Assembly (NCBI GenBank): GCA_021323335.1
Contig: JAJTCN010000001.1
Span: 62,001 to 126,000, forward strand
Length of the DNA: 64,000 nt
Reading direction: 5' to 3'
Source of the DNA: Ramlibacter sp.
GTDB lineage: Bacteria > Pseudomonadota > Gammaproteobacteria > Burkholderiales > Burkholderiaceae_C
The first letter of the stretch is position 1. Each line of letters opens with the position of its first letter. The notes under the pieces were generated by a model. The model searched no databases. It saw only the letters and a program-made list of their open reading frames with translations, and was not told where the DNA came from. The position numbers were made by a program, and so were the translations under genes. Positions 1 to 64,000 of the stretch are shown here, in pieces.

Positions 1-32
1 CGGGCGCCCCGGCCCTGAAAGGATTGCCCTCG

Positions 33-2558
33 ATGAACCGAACCTCTTCCGCCTGGTCGCTCGGCTGGCGCACGCTGTGGCGCGACCTGCGCGCCGGCGA
101 GCTGCGGCTGCTGATCGTCGCCGTGACGCTGGCGGTGGCCGCGCTCACCGCCGTCGGCTTCTTCGCCGACCGGCTGAAGGGCGGCCTGGCGCGCGACGCC
201 CGCCAGCTGCTGGGCGGCGACGCCGTCGTGGTGAGCGATGCGCCGACGCCGGCCGCCTTCATCGCGCAGGCCCGTGCGGCGGGGTTGCAGAGCCTCACCA
301 CGCTGATCTTCCCCTCGATGGCGCGGGCCACCGAGGCGCAGGGCGGTGGCGCCCGGCTGGTCGCATTGAAGGCAGTCCCCAACGGGTACCCGCTGCGCGG
401 CAACCTGCAGACCTCCGCCACGGCGGAAGCGCCAGGGCAGGCGACGCGCGAGGTGCCTGCGCGCGGCGAGGCCTGGGTCGATGCGGCGGTGCTGGAGTCG
501 CTGGGCGTGCGCATCGGCGACCCGCTGCTGCTGGGGGATGCGCAGCTGCGCGTGGCGCGCATCATCCGGGTGGAGCCGGACCGCGGCAGCGGCTTCATCA
601 ATTTCGCTCCGCGCGTGATGATCCACGTCGACGACCTGCCGGCCACCCGGCTGGTGCAGCCGGCCAGCCGGGTCGGCTACCGCTTCGCCGTCGCCGGGCC
701 GGACGCCGCCGTCGCGGGCTTTTCGGACTGGGCGGTGGCCGAAGCCGCGAAGCCCGAGGTGCGCGGCGTGCGCGTGGAGTCGCTCGAGGGCGGGCGGCCC
801 GAGATGCGGCAGACGCTGGACCGGGCCGAGAAATTCCTCAACCTGGTCGCCTTGCTGGCGGCCTTGCTCAGCGCCGTGGCCGTGGCGCTGGCCGCGCGCG
901 GCTTCGCCAGCCGCCACCTGGACGACTGCGCGATGCTGCGCGTGCTGGGCCAGAGCCAGCGCACCATCGCCCTGAGCTACGCCTTCGAGTTCGCGCTGAT
1001 CGGCGTGTTCGCCAGCCTGGTCGGCGTGGCGGTGGGCTTCGGCGTGCACTTCGTCTTCGTCGCGCTGCTCGGCGGCCTGGTGGAGACCGCGCTGCCGGCG
1101 GCGGGCCTGTGGCCGGTGGCCTTCGGCCTCGGCATGGGCCTGACCCTGCTGTTCGCCTTCGGGCTGCCGCCGGTGCTGCAGCTGGCGCAGGTGCCGCCGC
1201 TGCGGGTGATCCGCCGCGACGTCGGCAACCTCAAGCCGGCTTCGCTGGCCGTGCTGGCGGTCGGCATCGCCGGTTTCGCGGCCCTGCTGCTGGCCGCCAG
1301 CAGCGACCTCAAGCTGGGCGGCATCGCCGTCGGCGGCTTTGCCGGCGCCGTGCTCGTCTTTGCCGGCCTGAGCTGGGTGGCGGTGAAGCTGCTGCGCCGC
1401 GTGGTGAACGAAGCCACCGCGCCGCGCTGGCTGGTGCTGGCCACGCGGCAGATCAGCGCGCGCCCCGCCTACACGGTGGTGCAGACCAGCGCGCTGGCGG
1501 TGGGCCTGCTGGCGCTGGTGTTGCTGGTGCTGCTGCGCACCGACCTCATCGCCAGCTGGCGCCAGGCCACGCCGCCGGATGCGCCGAACCGCTTCGTCAT
1601 CAACGTGTTGCCGGAGCAGAGCGATGCGTTCGTCAAGACGCTGCGCGATGCAGGCGTGAAGCGCATGGACTGGTTCCCGATGTTCCGCGGTCGCCTGGTG
1701 GGGGTGAACGGCCGCGCGGTCACGCCCGACGACTACACGGAAGACCGGGCCCGGCGCCTGGTGGACCGCGAGTTCAACCTGTCCTTCGCGGCGCAGCAGC
1801 CGGAGCACAACGAGGTGGTGGCCGGGCGCTGGCAACCGGAGGAAGCCGGTGCGGTCAGCGTGGAAGAGGGGATCGCCACCACGCTGGGGCTGAAGCTGGG
1901 CGACACGCTGCGCTTCGACATCGGCGGCATGCCGAGCGAAGCCAAGGTGACGTCGCTGCGCAAGGTGGACTGGAGCTCGATGCGCGCCAACTTCTTCGTG
2001 ATGTACCCGGTCAGCAGCCTGCCCGACGTTCCGGTGACCTTCATGGGCGCTTATCGCGCACCGGAGCAGCGCGGCTTCGACAACGGGCTGGTGCGCGCCT
2101 TCCCGAACGTGACCAACGTGGACATGACGGCCACCATCACGCAGGTGCAGGGCGTGCTGGACAAGGTGATCCGCGCGGTCGAATTCCTGTTCGGCTTCAC
2201 GCTGGCGGCGGGGCTGGTGGTGCTGTTCGCGGCCGTCAGCGCCACGCGCGAGGAGCGGGCGCGCGAGTTCGCGATCATGCGCGCGGTGGGCGCGCGCGCC
2301 AGCCTGTTGCGGCAGGTGCAGCGGGCCGAGCTGATCGGCGTCGGCCTGCTGGCGGGCTTCCTCGCCAGCATGGTGGCCTCGGTCGTCGGCTGGGGCCTGG
2401 CGAAGTACGTCTTCGATTTCTCGTGGACCGCGTCGCCGCTGGTGCCGATCGCCGGTGCAGTCGCGGGCGCCGTGCTGGCCCTGGCGGCGGGCTGGTGGGG
2501 CTTGCGTGAAGTGCTGAGCCGGCCGGTGGTGGAGACCTTGCGCCGGGCGGCTGAATAG
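33..2558 (+). CDS. FtsX-type ABC transporter permease (YbbP-like)
   Basis: This is an inner-membrane permease of about 841 residues with two FtsX/MacB-type halves. A transmembrane helix lies near residues 30-50, then a long periplasmic domain to about 265. Helix clusters follow at about 270-400 and 410-515, then a second periplasmic region and three final helices after about 720. This fits the YbbP family, which works with a YbbA-like ATPase and is thought to handle lipoproteins or hydrophobic substrates. The partner ATPase is not in view, so it may lie just upstream. A TTG at position 24 is in frame, but the ATG at 33 sits nine bases after an AAAGGA ribosome site and is preferred. The family call is firm; the substrate is unknown. 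Confidence 0.9.
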   Translation: MNRTSSAWSLGWRTLWRDLRAGELRLLIVAVTLAVAALTAVGFFADRLKGGLARDARQLLGGDAVVVSDAPTPAAFIAQARAAGLQSLTTLIFPSMARATEAQGGGARLVALKAVPNGYPLRGNLQTSATAEAPGQATREVPARGEAWVDAAVLESLGVRIGDPLLLGDAQLRVARIIRVEPDRGSGFINFAPRVMIHVDDLPATRLVQPASRVGYRFAVAGPDAAVAGFSDWAVAEAAKPEVRGVRVESLEGGRPEMRQTLDRAEKFLNLVALLAALLSAVAVALAARGFASRHLDDCAMLRVLGQSQRTIALSYAFEFALIGVFASLVGVAVGFGVHFVFVALLGGLVETALPAAGLWPVAFGLGMGLTLLFAFGLPPVLQLAQVPPLRVIRRDVGNLKPASLAVLAVGIAGFAALLLAASSDLKLGGIAVGGFAGAVLVFAGLSWVAVKLLRRVVNEATAPRWLVLATRQISARPAYTVVQTSALAVGLLALVLLVLLRTDLIASWRQATPPDAPNRFVINVLPEQSDAFVKTLRDAGVKRMDWFPMFRGRLVGVNGRAVTPDDYTEDRARRLVDREFNLSFAAQQPEHNEVVAGRWQPEEAGAVSVEEGIATTLGLKLGDTLRFDIGGMPSEAKVTSLRKVDWSSMRANFFVMYPVSSLPDVPVTFMGAYRAPEQRGFDNGLVRAFPNVTNVDMTATITQVQGVLDKVIRAVEFLFGFTLAAGLVVLFAAVSATREERAREFAIMRAVGARASLLRQVQRAELIGVGLLAGFLASMVASVVGWGLAKYVFDFSWTASPLVPIAGAVAGAVLALAAGWWGLREVLSRPVVETLRRAAE

Positions 2559-2579
2559 GCATCCTGCGAAAATGCGGAG

Positions 2580-2987
2580 ATGCAGATCCAGGAAAAGCCC
2601 CCGACAGACGCCACGCCCTTCGAGTGGATCGGCGGGGAAGACAAGGTGCGGGCGCTGGTCGACCGGTTCTACGACCTGATGGACCTGGAGCCCGACTACG
2701 CGGAGCTGCGCGCCGCCCACGGCACCGAGTTGCAGCGGGCCCGCGACAACCTGTTCTGGTTCCTGTGCGGCTGGCTCGGTGGCCCGCAGCACTACACCGA
2801 GCGCTTCGGCCACCCGCGCCTGCGCATGCGCCACATGCCCTTCAAGATCGGCATCAAGGAGCGCGACCAGTGGGTGGCCGCGATGGACCAGGCGATGGGG
2901 GAAGTGGGCGTGGACGAGAAGTTACGCGTTCGCCTGCGCGACTCGTTCATGCAGACGGCGGATTGGATGCGCAACGCGCCGGGTTGA
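2580..2987 (+). CDS. group II truncated haemoglobin
   Basis: This is a small cytoplasmic haem protein of 135 residues, the usual length for the 2-on-2 globin family. Visible features are the F-Y pair of the B helix (RFYDLMD, about residue 36), a tryptophan-rich E region (FWFLCGWLGG), the proximal histidine in RMRHMPFKIG (about residue 83), and the G-helix tryptophan in QWVAAMD that marks group II. The family binds oxygen or nitric oxide and is linked to oxidative or nitrosative stress. It starts 21 bases after the permease stop on the same strand, so the two could be co-transcribed. Confidence 0.9.
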   Translation: MQIQEKPPTDATPFEWIGGEDKVRALVDRFYDLMDLEPDYAELRAAHGTELQRARDNLFWFLCGWLGGPQHYTERFGHPRLRMRHMPFKIGIKERDQWVAAMDQAMGEVGVDEKLRVRLRDSFMQTADWMRNAPG

Positions 2988-2990
2988 CGC

Positions 2991-3068
2991 GTCGGGGTGC
3001 CTTCGGCAACCCGACCTACGAACACCGCGTTGATCCCCCGTAGGTCGGGTTCGCGAAGCGACCCCGAC
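2991..3068. repeat. paired inverted dispersed repeats between globin and smr
   Basis: Two copies of a short repeat face each other. The left copy (2991-3020) ends in ACCCGACCTACG and the right copy (3039-3068) begins CGTAGGTCGGGT. Each also has an internal dyad around GGGT(T/G)...AACCC. Together they can form a large hairpin between two converging genes and may act as a bidirectional terminator. Similar GTAGGTCGGGT-type repeats are familiar from Burkholderiales intergenic DNA, from memory and not searched. Confidence 0.6.
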
Positions 3069-3076
3069 ACCCGCGT

Positions 3077-3715
3077 TCAACCACCCGGCTTCAACAACAC
3101 CACCACCGCCCCCGCCCCGCCCTCATCCGCCCGCGCCTGCACGAACGCGAGCACTTCGTTCTTCTGCACCAGCCAGCCGTGCACCTTGCCCTTGAGCACC
3201 GGCGTCTTGCCGGGGGAGCCCAGGCCCTTGCCGTGCACCACCCGCACGCAACGCACGCCGCGCGTGACGGCGTCCCGCAGGAACGCCGACAAGGCCTCGC
3301 GCGCGTCGTCGCGGCGCAGCCCGTGCAGGTCGATCTCCGACTGGATGCTCCAGTGCCCGCGACGCAACTTGCGGGCGACGTCGATGCCGATGCCGGGGCG
3401 GCGGAAGCTCATCGCATCGTCCACCTCCAGCAGCGTGGACGCATCGAATTCGTCGCTGATCGACTCGTGCAGCACGCGCTGGTCGTCCAGCTGGCGCTGC
3501 GCCGGGATGGGCGCCGGCGGCTCCGGCACGTGATGCACCCGGCCGTGCTGCGGCATGCGCTGCACGGCGCCGGCGGCGCGCTGGAACAGGTCGCGCTCGG
3601 CATCGGACTTGCGCTGCGCCTCCGCGCGCGCGGCCGCCAGCTTGCGCGCGGCTTCTTCGCGCTCCGCCAGGTGCGTGCGCATCGCCGCCAGGTCCTGCAA
3701 TGACTTCGCCTTCAA
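3077..3715 (-). CDS. Smr-domain endonuclease-like protein
   Basis: The 212-residue protein has a charged helical N-terminal half (to about residue 110) and a C-terminal Smr domain. The domain's two signature motifs are present: DLHG (about residue 130, in SEIDLHGL) and HGKG (about 162, in [10 protein letters not shown]). Stand-alone Smr proteins have DNA-nicking or RNA-cleaving activity and act in repair or ribosome quality control. Which of these applies here cannot be told from sequence. The start overlaps the stop of radC by four bases (ATGA), so the two are translationally coupled. Confidence 0.88.
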
Positions 3716-4392
3716 ATCAAGCCTTTCTCCGCCATCGACAGCGCCTGCCCCGGCGCGACGATGACGTGGTCCAGCACGCGCACGTCCACCAGCGCCAGCG
3801 CCGCCTTCAGCGTCTGCGTGAGGGCTTCGTCCGCGCGCGAGGGCTGCACGGTCCCGCTGGGATGGTTGTGGGCCAGCACCACCGCGGCGGCGTGGTGGTG
3901 CAGGGCCTTGAGGACGACTTCGCGCGGGTACACGCTGGTCTGAGTCAGGGTACCGCGGAAGAGTTCTTCCATGGCGATCAATCGGTTCTGGGCGTCGAGG
4001 AACAGCGAGGCGAACACCTCGTGGGGGCGGTGGGCCAGGTGCAGCTGCAGGTAATTCTTCACGGCGTCGGGGGAGCCGAACACCTCCCGCGCCTTCAATT
4101 GCTCGGCCACGGCGCGGCGCGCCAGCTCCAGCACCGCCATCAGCTCCGAGCGCTTGGCCGTGCCGCCCAGCCCGTGCACCGTCTTCAGGTCATCGCCGCT
4201 GGCATGCAACAGCCCCGCCAGCCCGCGAAAGCGGCCCAGGACTTCGTCGGCCATCTGGAACACGCCGCGCCCGCGGGTGCCGGTGCGCAGCAGCAGGGCC
4301 AGCAGCTCGGTGTCGCTGAGGGCGGACGGCCCGCGGGCCAGCAGCTTTTCGCGGGGCCGGGCGTCGACAGGCAGGTCTTTGAGCATCATCAC
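3712..4392 (-). CDS. radC: RadC-family JAB/MPN domain protein
   Basis: The 226-residue protein has the standard RadC layout. An N-terminal helix-hairpin-helix region contains the start motif [11 protein letters not shown]-terminal JAB/MPN metalloprotease-like domain carries the signature HNHPSG...PSRADEALT near residues 173-190, which supplies the metal ligands (two His and one Asp). The family was first linked to DNA repair but its biochemical role is unsettled. It is transcribed divergently from fkpB; a possible -10 box TACAAT lies at 4415-4420 on the plus strand in the 52-base gap. The gene appears intact. Confidence 0.93.
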
Positions 4393-4444
4393 GGTGCCTT
4401 CCGCCCCCGACTTTTACAATGGAGGCCAGTTTATCGGGACTCGA

Positions 4445-4921
4445 ATGGCCTCCACCACCACCCGCGTGCAAGCGGGCTCCTTCCTCACGCTGCACTACCG
4501 CCTCGGCGGCCCGGCCGGGGACATCATCAACACCTTCGAGGGCAAGCCCTCGACGCTGTCGCTGGGGACCGGTGCGCTGTCGCCCGCCCTCGAGGAGCGG
4601 CTGCTGGGGCTGGAGGAGGGCGTCCGCGCCTCGTTCGACCTGCCGGCGGGGGCCGCCTTCGGCGAACGCAACCCCGACATGGTGCAGTGGGTTGCCCGCA
4701 AGCTCCTCGTCCAGATGGGGGACCCCGATGAAAGCTACAGCGTGGGCGATGTCGTCAGTTTCCCGACGCCGGACGGCCTGGGCCAGTACGCCGGCTCCGT
4801 GCGGCAGGTCGGCGAAGACCGCGACGGCGACGGCAAGCCGGATGCCGTGCTGTTCGACTTCAACCACCCGCTCGCGGGCCAGCCTGTCACCTTCGAGGTG
4901 CAGGTGATCGGGGTGCTCTGA
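4445..4921 (+). CDS. fkpB: FKBP-type peptidyl-prolyl isomerase (SlpA/FkpB type)
   Basis: The 158-residue protein is of the SlyD-like FKBP class, a cytoplasmic chaperone and prolyl isomerase. Family features are the start [13 protein letters not shown], the FKBP strand [13 protein letters not shown], the [11 protein letters not shown] helix, and an inserted IF domain from about residue 75 to 130. An in-frame open stretch reaches back to 4154, but that would run through radC on the other strand, so the ATG at 4445 is chosen. Its stop shares one base with the ispH start (TGATG), the usual fkpB-ispH pairing in proteobacteria. Confidence 0.92.
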
Positions 4922-5773
4922 TGGCCCCCCAGGAGATCCTGCTGGCCGAACCGCGCGGCTTCTGCGCCGGCGTGGACCGCGCCATCGACATCGTGGAGCG
5001 CGCCCTCGAGAAGTTCGGCCGCCCGATCTACGTGCGCCACGAGATCGTGCACAACACCTTCGTCGTCAACGACCTCAAGTCCAAGGGCGCCATCTTCATC
5101 GAGGACCTGGCGGAGGTGCCGCCCGGGGCCACGCTGGTGTTCTCCGCGCACGGCGTCAGCAAGGCGGTGCAGGCAGAGGCGCGGCAGCGCGGCTTCCACG
5201 TGTTCGACGCCACCTGCCCGCTGGTGTCGAAGGTGCACATCGAGGTGGCCAAGCTGGCCAAGGAAGGCTACGAGTTCATCATGATCGGCCACAAGGGCCA
5301 TCCGGAAGTCGAAGGCACCATGGGCCAGCTGGACCACGGCATCCACCTGGTGGAGGACGTGGCGGACGTGGCCCGGGTGCAGCCCGCGCAGACCGAGCGG
5401 CTGGCGGTGGTGACCCAGACCACGCTGTCGGTGGACGACGCGGCGGAGATCAGCCAGGCGATCAAGCAGCGCTTTCCCAGCATCCGCGAGCCGAAGCAGC
5501 AGGACATCTGCTACGCGACGCAGAACCGGCAGGACGCCGTGAAGGTGATGTCGCGCGACGTCGACGTGATGATCGTGGTGGGCAGCCCCACCAGCTCCAA
5601 CAGCAATCGACTCGCAGACCCGCGTCGGTTTGACCGCGGGAGCCTCTGCGCCGGAGGTGGTGGTGCAGGAGGTGATCGACCGTATCAAGGCGCTGGGCGC
5701 CGTCTCCGTGCGCAAGATGGATGGCATCCAGGAGACCGTGAAGTTCCCCTTGCCGAAAGGCCTGAAGCTGTAA
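4921..5773 (+). pseudogene. ispH: ispH (4-hydroxy-3-methylbut-2-enyl diphosphate reductase), internal deletion and frameshift
   Basis: IspH makes IPP and DMAPP in the last step of the MEP isoprenoid pathway and uses a 4Fe-4S cluster. The three cluster cysteines are present in [19 protein letters not shown] and QDICYATQ. After [12 protein letters not shown] (about 5613) the normal reading frame fails: it runs on as nonsense to 6708. The true C-terminus resumes in the +1 frame from about 5624 as [15 protein letters not shown] and ends at a TAA at 5771-5773. Only ten bases separate the two conserved blocks, where the family normally has about 30 codons, so roughly 80 bases are missing. As written the enzyme cannot be functional. 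A second copy elsewhere, or an assembly error, is needed to explain viability. Confidence 0.85.
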
Positions 5774-5778
5774 ATGTC

Positions 5779-5798
5779 GTTCCCGCGGAGGCGGGAAC
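5779..5798. repeat. dRS3-like inverted repeat
   Basis: The sequence GTTCCCGC, four bases, GCGGGAAC is a perfect 8-bp dyad followed by CCAGGG. It has the shape of the short GTTCCCGC/GCGGGAAC repeats known from Neisseria (dRS3) and other betaproteobacteria. It lies six bases after the ispH stop and may also terminate that transcript. Confidence 0.6.
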
Positions 5799-5821
5799 CC
5801 AGGGCTTCCATCCCCCAATAC

Positions 5822-6763
5822 ATGAACCGCTCCGACATCCTCGCCGCCGCCGATCGCTTCGCCTCCGACGGCCGCGGCTTCGTGCGCCGCACGCCTCTAT
5901 GGAAGCTGCCCGCCTCCGCCCTCGGCGTCGCCGGCGGCGAAGCGTGGCTGAAGCTCGAGCACCTGCAGGTGGGCGGCAGCTTCAAGGCGCGCGGCATGTA
6001 CAACCGACTGCTCGCCAACCCGATCCCCGACAGCGGCGTCATCGTCGCTTCGGGCGGCAACGCAGGCATCGCCACCGCCGCCGCCGCGCGGGCGCTCGGC
6101 GTGCGCTGCGAAGTGTTCGTGCCCACCGTCAGCAGCCCGGCCAAGCAGGCCAAGCTGCGCGAGCTGGGCGCGCAGGTGGTGGTGACCGGCGCCGCTTATG
6201 CGGATGCGCTGGAGGCCTGCCTGGCGCGCCAGCGCGAAACCGGCGCGCTGCTCACGCATGCCTACGACCAGCCCGAAGTGGTGGCCGGCGCCGGCACGCT
6301 GGCGATGGAGATCCAGGAGCAGGGTGGCGATGCCCCCGACAGCGTGCTGGTCAGCGTGGGCGGCGGCGGCTTGATCGCCGGCGTGGCCGCCTGGTTCGAG
6401 GGCGGCAGCCGCGTGATCGCGCTGGAGCCGGAGCTTGCGCCGACGCTGTACCGCGCGCGCGAAGCGGGCGAGCCGGTGGACGTCGCCGTCAGCGGCATCG
6501 CCGCCGATTCGCTGGGCGCGCGGCGCATCGGCTCCATCGCGTGGGATGTCGCGCAGCGGCACGTGGCCGATGCGCTGCTGCTGCCGGACGCTGCGATCCG
6601 CGCGGCGCAGCTGACGCTGTGGAAAGAGTTCAAGCTGGCCGTCGAACCCGCGGCGGCGTTGCCGTTGGCGGCGTTGCAGTCGGGCGCCTACGTGCCGGCG
6701 TCGGATGAAGTGGTGGCGTTGATCATTTGCGGCGCGAACGTGGATCCGGCGACGTTGGGGTGA
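5822..6763 (+). CDS. PLP-dependent serine/threonine dehydratase family protein
   Basis: The 313-residue protein belongs to fold-type II PLP enzymes that deaminate serine or threonine to the keto acid. The Schiff-base lysine is K55 in [11 protein letters not shown]. An asparagine loop [10 protein letters not shown] follows at about 77, and the glycine-rich phosphate cradle [10 protein letters not shown] at about 175. There is no C-terminal ACT domain, so this is not the allosteric biosynthetic IlvA. An in-frame ATG at 5774 would begin inside the dRS3-like repeat, so the ATG at 5822 is preferred. The exact substrate (Ser, Thr or hydroxy-aspartate) is not determined. Confidence 0.85.
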
Positions 6764-6769
6764 TCCCTT

Positions 6770-7189
6770 TCACTCGCAACTCACCATCCACGGCACCCCG
6801 AACTTGTCCGTGAGCATGCCGAAATGCCCGCCCCAAAACGGTGGCGCGAACGGCATCGTCACCTGCCCGCCGGCCGCGAGCGCATCGAACGCCTTGCGTG
6901 CCGGCTCCACGCCGTCCTTGACCCACAGCGAGACGGAAAACCCGCTGAACTTGCCGCCGCCGCCCATGCTGGGCGGAACGTCGCTGCCCATGATCTGCGC
7001 GCCCTGCGCTTCCAGCGTGCCGTGCATCACCTTGTTCTTCCAGTCCGCCGGCACCTCCATGCCGCTGTCCTTGGGCGCGCTGTCGAAGCGCATCAGGTTC
7101 ACCTTGCCGCCCAGGCACTGGGCGTAGAAATTCAGGGCTTCCTCGCAGTTGCCGTTGAAGCTCAGGTAGCAGTCGAGTTGCATCGCCAT
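6770..7189 (-). CDS. VOC family protein (PhnB-like)
   Basis: This is a 139-residue member of the vicinal-oxygen-chelate/glyoxalase superfamily, of the PhnB-like type often annotated as 3-demethylubiquinone-9 methyltransferase-like. Typical features are CYLSFNGNCEEALNFY at the N-terminus, the central HGTLEAQG strand, and a final FGMLTDKFGVPWMV. The substrate is unknown. A longer start at 7216 is possible, but a strong AAGGAGG lies just before the ATG at 7189 (or six bases further in, at 7183). It is divergent from serS and converges with the dehydratase gene, ending six bases from it. Confidence 0.85.
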   Translation of the reverse strand: MAMQLDCYLSFNGNCEEALNFYAQCLGGKVNLMRFDSAPKDSGMEVPADWKNKVMHGTLEAQGAQIMGSDVPPSMGGGGKFSGFSVSLWVKDGVEPARKAFDALAAGGQVTMPFAPPFWGGHFGMLTDKFGVPWMVSCE

Positions 7190-7238
7190 GGGACCTCCTT
7201 CGGGGTGGGCGGTCATCGAAAAGCAGCCCGCGGAATAA

Positions 7239-9067
<1,829 letters not shown>

Positions 9068-9228
9068 GCCTCAAGGTAGGCAAGTGCGCGGCCGGGCGGC
9101 GTAGGCGGTGTTCGACGGCCAGGCTCGGACAGGCCATCCGCGTGCGATATTTCCGGCGGCGGCACAGGGCGTCGGGGCTTCTTGCCTCGGCTACAATGGC
9201 GGACTTCGCACCACGCGAACCGAATTCA

Positions 9229-9302
9229 GGAGCGGTGGCAGAGTGGTCGAATGCGCCGGACTCGAAATCCGGTATACGGTTTCACCGTATCGAGGGTTCG
9301 AA
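9229..9302 (+). tRNA. tRNA-Ser(CGA), 3' end missing
   Basis: The acceptor 5' strand GGAGCGG, the D arm, the anticodon stem CCGGA/TCCGG (9256-9260 / 9268-9272) with loop CTCGAAA, and a long variable arm (ATACGG/CCGTAT) are all present. The anticodon is CGA, which reads UCG. The T stem opens with GAGGG and the loop with TTCGAA at 9297-9302. Then, in place of the expected T-stem complement CCCTC and acceptor strand CCGCTCC, the sequence continues AAGTTGTTGATT. The gene is therefore cut inside the T loop and cannot fold as a tRNA. A TACAAT at 9192-9197 may be its -10 box. The integrase gene begins just downstream. Confidence 0.9.
9291..9302. other. putative attL junction of the integrated element
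   Basis: Chromosomal tRNA sequence ends within CGAGGGTTCGAA, and the element sequence begins immediately afterwards. The T-loop palindrome TTCGAA is a usual crossover site for tRNA-targeting tyrosine recombinases. The matching right end should hold the rest of the tRNA (GGTTCGAATCCCTC...). I found no such sequence in the window, so the right end lies beyond position 64000. Confidence 0.65.
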
Positions 9303-9425
9303 AAGTTGTTGATTTGACAGCTGTTTTTCTCCCTCTGACACTCGCTATCGTGCACTGAACATGCAGTGTCGTGCGCCACGCACTCGCCAGCTTCTGGCGG
9401 ACACAGTGGCGGACAGAACGGGGAG

Positions 9426-10739
9426 ATGATGGCACGGGTTCGAACTGCAGCGCGTCTTCACCTGCTGACGGTGAAGCAGATCCAAAACGTCCGGGACGGC
9501 GACCACAGCGACGGGGGTGGCTTGTTGCTGAGAATCCGGGGAGTCTCCGCATCCTGGGTGTTCCGCTTCACGTCAGCGAGTGGTCGGCGACGAGAAATGG
9601 GCTTGGGCGTAGCGCGCCGAGGCAGCGCAGTGGCTGGAGACAGTCTTACTTCTGTCCGGAAACAGGCCCAAGCGGCGCGCGAACTGCTTCAGCAGGGGGT
9701 AGACCCAATCGACGCACGGGAGCAGCGCCGTGCAGCCGCTCGGGAGGTCGAGCAGGCAAAGAAGGCGAGCAAGGAGTGGGAACGCTGGACCCTCGCCCGT
9801 TGCGCTCGGGATTACCATGAGCGGGTGATTGAACCTACCCGCTCGGCGAAGCACGCGGCGCAGTGGATTTCATCGCTGGAGAACCACTTGCCGGCCCGGA
9901 TCTGGAACAAGCCAGTAGGAGAGATCCAGCCGCCCGACCTGCTCGAAGCCCTGCAGGACATCCAACCTCATCAGCGGGCTCGCAATTTCCACGGGGACTG
10001 CTTACATGAAACTGTGCAGCGCATTCGCCAGCGTCTTGATGCCGTCTTTGAAGATGCGATTTTCCACAATCGGTGCCGCAGTAACGCAGCCGCGGCTATC
10101 CGACGCAAGATCCGCGAGGCTCTTCCCCGAAAGCAGGCCGGTAAGCTCGCGGCACTCCCCTACGCAGAGGCGCCGGCTTTCATGACCCTATTACGCGGCC
10201 AGGAAGGGCTGGGCGCCCGTTGCCTTGAGTTCGCCATCCTCACAGCAGCGCGAACGTCGGAGGTCTTGCTAGCTGAGTGGGGAGAATTCGATTTGAAAAC
10301 CGCGACGTGGACGGTTCCCGGGGCGAAAATGAAGGCAGGGGAGGATCACTTGGTCTACCTTCCACCTCGCGCGGTGGAGATCCTGCGCGAGTTGCAGGAC
10401 CACCGCCTTGACGCAGTGCGAGTTTTCCCTTCTCCGATGAAGCCGGGCCAGTCCCTTTCTAACATGACCATGCTGGCTGTTCTAGATCGTATGGGTATGC
10501 GTCAGCAAACCACGGTGCACGGACTGTGTCGCGCCACCTTCTCGACGTGGGCGAACGAGACTGCAGCCGCCCGGCCCGATGTCATTGAGGCTTGCTTGGC
10601 ACACAACGAAGCCGACAAGGTGCGGGCCGCGTACAACCGTGCGAGGTTCACCCAGGAGCGGCGGCAGTTGTTGGCGGACTGGTCGGAGTACCTCTCCGCC
10701 CCCGCTGGAACTGTGCTTCCATTCGCTCGCGCCGCCTAG
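9426..10739 (+). CDS. P4-type tyrosine recombinase/integrase
   Basis: The protein inserts and excises the element at a tRNA gene by site-specific recombination. With numbering from the longest in-frame start (9366), the N-terminal DUF4102-like arm-binding domain spans about 20-100, a core-binding domain about 140-230, and the catalytic domain the rest. The active site is complete: R296 (TAARTSEV), H385 and R389 (VHGLCRATFSTW), H413 (CLAHNEAD) and Y423 (RAAYNRAR). Box II is spaced H-x-x-x-R, one residue longer than the common HxxR. A start at 9426 or 9429 (ATGATGG) is likely. Position beside the truncated tRNA-Ser is typical of an integrase at its own attachment site. Confidence 0.92.
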   Translation: MMARVRTAARLHLLTVKQIQNVRDGDHSDGGGLLLRIRGVSASWVFRFTSASGRRREMGLGVARRGSAVAGDSLTSVRKQAQAARELLQQGVDPIDAREQRRAAAREVEQAKKASKEWERWTLARCARDYHERVIEPTRSAKHAAQWISSLENHLPARIWNKPVGEIQPPDLLEALQDIQPHQRARNFHGDCLHETVQRIRQRLDAVFEDAIFHNRCRSNAAAAIRRKIREALPRKQAGKLAALPYAEAPAFMTLLRGQEGLGARCLEFAILTAARTSEVLLAEWGEFDLKTATWTVPGAKMKAGEDHLVYLPPRAVEILRELQDHRLDAVRVFPSPMKPGQSLSNMTMLAVLDRMGMRQQTTVHGLCRATFSTWANETAAARPDVIEACLAHNEADKVRAAYNRARFTQERRQLLADWSEYLSAPAGTVLPFARAA

Positions 10740-10835
10740 CATAGTCCCATCAGCAATCGACAACGCGTGTGAAGAAAAGGGTCTCATTCGGGCAGTGCAA
10801 AACCTGGCGGACATGCGTCGGGAATCTCAGCGGCA

Positions 10836-11771
10836 GTGTGGCGAGTCGCGGTGAATAGCAAGCGCACTCCGCTGAGGCCGCCGAATGGGAGCGCCGCAAC
10901 CGCTGCTGCTGTTCGAGGGAAGCGCGTCAACCAGACTGAAGACGATCAGCAAGTTGTTGCGGCGCTTAATGAGCGTGCCCGATCCATGCAGGCGGATCCC
11001 GACGAAGTCGACAGGATGACGAGCGAGGTAATCACTCGATTCGCCTCTAGTGAAGGGGCTAGGCTTCGCAAGTGGATGGCGGCCTTTAGGGATCGGCAAG
11101 CTGTCCCCGCAGCGCGCGAGAGTGCGGCAGCGGCCATTGACCTCGACTCGGAAGCGGTGCTAGACGACGGCATTCTTCGAGACGGTGAGGGTCGGCCGCA
11201 GCCAGTTGACGTCGCAACTTTCCTGGACAGTTTGGCGTACTGGGTTGCCTCACGTAGGCCGCCAAAGCCATGGCAGCGATCGCCCCTATTGAACGAAGTG
11301 GCCACTAGAAGCCGCGAACTAGCGGACCTGCTTGAACAAAAGGATGGCCCCGAATGGCCGCTTCCGTTCGACTTGTTTGAAACTAGCGCGCGTCCAAGAT
11401 TCCTTGATGGCTCGTTTGCGGACTACCGACGTGACGTACGAGATCCCCTTCGGCGACAGAACTGGCCCGGGCTCCTGCGCAATCTCGCTGCGGAAGCGAA
11501 TCGACTCGAGCGGTTGAGTCGGATAGATACCGCAGTCCTGAACACGCCCCGACCGACCGCTCCAGGTGCTTGGGAGCGTCGTCTGGCCAGGGAAATTCGA
11601 GACTGGTTTCAACTCAAGTGCCGTACAAAGGCGCCACCTGAACTGATCGCAGACGTCATCAATTTGGGACGAACCCGCGCATTGCGCTCTGCGAGAGAAG
11701 ACGTCACCGGGGCGGAAGTCACTCAGTGGCTGCGGTCACCCCGTCCAGCGAGTAAGAAGCCGGCAGGGTAG
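10836..11771 (+). CDS. hypothetical protein, element-encoded
   Basis: The product is up to 311 residues, hydrophilic, Arg-rich and mostly helical, with no signal peptide or membrane segment. No domain is recognised. Both possible starts are GTG (10836, or 10851 giving VNSKRTPLRPPN), and the true one cannot be decided. It lies between the integrase and a HTH regulator, followed by a large hairpin. That position in integrative elements often holds replication, excision-control or element-specific accessory proteins, but I assign no function. Confidence 0.55.
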   Translation: MWRVAVNSKRTPLRPPNGSAATAAAVRGKRVNQTEDDQQVVAALNERARSMQADPDEVDRMTSEVITRFASSEGARLRKWMAAFRDRQAVPAARESAAAAIDLDSEAVLDDGILRDGEGRPQPVDVATFLDSLAYWVASRRPPKPWQRSPLLNEVATRSRELADLLEQKDGPEWPLPFDLFETSARPRFLDGSFADYRRDVRDPLRRQNWPGLLRNLAAEANRLERLSRIDTAVLNTPRPTAPGAWERRLAREIRDWFQLKCRTKAPPELIADVINLGRTRALRSAREDVTGAEVTQWLRSPRPASKKPAG

Positions 11772-11775
11772 ATCA

Positions 11776-11812
11776 ATGGTGTTTCTTTGCCGGATCCGAC
11801 CAGAAACACCAT
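11776..11812. promoter_or_regulatory. 11-bp inverted repeat upstream of the HTH gene
   Basis: The arms ATGGTGTTTCT (11776-11786) and AGAAACACCAT (11802-11812) are perfect complements separated by 15 bases. The spacer itself holds the palindrome CGGATCCG. No T-run follows, so it is not a normal intrinsic terminator. It begins four bases after the stop of the preceding gene and ends 51 bases before the HTH gene start. It could be an operator for that regulator, or part of an excision or replication site. Confidence 0.6.
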
Positions 11813-11863
11813 CGCATTGCGAGAACTGCAGACGGAACATTGGCGCACTTAAGGAGAGCGTCG

Positions 11864-12193
11864 ATGCACGAAGCAGTAACGTTGGGCCCACAGCTTGCAG
11901 CGGCCGCGCCGAAAAAGAACCAAGCCCTTCCCACATTGCTGAATGAGGGTCAAGTGGCTGAGCTGCTCGGGGTGAGCCGGCGGACCGTCCACGCTCTACG
12001 ACAACAGGACTGGTTCCCCCCCGCAATCGAGTTCGGACCGCGGGCGTTACGTTGGCACCGCGAAGAACTTCTTTCCGCCATTGTCGCTCGCGCGCCGCGC
12101 GTCACCAAACAAGAGGAGCCCGCGCAACTTGTTGAAGCGCGCGCCGAGCGACGGGTCTTCCAGTCAAGCAAGGCTGGTGTCCGCAAGTGGTAG
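11864..12193 (+). CDS. AlpA/MerR-like helix-turn-helix regulator
   Basis: The product is a 109-residue small DNA-binding protein. The centre (about residues 28-75) is a winged HTH of the AlpA/excisionase kind: EGQVAELLGVSRRTVHALRQ, followed by the wing FGPRALRWHREELLSAIVAR. Such proteins control excision or the early genes of integrated elements. A good AAGGAG lies eight bases before the ATG at 11864, which is therefore preferred over the in-frame ATG at 11840. It is the first gene of a run that leads into the replication genes. Confidence 0.75.
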   Translation: MHEAVTLGPQLAAAAPKKNQALPTLLNEGQVAELLGVSRRTVHALRQQDWFPPAIEFGPRALRWHREELLSAIVARAPRVTKQEEPAQLVEARAERRVFQSSKAGVRKW

Positions 12194-12244
12194 CCGCCAA
12201 ACTGAAGCGCTTAACGTGGTCATCGACCAATGGAAGGCACAGCC

Positions 12245-13273
12245 GTGACCGAGAAGCCTGATCAGCAAGACCGGGTAAAGACCAGCGGTCGCTACCGCAA
12301 GGTGGAGGTTCGCACCTGGGGCGACGCCAAGTTCCGTGCACTATCACCCATCCCGCCGTGCGGCCAAGGCCTGTGGCTATTCCTGATCACCGGGCCCCAC
12401 ACCGGGCCCATTCCTGGTCTGTTCCGGGCCGGGCGTGCAGCAATGGCCGAGGAACTGGGGTGGGAAACCAAAGACTTCGACGAAGCCTTCCGCGAAGCCT
12501 TCGAGCAAGGCATGGTCGAAGCCGATTTTAAGGCCCGCGTAATGTGGATCCCGAAGGCCATCTTGCACAACAAGCCCGAATCACCGAACGTGGTGAAAAG
12601 CTGGGCTGCCGAGTTCAACTTGATCCCGGAATGCGACCTTAAGTGGAAGGCATTCGAAGCTCTGAAAGCCAGCATCCACGCGCTCGGAGAGGCTTACGGT
12701 GAGGCTTTCGACAAGACATTCGCGAAGCCTTCCGGAAAGCCGTCCTTGAACGCTTCCGCGAAGACTATTCCGAATCAGGAACAGGAACAGAAACAGGAAC
12801 AGGAACAGGAATGGGAAGAGAAAGGTGCTAACGCACCTAATCAATCGACTTCGCTGGCATCACCTGTTCCGCGGGCACAGGCCCCGACGCTGGCACTGAT
12901 ACGCGATCCGCAGGAGATCCCGCCGTGCCCGGTAAAGCAGCTCGTCGCGCTTTTTTCTTTGAAGCTTCCCGAGTTGCCGAAGCCGCGATATGAGATGTGG
13001 AAGGACAGCACGGGCGCGGAAGCCATGCGGCGACGCTGGAAGTGGCTCCTTTCTCCAGAGGCGACGCGCGAGGACAACACCCGCTACGCGACCACGGCAA
13101 GTGAGGCCACGCAATGGTTCAGCAGGTTCTTCGACGCCGTTGCAGCTTCCGACTTTCTGACCGGACGAAGCGGCGATTGGAGCAACTGCGACCTCGCCTG
13201 GCTGATGAAGCGTGAGAACTTCATAAAGGTCGTGCAGGGCAACTACGGCAATAAGGCGCGGAAGGCAGCATGA
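12245..13273 (+). CDS. phage-like replication initiator/helicase-loader protein
   Basis: The product is about 342 residues. The N-terminal part (to about 150) resembles phage replication proteins that recognise the origin, with WGDAKFRALSPIPPCGQGLWLFLI near the start. A low-complexity linker of alternating Gln and Glu lies at about 178-194, followed by a C-terminal part ending in a basic tail (NKARKAA). Linkers of this sort separate origin-binding and helicase-loading halves in lambda O- or DnaT-like proteins. The gene overlaps the dnaB-like gene by four bases (ATGA), which supports this role. A GTG at 12245 has GGAAGG seven bases before it; the ATG at 12230 is the alternative. The function is inferred from context and architecture. 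Confidence 0.65.
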   Translation: MTEKPDQQDRVKTSGRYRKVEVRTWGDAKFRALSPIPPCGQGLWLFLITGPHTGPIPGLFRAGRAAMAEELGWETKDFDEAFREAFEQGMVEADFKARVMWIPKAILHNKPESPNVVKSWAAEFNLIPECDLKWKAFEALKASIHALGEAYGEAFDKTFAKPSGKPSLNASAKTIPNQEQEQKQEQEQEWEEKGANAPNQSTSLASPVPRAQAPTLALIRDPQEIPPCPVKQLVALFSLKLPELPKPRYEMWKDSTGAEAMRRRWKWLLSPEATREDNTRYATTASEATQWFSRFFDAVAASDFLTGRSGDWSNCDLAWLMKRENFIKVVQGNYGNKARKAA

Positions 13274-14739
13274 GCGCCCGCACTCCCATTTCCGAAGACG
13301 AAGCCTTCCGCGGCGCCGTGCTCAACGGCTCGCTGCGCAATGACCAAGCCGGCCAACTGTGCATGCCGCCGATGTCAATTGAGGCCGAGTCCTCTGTGCT
13401 CGGAGGCCTTCTTCAGGACAACGCTCTGTGGGACATCGTGGGCGACTTGGTCACCAAGGGCGACTTCTACCGCCACGAGCATAAGGTGATCTTCGAAGCA
13501 ATAGACGAACTGATCAAGTCAATGCGGCCGGCCGATGTCGTAACAGTGTACGAGCACCTGCAGCGGAGCCACAAAGGCGAAGAGATCGGCGGCCTTGGGT
13601 ACCTGAATTCTTTGGCGCAATACGTGCCCAGTGCCGCCAACACCCGCCGCTATGCGGAACTCGTGCGCGAGCGATCTATTCTGCGCCGCCTGCTCGCCGT
13701 AAGCCGCGAGATTGCGACCGCCGCTCTCAACCCCGAGGGCAAGTCGGTGAACGCCATTCTCGAGGCCGCAGTGCAGCGCGTGATGGCCATCGATGCCGGT
13801 GCCAACGACGAAGACTGGCAGCCCGGGGGAACCGGCATCGCAGATGTGATCGATCGCATGCAGGCCGAGGCGAATGGCAAGATCAAGCCCCAAATCATTT
13901 CCACCGGCCTGAAGGATCTCGACGAGCGGCTGGACGGGGGCATGCGTCCCGGCGAGGTGATCGTGATCGGAGCGCGCCCGAGCATGGGCAAGAGCGCGCT
14001 GGGCTTAACCATCGGAGTGACCACGGCGGGCGCCGGCGAGCCGACCGGCTACTGGTCCGGTGAAATGCCCAGGCCGCAGTTGTGGAACCGCGCACTCTCG
14101 ATGTTGTCTCAAGTACATCTAAGTCGCATCAAGCGCGCCAATCGACTTCTCGACGCTGACTGGCCGTCCATCACGCATGGCGCCGAGACGATCCGGTGTC
14201 TTCCGCTATACGTGAACGACAAGCCCGCGATGACTATCGCGAAGATGCGCGCGACGGCGAGGGGCTTGAAGCGTAAGCGCGGCCTGCGCGTTCTTGTGGT
14301 GGACTACCTCGGCCTCATGGACGGCACAGACCCGAAGCAGCCGCGCACCTATCAGCTTGAGGAGATTACGAAGGGGATGAAGCAGCTGGCCAAGGAGCTG
14401 GGGCTCGCGGTCATTCTGCTTGTGCAGCTGTCACGCAAGGTGGAGGAGCGGGTCGACCAGATGCCGATCCTGTCGGACCTTCGTGACTCCGGCGCGATCG
14501 AGCAGGATGCGGACATTGTGATCTTCGTGCACCGCCCGTGGAAGGCGAAGCCAGACTTGGGCGACGAGTGGAAGTATTACGCAAGGTTGTCTGTGGCCAA
14601 GCTTCGCGACGGAGAGCCCGGTTACGTGGACCTGATGTACGTGGGCGAGAACACTCGGTTTGGAGACTGGCCAGCGGGCATGAGAGTTCCGAGCAGAGCC
14701 CAAGCGGCGCGCCTCATGAACCCCGCTTCTCAGCTATAG
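13270..14739 (+). CDS. dnaB: replicative DNA helicase, DnaB family (element-encoded)
   Basis: This is a hexameric replication helicase of 489 residues, slightly longer than chromosomal DnaB. An N-terminal DnaB domain (about 30-130, SIEAESSVLGGLLQDN) precedes the RecA-like ATPase. Walker A is GARPSMGKSAL (about 235), Walker B VLVVDYLGLMDG (about 343), and the last motifs lie around LRDSGAIEQDADIVIFVHR (about 405-423). Within the element it follows a replication-initiator-like gene with a four-base overlap, which suggests the element replicates, or once did, under its own control. Confidence 0.92.
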   Translation: MSARTPISEDEAFRGAVLNGSLRNDQAGQLCMPPMSIEAESSVLGGLLQDNALWDIVGDLVTKGDFYRHEHKVIFEAIDELIKSMRPADVVTVYEHLQRSHKGEEIGGLGYLNSLAQYVPSAANTRRYAELVRERSILRRLLAVSREIATAALNPEGKSVNAILEAAVQRVMAIDAGANDEDWQPGGTGIADVIDRMQAEANGKIKPQIISTGLKDLDERLDGGMRPGEVIVIGARPSMGKSALGLTIGVTTAGAGEPTGYWSGEMPRPQLWNRALSMLSQVHLSRIKRANRLLDADWPSITHGAETIRCLPLYVNDKPAMTIAKMRATARGLKRKRGLRVLVVDYLGLMDGTDPKQPRTYQLEEITKGMKQLAKELGLAVILLVQLSRKVEERVDQMPILSDLRDSGAIEQDADIVIFVHRPWKAKPDLGDEWKYYARLSVAKLRDGEPGYVDLMYVGENTRFGDWPAGMRVPSRAQAARLMNPASQL

Positions 14740-14786
14740 GTGCGAACCAAAAATCAGCCATGTGGCGACGGACGCTGGAGGATTCT

Positions 14787-15476
14787 ATGAGCAGCAGGAC
14801 GGATGGTAAGCGGAGTGGATCTTCGCAGCAAATTCCAAGTTCATCTCGACGCCAAGTATCCCTGGGGCTCAAGAAGCGCGTGTTGGTCGCTGCTTTCCCG
14901 GATGCAGAAGACCTGGACGTAGCGCGGGCAAAGGGCGTCTTCGCCGTACGTCCGAGCACGTCAGCGGCGTTAGTCATGGAAGCCTATCCAACGGGGCAAG
15001 ACGAACTGGTGGGAGTAGTTGATGCACTAGAGGGGGACGCCGAACGAGTTATCGGCGGCGACCTGTCGAAAGTAGAAGCCATGTTGCTCGGCCAAGCGCA
15101 GGCACTGCAGTCGATCTTCGTGACGCTGTCTCGAAATGCCCGCGGTCACCACGACGTGAGATCTTTTGACGCGTGCTTGCGCATGGCCTTGAAGGCACAG
15201 AACCAGTGTCGAATGACATTGGAGTCGATTGCATGCCTCAGGGCGCCACGAACCGTCTTCGCTAAGCAGGCGAACATCAATCATGGGGGGAACCAGCAGG
15301 TCAACAACGTGCAGTGCGGAGTGACTCCGGAAAATTCAGCTTCACGGGAAAACGAACTATTGGAGGGTACGGATGGCAAATGGATGGACGCCCGAGCGTC
15401 GCGAACGGCAAGCGGAGCTGATTCGTCAATGGCAGCCGTGGGCAGTGTCGACCGGTCCGCAGACCGAAGAAGGTAA
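14787..15476 (+). CDS. hypothetical phage-type protein with C-terminal NHGGNQQVNN motif
   Basis: The product is a 229-residue soluble protein. It has a basic N-terminus, a central helical part (SKVEAMLLGQAQALQSIFVTL, then LRMALKAQNQCRMTLESIA), and near residue 165 the phrase KQANINHGGNQQVNN. I have seen that phrase in unassigned phage and island proteins, from memory. GGAGG six bases ahead of the ATG at 14787 decides the start. The last 104 bases overlap the next gene in another frame. No function is assigned. Confidence 0.6.
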   Translation: MSSRTDGKRSGSSQQIPSSSRRQVSLGLKKRVLVAAFPDAEDLDVARAKGVFAVRPSTSAALVMEAYPTGQDELVGVVDALEGDAERVIGGDLSKVEAMLLGQAQALQSIFVTLSRNARGHHDVRSFDACLRMALKAQNQCRMTLESIACLRAPRTVFAKQANINHGGNQQVNNVQCGVTPENSASRENELLEGTDGKWMDARASRTASGADSSMAAVGSVDRSADRRR

Positions 15477-15693
15477 GGCGGCGAGTTCAAAGAACGCCTA
15501 CAAGGGCGGGAACTGGCTGAAGCAGCGGCAATTCCGCCGGGAGCTTTACAAGGCGCTTAAGCGGCAGGCCGTGTTTGTTAGCGACGTGTGCGGGGGAAAG
15601 TGGACTCCGGAATTGGCTGCTTCTAGTGCTCTGGCCCTACTTGACCTCGAAGATCGCGCGGTCTGCATACGATTCGTCCCCGCCAGACGCTAA
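15373..15693 (+). CDS. small hypothetical protein with TGPQTEEGK motif
   Basis: The product is a 106-residue basic protein beginning MANGWTPERRERQAELIRQW. Its phrase PWAVSTGPQTEEGKAASSKN is a recurring signature of small unassigned proteins in proteobacterial mobile DNA (from memory). GGAGGG precedes the ATG by a suitable distance. It overlaps the end of the preceding gene by 104 bases in a different frame, so the two form a coupled pair. No enzymatic motif is visible. Confidence 0.6.
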   Translation: MANGWTPERRERQAELIRQWQPWAVSTGPQTEEGKAASSKNAYKGGNWLKQRQFRRELYKALKRQAVFVSDVCGGKWTPELAASSALALLDLEDRAVCIRFVPARR

Positions 15694-16412
15694 GACCTGC
15701 GGATTCGTGGTCCGAGGTTCCGGGGGCGGTCAAGTCGGCGAGGAACTCGCGGGATGCACCGGCGCATGTGGGGCCAAGAGTGAGGTGAGTCTTCGAAAGC
15801 CGCGGCACCAGGGCAGCCATACCGGACGCTATGTCCTCCAAACTGGTGTGGGGGCAGGAGCAAGTTGGCGCGCACGCTGTGGCCGATTCACCGTCTGCCA
15901 AATTTCGCCTTCCAACCTCGGTCCGGGAGCAAAGCAGACCCTGGCCGCCGGCACGTCTCCACGGGCCCAAGCTTTGGCTACTCGGTGTGGACCGTTCCCG
16001 AGTGCAGTTTAAGAGCCGGACCCGCAGAACTGTATGTTCGTCCAGTATGAAGGTGAAGGTTCGATTGCGTCGGGAGGCAGGTGCATTCCGCCCGCCCTAC
16101 GGCCAGGACCACACCGCAACGGGCGATCTGCACCTCAACCATCGGACGGCCGACGGCCGCAAGATCCCCCGCTCCAGCTCCTGAGCGCCGATCGCAAGTG
16201 GCCGAGCCTCTAGCAGCCGCGGATCAGCCTGGGGGCGAAGCAGTTCTGCTTCCTAGGCTTTGATCGGTACGGGAATGCTTTGGGTAATGCAGCAGTGGGA
16301 TTGCGAGCGGGCGTAGACAGGGTGGTTGCATTGACCAAGTTAGTCCCAGTGGATGGGCGGGCCGGCGACAGCCGCGGCAGCCATTCGTAGTGTTTTCTAA
16401 GTAAATCCTGAC
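15694..16412. other. 719-bp gap, tRNA-arm-like element and possible short ORF
   Basis: No convincing gene lies here. A stem-loop at 15699-15714 (CGGA, seven-base loop, TCCG) is copy A of the recurring tRNA-anticodon-arm-like element. A 45-codon open frame at 16047-16184 (MKVKVRLRREAGAFRPP...) is too short to judge and may be a gene remnant. The remainder shows no repeat or terminator I can support. Confidence 0.5.
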
Positions 16413-17195
16413 TTGGAAAGCCCTGCCTACTTCACAGCTCATCTGTTCACCGCCACAATCCTAGAAAGTAGCCAGCCCTTGACGGACGAAGAGAAAAAGC
16501 TCGTCGACGACGCCCGCCACTTCGCGAAGAAGAACGGGAGGGCGATTGCACGCGAGCTCGCGGACCTTGCTGTATTCCCGGGTGAGGAAAAGCCCGTCTC
16601 TGTGTTCATGGCCGGATCGCCCGGTGCCGGGAAGACGGAAGCCTCGAAGGAGCTGCTCAAGAAGCTTGGCGACAGCGTTCTACGTATTGACCCTGACGAC
16701 CTGCGCAGCCGCTTCCCAGGGTACACGGGCGCAAACTCTTGGGTGTTCCAGGGTGGCGTGTCTTTGCTGGTCGAGAAGCTGCTGGACTTGGCGCTGAGCC
16801 AGAAGCAGAGCTTCCTGCTTGACGGCACGCTGTCGTCCTACACCGTAGCAGAGCGGAATATTGAACGATCATTGAAGAAGGGGCGGCATGTCCAGATCTT
16901 GTACGTGTACCAAGAGCCCCAATTTGCTTGGGAGTTCGTCCAGGCTCGGGAGAACAAGGAAGGCCGCAATATCCGGCCGGAGCATTTCGTAAAGCAGTAT
17001 TTTGAAGCGCGCCAGGTAGTAGAAGCGCTGAAGAAGAAATTCGGGCAAGAGCTAATAGTCGACCTCCTGATAAAGAACATTGACGGAAGCGGTAGGCTGT
17101 ACAGAGCGAACGTGGATCAGATAACGAGTCACGTGCCCGAGAAGTACACGCATGAGCAGGTCTTAGAAATCACGAGTGAAGGAGCCGCAAGATGA
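16413..17195 (+). CDS. zeta-toxin-like P-loop kinase
   Basis: The product is about 260 residues and resembles zeta toxins, which phosphorylate UDP-N-acetylglucosamine or related sugars and block cell-wall synthesis. Walker A is AGSPGAGKTEASKELL (about 67-82). RIDPDDLRSRFPGY (about 93-106) holds the conserved acidic residues, and FLLDGTLSS (about 135) is the second core strand. Basic residues in the lid follow (RENKEGRNIRPEHFVKQY). The start is a TTG at 16413 with a weak ribosome site; the next Met is inside the P-loop, so a non-ATG start is required. No epsilon-type antitoxin is seen upstream. A small gene overlaps the 3' end. Confidence 0.78.
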   Translation: MESPAYFTAHLFTATILESSQPLTDEEKKLVDDARHFAKKNGRAIARELADLAVFPGEEKPVSVFMAGSPGAGKTEASKELLKKLGDSVLRIDPDDLRSRFPGYTGANSWVFQGGVSLLVEKLLDLALSQKQSFLLDGTLSSYTVAERNIERSLKKGRHVQILYVYQEPQFAWEFVQARENKEGRNIRPEHFVKQYFEARQVVEALKKKFGQELIVDLLIKNIDGSGRLYRANVDQITSHVPEKYTHEQVLEITSEGAAR

Positions 17196-17389
17196 TTTGG
17201 CCCTTAGGAAATGAACGCAGTCGATCAGTGACCGAGACTGCGTTCTCGAAGTTCATTAGGGAAGCTTCCTCTGAGGAGAAGAAGCGTGTCTATGCTGAGG
17301 TGCTGCAAAAGGCCACGGATAGCCAGGTTCGCCTCATAGAAGAAGCGAAGCAGGAGCGTGCGCGGGCCGCAGCCGAACCCGAGGCATGA
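17192..17389 (+). CDS. small protein coupled to the zeta-like toxin
   Basis: The product has 65 residues, is highly charged and is predicted to be almost entirely helical (SEEKKRVYAEVLQKATDSQVRLIEEAKQERARAA). It overlaps the zeta-like gene by four bases (ATGA) and is followed at once by a strong terminator, so the two form a two-gene operon. It could be the neutralising partner, but it does not resemble epsilon and its place downstream is unusual, so this is inference only. Confidence 0.6.
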   Translation: MIWPLGNERSRSVTETAFSKFIREASSEEKKRVYAEVLQKATDSQVRLIEEAKQERARAAAEPEA

Positions 17390-17408
17390 CACCGCGACGC
17401 TGAAGCGA

Positions 17409-17433
17409 GCGCACCAGTTGGTGCGCTTTTTTT
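17409..17433 (+). terminator. intrinsic terminator after the zeta-like operon
   Basis: A seven-base stem GCGCACC/GGTGCGC closes a four-base loop AGTT and is followed by seven Ts (17427-17433). It is the clearest intrinsic terminator in the window and ends the toxin operon. Confidence 0.85.
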
Positions 17434-17530
17434 GTCTCGCTTCAGGCGCCGCCGGTCGGCACCCACTTCCAGGCTCTGCGGAAAAACTCCAGTTGGGTGT
17501 GGGAGGTGGTCCTAACGACACGACTCGTGA

Positions 17531-17554
17531 TGTCTGCTTTCGGCCGAAGCAGCC
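17531..17554. repeat. TGCTTTCGGCC palindromic repeat, copy 1
   Basis: The sequence TGTCTGCTTTCGGCCGAAGC is an imperfect palindrome of a type common in proteobacterial spacers. Related copies occur at 19064-19084 and, in part, at 19949-19968. It lies between the zeta operon and the convergent gene pair on the minus strand. No function is known to me. Confidence 0.5.
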
Positions 17555-17592
17555 GTCGAAAAGGGAGTCAAGCGGGTCGGGGCAAAACTTGC

Positions 17593-18216
17593 TTAGGGCC
17601 GCAACTCAGAAACGGACATGCCGTTCTCCTCCACGACGAAAGCTCGAATCGCATCAAGATGCGTTGCGGTCTGGACTTGCGTCGACCGCGGTCGACTACC
17701 CGCGAGGTGGACGATCAGCACGCCTGAACAAGCGTTGGGAAAAGCCGCATACATCTTACGTAGCGTCTCCACTCTGGCATCCACGTGCTCGGACTCTTTC
17801 CTGAACGCCAGGGAAGTCATGATCATCACACGCCGCCTCGCGTTGATCAGGAGCAGCTTCAAGAAGTCCTCTGCTGCGTTCTTCATGACGCCATATGGAC
17901 CTGACGCACTTACGCCGCCGAGTTCGGATTCCACGGCCAGGTGAACATCAAACCTGTTCGGTGACAGGGCCAACGTGCCCTTCTCAATCAGGCTCTTGGG
18001 CGTGAACGAGGTCACCAGCACATCCACCATGTACTCCGAGTGCTGGCCTCCACTGCAAAGGACGACGAATTGGTCCTCGTACTCGCAGCGGAAGAACGCT
18101 TTAATGGCGAATGTGATTTCTTCCGTGCTCGGCTCCTCCAATTGGCTTAGCACGTCGCGCAGCCGTTCGTAGATGCGCTTGTAAGCGAACAGATCGCCTT
18201 GCTCGAGGTCTTCCAC
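17593..18216 (-). CDS. hypothetical protein (accessory region)
   Basis: The 207-residue soluble product has an N-terminal helical part and a central alternating pattern (FVVLCSGGQHSEYMVDVLVTSF, then FDVHLAVESELGG). Near residues 95-135 is a D-H-L-A-V-E-S-E core with downstream NARRRVMIMTSLAF. The spacing is weakly reminiscent of a restriction-endonuclease fold, but no definite PD-(D/E)XK motif can be drawn. It is co-directional with and three bases from the upstream gene at 18220-18900, so they form an operon. I assign no function. Confidence 0.55.
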   Translation of the reverse strand: MEDLEQGDLFAYKRIYERLRDVLSQLEEPSTEEITFAIKAFFRCEYEDQFVVLCSGGQHSEYMVDVLVTSFTPKSLIEKGTLALSPNRFDVHLAVESELGGVSASGPYGVMKNAAEDFLKLLLINARRRVMIMTSLAFRKESEHVDARVETLRKMYAAFPNACSGVLIVHLAGSRPRSTQVQTATHLDAIRAFVVEENGMSVSELRP

Positions 18217-18219
18217 TGG

Positions 18220-18900
18220 CTAGCCCCCGCTAAGCAGCACTGTCAGGCTGTCGAACTCACGATCTGAGAGCACCTTGTAGCTCTGGGTACCTGGGACTCG
18301 GCCCGAGTCGAAAACCCTCTTGAACTGGTCTTTCGCGAAAATCGGCGGCGTGGTTAGCTGCGTAGGAACGATGGGCGTGGTGATCACGAAAGCGCGATGC
18401 AATTTCGCACGCGCTATGTAGTGGGCATCCCAGTGCTCGATGGTCGCCGGCGGCGCCGCGTTCTGGTTCCAAGCCTGCTGCATTCCCGGGCCATCTGCCG
18501 GCAGGCCAGTCGTGTGTTCAAGGGGTAAATGGTGACTGCCCGGCACAATGCAATTTGATGGCAACGGCTCGTTTCGCTCCGCGTACCACGCGAGGGCATC
18601 CTCGTGGCATTTCAGCTTCTCGATCACGCGCAGCGCAGCGATGAGCGCCCACCCCTTGGCGCGCCGGAGGTAGCTGCCCTTGACAGTCATATAGAAGATT
18701 CGATCGCTCACCTGGAGTCGAGGGGCGAACAGGCCGGCGCGGCAAAGGGCGGTGATGGACGGATACCGCGACTGCAGGTCTGGCTCACGTCGGCAAGAAC
18801 CGTCCGAAAACGGCACTAGGTGCGGGTGATCGCGAAGGGCACGTTGCCCGTACACGGTCGAACAGAGGGGGTGAAAGCTGACCAGGAAGTTGCGCGGCAT
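18220..18900 (-). CDS. hypothetical protein, possible nucleotide-modification-associated domain
   Basis: The product has 226 residues. A beta-rich N-terminal half holds ITALCRAGLFAPRLQVSDRI and FYMTVKGSYLRR; the C-terminal half holds LAWYAERNEPLPSNCIVPGS. The run of a Cys-containing strand followed by V-x-D-R-I/W is loosely like Nmad (nucleotide modification associated) proteins, which occur beside DNA-modification genes. I offer that only as a weak lead. It is the first gene of a two-gene minus-strand operon; promoter elements would lie in 18901-19060. Confidence 0.5.
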   Translation of the reverse strand: MPRNFLVSFHPLCSTVYGQRALRDHPHLVPFSDGSCRREPDLQSRYPSITALCRAGLFAPRLQVSDRIFYMTVKGSYLRRAKGWALIAALRVIEKLKCHEDALAWYAERNEPLPSNCIVPGSHHLPLEHTTGLPADGPGMQQAWNQNAAPPATIEHWDAHYIARAKLHRAFVITTPIVPTQLTTPPIFAKDQFKRVFDSGRVPGTQSYKVLSDREFDSLTVLLSGG

Positions 18901-19294
18901 TCAGTAGTATGTTGCAACGCGAACTGCCGTTCGCTGCGATCGACACGGGTAGCGGGCCTAACGGCTGCGGTGTTCAAGAAGGGGGCTATGGGGTGCGCGT
19001 CATAGTCCCATATCAAGTCTTGGCGCTACTTCTGGGCGAACCTCAACTGTAATTATGGCTGAAGGCTGCTTTCGGCCAATAGCCGCCTCGTCCGCGGTCG
19101 GGTTTGATGAAGTTGCAGCAACACCGTGCTGCAGCTCCCTTGGCCCACCGGGAGTCCTATGCCCGCTGCCGACTAGGCGTTTCGGCTGCGGCCCATCCCC
19201 CCCGCGGCTTCTAATCCCACAACCCGCCATCTCGGTTTTGCCCGGCATTTCCCGTGCTATGTTGGAGGGGCCACATATTCCAGCAGGTTGTTTC
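18901..19294. other. divergent 394-bp spacer with hairpin and palindromic repeat
   Basis: This spacer separates a minus-strand operon from the HEPN-motif gene. It contains a hairpin with near-perfect arms GGGGCTATG (18982-18990) and CATAGTCCC (19001-19009). It also holds copy 2 of the TGCTTTCGGCC palindrome (19064-19084). The motif GGCTATGGGGTGCGC recurs almost unchanged near 54573. An open frame runs from 19055 into the next gene, but its first 80 codons are palindrome read-through and look non-coding. Confidence 0.5.
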
Positions 19295-19936
19295 ATGAGC
19301 CATAGCGTCGACGAGGCCAAGTCTTTCCTTCGCGCCAGCGAGTTCTCCTTGGTCAGATTCTTTGATGTGATCGGCGTGCGTTCTGAGGCCCTGAAGTCCA
19401 TCGACGCGGAGATTCAGCGCTATCGCAAGCTGCAGGCGGCAGATGCTGAGAGGTTCATGGACGAGGGGCAATGGGAAGCGCCAGACCCGAATTGGGAGTA
19501 CGCGCAACACATACGCCGGACGCAGCACTTCAAGAAGGCCGAAGAAAATGCGCCAGCAATGCTGCCGGACCTTCTGGCGAAGCGCGGTGCAACGGAGATC
19601 GCGATCGGAATCGCTGCGGGTGCCGTGCTCCAGGTCGGGAAGCAAGTGCTCTCCTATCGCTTCGGTGAGCTCGGTAACCTCCCTAGTGGCAACTCCCGCA
19701 AGGTGGGAACGCTGCCCGTGACAACGCTTATTTGGGAGGGTCGAAATCATGCCCTGCATTGGGAGGAGGGTAAGCCAAAAGCTCGGGTGGCTGCGATGTT
19801 GCAGGCACTTAGAGATGATGGTCGCGTTCCTCCCGGCGAAGGTAGAAACTATGCTCCGGAAATCCTTGATGCCCTTGGGTGGGGTGATGCCGCCCACGTC
19901 CTGTGTGACTTAGAGGCAATGATCCATCTTCACTAA
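19295..19936 (+). CDS. HEPN-motif protein (candidate RNase)
   Basis: The product has 213 residues and is mainly helical. Near residue 150 the phrase WEGRNHALHWEEG contains R-N-x-x-x-H, the catalytic signature of HEPN ribonucleases, placed between helices as expected. HEPN proteins are common toxins and abortive-infection effectors. No partner nucleotidyltransferase (MNT) is adjacent; a nucleotidyltransferase-like protein lies 9 kb away at 28836. The start at the ATG 19295 (MSHSVDEAKSF) is chosen because the upstream in-frame extension is a repeat. The fold assignment rests on the motif only. Confidence 0.55.
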   Translation: MSHSVDEAKSFLRASEFSLVRFFDVIGVRSEALKSIDAEIQRYRKLQAADAERFMDEGQWEAPDPNWEYAQHIRRTQHFKKAEENAPAMLPDLLAKRGATEIAIGIAAGAVLQVGKQVLSYRFGELGNLPSGNSRKVGTLPVTTLIWEGRNHALHWEEGKPKARVAAMLQALRDDGRVPPGEGRNYAPEILDALGWGDAAHVLCDLEAMIHLH

Positions 19937-20053
19937 CAGGAGCTAAGCTCTTCGGGCCAATAGCAGACCGGAAACGATGGTGCACCCCAAGCTGTCACCA
20001 ACACTGTGTTGATTCTGCGGAGAACCAGTTGGTCCTGTCAAAGTAAGAGAGCT

Positions 20054-20070
20054 GCGGATTCACAGTCCGT
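20054..20070 (-). repeat. tRNA-anticodon-arm-like element, copy B1
   Basis: Read on the minus strand, the five-base stem ACGGA/TCCGC closes the seven-base loop CTGTGAA. This has the layout of a tRNA anticodon loop (T33, triplet GTG, A37). No T arm or acceptor stem can be found around it, so it is not a working tRNA. Confidence 0.55.
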
Positions 20071-20126
20071 TGGAACGCGATGGCTTACTGAGTGGCGGAA
20101 GCTGCGCCTGGGGTCCAGCGATGCCG

Positions 20127-20193
20127 GTCTAACACGCCCTTTGGCAGAGACTAAGTCCGCCAAACTGCGGGCCACTCTCGGATTAGTAGTCCG
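20127..20193 (-). repeat. tRNA-anticodon-arm-like element, copy B2 (extended)
   Basis: On the minus strand CGGA/TCCG closes the loop CTACTAA (triplet ACT). The similarity with copy C at 27058-27127 covers the whole element. Both read, on the plus strand, a C-C-C-T-T-x-x-C-A-G-A-G block, then TCCGCCA, then the stem-loop. The shared length shows that these are copies of one dispersed element, not chance stems. Confidence 0.6.
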
Positions 20194-20529
20194 CTGACGC
20201 GGCCCCCAGCGGCAAGGATGAGACGATGCATTCCGGCAGCGACTGCTGGGCGCGAACCAGGCGTGGTGGCCAGTACGGACCGGTCGCCCCCCTGATTTCG
20301 GCACCGAGAAAGTATCCGAACCGGTTCGCGACTCCATCTCTGCTTGAAAGCCCCGTTTTCAGCGACGTGGGTGTGCTGAACTGCAGCCATGCGCGAAATG
20401 AGCTTTGAATCCGGCGACGTCTCCACCGGCTGGTGTGGGTCTACCGCGGACACTCCGGCGTTAGAGTAGGCGCCGTGCCGGCCAGGGACGAGACTGGGCG
20501 ATAGCGCGAAAGAGGACGAAGCCAATGGG

Positions 20530-21459
20530 ATGGATCTCCTGATGTTGAAGTGGTTCACTTCGATCGCTGATGGCGTGCGGATCGCGTTTGACTACTTTGA
20601 GTTCGAGCGGGAGTGCCGAGAGGACTGGGAACGGGAAGCAAGGGAACGGTACTCGTGCACCGAGTTGCGCAGCGAGATTGCCCGTCGCATGGCGGGGGCG
20701 ACCAAGGAAGCTTCCCGGCAGTTTGATGATCAGATCCTGGTAAGCCAGAGAAAGAAGACCGAGCTCGAGCTTGTCGCCCGGGATGCGCGCGAAAGGCTGC
20801 GCATCCTCGAGCGAGACTACCAAGGTGAACTTGACGCGGCATACGCTTCGCTAAACCTACTCAAGGAGCAGCTTCGTACGTGCCGTGAGGAACTGTCCGA
20901 TGCGCACGACACACTGAACGCCGCCAAGTCGGATCTTGACTCTTGGTATCGGCGTGCAGAAGGCAACTGGATTGGGAACGGGGGAAAGCCCCTCCCCAAG
21001 AATTCAATCTTCGGCCAGAGTATCGCGGACCGTGACCGCCTCAAGTCTCGTCGTGAGTCCGCTGCGCGTGAGATAGGACGAATCAAGACGAGACGATCAG
21101 CTCTCGAGCAGGATTCACGTGCAGCTGGCACTCGAATCGGTGAACTTAAGCAGCATCGGGAAGCGATGCATGCTCTTCGATCTGAGGGCTTCGACCTGCG
21201 GCTGGTGAAAGGCACCTTGGCCACGGCCACAGAGCAAGCTAACGTGTCAGAGCGCGAATTTGCGAGGCTCACGGCTGCCAGGCATGAGTACCTGGCGCAG
21301 GCAAAACGAGCCCTGGGCGTCGTCGAACTAGAGCAGCAGGTTTGGCAACGAGAGCGCGATCTGCGAGATCGTATAGCGGCTTTTAATGGTGAGCCTGAGA
21401 GACAGTCTCGGAGAGCACGTCACCGGCAAATGTGGATGGCAGCGCATGGTCGCAAGTGA
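20530..21459 (+). CDS. coiled-coil protein
   Basis: The product is 309 residues, rich in Glu, Arg and Leu, and predicted coiled coil over most of its length. Long heptads run from about 85 to 145 (RERLRILERDYQGELDAAY) and from about 170 to 280. A short hydrophobic helix is possible at the extreme N-terminus (MDLLMLKWFTSIADGVRIAF). There is no ATPase motif. Such proteins in accessory regions can be structural or sensor parts of defence systems, but nothing here proves it. It converges with the EEP nuclease gene, with a tRNA-arm-like element between them. Confidence 0.6.
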   Translation: MDLLMLKWFTSIADGVRIAFDYFEFERECREDWEREARERYSCTELRSEIARRMAGATKEASRQFDDQILVSQRKKTELELVARDARERLRILERDYQGELDAAYASLNLLKEQLRTCREELSDAHDTLNAAKSDLDSWYRRAEGNWIGNGGKPLPKNSIFGQSIADRDRLKSRRESAAREIGRIKTRRSALEQDSRAAGTRIGELKQHREAMHALRSEGFDLRLVKGTLATATEQANVSEREFARLTAARHEYLAQAKRALGVVELEQQVWQRERDLRDRIAAFNGEPERQSRRARHRQMWMAAHGRK

Positions 21460-21497
21460 GTGCTGAGGGCACTTACAGTGCGCTTCGGAGACGCCAC

Positions 21498-21519
21498 TCG
21501 GCGGATTTACAGTCGCCGA
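21498..21519 (-). repeat. tRNA-anticodon-arm-like element, copy D
   Basis: This element starts directly after the stop codon of the minus-strand EEP gene. The stem TCGGCG/CGCCGA surrounds CTGTAAA-type loop sequence on the minus strand; the triplet is GTA, as in the tRNA-Tyr loop. It separates two converging genes and could double as a terminator stem, but it has no T-run. Confidence 0.55.
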
Positions 21520-22236
21520 CTAAGGCTCGTCGGTCAACTCGACGAGCAGAGCGGCGTGGTCGGATACGTTCGCTGGTGAGCCGAGGTCACCGATGACCAC
21601 TTCCTCGCCCACCCGTGCCAGGTATTGCGCGTCGAGATGTCGGAGCCGAGGGGCTAGGAGCGCGTGATCGATGCGCGATCCTCGATAAAAGCTCCATGCT
21701 CCGGCCGCGCGCGGAATCCGCCAGCCTTCGCCTTCAAGCCTTGCAAGGTGCTTGCCGCCCGGAGACCGGACGTTGTCCGGATCTGCGTTGAAATCGCCGA
21801 TCCAGGCGACTGCCCGGCCCTTGGTGCTGCGTATTTGGTCTGTGAGCTGCGCCCAGTAGTCACGCAGTTGCGCGCCTTCGTAGGTCGGAGCGCGAACGCC
21901 GACCAGCTCCGTCCCGCCGTCCAGCCGGACGTGGAGAAAGTTGGACTCGCCGGCGCCACCATCTACACGGGGTCCGGTCAGTTCACCGGAGGAGATCGGT
22001 CGATTGCTCGCAATCAATACTTGGTTGTGCTTTCCTAAGCGATGCGACGTGAGGACATGAAGCAGTCCAAGCTGCAGTATTCCTGCCCGAAGGGCATCCC
22101 GGCTTCGGCCGTCCACACATTCATTGAGGACCAGCACGTCCGGCTTGGCTTCCTGAAGGAGCTGCAGCAACCCGTCTGGAATCGGCGCCTCCCTGGTCTG
22201 GTGTCCCACATTCCAAGCGAGTACACGCAAGCTCAT
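21520..22236 (-). CDS. endonuclease/exonuclease/phosphatase (EEP) family protein
   Basis: The product has 238 residues with the complete core of metal-dependent EEP hydrolases (DNase I / exonuclease III fold). It shows LAWNVGHQ (N6), the catalytic Glu in VLVLNECVD (about 39), WIGDFNADPDN (Asp/Asn pair near 146), and the closing SDHAALLVEL with the catalytic His (about 227). The substrate could be DNA, RNA or a phosphodiester. The ATG at 22236 overlaps the stop of the upstream gene by four bases. No signal peptide is seen, so it should act in the cytoplasm. Confidence 0.8.
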   Translation of the reverse strand: MSLRVLAWNVGHQTREAPIPDGLLQLLQEAKPDVLVLNECVDGRSRDALRAGILQLGLLHVLTSHRLGKHNQVLIASNRPISSGELTGPRVDGGAGESNFLHVRLDGGTELVGVRAPTYEGAQLRDYWAQLTDQIRSTKGRAVAWIGDFNADPDNVRSPGGKHLARLEGEGWRIPRAAGAWSFYRGSRIDHALLAPRLRHLDAQYLARVGEEVVIGDLGSPANVSDHAALLVELTDEP

Positions 22237-22937
22237 GTCGGCGAGCCCCGTCCAAGGACTAACAGTTCCCGAACGTCTACGTACGCGTGGAAAACGCCTC
22301 TGGCACTGAGATCCTTGGGCAGCCCCAGTAGGGCGTGGATCATCTCGGTCGCACCCTTCCACTGCTCTGGCGAGCTTGGTCCCTCAACGTCCTCGGCGTT
22401 GTAAAAGTCCAGGAAGATCATCCTGGCGGCGATGCCGTTCACCTTGGCCAGGAAGTAGTGGAATGCGAGGCGGTTAGCATATTGGTAGAGGGAACCAGAC
22501 CAGCGAGCGGCCGACCTGGGCGCATACCATGCACGTGCTTCATGCAATGCGTCCTCGATCCGCTGCAGCGATTCTTTGGATGCGGCACTCGTCGGCGACG
22601 CTGCTTCGGCTATGTGTGCCTTTGCCTCCAGTAGGACTTTGAGCCCCTCGGTCGACACACCCAAGCCATCCCACACAGGCCCGCGAGGTGGCCAGAACTC
22701 GGACAACTGCCGTGCGCGGAGCTCCGTGATTCCGAGCGCCTGCAGCGCGGCGACGTCTCGATACTCAACGAAGCGATCCTTGGACAAAGGCGAAATCCAA
22801 CGCACCGTGGCGTGCGGGCCAATCGCGCCACTTTCCTGCAGCGCGCGATCAAGCAAATGCGGTGCGTGGCAGACGGCCATTTGTAGCCATCGCTGGCTGC
22901 CGCGTGCTGCAAATCCCAATTCTGAGGAGTCATTCAT
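22233..22937 (-). CDS. PD-(D/E)XK-like hypothetical protein coupled to EEP nuclease
   Basis: The 234-residue protein contains a possible restriction-like active site: an Asp in PVWDGLGVST, then a strand LLEAKAHI holding E-x-K, at about residues 92-108. The C-terminal half is helical with many aromatics (YQYANRLAFHYFLAKVNGI, ARMIFLDFYNAED). I recall this unnamed family as widely spread in proteobacteria. Four-base overlap (ATGA) with the following EEP gene makes a tight two-nuclease operon. Promoter sequence should lie in the 90 bases before 23030. Confidence 0.6.
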   Translation of the reverse strand: MNDSSELGFAARGSQRWLQMAVCHAPHLLDRALQESGAIGPHATVRWISPLSKDRFVEYRDVAALQALGITELRARQLSEFWPPRGPVWDGLGVSTEGLKVLLEAKAHIAEAASPTSAASKESLQRIEDALHEARAWYAPRSAARWSGSLYQYANRLAFHYFLAKVNGIAARMIFLDFYNAEDVEGPSSPEQWKGATEMIHALLGLPKDLSARGVFHAYVDVRELLVLGRGSPT

Positions 22938-23029
22938 CCGTGCGCACTTTAGGGTGCCGGGTGGTTGCGGACAAGGTGGGAAGTTGCTAGGGTAACTACC
23001 AGTTTTGACGCTGCATTCGTCGATGTGGG

Positions 23030-23302
23030 ATGTCCTTGACTCCCCCGTCCAAGCCCAAGAGAAAGGGTAGAGTGTCTAGCCGAGACGCAGTGCACACTCC
23101 CGAACGCCCCTCCTTACAGCTACTTCAAGCCGCTGCGCGAAGGTTGTTGGAGAAGCGTGTGCTCTCAGAGGGAGGGTCGCAGCCGAGTGAAGCCACCATC
23201 GACGCAGTCGCCAGGGTGTTGGGCGCACGCGCCCAGAGAGAGCTGGAGAGGACCAGCCCCACTTGCCCCGGTTCGACTCCAGATGCAGGGGCGAAGGAAT
23301 GA
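23030..23302 (+). CDS. small hypothetical protein
   Basis: The open frame has 90 codons and gives a basic, Pro- and Ser-rich N-terminus followed by two possible helices (SLQLLQAAARRLLEKRVLSE, then EATIDAVARVLGARAQRELE). It stands between divergently placed EEP genes and shows no known motif. Coding status is uncertain: there is no strong ribosome site and the composition follows its surroundings. Confidence 0.35.
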   Translation: MSLTPPSKPKRKGRVSSRDAVHTPERPSLQLLQAAARRLLEKRVLSEGGSQPSEATIDAVARVLGARAQRELERTSPTCPGSTPDAGAKE

Positions 23303-23373
23303 CTCCTTCCGGGTTATGAGCGAGAGAATCTCTTGCTCGGTGCGCCCGAGGACCGCTATGCTTATCCGTACAG

Positions 23374-24156
23374 ATGCGCATCGCCACTTGGAACCTCGAT
23401 CGGTCGGGCGTGAGAAACAAGGCACGCTGGCCAAGCCAGCTTGCGGAAATTGAGCGCCACCAAGCGGACGTTTGGGTTCTGACAGAAGCTCACCAGTCGC
23501 AAGTGCTGTCGGGGAAGTATCCGAGGTTCACTTCCGCCGGGACGGACCCGTACCTGACGCAGGAGTGTGCTGTGGCGCTATGGTCTCGGTGGGATTTGCG
23601 TGGACTTGCAGTGACGGACCCGCGGCTCTCTGCTTGCGGAGTCACCGAAGACGTACCAGGACAACCTCGGCTCATCGTCTATGGCACTGTCATTCCGTAT
23701 GCGGGCGATGGTACGAATACACCAGGGGGCCCAGCGCGCTGGCAGCGCCACCGTGAGGCCTCATCGGCGGTTGCAGCAGATTGCCGTCGCCTTCGTCAGA
23801 AGTTTCCGGACCACGTCATGGTCCTTGCCGGCGACTTCAATATGAATCTGGACGGTACACGCTGGTATGGACTGCAAGACGTGAAAAGGCAGATTCGCAG
23901 CGATCTGGAGGGCGCGCGGATGAAGTGCTGCACGCTCCAAGACATGCGGTCCCAAGGTATGCCGCGCGCCAATGTGGACCACATCTGGGTCTCCGATGAC
24001 GTGGCCCAGATCGGCGGTCCTGCAGTGTGGTTTGGGAAACTATCTGATCACAACGGCGTCAGCGTGGAGCTCGATCTTGCAGGATCTACGTCGCTCAATA
24101 ACAGCGGGTTCACGGGGCATGACTTGAGAATCCAGCGTCCGTACCCATCCGGATGA
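23374..24156 (+). CDS. second EEP-family nuclease/phosphatase
   Basis: The 260-residue protein opens with MRIATWNLDRSG (catalytic Asn). It continues with VWVLTEAHQS (Glu, about 35), VMVLAGDFNMNLDGTRWYG (Asp/Asn, about 150-168) and ANVDHIWVSDD, ending near LSDHNGVSVEL (His, about 228). All EEP core motifs are present. It differs clearly in sequence from the EEP protein at 21520-22236, so the two are not a recent duplication. It is the first of four co-directional genes to 26113. The substrate is unknown. Confidence 0.8.
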   Translation: MRIATWNLDRSGVRNKARWPSQLAEIERHQADVWVLTEAHQSQVLSGKYPRFTSAGTDPYLTQECAVALWSRWDLRGLAVTDPRLSACGVTEDVPGQPRLIVYGTVIPYAGDGTNTPGGPARWQRHREASSAVAADCRRLRQKFPDHVMVLAGDFNMNLDGTRWYGLQDVKRQIRSDLEGARMKCCTLQDMRSQGMPRANVDHIWVSDDVAQIGGPAVWFGKLSDHNGVSVELDLAGSTSLNNSGFTGHDLRIQRPYPSG

Positions 24157-24219
24157 AGCCGCCTCGCCTTCCTGAAAGCGCGTCCGAGTCAACCCGCCGC
24201 TGGTGAGGGGAGGCCCGGC

Positions 24220-24600
24220 ATGGTGTACTTCCTAGGGGTTGGCGATCCTGCAGTGGCCGTCAAGATCGGCATGCTTTCTCAAGCGGGAGCGAAGAGCCTT
24301 GGTGAAGCACTTGCTCGACGTTTGGCCGCAATCCAATCCGGGAACCACGAGCATGTGCAGGTACTTGCGGTCATCCCATTCAGCGAGGGCGAATACCCAA
24401 CCCGTGATGCGGAGACCATGGAGAGGGAATTGCACCTGCAGTTCGAGAGTCATGGCCGCTTCCACCGGGGAACACGCGGAGCAGAGTGGTTCGACGCCGA
24501 CCCCGATCTTCTATCGCACGTTCTGCGAATCGCGCGGCCTCCGGAAGTGCTCGGCCTCCCGCGGTCCATTTCGCAGTCTCGATCCAGGCAAAGACCGTGA
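24220..24600 (+). CDS. GIY-YIG-like nuclease domain protein
   Basis: The product has 126 residues. VYFLGVGDPAVAVKIGMLS at the N-terminus stands where GIY-YIG/T5orf172 proteins have their two catalytic strands. RRLAAIQSGNHEHVQVLAVI follows, and near residue 68 METMERELHLQFESHGRF gives the conserved Glu and His of the Mug113-like subfamily. GGGGAGG precedes the ATG by seven bases. The stop overlaps the GTG start of the next gene by four bases (GTGA). Likely a small nuclease; the target is unknown. Confidence 0.65.
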   Translation: MVYFLGVGDPAVAVKIGMLSQAGAKSLGEALARRLAAIQSGNHEHVQVLAVIPFSEGEYPTRDAETMERELHLQFESHGRFHRGTRGAEWFDADPDLLSHVLRIARPPEVLGLPRSISQSRSRQRP

Positions 24601-25601
24601 ACTCTTGGTTCGAAAGGATCACCGGTTTCCAGGAGCTTCCGTACCAGCAGACAAAGGCGCTGCTGCAGTTTGAAGGGGAGCGGCTGCGAAACGCTGAGAG
24701 CGGTTGCACTTGGGGTATGGGGCGTCTGGAGGTGCCCACCTTGGGAGAATTGCGCGCAAGGGTTGCTGGGATCCCGGCGTCCGGCCACCTGCGGGCCTCG
24801 GTCGTGCAGAGCACAATTGAGGCCGTGCATGCGAACCCGGCCAATCGGAACGCGCTGATCCAGGCAGCGTCGCAGTTCAACCTCTTGGAGATGGTGCATC
24901 AGGACGTCACGCCGGAGCAAGGAATTACCCAGTACGCACAGGACAAGACCCAGGGCCCCGCCTGTGCGGTGTCTGCCGGCGCTGGCGCTGTGTACCGCAA
25001 CTACCTGATGGAACTACCGGGCGGGCATGGGCAGACGCGCGACAGGCAGGTGGACTGCCTAGCTGATATTGGAACAGCTCTGGGAAACTTGAACCAGCGC
25101 CTATGGACGATGCGGAACGGCTACGCGATGTTCCAGGGTAATGGGCTCGAAGAAGTCGATTCGAGACTGAAGAAAGCATCTCGTGCGAATCTTGACGAGT
25201 GGCGTTCGCTGATCCGCATTGGGGTGCACTGGGACGTGCAAGTGACACTGCCAGAAGCGCCACCAGACCAGTATGTCTCTCAAGCGTACTGCTCCGCGCT
25301 ACCGGTCTCGTACAACCCTCGTCAGCCTGCGGGTCGGTGGGTGCGGTTTTCCCGCCTCGTTCTTGAGGCTGCTTACGAGGCAACGATGCTGGCCGCCGTA
25401 CTGAACGGGTCGCGTGCGGGATGCGCGCTGGTCTACTTGACGCGAGTGGGCGGGGGCGCATTTGGCAATCACTCGGAATGGATCTTGGCGGCAATGCATC
25501 GTGCGTTTCACTTGATGCGCGACCGTCAGTTGGACGTCAAGCTCGTCACCCTTGGCCCACCCGGTTCAGACGTTAAGTCGCTGGTGAAGGAGTTTCAATG
25601 A
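24597..25601 (+). CDS. hypothetical protein with GGGAFGN motif
   Basis: The product is about 334 residues from the GTG at 24597 (VNSWFERITGF), a start supported by the GTGA overlap with the upstream gene. The C-terminal third has VSQAYCSALPVSYN, then VLEAAYEATMLAAVLNGS, then VYLTRVGGGAFGNHSEWI. The Gly-rich loop after a hydrophobic strand, followed by F-G-N, recalls macro-domain/ADP-ribose-binding families, but the match is from memory. No signal peptide is present. Its four-base overlap with the following PD-(D/E)XK-like gene points to joint function. Confidence 0.55.
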   Translation: MNSWFERITGFQELPYQQTKALLQFEGERLRNAESGCTWGMGRLEVPTLGELRARVAGIPASGHLRASVVQSTIEAVHANPANRNALIQAASQFNLLEMVHQDVTPEQGITQYAQDKTQGPACAVSAGAGAVYRNYLMELPGGHGQTRDRQVDCLADIGTALGNLNQRLWTMRNGYAMFQGNGLEEVDSRLKKASRANLDEWRSLIRIGVHWDVQVTLPEAPPDQYVSQAYCSALPVSYNPRQPAGRWVRFSRLVLEAAYEATMLAAVLNGSRAGCALVYLTRVGGGAFGNHSEWILAAMHRAFHLMRDRQLDVKLVTLGPPGSDVKSLVKEFQ

Positions 25602-26113
25602 AAGAGACGGTGATCCCCGTGTGTACGGCCGCCGAGAAGGCCCTACGTACCGCAACCTGGGCTCGGACCATGACGAAGTGGTTGATCACTCGGTCCAGCA
25701 AGGATGGTGCGAAATGGCGGGTCGTTGACTTCAACGGACCCAATGGCCAGGAGTCACGCGGGATTGTGGATCTCTTGGCCATCCGCAAGGAGCACCAGCC
25801 CACAAAGGCGGCGATAGCGCGCGGCGATCTATTCGAAATGGTGTTGGTTCAGGTTAAAGGGGGCTCGGCCCGGATGCCCTCGGAGGAGGAGGTGCAGCGT
25901 TTGCTGAGAGTCAAGGAGCATCATCAAGCGAACCGTGTTCTCCTTGTGGAGTGGAAACTTGGCAAGGTCCTGCGCTGTTTCGAAATCGACTCAGATGGCC
26001 GGCATGAGGTGGCCGCCAGTAAGGTGTTTGGGAGAATTCCCTCGGCTGACCGAGTTGCCGCTGCGGTTAGCAAAGCAGCGTCTCGCGCTACTGATTCTGA
26101 CCTGCCAAATTGA
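25598..26113 (+). CDS. PD-(D/E)XK-like nuclease domain protein
   Basis: The 171-residue product contains a restriction-endonuclease-like core near residues 55-90. GIVDLLAIR supplies the first Asp after a Gly-Ile turn, and about 25 residues later FEMVLVQVKGGS gives the (Q)-x-K strand. The Q in place of E or D is a known variation of the fold. C-terminal helices are Arg/Ala-rich. It ends a chain of genes linked by four-base overlaps (24220-24600, 24597-25601, 25598-26113), strongly suggesting one functional unit. Confidence 0.6.
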   Translation: MKETVIPVCTAAEKALRTATWARTMTKWLITRSSKDGAKWRVVDFNGPNGQESRGIVDLLAIRKEHQPTKAAIARGDLFEMVLVQVKGGSARMPSEEEVQRLLRVKEHHQANRVLLVEWKLGKVLRCFEIDSDGRHEVAASKVFGRIPSADRVAAAVSKAASRATDSDLPN

Positions 26114-26222
26114 GACTGGACCTCCTTGATGGGCAGGCTGCGGATGTCTCCGAGGTGAGAGGGTTCGGAGCTCACTCTGATCCGCACCTGCATACCGTGT
26201 ACGCATACAGTATGGCGCCGCG

Positions 26223-26990
26223 CTACGGCATTCCGCGCTTCATGCAGAGTGCCTGCCATCGCGCGTGGAATGGCGTAGTGGTGGTCTCGCCCAAGGCGAA
26301 CAGTTGATCGACTTGCATCAACACTTCTAGACCGAGCGGTACTAGGGTGGACAAGGTCTCGTCCAGCATGTCGTATTCGCGACCGAATCGGATCTCCGTC
26401 AATCCCTCTACGACGGCTAAGTTCCGGTGGAGTGCACCCAAGGTCGCATGCGCGGCATACCCAGAAGTCCCTCGGTAAATGGATTGGTACAGAACTTCTA
26501 GGCCCGCCTTACGTGCCAGCTCTTCGAGTTTGTAGCTCACATCGGGCTTTTTCTGTTTGCCCAACTCGCGGAGTCGGTCGGCATCCGGGTAGCCCTTGGC
26601 AGCATGCAGAGGCGCAATCTTCTCAGCCTGCGTGATCCTGTGACGCTCGTGCTCGGCTTCTAGCACAGCCGAAAAGGAAGTGTCTCTGACCAAAGTCGAC
26701 ATCAAAATCGTGCATTCGACGATAGAGCGGCAGTGAGCCATGCTCTCTGTGCACATTCCCAACCGCAACAAGGTGATGGCTGCCTGGAAGGCTCGAACCG
26801 ATCTAATGAAAAGGAGGGCACCCATGGCCCGATCCTTCTGCCACGAAGGAATCTTCAGCGCCCACACGATTTGCATGAGCTTTTCATTGACCTCAGACGC
26901 GAGCTGCAGCTCCTCGGAGAAGGGGCGCAGCGACGCGTCTGCCTTGGCGGCTGCCGGAGCGGCGAGAAACCCGGAGGATTGGAAGCTCAT
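26223..26990 (-). CDS. DUF5677-like helical protein
   Basis: The product is 255 residues and almost wholly helical. The phrases RSVRAFQAAITLLRLG, RSIVECTILMSTLV and YRGTSGYAAHATLGAL fit the DUF5677 pattern, in which a Ser/Arg-x-x-x-His arrangement resembles a HEPN-like active site. Such proteins are frequent in accessory and defence regions, with no fixed role. The ATG at 26990 (MSFQSSGFLAA) is chosen; upstream codons lie in repeat DNA. It is convergent with the preceding operon. Confidence 0.65.
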   Translation of the reverse strand: MSFQSSGFLAAPAAAKADASLRPFSEELQLASEVNEKLMQIVWALKIPSWQKDRAMGALLFIRSVRAFQAAITLLRLGMCTESMAHCRSIVECTILMSTLVRDTSFSAVLEAEHERHRITQAEKIAPLHAAKGYPDADRLRELGKQKKPDVSYKLEELARKAGLEVLYQSIYRGTSGYAAHATLGALHRNLAVVEGLTEIRFGREYDMLDETLSTLVPLGLEVLMQVDQLFALGETTTTPFHARWQALCMKRGMP

Positions 26991-27356
26991 GAGGAATCGT
27001 AGGCTATCTCCGCATGGTTGACTACGAGGCGGACGGCCGGACAATGGGCTCCAGCCCAGTGTTTGCACGGCCCTTGACAGAGGCCCTCTCCGCCACCCCC
27101 GTGGGCACCCGCGGATTGCCGGTCCGCCGGTTACGGCTGCCTCGATCAGACGCTGCGGTCCCATTGGCGCGGAGTCGGGGGACGTTGCGGTTCTGCGGCA
27201 CGGCTCCATCCGCGCGCTTAGGGTTCTTGGTGTCGGAAGGTCGCATCACCTTCGGATCGCGCTACCGGACCAAGCCGCCTTCCTGTGACGTTTGATCCGC
27301 TTTCACTGGTCAGCCGGGACAGCTAGACTCCGACTAAAGATGAGGAGGCCGGGAAA
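26991..27356. other. 366-bp divergent spacer with tRNA-arm-like element
   Basis: The spacer lies between the DUF5677-like gene and the membrane coiled-coil gene. It is mostly occupied by copy C of the anticodon-arm-like element (27058-27127). A GAGGAGG ribosome site for the next gene lies at its end. No other structure is seen. Confidence 0.5.
27058..27127 (-). repeat. tRNA-anticodon-arm-like element, copy C (extended)
   Basis: The stem GCGGA/TCCGC is perfect over five pairs (27111-27127), with minus-strand loop CCGGCAA (triplet GGC). The upstream block is shared with copy B2. It is the best-preserved stem of the family. Confidence 0.6.
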
Positions 27357-28409
27357 ATGGAGTTCTTGTGGGGATTTGTTGCGCTACTCGCGGCCTTGGT
27401 TGCGATTGTCGGAATCGTTGTGTGGCGCGTATCAACCACAGCGAACAGGGGCATCGAGGCCTTCGCAGGCGCTGCGAACTCGGTCGTTGATGCGGCGAAG
27501 CCCATCACGACGGCTACGGGTCACGTGATTCACGGGGTCGGTGATGTCACGAACGCCGTCGGAGACATAGTCCAGTCCTTTGCCGACAATCTGCGCAAGA
27601 AGCAGCGGGAGCGGAGTCAACTTATGGCCGAGAACGAGTCGCTGCATGCGCAGATCGAGCAGCTCAGAGGCCGACGAGTCAGCGCGACGGCGGTTGAGAG
27701 GCAGCTTCAGCTCGCGTTTTTTTCAATCCAAAGCAAATACACCTCGTTCCGCAACGTCGTCACTCCCTCGAGTGCAGGCGGGGTTATGGGTTTCGATCGA
27801 CCAACGAGCGAGCAATTTCTCGGGGTGGTGGAGGCGGACTTCACGGCGAAGGTTGGAGTGGACGTTAGAAAGTTGCAATTTGCGCTCGCTGGTGAATCCA
27901 CCGTGTACGTGTACGGCGCGCACCACGTTCAGCCCATCGGCCTCACTGACATCAAGCTAAACACGCTCTTTCACGAGCGGCGCCGGATACTTCACGAAAC
28001 GAAGGCTCGCGACGGCGCGGTCGAGATCGTAGAAGGAAAAGGCGAGCTCGCGACAGAGAGCTTAAAGCACCGGGATGATGTGCTTGCTGAGATACAAAAC
28101 AGCAGTGTGACTTCCGCTCTCGCCGAAGTGAATGAGCGAGTCACCCTCGGTTTCTTTCAAGCCTTCATGGGCGGTGGTCGACACCAATTCGTCGCGGCGA
28201 GAGAAGCACTCGAACAGCCACTTACGTTCGAACAGGTGTGCACGGAGATCAACAGCCAAGTCTCTCGGCACATCGAGAAGTTGGAGGCGCGAAAGGCTCA
28301 GACGATTGAGCGAGCGCGCGAGCTAGATGACGAGATTCTTCAGGTTGCACTTCAAGCACGTGCCCCTGAGTTGGTCGCCGGGCGAGAGGAAGCACTCGCC
28401 CCCTCCTGA
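27357..28409 (+). CDS. membrane-anchored coiled-coil protein
   Basis: The product is 350 residues. Residues 3-23 form one transmembrane helix (FLWGFVALLAALVAIVGIVVW). A possible amphipathic stretch with repeated VxDA/VGD phrases follows to about 75, then a coiled coil (QRERSQLMAENESLHAQIEQL, about 83-105). From about 110 to 280 comes a mixed region with strands such as FALAGESTVYVYGAHHV, and finally another coiled coil (290-335). The layout is that of a membrane sensor or scaffold; the family is not recognised. GAGGAGG eight bases before the ATG supports the start. It stands alone between two repeat-bearing spacers. Confidence 0.6.
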   Translation: MEFLWGFVALLAALVAIVGIVVWRVSTTANRGIEAFAGAANSVVDAAKPITTATGHVIHGVGDVTNAVGDIVQSFADNLRKKQRERSQLMAENESLHAQIEQLRGRRVSATAVERQLQLAFFSIQSKYTSFRNVVTPSSAGGVMGFDRPTSEQFLGVVEADFTAKVGVDVRKLQFALAGESTVYVYGAHHVQPIGLTDIKLNTLFHERRRILHETKARDGAVEIVEGKGELATESLKHRDDVLAEIQNSSVTSALAEVNERVTLGFFQAFMGGGRHQFVAAREALEQPLTFEQVCTEINSQVSRHIEKLEARKAQTIERARELDDEILQVALQARAPELVAGREEALAPS

Positions 28410-28835
28410 AGGATCCGCCGGCGCAAAGGCCAGAGCGCTTAGTCCATGCCCGAGCCATTAGTACTTGGCAACGTGGATGGCGGCTTAGGGGCGAAAGACG
28501 ACTCGACCAGCGGATTCTGAGTCCGTCCGTCGATGGGGGGAGACTCTCTCTGTCAGAGACCGCGCTTTCCCCGGTTCAAAGTTGAGAGTCTGCTGGATGA
28601 TTCGGCGAACTTGCCTCGCTCATTCTTGACGGGGCGGTCGAGCGCGGGTTCGACGATATTCAGTCATCCAAGTGGCAGCGCCTGCCATGGGCTCCGCCCA
28701 GTCTGGCGTACATCCCGCCACTCATTCCCCCAGCGGTGGAAATGCCCGCACGGTCCTCGTGTTGTCCAGGGTTGAAGCGACCACACTTGGGTTCATCCCG
28801 ATTAGCAAAAGGGAGCGCCCCTTCTACGATGCGCT
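28410..28835. other. 426-bp gap with tRNA-arm-like element
   Basis: No gene is apparent. Copy E of the recurring element is at 28510-28526 and its weaker flank reaches back to about 28460. Downstream lies CTCTCTCTGTCAGAGACC, which can form a short hairpin. No promoter for the next gene can be named. Confidence 0.5.
28510..28526 (-). repeat. tRNA-anticodon-arm-like element, copy E
   Basis: On the minus strand the stem ACGGA/TCCGC closes the loop CTCAGAA (triplet CAG). It is in the same orientation as copies A to D and lies 100 bases after the end of the membrane coiled-coil gene. Confidence 0.55.
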
Positions 28836-29351
28836 ATGAGCACGCATGGTCCGGAGGGCCGCTCCTACCTTCCCATTGAGCGGGAAGATCTCGAGCGGCT
28901 GTTGCGCATCGCTATGACCGACCTGGAAGAGTTCTTTTGCCGGCATGCGGACTGGGCATCGTTGTACCGCGACCGTGTCCTGGGTTTCGCGCTCTGCCAA
29001 GGTGCAGCCAACCATTTCATTGGTCGCGGAGACGGGGTCCAGGACTTCGACGTGTACGCGTTCTTGGCACAGCATCCCGATCGCAGCTGGGGCGCCTATA
29101 GGCGGCGCAGCGAGCGGGATTTTGAAGATCCAAAGTTCGGCCGCTCGCCGGACACCCCGCAATTCATAGGACGCCGTGTGGACGTGCTCACACGTGGACT
29201 CAGATGCGCGCCGGGGTCCGACTTTGCCACGGCCCTGCGCGAATACCTCCAAAGTTCTCGAACAGAGACCGCTCGGGAACTGGCTAGGAAAGCGGCGATC
29301 TTGCTTACCCCGTCGTCGCGCATGGGCGAAGTGGTTTGGCCACCTGCGTAG
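28836..29351 (+). CDS. nucleotidyltransferase-like hypothetical protein
   Basis: The product has 171 residues. ALCQGAANHFIGRGDGVQDFDVYAF (about residues 49-73) has the Gly-Ala/Ser turn and D-x-D pair seen in minimal nucleotidyltransferases. FIGRRVDVLTRGL (about 109) could provide the third acidic residue. The ending RMGEVVWPP is a signature I recall in a widespread unnamed family. The target is unknown; relatives of this fold modify tRNA, proteins or antibiotics. It stands alone, with no HEPN gene directly beside it. Confidence 0.6.
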   Translation: MSTHGPEGRSYLPIEREDLERLLRIAMTDLEEFFCRHADWASLYRDRVLGFALCQGAANHFIGRGDGVQDFDVYAFLAQHPDRSWGAYRRRSERDFEDPKFGRSPDTPQFIGRRVDVLTRGLRCAPGSDFATALREYLQSSRTETARELARKAAILLTPSSRMGEVVWPPA

Positions 29352-29875
29352 ACGGGGCCCGTTCCGGCCTTGAAGGTCGTCGAAAGCGTCCCAGCATCAC
29401 TTCGGCTATGGGCTTGGTACTGAGGGAGCGCCAGGCGGATGGCCAAAGACGTCTGCCGCAGTTTGCGTGGATGCTGCCGCAACGGCGGACGGTGTGTCCG
29501 CCAAAGCCTCGGCGTAAGCGAAAGGACTACCTGCGCGCATGCGTTCTGGGCCTGACCTCAGGCCAAAGAAGAGTTGGGCATACGAGCCCAGCGCTGCTGG
29601 ACCGGAACTTGAGGCGGGGACGCTGAAGAGTGCACGAGCCCTTTTCACTGCGGATTCTTGTCAGAAGGCCCACTTCGAACCGCTACGTTAGGAGCGAGGG
29701 CGGTGCCGCACGCGCCAGCCGCCGCGCGTTAGCCCCATCCCAGGGGCCCGGGGAGCATCCCCGCTCCTGTACGCGAGTGGAAAATTTACTAGACGTGGAG
29801 CCGCGCGGGGCGGCTATGCTGTCGGGCTACATTTTGCCGTGTTCTATCCGGCCAAGGTATGGAAAGCATTCAGGG
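29352..29875. other. 524-bp gap before the restriction-modification operon
   Basis: No gene is supported. A degenerate copy F of the recurring element (TGCGGATTCTTGTCAG) is at about 29648-29663. The GC-rich stretch 29690-29760 has several small inverted repeats. The promoter of the restriction operon should lie in the last 100 bases. Confidence 0.4.
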
Positions 29876-30001
29876 ATGAACCAGAACTTGAAAACACCGC
29901 CTTGGGTAGGTAGTCGAAGACCACACAGGTTTCAGCAGCCCGAACTGCCGCTGCATCCCGAGGGATGGAAGGCGATACCAACGGCGCCGAGGCGTGCATG
30001 A
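29876..30001 (+). CDS. 41-residue ORF coupled to the restriction gene
   Basis: The open frame MNQNLKTPPWVGSRRPHRF... has 41 codons and ends with TGA in an ATGA overlap with the restriction gene start at 29998. It is short and rich in Pro and Arg. The exact four-base overlap suggests it is translated and drives initiation of the large gene. The ribosome site before it is weak, so coding status is uncertain. Confidence 0.4.
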   Translation: MNQNLKTPPWVGSRRPHRFQQPELPLHPEGWKAIPTAPRRA

Positions 30002-33000
30002 GCAGCGCATTCTTCGATCGCCCCATCCTCAATTCCCCTTACGAGTACCCGGCGCGCCACTGGGAACTAGACGCAGGGGGCCAGCCCACGCAAGAAGTTG
30101 CCGAATCGCGCCGGCGCGCCGATTTCGTCACTCCCATCCCCAAGCCTAAAAAGCAGAAGGGTGGAACCGCACAGCAAGCGCTGGAACTGGACGAGCACTC
30201 CACTGCCAGCCAGCAGTACAGCCATGCCGGCATCATCAACGGCGTGCGTGCTGAGGTCGACAAGTGGCGCGCGATACCCGACCCTGCCACATGGGGTGTC
30301 ACCCCCGAAACCGCACGCCTGCTGCAGTACTGGCGTCACCACGAGTTCAGCGATGTGCGACCTTTCTTCTGCCAAGTCGAGGCTGTCGAGACGGCGATTT
30401 GGCTGACTGAAGTCGCCCCCCAACAGGGTAAGCGCGCCGAGCAGTATCTTCAGCACCTGGCTGCCGCCAGTGGCGAAGCCAACCCCGGCCTCGATCGCCT
30501 GGCGCTCAAGCTCGCAACTGGCGCCGGCAAGACCACGGTCATGGCCATGCTCATCGCCTGGCAGACCGTCAATGCCGTGCGTCGGCCCACCAGCCGCAAG
30601 TTCACGCGCGGCTTCCTGATCGTGACGCCCGGCCTGACCATTCGCGACCGGCTGCGCGTACTGCAGCCCAACGACCCGGACAGCTACTACCGCAGCCGCG
30701 AGCTCGTCCCGGCCGACATGCAGGATGACCTGAACCGCGCCAAGATCGTCATCACAAACTACCACGCCTTCAAGCTGCGGGAGCGCACGGCGCTGTCCAA
30801 GGGGGGTCGCCAGTTGCTGCAGGGCCGCACAGGCGACGCGCCGGAGACCCTGGAATCCGAGGGCCAGATGCTGCAGCGCGTGTGCCCCGAGCTGATGGGC
30901 CTGCAACATGTGATGGCCATCAACGACGAAGCCCACCACTGCTACCGCGAGAAACCCGCCCCCGAGGAAGACGGCCTGACCGGCGAGGACAAGGCCGAGG
31001 CCGAGCACAACAACGAAGCCGCTCGCCTTTGGATCAGCGGTCTGGAGGCCGTAGGCCGCAAGGTCGGCCTTTCGCTCGTGATGGACCTCTCGGCCACACC
31101 TTTCTTCCTGCGTGGCTCCGGCTATGTCGAAGGTACGCTGTTTCCCTGGACGATGTCCGACTTCTCGCTGATGGACGCCATCGAATGCGGCATCGTGAAG
31201 CTGCCGCGGGTTCCCATTGCGGACAACATCCCCGGCGGCGACATGCCGATGTACCGCAACTTGTGGGAGCACATCCGCAAGGACATGCCCAAGAAGGGCC
31301 GCGGCAAGGCCGCCGGCCTAGACCCGCTCAAGCTGCCCACCCCCCTCATCACCGCCCTCGAAGCGCTGTACGGGCATTACAAAAAGACCTTCGACCTCTG
31401 GCAGCAGGCCGGCATTGCCGTGCCTCCGTGCTTCATCCTGGTCTGCAACAACACCGCGACCTCGAAGCTGGTCTACGACTACATCTCGGGATTCGATCGC
31501 GCCACAGACGAAGGCGGCAGGCTCGAATTTGGCCGCTTGGAGCTCTTTCGCAACCACGACGAGCACGGGAACTGGCTAGCCCGCCCGCGCACGCTGCTGA
31601 TCGACAGTGAGCAACTCGAATCTGGCGAGGCGTTGGATGACAACTTTCGCGCCGTCGCCGGTCCGGAGATCGAACGCTTCAAACGTGAGATCGTCGAGCG
31701 CAGCGGCGACGCCCTCGCCGCCGAAGGTATCACCGACCAGGACCTGCTTCGCGAAGTGATGAACACCGTTGGCAAGGCCGGCCGGCTGGGCGAATCCATC
31801 CGCTGCGTGGTCTCGGTCAGCATGCTCACCGAAGGCTGGGACGCCAACACGGTCACCCACGTGCTGGGGGTGCGTGCCTTCGGTACCCAGCTCCTGTGCG
31901 AGCAGGTCATCGGCCGCGCGCTACGGCGTCAGAGCTATGACCTTAATGCCGAAGGCCTGTTCAACGTCGAGTACGCCGACGTACTTGGTATCCCCTTCGA
32001 CTTCAACGCCGAGCCCGTCATCGCCCCGCCCCAGAAACCGCGCGAGACCGTGCGGGTACAAGCGGTGCGCCCCGAGCGCGATGCGCTGGAGATCCGATTC
32101 CCGCATGTGCAGGGCTATCGGGTCGAGCTGCCGGAAGAAAAGCTCACTGCCACCTTCGACGAGGACTCCACTTTGGTCCTCACGCCTGACCTGGTCGGCG
32201 CGACGCAAACGCTGCAGAGCGGCATCATCGGTGAGCAAGTCAACCTGACTCTGGCGCATACGGCCGATGTGCGGCCGTCGCAAGTCGTCTACGAGCTGAC
32301 CTCCTACCTTGTCTTGAATAAGTGGCGAGACCCCGGCGAGGCGCCCCGGCTGCACCTCTTCGGCCAGCTGAAACGCGTGGTCAAGCAATGGCTGGATGAG
32401 GGGCGTCTGGTCTGCAAGGGCGGCACCTTTCCCGCGCAGCTCATGTACACCGCCCTTGCCGACCTCGCCGCAGAAAAGATCACAGTCGGGATCGTGCGTG
32501 ACCAGCTCGCAAAGGACCGCCCGGTGCAGGCTGTGCTGGACGCCTACAACCCCGCTGGCAGCACGCGGCAGGTGTCATTCGCGACCACCCGCACTGAGCG
32601 CTGGCAAACCGCGCCCGACCGTTGTCATGTGGACTGGGTGGTGCTGGACAGCGACTGGGAGGCCGAGTTCTGCCGCGTGGCTGAGCGACACCCGCGTGTA
32701 CGTGCCTACGTGAAAAACCACAACCTCGGGCTGGACGTCCCCTATCGCTTCCAAGCGCAGATGCGAACTTACCGCCCCGACTTCATCGTCCGTGTGGACG
32801 ACGGACATGGTGAGCACGACCTGCTGAACTTGGTTGTCGAGATTAAGGGCTACCGCGGCGAGGACGCCAAGGAGAAAAAGAGCACCATGAACACCTACTG
32901 GGTACCCGGCGTCAACCGCCTGGGTCAATTCGGCCGCTGGGCCTTTGCAGAATTTGTCGACGTGTACGCCATGCAGCAGGACTTCGGCGACGTTGTCGAA

Positions 33001-33054
33001 CGCGCCTTCGGCGAAATGATCGACAACGTGCTGCTTCGCGGAGAGGCGGTCTGA
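29998..33054 (+). CDS. Type III-like restriction endonuclease subunit (BPTD_3080-like)
   Basis: The product is 1018 residues, a superfamily 2 translocase fused to a nuclease. The N-terminus AFFDRPILNSPYEYPARHW is typical of the BPTD_3080-type restriction family. Walker A is KLATGAGKTTVMAMLIAW (about 172), DEAH is in AINDEAHHCY (about 309), and the helicase motif VI arginines are in VIGRALRRQSYD (about 640). The C-terminal nuclease has YRPDFIVRVDD and VVEIKGYRG, a PD-(D/E)XK active site (about 925-952). It precedes the methyltransferase with a one-base overlap, an order reversed from classical mod-res. The enzyme cuts unmodified foreign DNA. Confidence 0.9.
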   Translation: MSSAFFDRPILNSPYEYPARHWELDAGGQPTQEVAESRRRADFVTPIPKPKKQKGGTAQQALELDEHSTASQQYSHAGIINGVRAEVDKWRAIPDPATWGVTPETARLLQYWRHHEFSDVRPFFCQVEAVETAIWLTEVAPQQGKRAEQYLQHLAAASGEANPGLDRLALKLATGAGKTTVMAMLIAWQTVNAVRRPTSRKFTRGFLIVTPGLTIRDRLRVLQPNDPDSYYRSRELVPADMQDDLNRAKIVITNYHAFKLRERTALSKGGRQLLQGRTGDAPETLESEGQMLQRVCPELMGLQHVMAINDEAHHCYREKPAPEEDGLTGEDKAEAEHNNEAARLWISGLEAVGRKVGLSLVMDLSATPFFLRGSGYVEGTLFPWTMSDFSLMDAIECGIVKLPRVPIADNIPGGDMPMYRNLWEHIRKDMPKKGRGKAAGLDPLKLPTPLITALEALYGHYKKTFDLWQQAGIAVPPCFILVCNNTATSKLVYDYISGFDRATDEGGRLEFGRLELFRNHDEHGNWLARPRTLLIDSEQLESGEALDDNFRAVAGPEIERFKREIVERSGDALAAEGITDQDLLREVMNTVGKAGRLGESIRCVVSVSMLTEGWDANTVTHVLGVRAFGTQLLCEQVIGRALRRQSYDLNAEGLFNVEYADVLGIPFDFNAEPVIAPPQKPRETVRVQAVRPERDALEIRFPHVQGYRVELPEEKLTATFDEDSTLVLTPDLVGATQTLQSGIIGEQVNLTLAHTADVRPSQVVYELTSYLVLNKWRDPGEAPRLHLFGQLKRVVKQWLDEGRLVCKGGTFPAQLMYTALADLAAEKITVGIVRDQLAKDRPVQAVLDAYNPAGSTRQVSFATTRTERWQTAPDRCHVDWVVLDSDWEAEFCRVAERHPRVRAYVKNHNLGLDVPYRFQAQMRTYRPDFIVRVDDGHGEHDLLNLVVEIKGYRGEDAKEKKSTMNTYWVPGVNRLGQFGRWAFAEFVDVYAMQQDFGDVVERAFGEMIDNVLLRGEAV

Positions 33055-35924
33055 TGGCAACGCGAGGCAGCACCGCCGCCGGCGCTGGCGGCAAGATCGT
33101 CGAGACGATCAGACACGAAGAAGCCAAGCGCAAGAACATCCCTACGGCCGAATACCAAGCAGTCTTGGAGAAGCAGAAGCTTGCGACTGTGGAGGTGAAG
33201 TACCCGCGGGAAACCGGCGAGGCACTGGAGGACGAGAAGGAGGCGCGGAATCGCGACGTGGACCCGCAGCTGGTATGGCGCGGCAAGGACCGCCAGGACT
33301 GGAGCGACCTCGTCGTGCATGCGCCGCCGCTGTACATCCAGGAAAAGGTGCACGCCAAGGCGCTGGTGGACGACCTGCTGCGCGAGACACGCGAGCGGCA
33401 GCATGGCGAGGGCGAGCGGACTCCGGATCTTTTCTCCGACTTCAACGGCGTGCCGCGCGACGCCGACAAGACCGAGTTCTACGCCCACGATCAGAACTGG
33501 TCCAACCGCATGATCCTGGGCGACAGCCTGCAGGTGATGGCCAGCCTGGCAGAACGCGAGGGGCTGCGCGGCAAGGTGCAGTGCATCTATTTCGACCCGC
33601 CCTACGGCATCAAGTTCAACAGTAACTTTCAGTGGAGCACGACGAGCCGCGACGTGAAGGACGGCAACGCGGCACACATCACGCGCGAGCCGGAGCAGGT
33701 GAAGGCGTTCCGGGATACGTGGCGGGACGGCGTTAGTTCGTATCTCACCTACCTGCGGGACCGACTCACAGTTGCGCGCGACCTATTGACTGAGAGTGGT
33801 TCGATCTTCGTGCAGATCGGTGATGAGAACGTACATCGTCTCAGGGCCGTCATGGACGAAGTCTTCGGGGATGCGAACTGCATCACCACAATCACGGTCC
33901 TCAAGACCACGAGCAACACAACCAAATTCCTGGCGGGTGTGTCCGACAGCATCCTTTGGTATGCCAAGTCCATACCGAGCCTCAAGTACCGAGGTCTGTT
34001 CCGCGGCAAGACGTTCGGCGAGGATGGAGCCGCCGAGTACACCCAAGTTCAGCTCCCAAACGGACAGAAGCGTGCTCTAAGCATCCCCGAGAAGCGCGGT
34101 GAGGTGTCACTTCCAGACGGCGCGAAGATATTCCGCTTGGACAATCTAACGTCACAAAGCCGGAGCGAGAGTACCTACTTTCAATATGCGTGGGAAGGAA
34201 AGACTCTGGGGCCCGGCGCCGGAGGGTGGAAGACGAACCTTGTCGGTATGAATCGCCTTGGAAAAGCAGGCCGACTTCGAACCCGACAAATCGGCAACAC
34301 CATTACCTACGTTCGATTCATCGAAGACTTCCCTGCAATACCTTACTCAAACCTGTGGACTGACGTGTCATCGGGCTTCAATGCACATCAGCCGAAAACC
34401 TATGTAGTCCAAACGAACGAGCGAATCGTCGAGCGATGCCTGTTAATGGCTACCGACCCAGGCGATCTTGTCCTGGATCCTACTTGCGGGTCTGGCACGA
34501 CTGCTGACATGGCCGAACAGTGGGCCAGACGCTGGATAACTATAGACACTTCGCGCGTCGCACTGGCCTTGGCGCGCGCTCGCATTATGGGCGCGCGCTA
34601 CCCATACTACCTGCTCGCCGACTCGCGCGAAGGCCAGGTGAAAGAAGCCGAGATCACGCGCAGCGCGCCTTCCAGCCAACCGGTGCACGGCCGCGTCCGC
34701 CAAGGCTTCGTGAACGAACGCGTGCCGCACATTACGCTGAAGTCCATTGTCAACAACGCTGAGATTGACGTGATCTGGGACGAGGCACAGAAGGCACTAG
34801 CGCCCTTGCGCGAGCAGCTCAACGCGGCACTGAAGAAAACGTGGGCGGAATGGGAAATCCCGATCGAAGCTGATACCAAGTGGCCTGACGCCGCGAAGAA
34901 GCTGCACGCCGACTGGTGGGCCGCGCGCATGCGCCGTCAAGAGGAGATCGACAGGAGCATCGCCGCCAGAGCCGAGTTCGAGTACCTCTACGACAAGCCA
35001 TATACGGACAACAAGCGGGTGCGCGTAGCCGGACCCTTCACCGTGGAAAGCCTCAGCCCTCACCGCGTGCTGGGCGTGGACGAAAACGACGAACTGATTG
35101 ACCCGCTGGCTGCGAAGGAGGGGGATGCGGATTACGCGCCTAAACCTAACTTCACCCAGATGATCTTGGAGAACCTGAAGACCGCAGGTGTGCAGCAGGC
35201 GCACAAGGAAGGGAAGATCAGTTTCACCTCCCTCGTGCCTTGGCCGGGCGAACTGGTCTGCGCTGAGGGGCGATATGTCGAAGGTGACCCCGAGACCGGC
35301 AAGGCCCGCCGTGCGGCGATCATGCTCGGCCCAGAGTTTGGAACCGTCACGCGCGTGGACCTGGTGGCCGCAGCGCGCGAGGCGGCCGATGCTGGGTTCG
35401 ATCTGCTGATCGCCTGCGCCTTCAATTACGAGGCCCACGCCACCGAGTTCAACAAGCTGGGCGCCTTGCCGGTGCTGAAGGCCCGCATGAACGCCGATCT
35501 GCACATGGCCGAGGACCTGAAGAACACGGGCAAGGGCAACCTGTTCGTGATCTTCGGCGAGCCCGACATCGAGCTGCTGCCCGAAAGCAGCGACCGGCTG
35601 CGCGTGAAGGTTAAGGGCGTGGACGTGTTCCGCCCGAACGAGGGTAAGGTGGAATCCAGTGGACCCGACGAGATTGCCTGCTGGTTCGTCGACACCGACT
35701 ACAACGAGGAAAGCTTCTTCGTCCGCCACGCGTACTTCCTGGGCGCCGCCGACCCGTACAAGGCGCTGAAGACGACGCTGAAGTCGGAGATCGACGAGGA
35801 GGCGTGGACCACGCTGTACGGGGACACGTCACGCCCGTTCGCGAAGCCGAAGTCGGGACGCATCGCAGTGAAGGTGATCAATCACCTGGGGGATGAGGTG
35901 ATGAAGGTGTTCAGGGTGGCGTAG
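33054..35924 (+). CDS. DNA adenine methyltransferase (Type III Mod-like)
   Basis: The product is 956 residues. Motif IV DPPYGIKFNSNFQW (about 180) comes before the AdoMet-binding motif LDPTCGSGTTADMAEQW (about 473). That order is the beta class of N6-adenine/N4-cytosine methylases to which Type III Mod proteins belong. The DPPY tetrad favours adenine. The long region between and the ~450-residue C-terminal part likely bind target DNA and the restriction subunit. The codon composition dips in the central recognition part (33780-34600), as usual for swapped specificity domains. It protects host DNA from the upstream nuclease. Confidence 0.92.
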   Translation: MATRGSTAAGAGGKIVETIRHEEAKRKNIPTAEYQAVLEKQKLATVEVKYPRETGEALEDEKEARNRDVDPQLVWRGKDRQDWSDLVVHAPPLYIQEKVHAKALVDDLLRETRERQHGEGERTPDLFSDFNGVPRDADKTEFYAHDQNWSNRMILGDSLQVMASLAEREGLRGKVQCIYFDPPYGIKFNSNFQWSTTSRDVKDGNAAHITREPEQVKAFRDTWRDGVSSYLTYLRDRLTVARDLLTESGSIFVQIGDENVHRLRAVMDEVFGDANCITTITVLKTTSNTTKFLAGVSDSILWYAKSIPSLKYRGLFRGKTFGEDGAAEYTQVQLPNGQKRALSIPEKRGEVSLPDGAKIFRLDNLTSQSRSESTYFQYAWEGKTLGPGAGGWKTNLVGMNRLGKAGRLRTRQIGNTITYVRFIEDFPAIPYSNLWTDVSSGFNAHQPKTYVVQTNERIVERCLLMATDPGDLVLDPTCGSGTTADMAEQWARRWITIDTSRVALALARARIMGARYPYYLLADSREGQVKEAEITRSAPSSQPVHGRVRQGFVNERVPHITLKSIVNNAEIDVIWDEAQKALAPLREQLNAALKKTWAEWEIPIEADTKWPDAAKKLHADWWAARMRRQEEIDRSIAARAEFEYLYDKPYTDNKRVRVAGPFTVESLSPHRVLGVDENDELIDPLAAKEGDADYAPKPNFTQMILENLKTAGVQQAHKEGKISFTSLVPWPGELVCAEGRYVEGDPETGKARRAAIMLGPEFGTVTRVDLVAAAREAADAGFDLLIACAFNYEAHATEFNKLGALPVLKARMNADLHMAEDLKNTGKGNLFVIFGEPDIELLPESSDRLRVKVKGVDVFRPNEGKVESSGPDEIACWFVDTDYNEESFFVRHAYFLGAADPYKALKTTLKSEIDEEAWTTLYGDTSRPFAKPKSGRIAVKVINHLGDEVMKVFRVA

Positions 35925-35925
35925 C

Positions 35926-36165
35926 ATGGGAGTAACCGGCACCGAGATCGAGCTCGCCTATCGGAAGCTGAAGAGCTACGTCTACTACGAAAAGAACAAT
36001 CTCGCGCTACGGGAGCGACTTGCGATGCTCGAGTGCTCGGCAAAGTTCGAAGGCAAGCTTCTGGCGGTTCAGAAGGTGTCCGACGGAAAGGAGCCGGCCA
36101 ACGACGGCCGATTCAAGAAATCAGGGCAAGGGCTATGGGCTGCAGAAGGAGTCGCACGCGTTTAA
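35926..36165 (+). CDS. 79-residue ORF, possible reverse-transcriptase N-terminal remnant
   Basis: It begins one base after the methyltransferase stop and ends 22 bases before the helicase start, so it is part of the same transcript. MGVTGTEIELAYRKLKSYVY and LALRERLAMLE resemble the start of some defence-type RNA-directed DNA polymerases, as I recall them (AYRKLKS..YY...L.LR). No catalytic domain follows. It is either a small independent protein or a truncated gene. The resemblance is from memory and unsupported by search. Confidence 0.4.
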   Translation: MGVTGTEIELAYRKLKSYVYYEKNNLALRERLAMLECSAKFEGKLLAVQKVSDGKEPANDGRFKKSGQGLWAAEGVARV

Positions 36166-36187
36166 GCCCACGCCGCCAGATTTCCCG

Positions 36188-38356
36188 ATGGCCGAAGTGC
36201 GCAGGCGCATCGCATTGGGCAAAGTAGAACCCACAGAGATCGCCAGGTCCATGCAATTCCGAATTGCCGATACCTTTACCGCCAGCCTCGCCCGCCTGAC
36301 TGCCGATGAGCAGAAAGCGACCAAGATGACGGCCTTCGACATGCAGGTCGATCCGTCCAGCCCTGGTCTGAGCTTCCACAAGCTGGACAAGGCGCGCGAC
36401 AAGAACTTCTGGTCGGTGCGGGCGAGCCGCGACATTCGCATCATCGTTCACAGGACGGCGGCTAGCCTGCTGCTTTGCTACGTCGATCATCACGACAAGG
36501 CGTACCATTGGGCGGAACGGCGACGCCTGGAGACCCACCCGACGACGGGCGCTGCGCAGCTGGTGGAGTTGCGCGAGGCGGTGGTTCAGGTGCCGGCCTC
36601 GGCGGCCGCCGCTATGCCTGTGCGCGGACAATGGATTGCGGCTGAACCCAAGCCCCGCCTCTTTGAATCGCTGTCTGACGGCGATTTGCTGGGATGGGGT
36701 GTACCGCCGGAGTGGCTGGGCGAGGTCCGCGGCGCGGACGAGGACAGCCTGCTGGAACTTTCGGCCCACCTGCCGGCCGAGGCCGCCGAGGCGCTGCTGG
36801 AGCTGGCCACCGGCGGAACGCCGCAGCGTGCTGCGCCGCCGCCGCCCAATGGCGACCCGTTCGAACATCCGGACGCCCAGCGTCGATTTCGGACGATGGA
36901 CGATGCCGAGGCGCTCGCGCGCGCGATGGATTCGCCTTGGGATCGCTGGACCGTGTTTCTGCACCCGGCCCAGCGGCAGTGGGTGGAACGTGAGCAGAGA
37001 GGCCCGGCCCGCGTGGCGGGTTCGGCCGGAACGGGCAAGACCATCGTTGCGGTGCATCGGGCAGCCTTCCTGGCGCGGCAGCACCCGGAGTCGCGGGTTC
37101 TCTTGACGACGTTCTCGCCGCCGCTGGCGCATGCATTGCACGCGCGGCTGCGCCGACTGATCGGCAACACGCCGCTCTTAGGGGAGCGAATCGACGTGGT
37201 GTCGCTCGACGAGTTGGGAGAGCGCTTGTACCGCTACGCCTTCGGCAAGCCGGCGCTGGCGACTCCTGACTGGCTGCGAGTAGCACTTGCTGAGGCCGGC
37301 CATCCGGCTGCCGCCCCACCGCAATCGAAGCCAGTACCCAAGCTCAGTGCAGCGTTCCTGTGGAGCGAATGGGCCGAAGTCGTTGAGCCCTGGCAGCTGG
37401 AGACCTGGGAGAGCTACCGTGACTTCAAGCGCCTGGGCCGCAAGACGCGCCTGAGCGAGGCGCAACGGGCCGCCGCTTGGTCCGTATTCGCGCGCATGCT
37501 TGAACGGCTGCGGGCCGAGGGGCGCGTTACGCCGTCAGGGCTGTTCTCCCGTTTGGCCGCGCACTATGCGAACGGTGTCAAGGCACCGTTTGATCACATC
37601 GTGGTCGATGAGGCGCAGGACATCGGTGTGCAGCAGCTTCGGTTCCTGGCCGCCTTGGGCAGGCAACGTCCGAATGGCTTGTTCTTCGCCGGCGACTTGG
37701 GCCAGCGCATCTTTCAGGTGCCGTTTTCGTGGAAGGCCTTGGGCGTAGACGTGCGGGGGCGGTCTCGAATGCTGCAGGTGAACTATCGGACTTCGCATCA
37801 GATTCGCAGCTCCGCCGACCGCTTGCTCGGGCCCGAAGTGAGCGACGTCGATGGCAATAGCGAAGTGCGGCGCGGCACGATTTCGGTGTTCAACGGGCCT
37901 AAGCCGACGGTACTGACGCTGGCGAGCCAGGACGACGAGTCGAGCGCTGTCGCACGCTGGCTGCGCGAGTGCAGCGCAGCTGGAATCCGGCCAGGCGAGA
38001 TCGGCATCTTCGTGCGATCGTCCGCAGAAGTCGCGCGCGCTCTGACGGCAGTCGCCTCGGCCGGCTTGCCGAGTCACGAACTGGATGCGATGGTGGACAC
38101 GGATCCAGATGAGGTGTCGATCGGCACCATGCACTTGGCGAAGGGCCTGGAGTTCCGCGCAGTAGCCGTGATGGCGTGTGACGAGGACATCCTGCCACTG
38201 CGCGAACGGCTGGCCGCGGCGGTCGACGAATCCGACCTGCGCGAGGTTTACGACACCGAGCGCCATCTGCTGTATGTGGCGTGCACGCGGGCGCGTGATC
38301 GGCTGCTGATCACCGGCACGGAGCCGCCGTCGGAGTTTCTGGACGATCTGGTCTAG
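36188..38356 (+). CDS. UvrD/Rep-like helicase with RelE-like N-terminal domain
   Basis: The product is 722 residues. Residues 1-115 resemble the RelE/ParE toxin fold (DPSSPGLSFHKLDKARDKNFW, SVRASRDIRIIVHR, LLLCYVDHHDKAYHWAERR). A superfamily 1 helicase follows: Walker A GSAGTGKTIVAVHRAAF (about 278), Walker B IVVDEAQDIGVQQL (about 470), motif V MHLAKGLEFRAV (about 647), motif VI YVACTRARDRLLITG (about 697). The RelE-UvrD fusion is known from defence and stress loci. Co-directional with the restriction and methylase genes, it probably assists that system or acts as a second barrier. An open frame reaches back to 36020, but the ATG at 36188 is preferred. Confidence 0.85.
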   Translation: MAEVRRRIALGKVEPTEIARSMQFRIADTFTASLARLTADEQKATKMTAFDMQVDPSSPGLSFHKLDKARDKNFWSVRASRDIRIIVHRTAASLLLCYVDHHDKAYHWAERRRLETHPTTGAAQLVELREAVVQVPASAAAAMPVRGQWIAAEPKPRLFESLSDGDLLGWGVPPEWLGEVRGADEDSLLELSAHLPAEAAEALLELATGGTPQRAAPPPPNGDPFEHPDAQRRFRTMDDAEALARAMDSPWDRWTVFLHPAQRQWVEREQRGPARVAGSAGTGKTIVAVHRAAFLARQHPESRVLLTTFSPPLAHALHARLRRLIGNTPLLGERIDVVSLDELGERLYRYAFGKPALATPDWLRVALAEAGHPAAAPPQSKPVPKLSAAFLWSEWAEVVEPWQLETWESYRDFKRLGRKTRLSEAQRAAAWSVFARMLERLRAEGRVTPSGLFSRLAAHYANGVKAPFDHIVVDEAQDIGVQQLRFLAALGRQRPNGLFFAGDLGQRIFQVPFSWKALGVDVRGRSRMLQVNYRTSHQIRSSADRLLGPEVSDVDGNSEVRRGTISVFNGPKPTVLTLASQDDESSAVARWLRECSAAGIRPGEIGIFVRSSAEVARALTAVASAGLPSHELDAMVDTDPDEVSIGTMHLAKGLEFRAVAVMACDEDILPLRERLAAAVDESDLREVYDTERHLLYVACTRARDRLLITGTEPPSEFLDDLV

Positions 38357-38734
38357 GTTTGCTGTGAGTTTGGGCACCCAGTAGGACCTCATCAGAGCGC
38401 GTACCTCTCTGCGTCCGGCACTAAGTTGATCGCTGTCCCGAGCACGGCGGAGGCATCGTCCGCCAAACCGCACGGAGCGGACGCGCACCAGTCATACTGT
38501 GCCAATCGTCCGCCACCTGGTCCGCCAAGAGTGGTGCCACCGACTGAGTTCGAGCCGGGCCGTCAGGATCTCGGCTTCTGGCCGCAGCAGTCAGTCGGCG
38601 ACGCGCAGGCGACCTTCACCACTCCGTGCTACGGCGCGAAAGACACTTTTGTGAGCACCGAGCCTGATGAGGCCTTCCAGCACGCGGCCCTCAGCTGTGC
38701 AGGAAGATCTCAACCGCGGCTGTGAAGCGTTCGC
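38357..38734. other. 378-bp convergent spacer
   Basis: This is the 3' side of both flanking genes. It contains several GTCCGCCA words (for example near 38456 and 38507-38524) that can pair in small hairpins, but no clear terminator with a T-run. A 99-codon open frame (38426-38725) overlaps these words and does not look coding. Confidence 0.4.
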
Positions 38735-39796
38735 TCAGTAGGCCACGGAAACCTTCTTGTTCCCGTCCATCGCAAGTTCACAAGTTCCCACGCCAACGCA
38801 GTCCCCGGCGAGGCGAGCCTTCTTCCCGTTGCTGTCCTGCGCGGTCACGACAACCTTCGCACCGACGGCAAAGCTCGCGCAGCCTTTTCCGCAGGAAACA
38901 GGCGTCCCGCTGAACACGAGCGCCACGGCTGGATCGTAGTTAATGCGATACCCATACCGTTGCGCGGCCCCGTAAGCGTCACGACCCGACATCTTCGTGG
39001 CGCCCATTAGCTTGGTGCAGTCCGAGGCCGCGGTGCACGCATTCGCGGAGCCGGCGGGGGCGCCCGCGGGCTGTGCCGCGATTGCTTTGATCTTCACCGT
39101 CATCGAAGTGCCCTTGCACTTGAGGGAACTTGATGACGAGTAATGCATGATCGATGCGAAGTCATATGCGGTTTCAGAGTTCGAGCTGGTAAGCGGGTGG
39201 TAGTTAACCCTGTACAGGTCAGGGCAGGTTTTCTCGAGCTCACCGCCATCGATCTCAATCACTGTCTCTTGTTTGGTGTGCTGGTGCTCATGGGCCAAGC
39301 CGATCGCGTGACCGATCTCGTGAGCAGGCGTTCGACCACTCCAGCAGTGGGGCGCGATCTTCAGCGCCTGGACATTGCCCCCGTATCCGACGACAGATGA
39401 ACCGCAACCTGCGCCGGAATCCGTTTCGACCAAGATTCGGCCTTTCTGCTTGTTGTCCTCGACGAAGGTCAATGCGGATACCGCACTCCACATGGCTGCT
39501 GCGCCTTCGAAGATCTTTTTTTGGTCGCTCGTCACGCTGGACGAAAACTCGTAGTAGACAACCCCATTGGGCCACGCCCTTCCGGGGAAAATCGCCTTCG
39601 TGCCGGCGCGCGTCAGCGGAATCAGCACATCGTCGATCTGCAGGTACTCGGTTCCTTTCGAGTCGCGCACCACGGGCGCGCCCTGGGCACGCAACCGCTG
39701 CGCGTCGACCTCGCGCCCCGCGTCGAAGCTGCCGGAAAGTGCAACACTCGTGAAGGTAGATGTGAGTGCGAGAACAAACGACTTCCCAGTAGTCAT
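38735..39796 (-). CDS. secreted astacin-type (M12A) metalloprotease
   Basis: The product is about 353 residues. A signal peptide MTTGKSFVLALTSTFTSVAL is followed by a pro-region. The catalytic domain carries the zinc site HEIGHAIGLAHEHQH (HExxHxxGxxHE, about residue 155) and the Met-turn SIMHYSS (about 215), which together define astacins. A C-terminal domain of about 70 residues with paired Cys (VSCGKGCASF, GVGTCELAMDG) may bind a ligand. AAGGAG five bases before the ATG at 39796 sets the start; the GTG at 39802 is less likely. It is exported and degrades proteins outside the cell. It is divergent from the hydrolase operon. Confidence 0.88.
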   Translation of the reverse strand: MTTGKSFVLALTSTFTSVALSGSFDAGREVDAQRLRAQGAPVVRDSKGTEYLQIDDVLIPLTRAGTKAIFPGRAWPNGVVYYEFSSSVTSDQKKIFEGAAAMWSAVSALTFVEDNKQKGRILVETDSGAGCGSSVVGYGGNVQALKIAPHCWSGRTPAHEIGHAIGLAHEHQHTKQETVIEIDGGELEKTCPDLYRVNYHPLTSSNSETAYDFASIMHYSSSSSLKCKGTSMTVKIKAIAAQPAGAPAGSANACTAASDCTKLMGATKMSGRDAYGAAQRYGYRINYDPAVALVFSGTPVSCGKGCASFAVGAKVVVTAQDSNGKKARLAGDCVGVGTCELAMDGNKKVSVAY

Positions 39797-40428
39797 GTTC
39801 ACTCCTTCGTTAAGTCACAACACGAAAGCAAAGCGTTGGCCCCCCAGCCATCGTGTTTGGCCGGCCCGGCCGTCGTAGCTGGCCTGCGGGGGCCGGACTC
39901 ACCATCGCCCGCGCCGCGTGCCAGCGCTTCATCGGCCCGACGATGTAGCCGCGACCATTGTGCGAACCCGCCCCGCCACGCGATCGAGAAAATGCGCACT
40001 GCGATGTCGCACCGCTGCGTGATGTCGGCGTCGCGTGTAGTGACTGCCGCGAGTTTTCCATTGAACCAGGTGGCATCTACGCAGCATGCCGGCTCGCTGC
40101 GCAGCTCCATTGCGCGCCGACTCGAGATGCTCCACGGCACCTCCTGCGAGTCTCAGTGCAGGGTAGCCGAGCGAAAGACATCACGCATCGTCTAATTGGA
40201 TGAGGCTTACTCGAAAGCCGGTGAAGCAGGTGACCCGGCGTGAGAGTCAGGCGAGGTGATTCGCCGCAAGTGCATCGCGGTCCAGCGGGAAATGCTCGCC
40301 AACGACACCGCCGTAGTTGGATGCATGGGTCCTGTCAACATTGACAGGTGTTCCGCCGCGTACCGGGTAAACCAGAGTGACAGATGATTCTCAAGGGGAG
40401 AGGCTCTGCCTTCCGAAGGAGTGTCGTC
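39797..40428. other. 632-bp divergent regulatory region
   Basis: The region separates the astacin gene from the hydrolase operon. It contains the lux-box-like dyad at 40331-40348 and the AAGGAG of the leader at 40416-40421. An open minus-strand frame (39799-40140, 113 codons) overlaps the astacin start and has no ribosome site; I do not call it. The rest shows no repeat. Confidence 0.5.
40331..40348. promoter_or_regulatory. perfect 18-bp dyad, lux-box-like operator
   Basis: CCTGTCAA, two bases, TTGACAGG is an exact inverted repeat with the size and CTG...CAG ends of LuxR-type (lux or cep box) operators. It lies about 80 bases upstream of the leader ORF start. A -10-like GTAAAC at about 40369 would put the dyad near -40, the usual place for activation by such regulators. 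No luxR or luxI gene is in the window. Confidence 0.5.
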
Positions 40429-40488
40429 ATGCAGCACTCGCTGACCCGAGTCGATGTCTTGGAGCTTCGTGAGGTCCCTTCCCGGTGA
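40429..40488 (+). CDS. 19-residue leader peptide, coupled to the GH75-like gene
   Basis: The short frame MQHSLTRVDVLELREVPSR has one of the better ribosome sites in the window (AAGGAG seven bases before the ATG). Its TGA overlaps the GTG start of the next gene in GTGA. The downstream gene has no good ribosome site of its own, so the leader probably delivers ribosomes to it. It is too short to be found by ordinary gene callers. Confidence 0.5.
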   Translation: MQHSLTRVDVLELREVPSR

Positions 40489-41453
40489 GAAAGTTAATCG
40501 CCAGCTCCCTCGTTGCCGTGCACCTTTCGGTAGTGGGCGGTGGGAGGGCCCCGGCGTGCGGGCTGGACGGCTCCTTCGTTCACTCCGACTCCGACAAAAC
40601 AGTGATACGCGTAGCGAAGACCGGCACGCCTTCGCTCTTCTTTGAGGCCGACCTCGATGTCAACACCGACGGCAGTTCTCGCTCGTACCACCCTCACGAC
40701 CCCCGCGGCAGTAGCCTTGCTCTAAACAACATAGCGAATGCGATCGAACGGATCTTCGACGCGTCTGGCACCGACGTCACCTGCTCGCCGCGCAAGGGCC
40801 CGTGCTTCCAGCGCTTTATCTCCACATTCGAGGCCGCACGCGATTCCGACTGGGTCCCCACGGGACATCCCCGTATCACGACCGACGGAATGATTCCATG
40901 GCAGAAGCAGGGTGGCCGCCTCAAGCCCTGCCTGATCACGTCCGGCCCGCATGGCGGCTACTTCGTTTCGCAAACTTCGCTGATCGTCGACCGCAGCAAA
41001 GCCGAGTGCGACCAGGCGCGCTACCTCGACAGCCTCGCCTTCAATGCGGTCGTGCTGCCCAAGTACGCCAAGTGGTCGTCGCAACAGCGCGTGCTGGCCG
41101 AGGGCGACCTCGTGGCAGTGCGCAACCCCCTTAACCGCGAGCTGGCGTTCGCGGTGGTGGGGGACCGGGGCAACCCAAATAAGCTCGGCGAAGGCACGAT
41201 TCGGCTCGCCGCTCAACTGAGCCGCAAGCTGATTGCCGGCAATGAGACATATGCCGAGGTGAAGGCGCTGCAGCTGGACGTGAGCCACGTCGTCGCGTTC
41301 CCGCAGACCGACTTGCGCAAGAGCCTCGGTGCGTTCACCCAGGTGGACATCGACAGGCTTGGGCGCGATGCATTTGAAGAATGGGGCGGTGAAGCGCGGC
41401 TCGCCGCTTGTGCGCGTCTCGGCAAAAAGAAGCGAACACGAGTCGCTGGCTGA
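40485..41453 (+). CDS. GH75-like chitosanase, secreted
   Basis: The product is 322 residues with a signal peptide (MRKLIASSLVAVHLSVVGGG, Cys nearby at 25). The mature part has LFFEADLDVNTDGSSRSYHP and later the block FAVVGDRGNPNKLGEGTIRL (about 222-241). This block resembles the V-G-D-x-G...K-x-G-E-G-S/T core of glycoside hydrolase family 75, whose Asp is catalytic. GH75 enzymes hydrolyse chitosan, the polymer of some fungal walls. The start is a GTG inside the leader overlap. It is the first large gene of the operon. Family assignment is moderate. Confidence 0.6.
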   Translation: MRKLIASSLVAVHLSVVGGGRAPACGLDGSFVHSDSDKTVIRVAKTGTPSLFFEADLDVNTDGSSRSYHPHDPRGSSLALNNIANAIERIFDASGTDVTCSPRKGPCFQRFISTFEAARDSDWVPTGHPRITTDGMIPWQKQGGRLKPCLITSGPHGGYFVSQTSLIVDRSKAECDQARYLDSLAFNAVVLPKYAKWSSQQRVLAEGDLVAVRNPLNRELAFAVVGDRGNPNKLGEGTIRLAAQLSRKLIAGNETYAEVKALQLDVSHVVAFPQTDLRKSLGAFTQVDIDRLGRDAFEEWGGEARLAACARLGKKKRTRVAG

Positions 41454-41482
41454 TGAAGCTGAAATCCAGAAAGGAAAAGGAC

Positions 41483-42082
41483 ATGGAACTTAAGGCAGAT
41501 GAGGTCGCGCGCAAGGGCTTTGAGGTATTCGGCACGGCGCCCCCGACACAGGACGAGTTGGACGACGCCACGAGAATTCTCGCGGCCGCGCCGATAACGA
41601 AGGATCCGCTGGTGGTCGCGCGCTACTTTGAGAACCTGCCCGATGTGAACAAGGAGAAGCAGGCTTACAACGCCGAGTGGCCCGAGCGAGCCAACCCGGT
41701 GATCGTTGCCTTTTTCCTCCAGGCGACCAATTACGGTTCACCCAACGGCGATGACACGCCATGGTGCGCCGCGTTCATGAACTGGTGCCTCATGCGGGCA
41801 GGCAAGCCGCGGACGAAGAGCGCGAGCTCGGGCAGCTTCCGCTGCTTTGCCCTGCCTGCGACAAGCCCGCATCAAGTCGGCGACATCGCAGTCTTCAAGA
41901 AACGCGGCTACGACGAGCCGTGCAGTGGTAAGGGCCACGTCGCGTTTTGGCTTGCGGAGTCAGGCGACTGGGTGACCGTCCTCGGAGGCAACCAGGGCGA
42001 CCGGGTGAAGGTGAGCAAGTACCCGGCGCGTGAAGCGGTGGCCGGCGACGTGCCCTGGCTCATGGCCGTCCGACGCAACTGA
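41483..42082 (+). CDS. CHAP/TIGR02594-like peptidoglycan amidase
   Basis: The product is about 199 residues. TPWCAAFMNWCLMRAG (about 93-108) supplies the catalytic Cys and KGHVAFWLAESGD (about 151-163) the His of CHAP/NlpC-P60-type cysteine peptidases, and LGGNQGDRVKVSKYP is the common third block. These enzymes cut peptidoglycan cross-bridges. There is no signal peptide, so export would need another route or the protein acts inside. The ATG at 41483 has AAAGGAAAAGG before it; the alternative ATG at 41453 overlaps the preceding stop by one base. Confidence 0.75.
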   Translation: MELKADEVARKGFEVFGTAPPTQDELDDATRILAAAPITKDPLVVARYFENLPDVNKEKQAYNAEWPERANPVIVAFFLQATNYGSPNGDDTPWCAAFMNWCLMRAGKPRTKSASSGSFRCFALPATSPHQVGDIAVFKKRGYDEPCSGKGHVAFWLAESGDWVTVLGGNQGDRVKVSKYPAREAVAGDVPWLMAVRRN

Positions 42083-42181
42083 TACGGTCGGAGCGAGACG
42101 CGCCCGGAAGCAAGCTCGAAAGTACCCGCGCCAGGTGTGAAGGAATCGCACCGGTGTGCAAGAAGAATGACGGAGGAAAGC

Positions 42182-45100
42182 ATGTCCGAAAAAGAAGCGA
42201 ATGATGTCGCTGGCGTGGCGATGCCCGTACTGCCCCCCCTCGAAGCGCATTACAGGCGGATTCTTGAGGCGCTTGACGGCGCGAAGCCATCTCGCCGCAC
42301 GCTGCTGGCGGGCCTCGGCGCCAGTGCGGTGGGCTTGCCGCTCGTGGGCGGCGCAGCGCGTGCGGCCAGCCGCTTCCGCGTCCTAGAAGGCGATGGCCAT
42401 GTCCGCATAGACATCGGCGACGCCCCCGCGTGGGAGCTGGACACCAAATGGTTCGACGGGCGACCGGTGTTGCGCGTGCAATCGCGCCCCGATGCGCTGC
42501 ACATCAAGCTGACTGGCGCCTTGTTTCCCGGCACAAGCCTGCCCGCAAACATCGAGGTCCGCGCCGTACGGCGCGGATCCAGCTGGCCCGCGAAATTCAA
42601 CTTGCCGGGACTCGGCTTCGAAGCTTCCGTGCGGCTGGAGCTCTGGCTGCTCGGCACGGAGGCGGCCAGAGCCCCCTTTCGCGTGACCGGCTTCGGGTTG
42701 CACGCAACTCCCGACCTTTCTTTCGCGCGCATCGCGGGTTTTGGCTCGCTTGGCGCCGATTGGACCTTCCGGGCGGATGCCCTCGAAAAGGGCGACTGCC
42801 TCATGCAGGGGGCCTGCGACCCGATCGAGGAGTGGCGGTTTGCGTTGGTGCCGCAGGGCGAACAGGCCGCCGCGCGCACGATGTTCTGGACGCGTTATTC
42901 GGATGCTCCTTCGCACGCATGCGAAGTCGACGGCTGCCGCCTCACGCTCGCAGCACACACTCCTGCTTTCCTCGTTGCCTCCCGGACCGGGGCAGAACTT
43001 CTACTAAAAGCTGAGCCGCAAGCCGCAGGCGCCGGCGTGCTGCGCTGGGCCGGCCGCTCGAGCATCGAGCTGCCGGCAGCCAGCGCATCCGTCGTCCACA
43101 GTTTCGGTACGGGTTGCCACGACTGGACTGCCCGCGCTTCGCTTGATACCGCCGCGCGCTGGACCCCTTTTGAAGGCGGCGCCGCGCGCTTCGTCGCTGC
43201 GCCGGGGGCGCCGGTGCTGCTGGCGTCGGCCGCATCGGGCGCACCTCCCGGCGGCGTGCCCAGCCCAGCATGCGTGGCGCTAGCCGAGCGGTTTGTTGTG
43301 GCCGTGCACCAGTGCGACTTTGCCGTTTTCGTGCGGCGCGACAAAAATCCGTTGTGGCCAAGGGACGCCGCGACGGCCTTGCCGCAGCCGAGTCGCGAAC
43401 AACTGCCGGACCTGCTCCAGTTCACCACGCGCGACATCGCCCTCGATTGCTATGACCTGCACGTGCGCCGAGCCGCGGACAGCCTATTTTGTACGATCCG
43501 CTTTCGCAACGTGCAGCTGAAGAACGACTTGCGCGGCTGGTACCTCGTGGGGCGCGCGACGGACACCGAGCTGCCGTACGTGGAGTTCGACTTCGGCTCG
43601 CAGCACATCAGGGAAGAGGCGATCTACTTCTCCGACTGGTGCCAAGCGTGCAACGCCTCGGTGGCCGACGACATGCCGTTGCCAGAAGAGGTTGCCGCCA
43701 TCGTTCTCGATGAGATGCCTGCCGCGAGCCGGCCTGCCTGGGCGCCAGCGTGGGACAAACGCCCCGGTAGACAGAGCTTTCGCGAGTATGTCGACGTGCT
43801 ACTTGCGCATCCGAACTTCGCCGCGTTCAGGAAATCCGCGTCGGCGAAAGGGGCGCCCGCGGCGCGGTGCGGTTCGATGTCGACACCCGCTTATCAGCAA
43901 GCCGGCGCGACGCGGCTTCTCTTCAAGCTCACGCCCGGCCACAAGCTGCCGCTCGGGCTGGCGGCCATGCTCGACTGGGACGACGCATCGAAGCGCCGTC
44001 ACGGCGTTGCGCTCCTGACGTCGGTGTTCAGCGAGCGTTCTGCGAAGCGGGGCGAGCTGCACCTCGAAGATCGCAGCTTGGACATGCGGATTTCGGACCC
44101 GATGAGCATTGCCTCCGATAAGAAGGTTGGTGTTGCTTACCCGCAGGAGTGGGCCACACGCATCGAAGCGCCCGCACTGCTGGTGGTAAACCCGGTCCCC
44201 GGCATCGATGGAGGGTTTCCGCAATGGAGCCGGTCAAAACCCGCGCAGGACTTCACGGAGCGCGGGTTCCGCGTCGCCGAACTCTGGAGCGTGCGCATGC
44301 AGCGCATCGGCGTGCGCGCTCTCTTCTCCGATAAGGTCAGGCGCGAAGCGGACGGCACAGTGAGGCCGTTCGACGTGCCGAAGCCATATCACCCTACGTT
44401 TGCAGGGCAAAACGACTTTCGCGCTTCGTATGATGCGCGCGACCTGCACGAGTTGGTCTGTCTGACTGGTGTGTACGGTTACGGGGCGCTTTGCGGCAGC
44501 GACCAAGTGCAGGGCTGCGGACCGCTCAAAAGCCCTTCGGTGAATGAGCGCGACGAGCAAGACCCCGCGCAGAAATTCAAAGCGGGCGAGTTCATGCCCA
44601 AGCCGATGGATGCGGACCTGCTGCTGGTATCCAGCCTCGGCGCGAGCTTCAAGTACCGCGGTGAATGGGCTCCGCCGGCCAGCAAGGACAGCACCGGTGC
44701 GCTGACGGTCAAGCACTACGACCACCGAGTGCAGCTAGGACGGGACACGTTCGCACGCATCGAATACAAGGGTTTCCTGTTCCCGCTGGGGCAGCCGGCA
44801 GTGCTGGTGAAGCTGACCGACCGGCGCTTCTGCCTCGAAGGAAAGCGCTGGGTTGCGCGCCTCGTACAGCGCTTCTTTATCCACGTCCCAGCGTTCACTC
44901 GCGCGTTCCCCGGCACTGGCCAGCCGCACGAGCGGCTGTGGGGGCACATCCAGACCGGCATGGAGACGTTCACGACGCCAGATTTGGAGGAACCCACGCA
45001 GAGCGAGATCGTCCGCGGGATCGGCATCGGCGCGTTCTGGCCGCGCGTCCGGGGCGAGGTCGGCGCGAACGAGGTGCAGGACGTCCTCTTCGACTATTTC

Positions 45101-48100
45101 GACGAAACCACCCTAACGAAGTACACGGGCCCGCTAATCTTCGTGGACAACAACGTTGCCCACAGGACGTCGGAACTCGTCAAAGTAGTGAACTACTGGC
45201 GCGCTGCCACCGTGAGAGGCATTGCCCTGCTGCAGCGGGCGTGGCCGCCAGGAACGCAGCGGCAGCCGCGCCATTTCGCGGGCGTCACCTCCGCCAAGCT
45301 GCCCTACTTGCCGGGCGAGCGCGGGGAGAACTCCGATATCGAGACCTCGCAGATCCTACTTGGCGTTGCTGTGCCCGGCGACGATGCCTACAACGACGCG
45401 GCCGTGACGGACGCGTCGTTGTTGCGCGTGACGGCGCGCATGGAGGCGCAGGACCAGCCGCCGTTCTACCCGGTGCGCCGGCGCGCCGAGGTCACGTCGA
45501 CGCAACTCGCGGTGCTCACGGGCAACCACGCCGCGCGCTTCCTGCTCGAGTTTGATCCGGTCTACTTGCGCCACGGGCTGGCTGCCGACTACAACGCGGC
45601 CTCGATCTTCGGACGTTTTGCGCTGCAGAGCCCGAAGATGAACTTCGGCGACGACACGTCACGTTCGGGCGGCTTCGCGAGCCCGAGCGCCTCGATTGTG
45701 TGGATGTCCAAGGTGCGCGGCCCCGTCGGCGGCGCCGCAGACCAGCTTGCCACCATTGATCCGCAGCCCCGACCTGTGGCGCTGGTCAATGCCAGGGTGC
45801 TGTCGAAGGGCGCCTTGCACGACCTGGCGCGCCGGCGCAAACGCCTTCGCATGCTCGCGGCCGACGAGCCGGCCCACAGCGACGATTTCGACCCGAAGGA
45901 ATATTTCGCGCAGGCGCTTGGCGACGCGAAGCTGCTCGGAGTGGTGCGGCTGGTAGACGTGCTTGAAGTGCTGCTGCTCGCCACCGGCACGCGCATCCCG
46001 ACCATCAACAAGCAGACGCTCTACGACGTCGCGCTGCCGGCGCTGCGCGCCATCGTCGATGTCCTCAAGAAGGCCGATGGCAAAGTCACCGATTTGCTCA
46101 AGGCGGCCGGCGGTGACAGCATGCAGGACAAGGCCGCGGAGCGCCTGCGGCCGCACTGGGTGCGTGTTTCGTCAGCGGTCGCCACGGCCGAAGCGCTGGT
46201 TGCGCAGTCGGCGCCCGACCCGGGAGCGATCATCAGTGCCAGCAACGAAATCGGCTCGGCCTGCGACCGTTTCGCCGCCGCAGTGCGCGAGCTGGTGGAC
46301 AACCCGACTGTCCTCTTGCCGGATGCGCTGCGCGAGTTCATCGCCCAGGCGGACAGCGCCTTTGAGCAGTTGAAGAAACTCATTCCGCCCACAGCCATTA
46401 AGGAGGCCGTGCAAAACGTCGCCGGGCAGATCTTACGGGATAAGCTGCGCACCACGCTGCAGTCGATCGTGGACGACCTGCAAGGGCGCGCAGCCTATGT
46501 AAGCGTTCGCGAAAGCCTGGTGCGCGTGCTCGGAATCGTGGACGAGCTGCTCGGGATGGCGCAGGACGAGCAGCAGATGGCGCAGCGCCTGCTCGATGCG
46601 TTGCGAAGCGAGCTCTTCGCGCGCCTCGAGGCGGTGGTGCTCGAGCTGGCTGGGCAGCTCGATTCGCTGGCGCTGATCTCCGGGGACGCCGCTTGCGACA
46701 ACGATTTCACGACGCCGCTCACGGGGTTCGTCAAGGCTAACGCGGCGGCGCTTGCCGCAAAGACGAAGGACAGCGGCGACCGCTGCATCGCAGTGGCCAA
46801 TGCGATCGAAGACACGTTCGGCGCCATCCAAGCTGCAAACGCGGCGGCGGAGCCCGCGCTGCGCGCGGCGCGCCACTCGGCCATGGCGTTGCAGAACGTG
46901 CTGAACCTCGAGGCTGACGGTCTGTCGCACATTCAGGCCAAGCTTCGCCATGTGCAGGCGTGGCGCGGCCCGTGCGACATCGAAGGAAACAAGGAGGCAT
47001 TGGGGGCCGTGATTGGCGTCGTCGAGCACTTCGTGCAGGCGCCCGAGCGCGCCATGAAGTGCCTTCGTCACGTGCAGGAGATCGCCAAGGAGTTGCCCGG
47101 CGAATACGTTGCGCTGGCCACGGTGGTGGTCCGAAACATAGACCCGGACGTCGTCGCGGAATGCGGCAAGGTGCTCGCCAAATGGAAAGGTTTCATGCCG
47201 ACTGATGCGCTCAAGGGCATCATCGGCGAAGCGGCGGATCATGTTGCATTGCTTGGGAACCGCGTCGCCGAGTTGTACACGTTCGCGCACTCTGTCGAGG
47301 CAGTTCGGCTTGAACTGAAAAAGGCCGTCGTGTCCGGCGTCGCCGCCGCCATTCAGGCAGCGAGGGCCCGGCTTCAAACCGCCGAGCAAACGTTGACCAA
47401 TGCAGTGGACGACACTCTCGCGCGGGCGGGGGTTTACGTGCTGGCGCTGGAAGACGCCGTGGCCGCCGCTCAGATGCTCACGGCGGCGATGCGCACCTTC
47501 TCGCCGGAAGCGGTGGAAGCGGCGGCGCGCACGGCGATCGAGGCCAAGCTCCGCGCGGTGCGGCAGCAGGTGGAGGCCACCTTACGAGGCGCGGTCCAGG
47601 CTCAGATGCGCGTGGCGCGGGACCGGTTGTGCGCCGCATTGCAAGCTCCGGCAGCGGGTGCGACGCAGCCCGCGATTGTCTTGGCGTTGGACAAGGCGAT
47701 TGCCGCCAGCTCGGCCTATCTGTCGAGGGAAGCGCTCGGTGCCCTCCAGGACGCGCGGGATGCGGCCACTGGCTGCACGTCACTCGAGATTCCGCAGATA
47801 GTCGCCCCGTTCCAGCGCGCGTACGATTTGCTGTCGAAGACGATCGCCAGCGGTGACATGGGCAAGCTCGTCGACCTTGAGAAGGTCATCGAGGAAATCA
47901 TCGCGCAGCTGGGTATTCCGACGCGCATCCGCCTTGACTACGATTGGAATACGACCGTCACTGAAACGCCAAAGGGCAGTGGCGCGATCTTTGAGCCGCT
48001 CGGCGAACGCAGGCTCATCATTAAGTCGGTCATCGAGGTGAGCCTTTCCGGCGGCAAGCCGAGCGTATCGCTCGAAGCAAAGCTCGACCCGTTCGCGATC

Positions 48101-51100
48101 CACCTGTTCGGCAAGACCGGTGCGGCCAACTTCCTCTCGATCGAATTCGATTCGCTTCTGCTGAAGGCTGAGCCCGGCCAGGCGCTGGACTGCAAGACCG
48201 ACGTGACCCTGGTAAAGCCGGGAGCGGCTCTCGGCTTCGTGCAGCGCCTGAGCGCGATTTTCGGGGGCCGTTCTGGCTTCTACTTGTTGCCGGGCCTGCG
48301 CGGGATCGAGGTGGGCTACAAGTATTCGAAGCCCTACGACGTGTTGGGCGGCTTCGTCATTCAGAACCTAGACTTCTCCATTGGCGCTAGCCTGCCGTTT
48401 GACAATGCACCGGTGCGCACGACGCTTAAACTCGCCGAGAAGGAAAAGCCGTTCCTGATTTCGGCGGGGATCTATGGCGGAGGCGGTTTCCTCGCAGTGC
48501 GCACGCGCGCCGACACGCTTGAGCTTCTCGAGGCGTCGTTCGAATACGGCGCCGTTACCGGCTTTGGTTTCGGGCCCGTCACGGGTTCGGGCCGCATCAC
48601 GGCCGGCATCTACATCCGCATGGGCGGGCGTAACCCGGCGGTCGAAGGCTTCTTCTGCGCTGCGGGCGAGGCCAACGTCGCGGGGCTGATCGACGTTGCG
48701 GCGATGCTCCGCGTGTTTATCAAGTTCAACCCAAGTTCCGGCGAAACGGCCGGGGGCGCGGAGTTCACGTTCAAGTTCTCGCTGGGCATCATCGACTACG
48801 AGTATTCAGCGGATGTGGCGTACGCCAAAGCCGGCGATGGCGGCGGAGGGGGTGGCGCCCAAGCGGCACTCGCGAACGAGCGGCCGTTGATGCTGGCCGT
48901 AGGACCGTCGGGCACCGTATCCGACGCGCCTGGGCCGCTGCACACGCTCTTAGGCTCGAACGATACCGTCGACCCAGCAACGTGGGGACCGCATCGCGGC
49001 CTCTTGCAATGGGCCGCATGGCGCAGGTACTGGGCCGCGTTTCTGCCGACGCGGCGCCCGGCGCGTCCGGCCTGGATGACGGTGTGCCGGCCCGCCGAGG
49101 GCGGGCCGAGGTCGAAGCTCGACGAGACGGCCTTCGAGAACACGAGCAAAAAGCAGCTGGAGATGGTGCGCTGGCTCGTCGTGCCGTGGGGAGTCGATGG
49201 CGGCAAGTTAAAGGCGTCGCTGCGCGCGACGCCGACCGTGACCGACGCCAAGTGCGGTGCGCGCCGGAACTGGCCGGAGCTAGTCGCAGCGTCCGGCATC
49301 GCCACGGTTGCCTTCGGACCTTCCAGCAGCGCCTCCTCGCCCGTCGACCTGGCCGCAGCGTATCGAGCCCAGCTCGATGCGATGGGCCTTACCATTGAGC
49401 AGGCCGGCGCGCTGTGGCGCGCGGCCTTCCCGGACCGCTTGCCCACGCCGACGAAAGAGCCGTCGCGCGTGCGCAGCGCCCTCGCTACAGAGGCGCTGAG
49501 CACGCGCGAGATATCTAACGTGACGACCTTGAGAGTCGGCGAACTGTTCGCGGACGCGCTCGGCAACCTGGATGGCGATGCGCCCGGGCGCCAAAGGCTC
49601 TTCGTACTGCCTTCGACCCCCTCGGCCGACGTGGTGCGTGGGCTCGACGGGCTGGCACGCATGTACCCCTCGGTCGCCAGCCGCAGGGGGGAGGCCGAGT
49701 CGCCGCTTTCGACTGAAGCGCTGCAGCACATCAGGGGCGGTCCGCGGGTCACCGACCTGCTGGCGCAGTTGCTGCTCGACCGGCAGGGGTCTTTCCAGCC
49801 CCAACTGAAGGGGCTGCCACTCCAACCGGCCGCGACCGAGGAAGCCGATGCGCGACGCGCGGACAATTTCCATAAGCGGCTTGCAGGGGTCGCCGCGAAT
49901 CCGTGGCTGATGAAGGCCCTGGGTCTGGTGATCGAGGTGCACGTCAACGTGGCGGCCACGGGGGGCGAGCCGCCATGGGCGATGCTGACGAAATGGGGTC
50001 CGGCCGTGCAGCCCCGGCACATGCAGAAGACGCACCTCGCCAACGGGTTCGCCGCGCGCCACGAGGGGGACACCACCTTGTATCGCACCTCGGGTGTGCT
50101 CGACGTGTCTTACACGGGCGCGCATGGCCGCTTCGGCCTCTCGCAGCTGGACATCGACCGTACCCCACACCGCTTGGTGCAGACGGCGATTTCATGGCGC
50201 AACGCGGTGATCACCGGAACGCCGCCGCGCGACATCACGGCGCCCGTGCAACCGCAGGAGAGTGTCGGGTTGTCTCTCTTCAAATTCAAGGACCCCGACT
50301 TCAGAAACCTCACCGCGGCTAAGGTCGCCGAGGTCGAGGACATCTACCTCCACAACCTTGTCATCGGGCTGCGGCCGGACATCCAGGAACTGGTGCCCGA
50401 ACAGGACCCGGCTGGTGCGCGTGTGAAGGCTTGGACGTCGCTCACCGCGCGGCGCATAAAACGCGTGAGACTGAAGGGCCGCGACATCACTGACTGGTTC
50501 ACGAATATCCTCGGGCACGTGGACGAGAATTTCCTGGTCGAAGTGCAGCGTCGCCAAAACCCCGGCGACGCGCCCAAGACGGAAGCCGAACTGATGCGCT
50601 GGGACACTTGGGTGCTGGGCGTACCGCGCCCTGACTCCGAAGGCGCTCCGCTCGCGGACCTGCCGAAGGACACGCCCCGCCAATCCCCGGGGCCCGGCTC
50701 CGACCTCAAGATCGAATACGAGGCGCTTCCCGGCGCAACGGCGCAGCGCTTCGGACACGGCTACCGCGTCGGCGTGCGGCTCGCGATGGCAGATGGCAAC
50801 AGCATCGCAATCGACGAGGCCGAGGCTAGGCTCTACCACCACAACGCCGCCGGGCCGTCGCACTCCCTGGGCGACGAGAGCGCAAACGAGAAGGAGGAGG
50901 GCTACGCGCCTTTCCTGCGCTACGAACCGATCCAGCCGCCCGCCGTCCTGATCGAGGGCCTATCCCGGCACAACGAATTGCTGGCTGAGCGCGCGCACCG
51001 GGCCGTGGTCACGCTCGGCGAGAAGACGCGCTGCCGCCGCGTGCTGGTGCCGCCGCGCTGCGCGAGCCTTGACCTCGCGATACGGCATGGTGTGTTTGAC

Positions 51101-53569
51101 GACCCTAGATTCGCGCAGTCCGCGCCCGCCGGTGCGTTCGGCCATGCGATGCTCACGCCGGAGGGCGACTTCCCCGCGTTCAACTACGCGGCGTACGGCA
51201 TCGGCGACTCGAAGCGCAACACCAGCGAGCGCTACTTCCGCCGGCATGCGGGCGGCGTGCAGCCGCCAAAAATCCCGTACTACCCGGACCCATGGGCGCG
51301 GCGCGCGATCATCGGCTTCTACCGCGAAGGCGACGACCAGCTGATGTATGTCGACCACTTCGACTACTACGGAGAAGGCGCCGCGTGGCCGTATGCGCGT
51401 GAGCTCGTCATCGAGATCGTGCCGGTAGAGTCCGTACCCAACCCCTCGCGCTCTCGAGGTTTCGATGTCGAGCGCGCGGACGGCCGCCTCATCGTGCGCG
51501 TCGCGCCCGGCACGCATCTCAAGCTGCGGACATGGCACGAGATCGACGTCGACATGCTTAACCAGTCCGGCATAGTGGACCAAATCGTGCAGGCGGCCTG
51601 CGATCCGTCGACGGGCGCGGCGATTCGGCGGGGCCTACGCTGCACGACGCAAGAACCGCGCGAACTTCGAGCGCGTGTCATTGAAAGGCTATCGAACTGG
51701 CACGCGCGACGCGAGAACTTGGCCACGCCGCCGCGGCCCGCGGGCCAGCCGTCCGCGCTCGTGAACTTCGCATCGTTCTGGATGCTGAATCCGCTGCAGG
51801 AAATGGACGTGGTCCACGCCACGGCCTTGCCGGCCTATGCGCCCACACTCGTCGACAGCACAAAGCGTGAGGTGGTTGCGCCGCAGGTGGCGCATTCGCC
51901 GAGCGTGACGGCCGGTGTGGAGGAGCCCTTCACCGTGACCCGGTTCGTGAACCTGTCGACGGCGTACTTCCGCGGCCACGTCCGCTTGGACCGCGCCACC
52001 ACCCGCAACATCGACGCGCAGGCCACTTGGCGCGAGAACGGAATGCGCGGTGTGCCAGCGGCGGGCAAGCGCGTGACGCGTGTCGAGAAGCGACAGGGCT
52101 TGCTCTTCCAGTTGCGCGACATCGCCCCGGTTGCGCGCGACGCCACGGGCTTCCCTGCCGACGTGCCGCTGCCGCCTGAACTGCCGCCTACGCAGTTCCT
52201 TCAGGACGTCGGGGCCTCCCTGCCCCGGAGGCCCGACATCCGGCTCGACTGCGGCAGGTCGGAGAACGCCGCTGACTGCCGTCCGGTAGCTACACCCTAC
52301 GACTTCGGCGATCCTCGCGCACGTGTGATCGAAGTCGAATTGCATGCCTTGGCGCGGCACGGCGTCGAGTTCCGAGACAGCGCCAGCCATCCGCAGCGGC
52401 ACGTCGCCAAGTCGAAGCCGCAGCGTGTCGTCGTCGCTGCCACGGCCCGGCCTGAGCCGCCCAAGGTCGAATATGTCGTTCCCCTCATTCACGCCAAGGA
52501 CGGTACGGAAGGCGACAACGTTGTGCACACGCGCGAGGGGGGCTGGTTCCGCGTATGGCTCGGTGACGAGTGGTATTCATCGGGCAACGGTGAGCTGCTG
52601 GCGATCGTCTGCTGGGACTCAAACCTGCTGGACCCGCTGGAGCGGCGGCTGCAGCTCACGCGTAGGCGCGAAACAGCCAGCCAGTTCGCAGTGCCGCACA
52701 AGGCGATCGAGCCGATGGTGACGCGCTGGGGGTTGGACCCGTTGCTCGGCGAGCCGATCGAGTTTGGCAACATGCCGGCTTCGGCGCTGCGCAACCGTAT
52801 CGTCAGCCGCGCCAGGCTCGCGGCGTCGGCGGCCACGAAGGACGAGGCGCTGGAAGCGGACCTGCATCACCTGCTGGACATTCACTCGTTCGAGCCGCAG
52901 TACGACCTCCTCCACCTGCCCGATGCGCCGCCCCGACCTGCGGGCCCGGCCGACACCACAGCGGTCCTCGCGCTGTACCGGCCGAACCTCGATCCGGAGT
53001 CCGGCCGCTACTACGCGGACATCCAGATCGATCCCGGCTACGCACGCGACCCGTTTGTGCGGCTGGCGCTCGCGCGCTGGCAGCCGCACGCGCTGCGCGA
53101 CGCGAAGCTCGATCTTCGGATGTCCGCCGTCGTCGCCACCGAGTTCGTCCAGCTGATGCCGGGACGCTCGGTGTCGGTGACTCCGGTGCGCAGCACGAAG
53201 GCCAAGCACCGGGGGTTCAAGGTGGCCGTCGCCGGCGGCCTGCTCGATCCGGCGGCCTCGGCGCAGTCGCAGTTGCGGCTGCACGTGGAAAAGCACCACG
53301 GCGACCGCGCCGGCGGCACGTGGATTCCCATGGGCCACCAAGCGCGGCCCGCAGTCGCGGCCGGCGTATGCGAAGCGCAGTTCGACATCCCCGACGATCG
53401 CGACGCGCGCTACTCGGTCGTGATCGAGGAGTACCAGGTCCTTCCAGCGAGCCCGTACATGGACCCCGCGCTGGACGCGCGCGGCGACAAGCGCTTCGAG
53501 CGGCTCGTCTACTTCGACCGCCTTGCACTCGGCGGCGGCGCAGCGCCGTTCGAGCGCAGTACCGTATGA
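42182..53569 (+). CDS. giant Tat-exported protein of unknown function (3795 residues)
   Basis: The gene is 11.4 kb. A twin-arginine signal lies at residues 37-61 (SRRTLLAGLGASAVGLPLVG, then ARAA), behind an unusually long leader. The N-terminal third is mixed alpha/beta and rich in aromatics (for example RIEYKGFLFPLGQPAVLVKL, about 860). About residues 1290-1890 form long Ala-rich helices, probably coiled coil. A beta-rich block (about 1919-2215) follows, and a GDGGGGGG linker at about 2218-2226 joins it to the C-terminal 1560 residues, again beta-rich. I recognise no catalytic or binding domain. GGAGG precedes the ATG at 42182. It lies between two cell-wall hydrolase-like genes. A structural or delivery role is only inferred. 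Confidence 0.85.
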   Translation: MSEKEANDVAGVAMPVLPPLEAHYRRILEALDGAKPSRRTLLAGLGASAVGLPLVGGAARAASRFRVLEGDGHVRIDIGDAPAWELDTKWFDGRPVLRVQSRPDALHIKLTGALFPGTSLPANIEVRAVRRGSSWPAKFNLPGLGFEASVRLELWLLGTEAARAPFRVTGFGLHATPDLSFARIAGFGSLGADWTFRADALEKGDCLMQGACDPIEEWRFALVPQGEQAAARTMFWTRYSDAPSHACEVDGCRLTLAAHTPAFLVASRTGAELLLKAEPQAAGAGVLRWAGRSSIELPAASASVVHSFGTGCHDWTARASLDTAARWTPFEGGAARFVAAPGAPVLLASAASGAPPGGVPSPACVALAERFVVAVHQCDFAVFVRRDKNPLWPRDAATALPQPSREQLPDLLQFTTRDIALDCYDLHVRRAADSLFCTIRFRNVQLKNDLRGWYLVGRATDTELPYVEFDFGSQHIREEAIYFSDWCQACNASVADDMPLPEEVAAIVLDEMPAASRPAWAPAWDKRPGRQSFREYVDVLLAHPNFAAFRKSASAKGAPAARCGSMSTPAYQQAGATRLLFKLTPGHKLPLGLAAMLDWDDASKRRHGVALLTSVFSERSAKRGELHLEDRSLDMRISDPMSIASDKKVGVAYPQEWATRIEAPALLVVNPVPGIDGGFPQWSRSKPAQDFTERGFRVAELWSVRMQRIGVRALFSDKVRREADGTVRPFDVPKPYHPTFAGQNDFRASYDARDLHELVCLTGVYGYGALCGSDQVQGCGPLKSPSVNERDEQDPAQKFKAGEFMPKPMDADLLLVSSLGASFKYRGEWAPPASKDSTGALTVKHYDHRVQLGRDTFARIEYKGFLFPLGQPAVLVKLTDRRFCLEGKRWVARLVQRFFIHVPAFTRAFPGTGQPHERLWGHIQTGMETFTTPDLEEPTQSEIVRGIGIGAFWPRVRGEVGANEVQDVLFDYFDETTLTKYTGPLIFVDNNVAHRTSELVKVVNYWRAATVRGIALLQRAWPPGTQRQPRHFAGVTSAKLPYLPGERGENSDIETSQILLGVAVPGDDAYNDAAVTDASLLRVTARMEAQDQPPFYPVRRRAEVTSTQLAVLTGNHAARFLLEFDPVYLRHGLAADYNAASIFGRFALQSPKMNFGDDTSRSGGFASPSASIVWMSKVRGPVGGAADQLATIDPQPRPVALVNARVLSKGALHDLARRRKRLRMLAADEPAHSDDFDPKEYFAQALGDAKLLGVVRLVDVLEVLLLATGTRIPTINKQTLYDVALPALRAIVDVLKKADGKVTDLLKAAGGDSMQDKAAERLRPHWVRVSSAVATAEALVAQSAPDPGAIISASNEIGSACDRFAAAVRELVDNPTVLLPDALREFIAQADSAFEQLKKLIPPTAIKEAVQNVAGQILRDKLRTTLQSIVDDLQGRAAYVSVRESLVRVLGIVDELLGMAQDEQQMAQRLLDALRSELFARLEAVVLELAGQLDSLALISGDAACDNDFTTPLTGFVKANAAALAAKTKDSGDRCIAVANAIEDTFGAIQAANAAAEPALRAARHSAMALQNVLNLEADGLSHIQAKLRHVQAWRGPCDIEGNKEALGAVIGVVEHFVQAPERAMKCLRHVQEIAKELPGEYVALATVVVRNIDPDVVAECGKVLAKWKGFMPTDALKGIIGEAADHVALLGNRVAELYTFAHSVEAVRLELKKAVVSGVAAAIQAARARLQTAEQTLTNAVDDTLARAGVYVLALEDAVAAAQMLTAAMRTFSPEAVEAAARTAIEAKLRAVRQQVEATLRGAVQAQMRVARDRLCAALQAPAAGATQPAIVLALDKAIAASSAYLSREALGALQDARDAATGCTSLEIPQIVAPFQRAYDLLSKTIASGDMGKLVDLEKVIEEIIAQLGIPTRIRLDYDWNTTVTETPKGSGAIFEPLGERRLIIKSVIEVSLSGGKPSVSLEAKLDPFAIHLFGKTGAANFLSIEFDSLLLKAEPGQALDCKTDVTLVKPGAALGFVQRLSAIFGGRSGFYLLPGLRGIEVGYKYSKPYDVLGGFVIQNLDFSIGASLPFDNAPVRTTLKLAEKEKPFLISAGIYGGGGFLAVRTRADTLELLEASFEYGAVTGFGFGPVTGSGRITAGIYIRMGGRNPAVEGFFCAAGEANVAGLIDVAAMLRVFIKFNPSSGETAGGAEFTFKFSLGIIDYEYSADVAYAKAGDGGGGGGAQAALANERPLMLAVGPSGTVSDAPGPLHTLLGSNDTVDPATWGPHRGLLQWAAWRRYWAAFLPTRRPARPAWMTVCRPAEGGPRSKLDETAFENTSKKQLEMVRWLVVPWGVDGGKLKASLRATPTVTDAKCGARRNWPELVAASGIATVAFGPSSSASSPVDLAAAYRAQLDAMGLTIEQAGALWRAAFPDRLPTPTKEPSRVRSALATEALSTREISNVTTLRVGELFADALGNLDGDAPGRQRLFVLPSTPSADVVRGLDGLARMYPSVASRRGEAESPLSTEALQHIRGGPRVTDLLAQLLLDRQGSFQPQLKGLPLQPAATEEADARRADNFHKRLAGVAANPWLMKALGLVIEVHVNVAATGGEPPWAMLTKWGPAVQPRHMQKTHLANGFAARHEGDTTLYRTSGVLDVSYTGAHGRFGLSQLDIDRTPHRLVQTAISWRNAVITGTPPRDITAPVQPQESVGLSLFKFKDPDFRNLTAAKVAEVEDIYLHNLVIGLRPDIQELVPEQDPAGARVKAWTSLTARRIKRVRLKGRDITDWFTNILGHVDENFLVEVQRRQNPGDAPKTEAELMRWDTWVLGVPRPDSEGAPLADLPKDTPRQSPGPGSDLKIEYEALPGATAQRFGHGYRVGVRLAMADGNSIAIDEAEARLYHHNAAGPSHSLGDESANEKEEGYAPFLRYEPIQPPAVLIEGLSRHNELLAERAHRAVVTLGEKTRCRRVLVPPRCASLDLAIRHGVFDDPRFAQSAPAGAFGHAMLTPEGDFPAFNYAAYGIGDSKRNTSERYFRRHAGGVQPPKIPYYPDPWARRAIIGFYREGDDQLMYVDHFDYYGEGAAWPYARELVIEIVPVESVPNPSRSRGFDVERADGRLIVRVAPGTHLKLRTWHEIDVDMLNQSGIVDQIVQAACDPSTGAAIRRGLRCTTQEPRELRARVIERLSNWHARRENLATPPRPAGQPSALVNFASFWMLNPLQEMDVVHATALPAYAPTLVDSTKREVVAPQVAHSPSVTAGVEEPFTVTRFVNLSTAYFRGHVRLDRATTRNIDAQATWRENGMRGVPAAGKRVTRVEKRQGLLFQLRDIAPVARDATGFPADVPLPPELPPTQFLQDVGASLPRRPDIRLDCGRSENAADCRPVATPYDFGDPRARVIEVELHALARHGVEFRDSASHPQRHVAKSKPQRVVVAATARPEPPKVEYVVPLIHAKDGTEGDNVVHTREGGWFRVWLGDEWYSSGNGELLAIVCWDSNLLDPLERRLQLTRRRETASQFAVPHKAIEPMVTRWGLDPLLGEPIEFGNMPASALRNRIVSRARLAASAATKDEALEADLHHLLDIHSFEPQYDLLHLPDAPPRPAGPADTTAVLALYRPNLDPESGRYYADIQIDPGYARDPFVRLALARWQPHALRDAKLDLRMSAVVATEFVQLMPGRSVSVTPVRSTKAKHRGFKVAVAGGLLDPAASAQSQLRLHVEKHHGDRAGGTWIPMGHQARPAVAAGVCEAQFDIPDDRDARYSVVIEEYQVLPASPYMDPALDARGDKRFERLVYFDRLALGGGAAPFERSTV

Positions 53570-53602
53570 ACACTCGTGCCAACTTCAATCAGGAGAAAAG
53601 AC

Positions 53603-54493
53603 ATGGCAACCGCAAAGTCCCGCAATCGTACTGCCGACAAGCGCGCAGCCGCCAAATCGCCTGCGAGCAAATCGCTGAAGACGGTCGCGCGCAAGGCGGC
53701 GGTCCCCGTGAAGCGCAAGGTCGCGACCGCACCTGCATCCGACCTCATGGCGCGCAGCGCCGTGCAGCTGCGCGCGTTCGTGGAAGAAGGCTTGCTCGCC
53801 GGGCCGGCGCGCCGCGTGCGGCTGGCCGTGCATGAGGGCCCAGACTCGTTCGAACTTGACTGGGACAGCAGCTGGGAAATTGCGCCTCTTGATACTGACC
53901 CGCAGCGCCGCGCACGTATCAAGGGGTACTGGGCCGACTTTAAGGCCGTGACGACCGCCGTCGGGGACGCCGACGACAAGGCGAAGAAGATCCGCCGTCT
54001 TGCGCTCTACCTTTCTGGCATGGAGAGCACCTTCGGCCTACTGCGCGATCAGCAAGGCAACGGCCCCGCAAAAGGCTTGCTCCAGATCCAGGCCAACAAG
54101 CTCAGGGACATCATCAGGCAGGCACGCGTCATGGACAATGGCGGCGTCGCCGGGCGCAAGGACCGGGTGAAACTACTGCTGGCGACGCAGTCGCACTACA
54201 CTGACGAGAACACGATGCACACCGCGGCGATGGCCTTGAAGGACAACGCGGCGGCCTACCCTGCCGACTCACCGTTCTTGAAGCTCGCACGGGACAACGA
54301 CGAGTTCGCGTGCATGCTCATGCGACTACAGTTGATGCGTGCTGAGGGTCTGCCGGGCGACCATGACAGCTGCTACAAGTGGTGGGTGTCCGACTGGCAC
54401 AGCCCGACCAACCTGCCGAACGACGCTGAGAAGGAATTCAAAGCGCGCGCCACTATTGGCGATGCGGACCTGGTTGCATTGGCGTTGAACTAG
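53603..54493 (+). CDS. lysozyme-like protein with basic N-terminal tail
   Basis: The product is 296 residues. Residues 1-55 are a disordered, Lys/Arg/Ala-rich tail reminiscent of histone-like or nucleic-acid-binding tails. The C-terminal part (about 125-290) is helical. LALYLSGMESTFGLLRDQQG, then GPAKGLLQIQANKLRD, looks like a transglycosylase or baseplate lysozyme active-site region with a single Glu after a helix and a G-L-x-Q-I follow-up. There is no signal peptide. AGGAGAAAAGAC precedes the ATG. It starts 33 bases after the giant gene and is the last gene of the operon. The fold is moderately supported. Confidence 0.6.
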   Translation: MATAKSRNRTADKRAAAKSPASKSLKTVARKAAVPVKRKVATAPASDLMARSAVQLRAFVEEGLLAGPARRVRLAVHEGPDSFELDWDSSWEIAPLDTDPQRRARIKGYWADFKAVTTAVGDADDKAKKIRRLALYLSGMESTFGLLRDQQGNGPAKGLLQIQANKLRDIIRQARVMDNGGVAGRKDRVKLLLATQSHYTDENTMHTAAMALKDNAAAYPADSPFLKLARDNDEFACMLMRLQLMRAEGLPGDHDSCYKWWVSDWHSPTNLPNDAEKEFKARATIGDADLVALALN

Positions 54494-55186
54494 ACGACGA
54501 CGCGCGCTGACCGCGATCACGCGCGCAAGCGATCGACGATCTGTTTTCCGCCGGATCCGCTTTTTCAGGAGGCTATGGGGCGCACATCGTCTCGCCGGCC
54601 GAGGCATTAGGGTTGAGAGGACACGGACTTCGGCCAGTTGGTCTCGCGTGCGGCACATGCACTCTGGAGTGAGTAGTCCGTAAGACACCACATCTGTTTT
54701 GAGCCACTGGACAGCCTTCGTAAGCCATGATTGCTGGAGGACTGATGGGGGGACCGCGCATGTTTGTTGGCGCTGGCAGTTGCCTAACGGGCTCTTTGGC
54801 GGACCGCCTGTCCTTCCAACCCCCTGACGCTCGCAGACCCGGTGAAAAGTGCACCCGGTGCACTTCTTCAGCGCCCCCAGTCATCACAGGGCAGAGCACG
54901 GTCATGCACCCCGCATGTCGGCGCCACGTTGTACGCAGTGAGTTCTGAGAACCATCACTTGCTGTCCGTAAAACAAGCTGTCCAAGCTCGTGCAGAGGTC
55001 TTCCAGTCACTTTGCTGCTTCGGGGCTTCCGGCGACCGCGCGGCGGCCGGCGCTCTCATCACGGGTAAGTACCTATTCGGTGCGGGCGCTTAATCGAGCG
55101 TTTGGGCGCATCATGTCCGCCTCGCAACACAGGTCGTGTATGCGGGATTCTTCTTCCACTCGTACGTCTAATCAGGGAGAACGACC
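54494..55186. other. 693-bp gap upstream of the helicase operon
   Basis: No gene is supported. It includes GGCTATGGGGCGCACATC (from 54573), nearly identical to a word in the 18.98 kb hairpin. A B2-like motif CACTCTGGAGTGAGTAGTCC is at 54659-54678, and a 19-bp palindrome at 54847-54865. Short open frames follow the repeats. The promoter of the helicase operon should be in the second half. Confidence 0.45.
54847..54865. promoter_or_regulatory. 9-bp palindrome AAGTGCACC/GGTGCACTT
   Basis: Two perfect nine-base arms are separated by one base. The dyad lies about 320 bases upstream of the helicase operon and could be an operator for an unknown regulator. It has no T-run, so it is not a terminator. 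Confidence 0.4.
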
Positions 55187-58100
55187 ATGGGTAATGGCTT
55201 GCGCCAGCTTCCGCTCGCACACTTGACTGCTCGATTGCCGTGGCATGACAACGGCTGGAGCGGCACCATTTGCAAAAGTGTCTGCAACAACTCGAGTTGC
55301 ATTGTCCTGGACCGTATTGGTACCAAGCGCAACGACGCCCGCGAGATGGCTCTTGCCGGCCAGAGCTTGCGCGCGTTGCCTAGGGCGGATCTTCCGCCAT
55401 GCGTCGAAGAGCGGGCGACGGTCATGGCAGATTTCTCAGTGATCGTTGACAAGCCGCATCCATACGCGAGAGCACTGCCTCAAACCCACGGTCATTTTGT
55501 AGACACGCCGTTCCAGATCGATCCCTACACCGTGACCGCCGTACCTTTCCGGTGGATGCTCAAGGCGCAGGTGGAAGGTGCCGACGACCATCGAGGCACG
55601 CAGCCAGGACTGGTGGAAAGATTGAAACTGGACCAATACAGTTTCGAGCGCGAGGCGGAATTGGTAGAGCGCATGGGACTGAAGACGAACACGTGGCTGC
55701 AGTACGCACCCAATCAGCGCCTTCTCCTCGACACCTGGCGTAGCGCTCTGCGTCCGCGTCAATCGCTGATCTTCTTCTATTGCAAGAGCACGCCACTGTC
55801 CGATAGCGGCCGTCGGGTGATCGTCGGGGTCGCGCGGGTCACTTCAGTTCAGGAGCAGCTTCAGGAATACGACTGTGTCGGGGGCCGGCGCCCTAAGGGT
55901 GCGATCGAAGGCATTCTTTGGGAGCGCAATATCGGGCATTCTTTGCGACCCGATGACGTGTCCGGCGGCTTCCTGATGCCGTACCTCGACGTCTTGAGGG
56001 CTACCGAAGGTGATGCCAGCGTTGATCCTGAGCGCCACGTTGCTTTCGCACCGGATGCACTCTTTGACAGCTATTCGTACGCCAGTGAGCATCTCTCCCA
56101 GGATGGGGCCATCGCATCGCTCGTAACGATGGCCAAGGCGCTAGAGGTGTCCCGCGGAGTGGTCAGCGCCCCCGTCGACGCTTACTTGGACTGGATCGAC
56201 GTCGAGCTCAATCGTCTCTGGCGGCTCAGAGGCGCCTACCCAGGGATGGGATCTGCGCTGTGTGCCCTGGGCATCCCCCACGGGAACCTGCTCGCCTGGC
56301 ATCTTATGGCGCAGGACGGTGCCGAAGAGAAGATGCGCGACCCTTGGCCCCTGTTGTCTTCCGCCCTCTCAGACCCCGGTAGGCTGCCGGAGTATTTGCG
56401 TGACGAGCTCGGACCGACCATCGAGGAAAAGTGGCGTTGTCTGGACCCGGATCGCCGGGAACTGCTGCAACTCCTTGCGCGGTTTGATCTTACGGAGTCC
56501 CAAGCTACTCGCTGGTACAAGCCGGCTGAGCGACGCAAGGCGAAGATTGAATCGACGGATGCCGACATTCTTCAGAACCCCTATGTCGTGTTCGAGGCTG
56601 ATCGACTGCAGTCTGACGCTGTGAGTTTCGAGATGGTCGACCGTGGTCTATTCGCTGACGCGACCGTACGCCACGCCTTTCCACTACCGCAGCGCTCCCG
56701 GGTCAGTGAATCGATCGACCCACGCAGGGTCCATGCAGCAATCATCGCCTGTTTGGAGGATGCGGCCAGCAGTGGCCACACGATGCTTCCGGTAGACATG
56801 CTTATCAGCAAAATCGCGGAGCAGCCGCTTAAGCCAGAGTTCCGCCTGGATGAGGACGACCTCGCCATGGTGCGCGGCCGGCTGTCTCCCGAGGTCGAAG
56901 TTCTGCAGATGCCTAAGACTGGTACGGCCTACCAGCTGAATCGGTACATGCATACCAGCCAGGTCATCACGGAAGCTGTTCTGCGTGCTAAGAGGGCTAA
57001 ACCGCTCGCCAAAATTCACGACTGGAGAAAGCGAGTCAACGACAGTCTGCGGCGTCCGGACGGCACCGAGCTCATAATCACCGAGCGCGATCGCCTCGCA
57101 CGCGAGGAGAAGGCGGCCGCCCTAGAGGTGATCTATCGCTCGCCCTTGTCCGTGCTCATTGGTGGAGCTGGCACGGGTAAGAGTACCTTGATCCGCGCCC
57201 TGTGCGAGATCGAGGATGTCCGATCCGAGAACGTGTTGATGCTCGCCCCTACCGGAAAAGCGCGCGTGCGTCTGGAGCGAGCAAGCGGCCGCACTGGAGG
57301 CAAGACGGTCGCCCAGTTCCTGCACCGGCTAGATCGCTACGACCCGAGTACGCATCGGTACTACACCAACGCGAAAGCCCCAACGCTCACCGGCTACGGC
57401 ACTGTCGTGGTCGACGAAAGTTCGATGCTGACGGAAGAGCAGCTCGCAGCGATCCTGGAGGCCTGTGTCAACGTCAAGCGCATCATCTTGCTTGGTGACC
57501 CGCATCAGCTGCCGCCAATTGGCGCCGGCCATCCGTTCGTAAGCGTCGAACGTATGCTTCGGCCGCCGATTGCCGACAGCCTGTTCCCGCGTGTTGGACC
57601 TTGTTATGCGGCCCTCACGGTATCGATGCGCCAAGACCCTGGAAACGACGATAGTGACGGTGCGGAACCGATCGATCTCCGCTTGGCCAACATGTTCAGC
57701 GGCAGGCCGGAGCTTCGTGACCATGCAGTGTGGCACGCCGTCAATGACCATGTAAGTCGCCTCAATGGGGCCAACGCGGCAAGCAGAATCCGTCTGGTTC
57801 GATTTACCCGCGCCGAGCAGGTGCCGGCGCTTGTGAACGAGGAAATCCGCCTCGCCCTCAATTTGGCCGCTGGAGATGAGGCCAGCTTTGAGGCCAGCTT
57901 GGGCGGGCACCCGTCCGAGTATCAGGGCCGTACCACTGTGTGGTTCAACGTCAAGTACAAGGACAGACCGGGTTCTGCTGAGAAAGCGGAGTCCTGGCAG
58001 ATCCTGACACCTGTTCGGCGTTGGGGGGTGGGGTCTGTGGCAATCAATCGTGCGGTGCAGAAGGAGTGGCGCCGCACCTATCGCGAGCAGGCTATGACCA

Positions 58101-59056
58101 GCGGGCATCGAGTCATACCACGGCCCATGGGGCCAGAGGAGATCCTGTACGGAGACAAGGTCATCAACTTGGAGAACCGCTCTGGCTGGCGTGCCAAGGT
58201 CTATCCGGAGAAGGACGATGCATTCGTCGCAAACGGAGACGTAGGCATGGTCGTCGGGCAAAGACGAACCAAGGTGCGCTCAATCTTTCCCAAAGATGTC
58301 GAAGTGGAAATGAGCAGCCAACCGGGTTTCGCATACAAGTACGGGCAGTGGGAGTTCGGGCGGCAGGACGGGAGCGTCCCACTTGAACTGGCGTACGCCC
58401 TTACAGTGCACAAAAGTCAAGGCAGCGAGTTCGGGCTGGTGATCCTGGTGGTGCCCAATCCCTGCGCCAATCTGTCTCGAGAGATGTTGTACACAGCTTT
58501 GACGCGGCACGTCGAGCGCGTGATCATCTTATATCAGGGCGACTTTCAGGACCTGCAGCAGTACGCTCATGACTCCTATTCAGAAATCGCGGGTCGAATG
58601 GTGAGCTTGTTTGAGCCTTCGCAGCCGATCGAAGTCCGGACGCCGACCGGCAAGACACGTGTGCTGGATGCCAATCTGGTGTACCGCACGGAACGAGGAG
58701 ACGACCTCGTCAAGTCCAAATCCGAGTTGATCATCGCCGACAAGCTGCACGCTGCAGGCATACGGTACACGTACGAGCAGCCGCTCAGCATTGGCGGTCT
58801 CGAGTACCAGCCTGATTTTACGTACACCGACCCGAGCGGGCGGGTCTGGTATTGGGAGCACTGCGGACTCATGTCAAACGACAGCTATCGCCGCCGATGG
58901 GAACGCAAGCTCCAAGCATATCGCAGCGTCGGCATCGTCCCGTATGAAGAAGGTAGCGCCGGTACGGCTACGCTGCTGATCACGGAAGAGCGCAAGGGAG
59001 TTGGCCTAGATGTGGACCGGGTACGAACCCTGATCGGCGTACTCACTGCTCTGTAG
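55187..59056 (+). CDS. RecD-like helicase fused to a PD-(D/E)XK-like nuclease
   Basis: The product is 1289 residues. The first ~600 have no recognised domain (some alpha/beta, Arg-rich). The helicase is of the RecD2/TraI class: Walker A LIGGAGTGKSTLIRAL (about 658), Walker B VVVDESSMLTEEQ (about 740), GDPHQLPPIGAG (about 770), and late motifs LTVHKSQGSEFGLVILVV (about 1072) and LYTALTRHVERVII (about 1103). The C-terminal 120 residues have the spacing of a restriction-type nuclease: KSKSELIIADKLHAAG, YQPDFTYTDP (Asp, about 1208), WYWEHCGL (Glu, about 1223). AGGGAGA six bases before the ATG fixes the start. It is the first gene of a three-gene operon. The likely role is processing foreign DNA. 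Confidence 0.82.
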   Translation: MGNGLRQLPLAHLTARLPWHDNGWSGTICKSVCNNSSCIVLDRIGTKRNDAREMALAGQSLRALPRADLPPCVEERATVMADFSVIVDKPHPYARALPQTHGHFVDTPFQIDPYTVTAVPFRWMLKAQVEGADDHRGTQPGLVERLKLDQYSFEREAELVERMGLKTNTWLQYAPNQRLLLDTWRSALRPRQSLIFFYCKSTPLSDSGRRVIVGVARVTSVQEQLQEYDCVGGRRPKGAIEGILWERNIGHSLRPDDVSGGFLMPYLDVLRATEGDASVDPERHVAFAPDALFDSYSYASEHLSQDGAIASLVTMAKALEVSRGVVSAPVDAYLDWIDVELNRLWRLRGAYPGMGSALCALGIPHGNLLAWHLMAQDGAEEKMRDPWPLLSSALSDPGRLPEYLRDELGPTIEEKWRCLDPDRRELLQLLARFDLTESQATRWYKPAERRKAKIESTDADILQNPYVVFEADRLQSDAVSFEMVDRGLFADATVRHAFPLPQRSRVSESIDPRRVHAAIIACLEDAASSGHTMLPVDMLISKIAEQPLKPEFRLDEDDLAMVRGRLSPEVEVLQMPKTGTAYQLNRYMHTSQVITEAVLRAKRAKPLAKIHDWRKRVNDSLRRPDGTELIITERDRLAREEKAAALEVIYRSPLSVLIGGAGTGKSTLIRALCEIEDVRSENVLMLAPTGKARVRLERASGRTGGKTVAQFLHRLDRYDPSTHRYYTNAKAPTLTGYGTVVVDESSMLTEEQLAAILEACVNVKRIILLGDPHQLPPIGAGHPFVSVERMLRPPIADSLFPRVGPCYAALTVSMRQDPGNDDSDGAEPIDLRLANMFSGRPELRDHAVWHAVNDHVSRLNGANAASRIRLVRFTRAEQVPALVNEEIRLALNLAAGDEASFEASLGGHPSEYQGRTTVWFNVKYKDRPGSAEKAESWQILTPVRRWGVGSVAINRAVQKEWRRTYREQAMTSGHRVIPRPMGPEEILYGDKVINLENRSGWRAKVYPEKDDAFVANGDVGMVVGQRRTKVRSIFPKDVEVEMSSQPGFAYKYGQWEFGRQDGSVPLELAYALTVHKSQGSEFGLVILVVPNPCANLSREMLYTALTRHVERVIILYQGDFQDLQQYAHDSYSEIAGRMVSLFEPSQPIEVRTPTGKTRVLDANLVYRTERGDDLVKSKSELIIADKLHAAGIRYTYEQPLSIGGLEYQPDFTYTDPSGRVWYWEHCGLMSNDSYRRRWERKLQAYRSVGIVPYEEGSAGTATLLITEERKGVGLDVDRVRTLIGVLTAL

Positions 59057-59118
59057 GTTGCTAAGTCTGCCGCGCAAACGTCCGGGGGACAGATGGCCGC
59101 AATTGGACAGGAGATGTC

Positions 59119-62100
59119 ATGAACCCCGGTGACAAGGTTAGGTTGGTCGCCAATCCTGGGCGCGTCGGCATTCTGGGCAATGAGACGGATGGCCCGGATC
59201 ATCGCCAGCGTGTCCTCGTGCACTTCCTCGATGGCGAAGAGCAGTTCGTGCTGGCCGCATCCCTGGAGAGAGTGGAGCGGGAGAGTCTCAGACCGCATGA
59301 CTTGGTGCGAAGGGGCCGATTTGGCCGAGCATCAGACTTGCGCGGAGCAATCACCTTCTATCGCCTGAACGGCCGGCTCGGCAACCTGATCTACAGCCTG
59401 AACACGACCAACACGCAGTTCCTTCCCTATCAGTTCAAGCCGGTTCTCCAGTTTCTGGATTCCCCGAGCAGCGGGATTTTGATTGCCGACGAAGTGGGCC
59501 TCGGCAAAACGATCGAAGCGGGTTTGATCTGGACTGAACTGAGGGCACGTCAGGATGCACGAAGGCTCCTGGTCATCTGCCCTGCAATGCTTCGTGAAAA
59601 GTGGAAGCGAGAGCTGTCAAATCGGTTTGGCGTGCAGGCGAGCATTGTGGACGCGGGTGAGCTCCTCAATCAGCTAGAGGAAGCCAAAGTGAAGCCTTTA
59701 GAGGCCTTCGCGCTGATTGCCAGTCTTCAAGGCCTGCGCCCTTCCCGTGGATGGAATGACAAGGATGACCCGTCGAACACAGCGACAGCTAAATTGGCTA
59801 GGTTTTTAGAGGAGGCAGAGCTCGATGCGCCTCTTATGGACCTGGTCATCATCGACGAGGCGCACTACTTAAGGAACGCGGAAACTCAGACGAATCTTCT
59901 CGGGCGCCTGGTTCGCCCCGTCACAAACAATCTGGTGATGCTCTCGGCTACGCCTGTCCAACTCCATAGCCGTGATCTTTTCAATCTGCTGCACCTGCTT
60001 GATGAGAATGCGTTCCCCTTCGAGTTCTCCTTCAACAACACCATTCGGGCAAACGCCCCCCTTGTTCTCCTACGTGATCGCGTCTTGAACAGCACGGTGA
60101 GCCCCGCGGATTTTCTTGACGCTATCAATGAAGCCATGTCAGCTCGGCTGTTCGATGACAACCAGCAGCTACAGCACCTCAGAGCCAACTTGCCGAGTAT
60201 GGAAGACCTTGTATCCCCTGATAAGCGTGCCGACATTGCGGACCAGCTGGATCGGATCAATCCCTTGGCGAAGGTCATCACCCGAACGCTGAAGCGAGAC
60301 GTTCAAGAGAACCGCGTTGAACGCCAACCGCACGTCATCAAAGCGCGAATGTCACCCGTCGAAGCCGCCTTCTATGAGGCAGTCACAGATCGTGTTCGAG
60401 AGTTTTGCGAGCGACTCGGAATTTCTGAGGGCTTCATGCTGACCATCCCACAGCGGCAGTTGTCCAGCTGCATGGCCGCAGCATGTCGCGGCTGGACCCA
60501 GAAGACGGAGGAGAAGGAGCTAGAGGAAGAAGCCTATGAACTCTTCGGAGACGTGGAGGAGCAGGCGCTTCGCCCGGACATGGGGACACTCATCCGAGAG
60601 CTGGTCGACATTTCAAAGGCGGTTGGTGACTACGAGGGACTGTATGAAAACGACTCCAAGTACCACGCGTTGTTGGACAACCTCCGGCGGTACTGGCAGA
60701 AGTATCCCGGCAAGAAAGTGGTGCTCTTCTCCTTCTACCGAAACACTTTGCACTACCTCGCGGAGCGGATGCAGAAAGATGGCCACCCGTCCGTCGTCGT
60801 TCATGGTGGGATGGACAAGGACCTGGCCTTGCGGCACTTCGAAAGCGAGACAGGTCCTAGCATCCTGCTTTCCTCCGAAGTCGCATCGGAGGGCGTGGAT
60901 CTTCAGTTTTCGAGTCTCGTGATCAACTACGACTTGCCTTGGAATCCCGCTCGAATTGAGCAGCGTATCGGTCGTGTCGACCGCATTGGGCAAGAAGAGG
61001 CGCAAATTCTGATCTGGAGTTTCGTGTACGAGGACACGATTGATGACCGCATCTATTCGCGTCTGCTGGAACGGCTGGACATCTTTAAGCAGGCTCTGGG
61101 AAGCATGGAAGCCATTCTCGGGGAGGAGATCCGGCAACTTGCGTATGACCTGCTTTCTCACAAACTGAGCCCGGAGAAGGAGGAGGAGCGCATAGATCGC
61201 ACTCGGGTGACACTTGCGAAATTAAATAGGGATCACGCTCGGCTCGAGGAAGAAGCTACGCAGCTCATTGCCCATGGGGAGTTCATTCAGAACAAAGTCA
61301 AGGCCGCCCATGAACTGGGACGATACATCCGAGGTGAGGATCTGCTGGTATACGCGCGAGACTTCTTGGTCCGCGAGTACTCGGGGACACGGTTCCTGTC
61401 GATTGACGGAGATGAGCGGAATGTACGCCTTGAGCTATCGACCCAGGCAAGAGTTGAGCTCTCAGAGTTCTTGCAGCTTCACCGGCTTCAGGGAAGAACA
61501 CAACTGCTTTCAACAGTCGCTCCGACGCTATTGTTCGAGAATAAACTCGGAAAGCCTCAGGGCGGCGTTGAGCGGGTAACGCAGGATCACCCTCTTATTC
61601 GTTTTGTTGGTGAGCGCTTGCGTGCCGGCGGCAGTGGCATGGGCTATTTCCCGGTCTCCGCCATAGAGGTGATCTCGAACGTCGACACAGTGCAGTCACC
61701 GGGTGCTTATGTGTATTGCGTGGCGCGGTGGTCCGTGTCCGGCTCGCGCGAGATAGAACGGCTTGAATACGTGGTCCGCGGTCTTGAGCAGGACAAGGTG
61801 GCACTCTCAGGTGATGATGCGGAGCTTCTGGTGAACACCGCCGCCTTGCAAGGCTCCGACTGGCTTGCTGCGGGCGCATCCCTGGACTGTGTACGTGCCG
61901 CGGATCTTCAGGAGTCGTGCAGAGTGGAGTTGGAGAGCCGCTTTCAGCTGTTTGCGGCAGCTCAGAAGCGCGAAGACGCGGACCGCATCCAACTCATGGT
62001 TAGATCCCTGGAACATCACCTACAAAACAAGCGTCGACGGTCACAAGAGCTCATTGCCGCGCACCGGGCATCGGGGAACAGGCGCAGGTTAAGACTGGTG

Positions 62101-62229
62101 GCGGCCGAGGAGGGACGGCTAAAAAAGGAAGCCCAGCGCATCGAGAGCCGCATCGCGGAGTTGCGTTTGAAGGAAACCTTTCGAGCCCAAGAGAGCATGG
62201 TGTCCGTCGGGGTGATTCGCATCCGCTGA
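59119..62229 (+). CDS. SNF2/RapA-like helicase
   Basis: The product is 1036 residues. A small N-terminal beta domain (about 1-55) with KVRLVANPGRVGILG may be a Tudor-like fold, as in RapA. The two RecA domains follow: Walker A ADEVGLGKTIEAGLIW (about 124), DEAH in VIIDEAHYLRN (about 245), and the C-terminal helicase half ending IEQRIGRVDRIGQEEA (about 613-628). The last 300 residues are helical with coiled coil. SNF2 translocases of this type sense or remodel DNA-protein complexes and occur in DISARM and related systems as DrmD. The gene is 62 bases after the RecD-like gene with AGGAG before the ATG. Confidence 0.88.
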   Translation: MNPGDKVRLVANPGRVGILGNETDGPDHRQRVLVHFLDGEEQFVLAASLERVERESLRPHDLVRRGRFGRASDLRGAITFYRLNGRLGNLIYSLNTTNTQFLPYQFKPVLQFLDSPSSGILIADEVGLGKTIEAGLIWTELRARQDARRLLVICPAMLREKWKRELSNRFGVQASIVDAGELLNQLEEAKVKPLEAFALIASLQGLRPSRGWNDKDDPSNTATAKLARFLEEAELDAPLMDLVIIDEAHYLRNAETQTNLLGRLVRPVTNNLVMLSATPVQLHSRDLFNLLHLLDENAFPFEFSFNNTIRANAPLVLLRDRVLNSTVSPADFLDAINEAMSARLFDDNQQLQHLRANLPSMEDLVSPDKRADIADQLDRINPLAKVITRTLKRDVQENRVERQPHVIKARMSPVEAAFYEAVTDRVREFCERLGISEGFMLTIPQRQLSSCMAAACRGWTQKTEEKELEEEAYELFGDVEEQALRPDMGTLIRELVDISKAVGDYEGLYENDSKYHALLDNLRRYWQKYPGKKVVLFSFYRNTLHYLAERMQKDGHPSVVVHGGMDKDLALRHFESETGPSILLSSEVASEGVDLQFSSLVINYDLPWNPARIEQRIGRVDRIGQEEAQILIWSFVYEDTIDDRIYSRLLERLDIFKQALGSMEAILGEEIRQLAYDLLSHKLSPEKEEERIDRTRVTLAKLNRDHARLEEEATQLIAHGEFIQNKVKAAHELGRYIRGEDLLVYARDFLVREYSGTRFLSIDGDERNVRLELSTQARVELSEFLQLHRLQGRTQLLSTVAPTLLFENKLGKPQGGVERVTQDHPLIRFVGERLRAGGSGMGYFPVSAIEVISNVDTVQSPGAYVYCVARWSVSGSREIERLEYVVRGLEQDKVALSGDDAELLVNTAALQGSDWLAAGASLDCVRAADLQESCRVELESRFQLFAAAQKREDADRIQLMVRSLEHHLQNKRRRSQELIAAHRASGNRRRLRLVAAEEGRLKKEAQRIESRIAELRLKETFRAQESMVSVGVIRIR

Positions 62230-62241
62230 GGAGAAGTGCGC

Positions 62242-64000
62242 ATGGCCAAGTCGATCCGTGAGGCCATGCAGGCCGCCATCAGCAAGCAACCGCCGTGCGA
62301 AGCTTTAACGGCACCATCGACTGCGACGGCCCGGCCGCCTACGCAGTCGGACAGTGTGGCGGTTGAGAAGCTTCTCACAGCTGCGAATCCGAAGGGAAGA
62401 GGGGGACAGAATTTGATCCGTGTTACGTACGGACCCTCTTCGGGAGCCCGGCGGAAGAAGAAGAAGCACCATGAGAGCCCAGCGATCAACCTTTCACCTG
62501 CGGGTGCAGTGACTGTTCGCGGAGAAGATCAGCGTTCTGTCGTCCAGGTTGCAACTCCTATAGCCAAACCGCCCCCGCATCCTAAGGCTCCTCGACGCAA
62601 GCTTCAAATCTCCCCGCATGCCTCATTGGCACTGAGCACGGGTAATGCGTGCGACATCAGGCTTCTCACGAAATTTGAGGCACTCGGTCGCGCCGTGCAG
62701 GTGGAAAGCAGCCGCCGGACCGATCAGCGCGAGGTCGTCCTAGGCCTTGACTTCGGGACGTCATGCACCAAAGGCGTCTTTGGCGATCCCTCGCTGGGTA
62801 GGTCGTTCGCTGTTCCGTTTCGGGAGAGACCCGGGCTGGACGCGTTCTTGTTGCCTGCGGTTCTGTTCCAGACAGGGGACGCGTTTTCTCTAGACGCGGG
62901 TACCCATGCGCATCGCGATCTGAAATTAGCGCTCTTGGCGCACCCAGAGGATCTCCGGTTGCAGGTTCGAGCTGTTGCGTACCTAGCGCTGGCGATTCGG
63001 CGGGCAAGAGGCTGGCTGCTCACGACACAGGCCGCCGTGTACAAAACAACTGAAATCTACTGGCGCTTTACCCTGGGACTGCCGGCGGCACAGCATCTTC
63101 GTGCTCCGTTCACTGATCTCTTTCGGGTGCTTGCGGAAGCTGCTTGGTCGGTGTCCACCAGCTCCGAAGAGGTGACAGCGATCTTCGTGGCCGCTAAGTT
63201 GGCAGGAGTATCGGCGCCCACGCCTGAGCACGACCTCGAGGTCACTGTAGTCCCTGAGATCGCGGCGCAGATCTACGGCTTTGTCGTCTCCTCCAGATTT
63301 GATAGACAGGCCCCCAACCTCTACTTGATGGCAGACGTTGGTGCGGGTACCGTTGATTCATCACTCTTCAGAGTAAAGCGAGCCGGGCGAGGGAAATGGG
63401 ACTTTGAGTTCTACACTTCTCTAGTAGAGCCGAACGGCGCGAGTAACCTTCATCGCCATCGCAGCAAATGGTGGGCAGAGGAACTTATTGCGTGTGAGGC
63501 TTCGGAGCCGCTGCGCGCGAAGCTGGAAGAAGCCCGTTTCCAGACGGATATCGGCCTTCGTGTTCCTGCCAGCTATGCCGACTACTTCACCGGCATACAG
63601 ATCGAACCTTTTGAGAGAAATCGGACGCCGGATGTCGAATTCTTTGACCGCGTCGTTGCGCAGGTGCAGGGCAAAACGTTTTGGCGGGCATGGAAGAACC
63701 AGCTGCTTCCCCAGAGCAGCCTAACAGGCATTCCCTTTTTCTTGTGCGGAGGGGGTGGTCGAATGGAGTTCTATCAAAAGCTGGAAGTGGAGCTGCGAAA
63801 CATGCCTGGCTGCTCCTGGCTAAAGGCCGAGCCGTGGAGGTTGGCCGTTCCTTCAGACCTCGAGGCTCTGGGACTGGATGAAGAGGATTACGACAGACTG
63901 TCCGTCGCCTATGGTCTTAGCCGTCTAGAGGTCGGCAGAGTCGTTCAGGCGATGCCGATGTCTAGGCTGGAGACGACGCAATTTCCGAGCTGGCGGGAGA
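62242..64000 (+). CDS. Hsp70/actin-like ATPase, cut by the window end
   Basis: The frame runs without stop from the ATG at 62242 to the last base (586 codons seen). The first 150 residues are basic and disordered (ARRKKKKHHES near 74). Then come the three ATP-binding motifs of the actin/Hsp70 fold: phosphate 1 VLGLDFGTSCTKGVFGD (about 165), phosphate 2 LMADVGAGTVDSSLF (about 363), adenosine loop FFLCGGGGRMEFY (about 499). GAGGAG eight bases before the ATG and 12 bases after the SNF2 stop place it in the operon. Hsp70-like ATPases without a substrate-binding domain are found in several uncharacterised defence loci. The C-terminus lies beyond the window. Confidence 0.82.
   Translation, partial: MAKSIREAMQAAISKQPPCEALTAPSTATARPPTQSDSVAVEKLLTAANPKGRGGQNLIRVTYGPSSGARRKKKKHHESPAINLSPAGAVTVRGEDQRSVVQVATPIAKPPPHPKAPRRKLQISPHASLALSTGNACDIRLLTKFEALGRAVQVESSRRTDQREVVLGLDFGTSCTKGVFGDPSLGRSFAVPFRERPGLDAFLLPAVLFQTGDAFSLDAGTHAHRDLKLALLAHPEDLRLQVRAVAYLALAIRRARGWLLTTQAAVYKTTEIYWRFTLGLPAAQHLRAPFTDLFRVLAEAAWSVSTSSEEVTAIFVAAKLAGVSAPTPEHDLEVTVVPEIAAQIYGFVVSSRFDRQAPNLYLMADVGAGTVDSSLFRVKRAGRGKWDFEFYTSLVEPNGASNLHRHRSKWWAEELIACEASEPLRAKLEEARFQTDIGLRVPASYADYFTGIQIEPFERNRTPDVEFFDRVVAQVQGKTFWRAWKNQLLPQSSLTGIPFFLCGGGGRMEFYQKLEVELRNMPGCSWLKAEPWRLAVPSDLEALGLDEEDYDRLSVAYGLSRLEVGRVVQAMPMSRLETTQFPSWRE

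What the first reader, a model, noticed from the sequence alone, without database searches (positions are those of the whole stretch)
40331..54493. Operon of wall-degrading enzymes around a 3795-residue Tat-exported protein
A GH75-like chitosanase, a CHAP-like amidase, a giant unassigned exported protein and a lysozyme-like protein are encoded in one 14 kb operon, with a divergent astacin protease. Each hydrolase targets a different barrier: chitosan, peptide cross-links, glycan, protein. The giant protein has a valid Tat signal and long helical and beta-rich parts but no domain I know. The CHAP-like and lysozyme-like proteins have no signal peptide, so they may be cargo. The set looks like an undescribed secreted predation or antifungal system. 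The grouping and signals are seen in the sequence; the joint role is inferred.
Basis: partly seen in the sequence, partly recalled or inferred. Interest (0 to 1): 0.8.

Follow-up and report, generated by a model that had tools for sequence, protein, structure and literature searches.

The report
Giant Tat-targeted protein with hydrolase genes
A 3,795-residue bacterial protein that carries an export signal turns out to be a fusion of two giant proteins from a widespread, apparently undescribed gene pair; in the lineages that carry the export signal, genes for protein-cutting or wall-cutting enzymes lie close by in some but not most cases.

Summary
The operon is real: GH75-like protein, CHAP protein, 3,795-aa giant, a small downstream protein, and a divergent astacin. 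The giant matches nothing in Pfam, NCBIfam, PHROGs, PADLOC or PDB sequences and has no convincing fold match. It is a fusion of two proteins, A and B, which are adjacent same-strand genes in 109 of 109 testable loci in several phyla. By my rule 30 of 112 A proteins carry a twin-arginine (Tat) signal, so Tat export is not universal in the family. The predation reading is partly supported. The window's hydrolase set is not conserved, but secreted HExxH proteins lie within 4 kb of 6 of 30 Tat loci against 0 of 81 others (crude rules, not ancestry-corrected), and the proteases are of unrelated families. The closest relative (L113) has a trypsin-like and a lysozyme-M23 gene directly after B. Best reading: a cytosolically folded two-part giant, exported here by Tat with B as passenger, with accessory hydrolases serving its release or its target. 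At 412 kDa it would far exceed the 150 kDa reported for Tat cargo. The function of A-B itself is unknown.

The parts
38735..39802 (-). Astacin (M12A) metalloprotease with HEIGHAIGLAHEH and SIMHY motifs and a signal-like N-terminus (by eye; my crude rule missed it); divergent from the operon
   Evidence: Pfam Astacin 1.9e-27; sequence
40485..41453 (+). GH75-like chitosanase-type protein with a signal-like N-terminus (by eye)
   Evidence: phmmer to V-Csn 7tvm 1.8e-6, D148 and E157 equivalents conserved; no Pfam/NCBIfam match
41453..42082 (+). CHAP / TIGR02594 putative peptidoglycan hydrolase, no signal seen; a candidate ATG overlaps the stop of the GH75-like gene (TGATG); another ATG lies at 41483
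   Evidence: Pfam CHAP 2e-7, TIGR02594 72.6 bits against cut-off 70.55, phage baseplate hub/tail lysozyme PHROG 1.1e-18, overlap
42182..53569 (+). Giant fused A-B protein, 3,795 aa, 412 kDa (longest ORF begins at 42137)
   Evidence: no match in Pfam, NCBIfam, PHROGs, PADLOC, PDB sequences up to E 1
42182..42365 (+). N-terminal region with the Tat signal (SRRTLL...ARA)
43424..45769 (+). A core, first conserved block (about aa 430-1210 of the 3,810-aa ORF)
   Evidence: alignment of 64 A proteins, tblastn
45884..47803 (+). Poorly conserved segment of A, coiled-coil/helical by profile likeness, of variable length between forms
47804..48871 (+). Most conserved A block: C-terminal long-strand beta domain (GGGGFL...EASFEYG...)
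   Evidence: alignments A1 and A11, predicted structure of a relative, strand amphipathy
49163..53566 (+). B part of the fusion (begins MVRWLVVPWGVDGGKLKASL, like the start of separate B proteins MAKQTIVWTVLPNGR...LRVSIV)
   Evidence: tblastn to separate B genes, B N-termini, junction
53603..54493 (+). Downstream protein, no signal seen, Lys/Ala/Arg-rich basic N-terminal tail; possible lysozyme/transglycosylase-type enzyme (unproven); longest ORF begins 53576
   Evidence: phrog_3108 1.9e-6; no Pfam, PDB, phage or plasmid match

Best explanation
Shown: the giant is a single-chain fusion of two proteins, A and B, that elsewhere are encoded by adjacent genes, and it carries a Tat signal that only part of the family has. 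Inferred: A and B fold together in the cytosol into one mostly beta-rich assembly (A with a long-strand amphipathic sheet, B a string of Ig-like sandwiches). In this lineage the folded assembly is taken through the inner membrane by Tat, with B as a passenger (elsewhere as a hitchhiker, here covalently). Inferred, less sure: the signal-less peptidoglycan hydrolases of the operon open the wall so that a >400 kDa complex can leave the cell, and the exported protease and chitosanase-like enzyme process it or act with it on its target. In logic, not in ancestry, it resembles Tc-toxin operons with embedded lytic release genes. The function of A-B itself is not known; most members have no recognised export signal and so appear to work, or at least to start, in the cytosol.
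For: Fusion: tblastn of the giant hits two adjacent genes in 12 of 13 plasmid loci fetched (in L002 B is itself split, and L009's B was found only by profile). A and B are on the same strand in 109 of 109 loci, with a gap of at most 60 nt, overlaps included, in 105 (window fused, L126 without a B found, L096 broken: set aside). Tat: 30 of 112 A proteins. B has a Tat-like start in 1 and a Sec-like start in 4 of 109 by a crude rule. A gene annotated tatA starts 49 nt after B's stop in S. meliloti L003. Hydrolases: closest relative L113 has A, B, a trypsin-like gene and a signal-less lysozyme-M23 gene in a row, the last with lysozyme E/D/T and M23 H..D/HLH residues by eye; L095 has an M23 gene upstream. 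Secreted HExxH neighbours: 6 of 30 Tat loci against 0 of 81 others (Fisher p 2.6e-4). Protease families differ: astacin (window, L014), M10 (L099, L100), M35 (L004, L123), reprolysin (L124). Unchosen Pfam scan of 115 Tat-locus neighbours: peptidase families S9, M23 and M10 in two proteins each, one other family also in two. Structures.
Against: About two thirds of Tat loci have no recognised hydrolase in the scans made, so it is not obligatory. No ORF with a transmembrane-like stretch (best 19-residue mean 1.31) was seen in the gaps beside the operon, so no holin or spanin. The enrichment test is not corrected for ancestry or for three tests; two of the six are sister Bradyrhizobium rows, and L089's protein has no Pfam family. 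Without the secretion condition the HExxH excess is weak (11 of 30 against 13 of 81, p 0.035), and some of those 11 look like chance motifs. The trypsin-like protein of L113 has Ser at the catalytic His position and may be inactive. The proteases of L099 and L124, like the window's astacin, lie on the opposite strand. Reported Tat cargo reaches 150 kDa (PMC6708511), far below 412 kDa. Six signal-less A proteins have a Sec-like start by a crude rule, so 'cytosolic' is not sure for them. The models are of middling confidence (pLDDT 76.7 and 66.7).
Confidence: 0.38

Rival explanations
1. One reading: a secreted predation or antifungal set. The giant is a carrier or scaffold and the hydrolases are weapons that break chitosan, peptide cross-links, glycan and protein of a prey.
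For: Several hydrolase types around one Tat-signal-bearing giant; unrelated proteases and wall hydrolases beside some Tat-signal relatives; a GH75-like enzyme has no obvious target in the producer's own wall (inference).
Against: The set itself is not conserved: none of 98 and 14 further loci shares the window's hydrolases. 82 of 112 A proteins have no Tat signal by my rule. B's C-terminus is conserved (consensus), so there is no variable toxin tip as in polymorphic toxins. No library named a receptor-binding or toxin domain.
Confidence: 0.22
2. The A-B gene is an autonomous accessory gene on a mobile island, and the neighbouring hydrolases are unrelated insertions.
For: The window is an integrase-bearing, lower-GC island with restriction and defence genes. 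In 91 loci no third gene family is in more than 8 loci, and that one looks like generic ABC ATPases. Pooled neighbour Pfam lists look random. Most Tat loci show no secreted HExxH protein (24 of 30).
Against: The contrast between Tat loci and others and the contiguous A, B, trypsin-like, lysozyme-M23 run in the closest relative.
Confidence: 0.3
3. A-B is a lipid- or hydrophobe-binding carrier: the long-strand sheet of A forms a groove or cavity, as in LptD, apoB or MTP.
For: Foldseek's weak best matches for A include LptD, microsomal triglyceride transfer protein and apoB-100; 10 of 13 long strands alternate hydrophobic and polar sides.
Against: In the 50 matches shown TM-scores by target are at most 0.29 with rmsd above 15 A, and porins score alike, so this may only reflect long antiparallel strands. 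An outer-membrane barrel is unlikely for a Tat substrate and for Streptomyces members (inference).
Confidence: 0.08

Closest known systems
Tc toxin complexes and their release by type 10 secretion systems (Yersinia entomophaga; PMC10847048, passages seen)
   Same: Giant assembly folded in the cytoplasm; lytic release genes embedded in some Tc operons (abstract passage). The Serratia type 10 system of the same paper releases chitinolytic enzymes; here a GH75-like gene is in the operon.
   Different: No Tc family is matched: Pfam finds nothing in the giant up to E 1 and nothing above cut-off in six separate A/B proteins. Here there is a Tat signal, and no holin or spanin was seen.
Tat hitchhiker export (PaoABC; PMC4273604, abstract in a search listing)
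   Same: There, subunits without a signal travel with a signal-bearing partner; B would do so here.
   Different: Size: 412 kDa here against up to 150 kDa reported (PMC6708511, passage). Export of A-B is not shown.
GH75 chitosanase V-Csn (PMC9485262, passages seen)
   Same: Sequence match over 92 residues, and both residues mutated in V-Csn (D148, E157) conserved.
   Different: The position aligned with D34 is Asn in a very weak part of the alignment; much of the N-terminal half is not aligned; activity untested.
Phage-type lysozyme plus M23 endolysin-like proteins
   Same: L113's second gene after B has Pfam Phage_lysozyme and Peptidase_M23.
   Different: It sits in the A-B gene row of a bacterium; the window's own downstream protein was not found related to it by phmmer.

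Membership tests
Tc toxin (TcA/TcB/TcC) | Recognisable Tc/SpvB/VRP1/Rhs domains (names recalled) | tested here: not met
   Pfam up to E 1: nothing in the giant; nothing above cut-off in three A and three B proteins
Type 10 secretion system | Endolysin together with holin and spanins | tested here: not met
   CHAP present, but no ORF with a membrane-like segment in the gaps of 39.3-55.4 kb; the rest of the genome was not searched for them
Tat substrate | Twin-arginine motif, uncharged hydrophobic stretch, AxA-type end | tested here: met
   SRRTLLAGLGASAVGLPLVGGAARA; 30 of 112 A proteins pass the same home-made rule (the AxA end was judged by eye)
Tat substrate | Actual Tat-dependent export | not testable with these tools
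   Needs an export assay
GH75 chitosanase | Sequence homology with the catalytic Asp and Glu | tested here: met
   phmmer 1.8e-6 to V-Csn; D148 and E157 equivalents conserved; no Pfam match
GH75 chitosanase | Second acidic pair in the cleft (D34, D36 of V-Csn) | tested here: inconclusive
   A 0.4-bit alignment shows Asn and Asp there
Lysozyme/transglycosylase (gene 53603-54493) | Profile match to a lysozyme-superfamily family | tested here: not met
   No Pfam or NCBIfam match at a meaningful score, no PDB match
Polymorphic toxin | Variable C-terminal toxin domain with immunity gene | tested here: not met
   B's C-terminal consensus is conserved; no third gene family common to the loci
Known anti-phage defence protein | Match to a PADLOC model | tested here: not met
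   None for the giant and four A/B proteins up to E 1
Phage protein | Homologues in phage or viral collections | tested here: not met
   None in 50,697 phage records; none confirmed in two pattern scans of viral contigs

The most novel reading that the evidence does not exclude
A-B is an unrecognised class of giant bacterial assembly that folds in the cytosol, works there in most species, and in one set of lineages has become a Tat cargo of about 400 kDa or more that leaves the cell with the help of exchangeable wall hydrolases and proteases. It would be far larger than the Tat cargo reported so far and a new kind of secreted machine.
Probability: 0.22. Interest if true: 0.85.

Novelty: categorically new. 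Interest (0 to 1): 0.6.

Why it matters
A protein pair of about 2,300 to 5,200 residues in total, present in several phyla and on both plasmids and chromosomes, matched no named family in the libraries searched. A natural Tat-signal-bearing chain of 412 kDa makes the question of Tat's cargo size limit directly testable with a real candidate substrate. The switch between signal-bearing and signal-less forms in one family, and the unequal protease and wall-hydrolase company they keep, give a way to work out what such giants do.

Tried and rejected
Outer-membrane porin: rejected as a reading of the A model because TM-scores are low, Tat exports folded proteins, and Streptomyces members have no outer membrane (the rest is general knowledge). 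PDB matches to the A profile (60 of 194 shown) all lie in or around the helical segment and say nothing of function; the two B matches are at E 0.044. Alpha-2-macroglobulin/complement matches to B are generic Ig-like strings without a Pfam match. The viral fold search for A gave nothing convincing. Association with defence genes: seen in the window, in L002 (dpdE-H) and in L078 (SNF2), but A-B itself has no PADLOC match. The first genome scan, with the single protein, found nothing. Two literature searches by description gave nothing on the family (listings only, best-ranked rows); bioRxiv and most closed journals are not held, so novelty rests on these and on the library searches.

The signal rules used are home-made. 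They miss weak signals (the window's own astacin and GH75-like protein), so counts are rough. Of the 82 A proteins without a Tat signal seven cannot be judged (L059, L061, L069, L075, L084, L145 cut at a contig edge; L096 broken). L010 (A in two pieces) and L126 (no B found) are further odd rows. Near-copies from related strains were kept. The candidates were chosen by eye, partly from an output that was cut; one search is the unchosen set (up to two nearest genes on each side of 30 Tat loci, 115 proteins) and prints 25 of 50 families. The pooled sets contain Tat loci too (131 of 133 and 135 of 137 neighbours of 80-1,100 aa were given), so they are not a pure control.
Full report
Observation. 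The giant's best start is the ATG at 42182, five bases behind GGAGG, giving 3,795 aa and 412.1 kDa. All five genes have coding-like codon-position GC. A candidate ATG of the CHAP gene overlaps the stop of the GH75-like gene (TGATG). Pfam names the astacin (1.9e-27) and the CHAP domain (2e-7), and nothing in the giant up to E 1. The GH75-like protein is missed by Pfam and NCBIfam but matches the solved viral chitosanase V-Csn at 1.8e-6. The two V-Csn residues whose mutation cut activity (D148N five-fold, E157Q almost wholly; PMC9485262, passages) fall on conserved D and E of the alignment. The last gene is not shown to be a lysozyme: its only notable match is phrog_3108, of unknown function, at 1.9e-6.

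What the giant is. tblastn of its first 2,954 residues found 14 of 72,556 plasmid records. I fetched 13; the second C. metallidurans record was left out. In 12 of the 13 the giant matches two successive genes, A and B (in L002 B is split once more; in L010 A is in two pieces); in L009 only A is matched by tblastn and B was found by profile. B's start (MAKQTIVWTVLPNGR...LRVSIV in short forms) reappears inside the giant at about 49163 (MVRWLVVPWGVDGGKLKASL). The window therefore carries an A-B fusion. An alignment-based scan of GTDB genomes gave 77 loci. None was found in 50,697 phage records and none was confirmed in two pattern scans of viral contigs. After dropping known duplicates I kept 112 loci. 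Setting aside the window (fused), L126 (no B found) and L096 (broken), A and B lie on the same strand in 109 of 109, within 60 nt or overlapping in 105 (longest-ORF starts). Holders include Pseudomonadota, Actinomycetota, Chlorobiota, Bacteroidota, Ignavibacteriota, Armatimonadota, Acidobacteriota and Planctomycetota, some of them MAGs that may be contaminated.

No known family. The giant has no match up to E 1 in Pfam, NCBIfam, PHROGs, PADLOC or PDB sequences. Three A and three B proteins of other loci have no Pfam match above cut-off. A profile of 49 A sequences finds PDB chains only through its helical segment in the 60 of 194 shown; one of 49 B sequences finds two at E 0.044. A predicted model of a minimal A (Streptomyces L092, 965 aa; pLDDT 76.7, pTM 0.58) is mostly beta and ends in a run of long antiparallel strands; 10 of 13 of these alternate hydrophobic and polar sides with a difference of 2.4 or more. 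Foldseek finds only weak likeness to porins, LptD, apoB and MTP. The model of the window's B (1,199 residues; pLDDT 66.7, pTM 0.53) resembles strings of Ig/FN3 sandwiches, again without a whole-fold match.

Export. 30 of 112 A proteins have a Tat signal by my rule: the window, 15 others longer than 2,200 residues, and 14 shorter ones. The other 82 have none; seven of them cannot be judged because cut or broken, and six have a Sec-like start by a crude rule. In 74 of the 82 the first 45 residues after the first Met are richer in Lys+Arg than the whole proteins (15.5% against 9.4% on average; starts uncertain). On a tree of 110 A domains the label needs 7 changes, at least 4 of them forced by well supported branches, and the window groups with L113 (support 96) inside a clade of 17 (98), 16 of them Tat and one a truncated row (long branches, so deep order is unsure). 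B has a Tat-like start in 1 and a Sec-like start in 4 of 109. If A is exported, B would have to go with it; the fusion here says the two work in one place. A gene annotated tatA starts 49 nt after B's stop in S. meliloti L003; a pattern search saw no other among 112 loci. A review gives Tat cargo up to 150 kDa (PMC6708511, passage); this chain is 412 kDa, and the L113 pair 245 + 170 kDa.

In a first set of 91 loci, gene clustering found no third gene family in more than 8 loci; that one looks like generic ABC ATPases, and the next two were in six Achromobacter loci each (one ABC member is annotated). Pfam on up to two genes each side of 70 loci (131 upstream, 135 downstream, both kinds of loci pooled) gave no family in more than three proteins; the only hydrolase-type family seen twice was Patatin (25 of 105 and 25 of 98 families printed). 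None of 98 loci (E 0.01) or 14 further ones (E 1e-3) had a tblastn match to the window's astacin, GH75, CHAP or downstream protein. So the set is not a conserved system.

Neighbours, for a link in the exported form. The closest relative, L113 (43% identity over 371 residues of the slice), has A, B, a trypsin-like gene and a 462-aa Phage_lysozyme plus Peptidase_M23 gene in a row on one strand. That last protein has no signal and has the expected catalytic residues by eye; the trypsin-like protein has Ser in place of the catalytic His. Other Tat loci have an astacin (L014), M10 (L099, L100), M35 (L004, L123), a reprolysin (L124), an M23 (L095) and a zinc phospholipase C (L004) (candidates chosen by eye). 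With the window that is at least 9 of 30 Tat loci. Counting ORFs within 4 kb that have both HExxH and a Sec-like start gives 6 of 30 Tat loci and 0 of 81 others (Fisher p 2.6e-4); any HExxH gives 11 of 30 and 13 of 81 (p 0.035), some of them probably chance motifs; any Sec-like start 28 of 30 and 56 of 81 (p 0.011) (L096 dropped; not corrected for ancestry or for three tests). phmmer with the hydrolases against 973 neighbours within 6 kb (279 at Tat loci) found, beyond the queries themselves, L095-L113 (M23), L099-L100 and L004-L123, all Tat loci, and one weak trypsin-like hit at a non-Tat locus (L062, 0.0019). An unchosen Pfam scan of 115 neighbours of the 30 Tat loci lists S9, M23 and M10 peptidases in two proteins each, with one other family also in two.

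Reading. The core A-B unit does not need the hydrolases, since most copies show none in the scans made. Where A has a Tat signal, enzymes that cut protein or wall are found nearby more often, and they are not the same enzymes by descent. Two roles fit: helping a giant periplasmic complex out and maturing it, or acting on a target together with it. I lean to the first for the signal-less wall hydrolases (CHAP and perhaps the downstream gene here, lysozyme-M23 in L113), because without a signal they can reach the wall only once the membrane is open or as passengers, as in type 10 release of Tc toxins (PMC10847048, passages). But no holin or spanin was seen beside the operon, so it is not a type 10 system by the tested features. 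Independence of the neighbours remains a serious rival.

Setting. The window is position 62001-126000 of contig C102 of a 4.49 Mb draft genome. GC drops from about 70% to 60% between 8 and 12 kb, where a tyrosine integrase gene lies, and type III restriction, UvrD, PDC-S68 and DrmD genes flank the operon. The giant gene's GC is higher (65-68% in the 2-kb steps from 42 to 54 kb), which suggests a separate origin (inference).

Noticed in passing
window 9366-64000: Integrative or defence island: tyrosine integrase at 9366-10739, DnaB-like 13270-14739, GC shift from about 70% to about 60%.
   Followed up: partly
window 29965-38356: Type III restriction pair (Res-like 29965-33054, Mod 33054-35924, PADLOC MTase_III 1417 bits) and a UvrD helicase.
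   Followed up: no
window 55187-62229: PDC-S68 candidate defence helicase (1390 bits) followed by a DrmD-type SNF2 helicase (PADLOC 899 bits; below the NCBIfam cut-off); no other DISARM gene noticed among the proteins scanned.
   Followed up: no
L003 25886-26053: A gene annotated tatA directly after B on an S. meliloti plasmid: perhaps a dedicated Tat part for the giant.
   Followed up: partly
L002 26915-35316: dpdE-H DNA-modification genes shortly after the A-B genes on an A. vitis plasmid.
   Followed up: no
L078, L086, L087, L090 flanks: In Tat-bearing A-B loci of Chlorobiota, Ignavibacteria and Armatimonadota bins a 315-353 aa secreted-type protein upstream (L086, L087, L090) and a 476-713 aa one downstream (L078, L086, L090) recur (clusters 25 and 24).
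   Followed up: no
L028 2199-2867 and 4017-5969: Extra A-like fragments upstream of a full A-B pair in Achromobacter pulmonis, suggesting duplication and decay.
   Followed up: no
L096 7208-16014: A-B copy broken into many frames in Pseudoxanthomonas sp. NC8.
   Followed up: no
L086/L087, L077: Near-identical A domains in MAGs of different phyla (Chlorobiota and Armatimonadota; Holophagaceae among Burkholderiales): recent transfer or binning error.
   Followed up: no
L095 5135-6091 and window 53603-54493: Two small proteins beside A-B, not related by phmmer, with Lys/Arg-rich tails (C-terminal in L095, N-terminal in the window) and E...G motifs by eye; many signal-less A proteins have basic N-terminal tails too.
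   Followed up: partly
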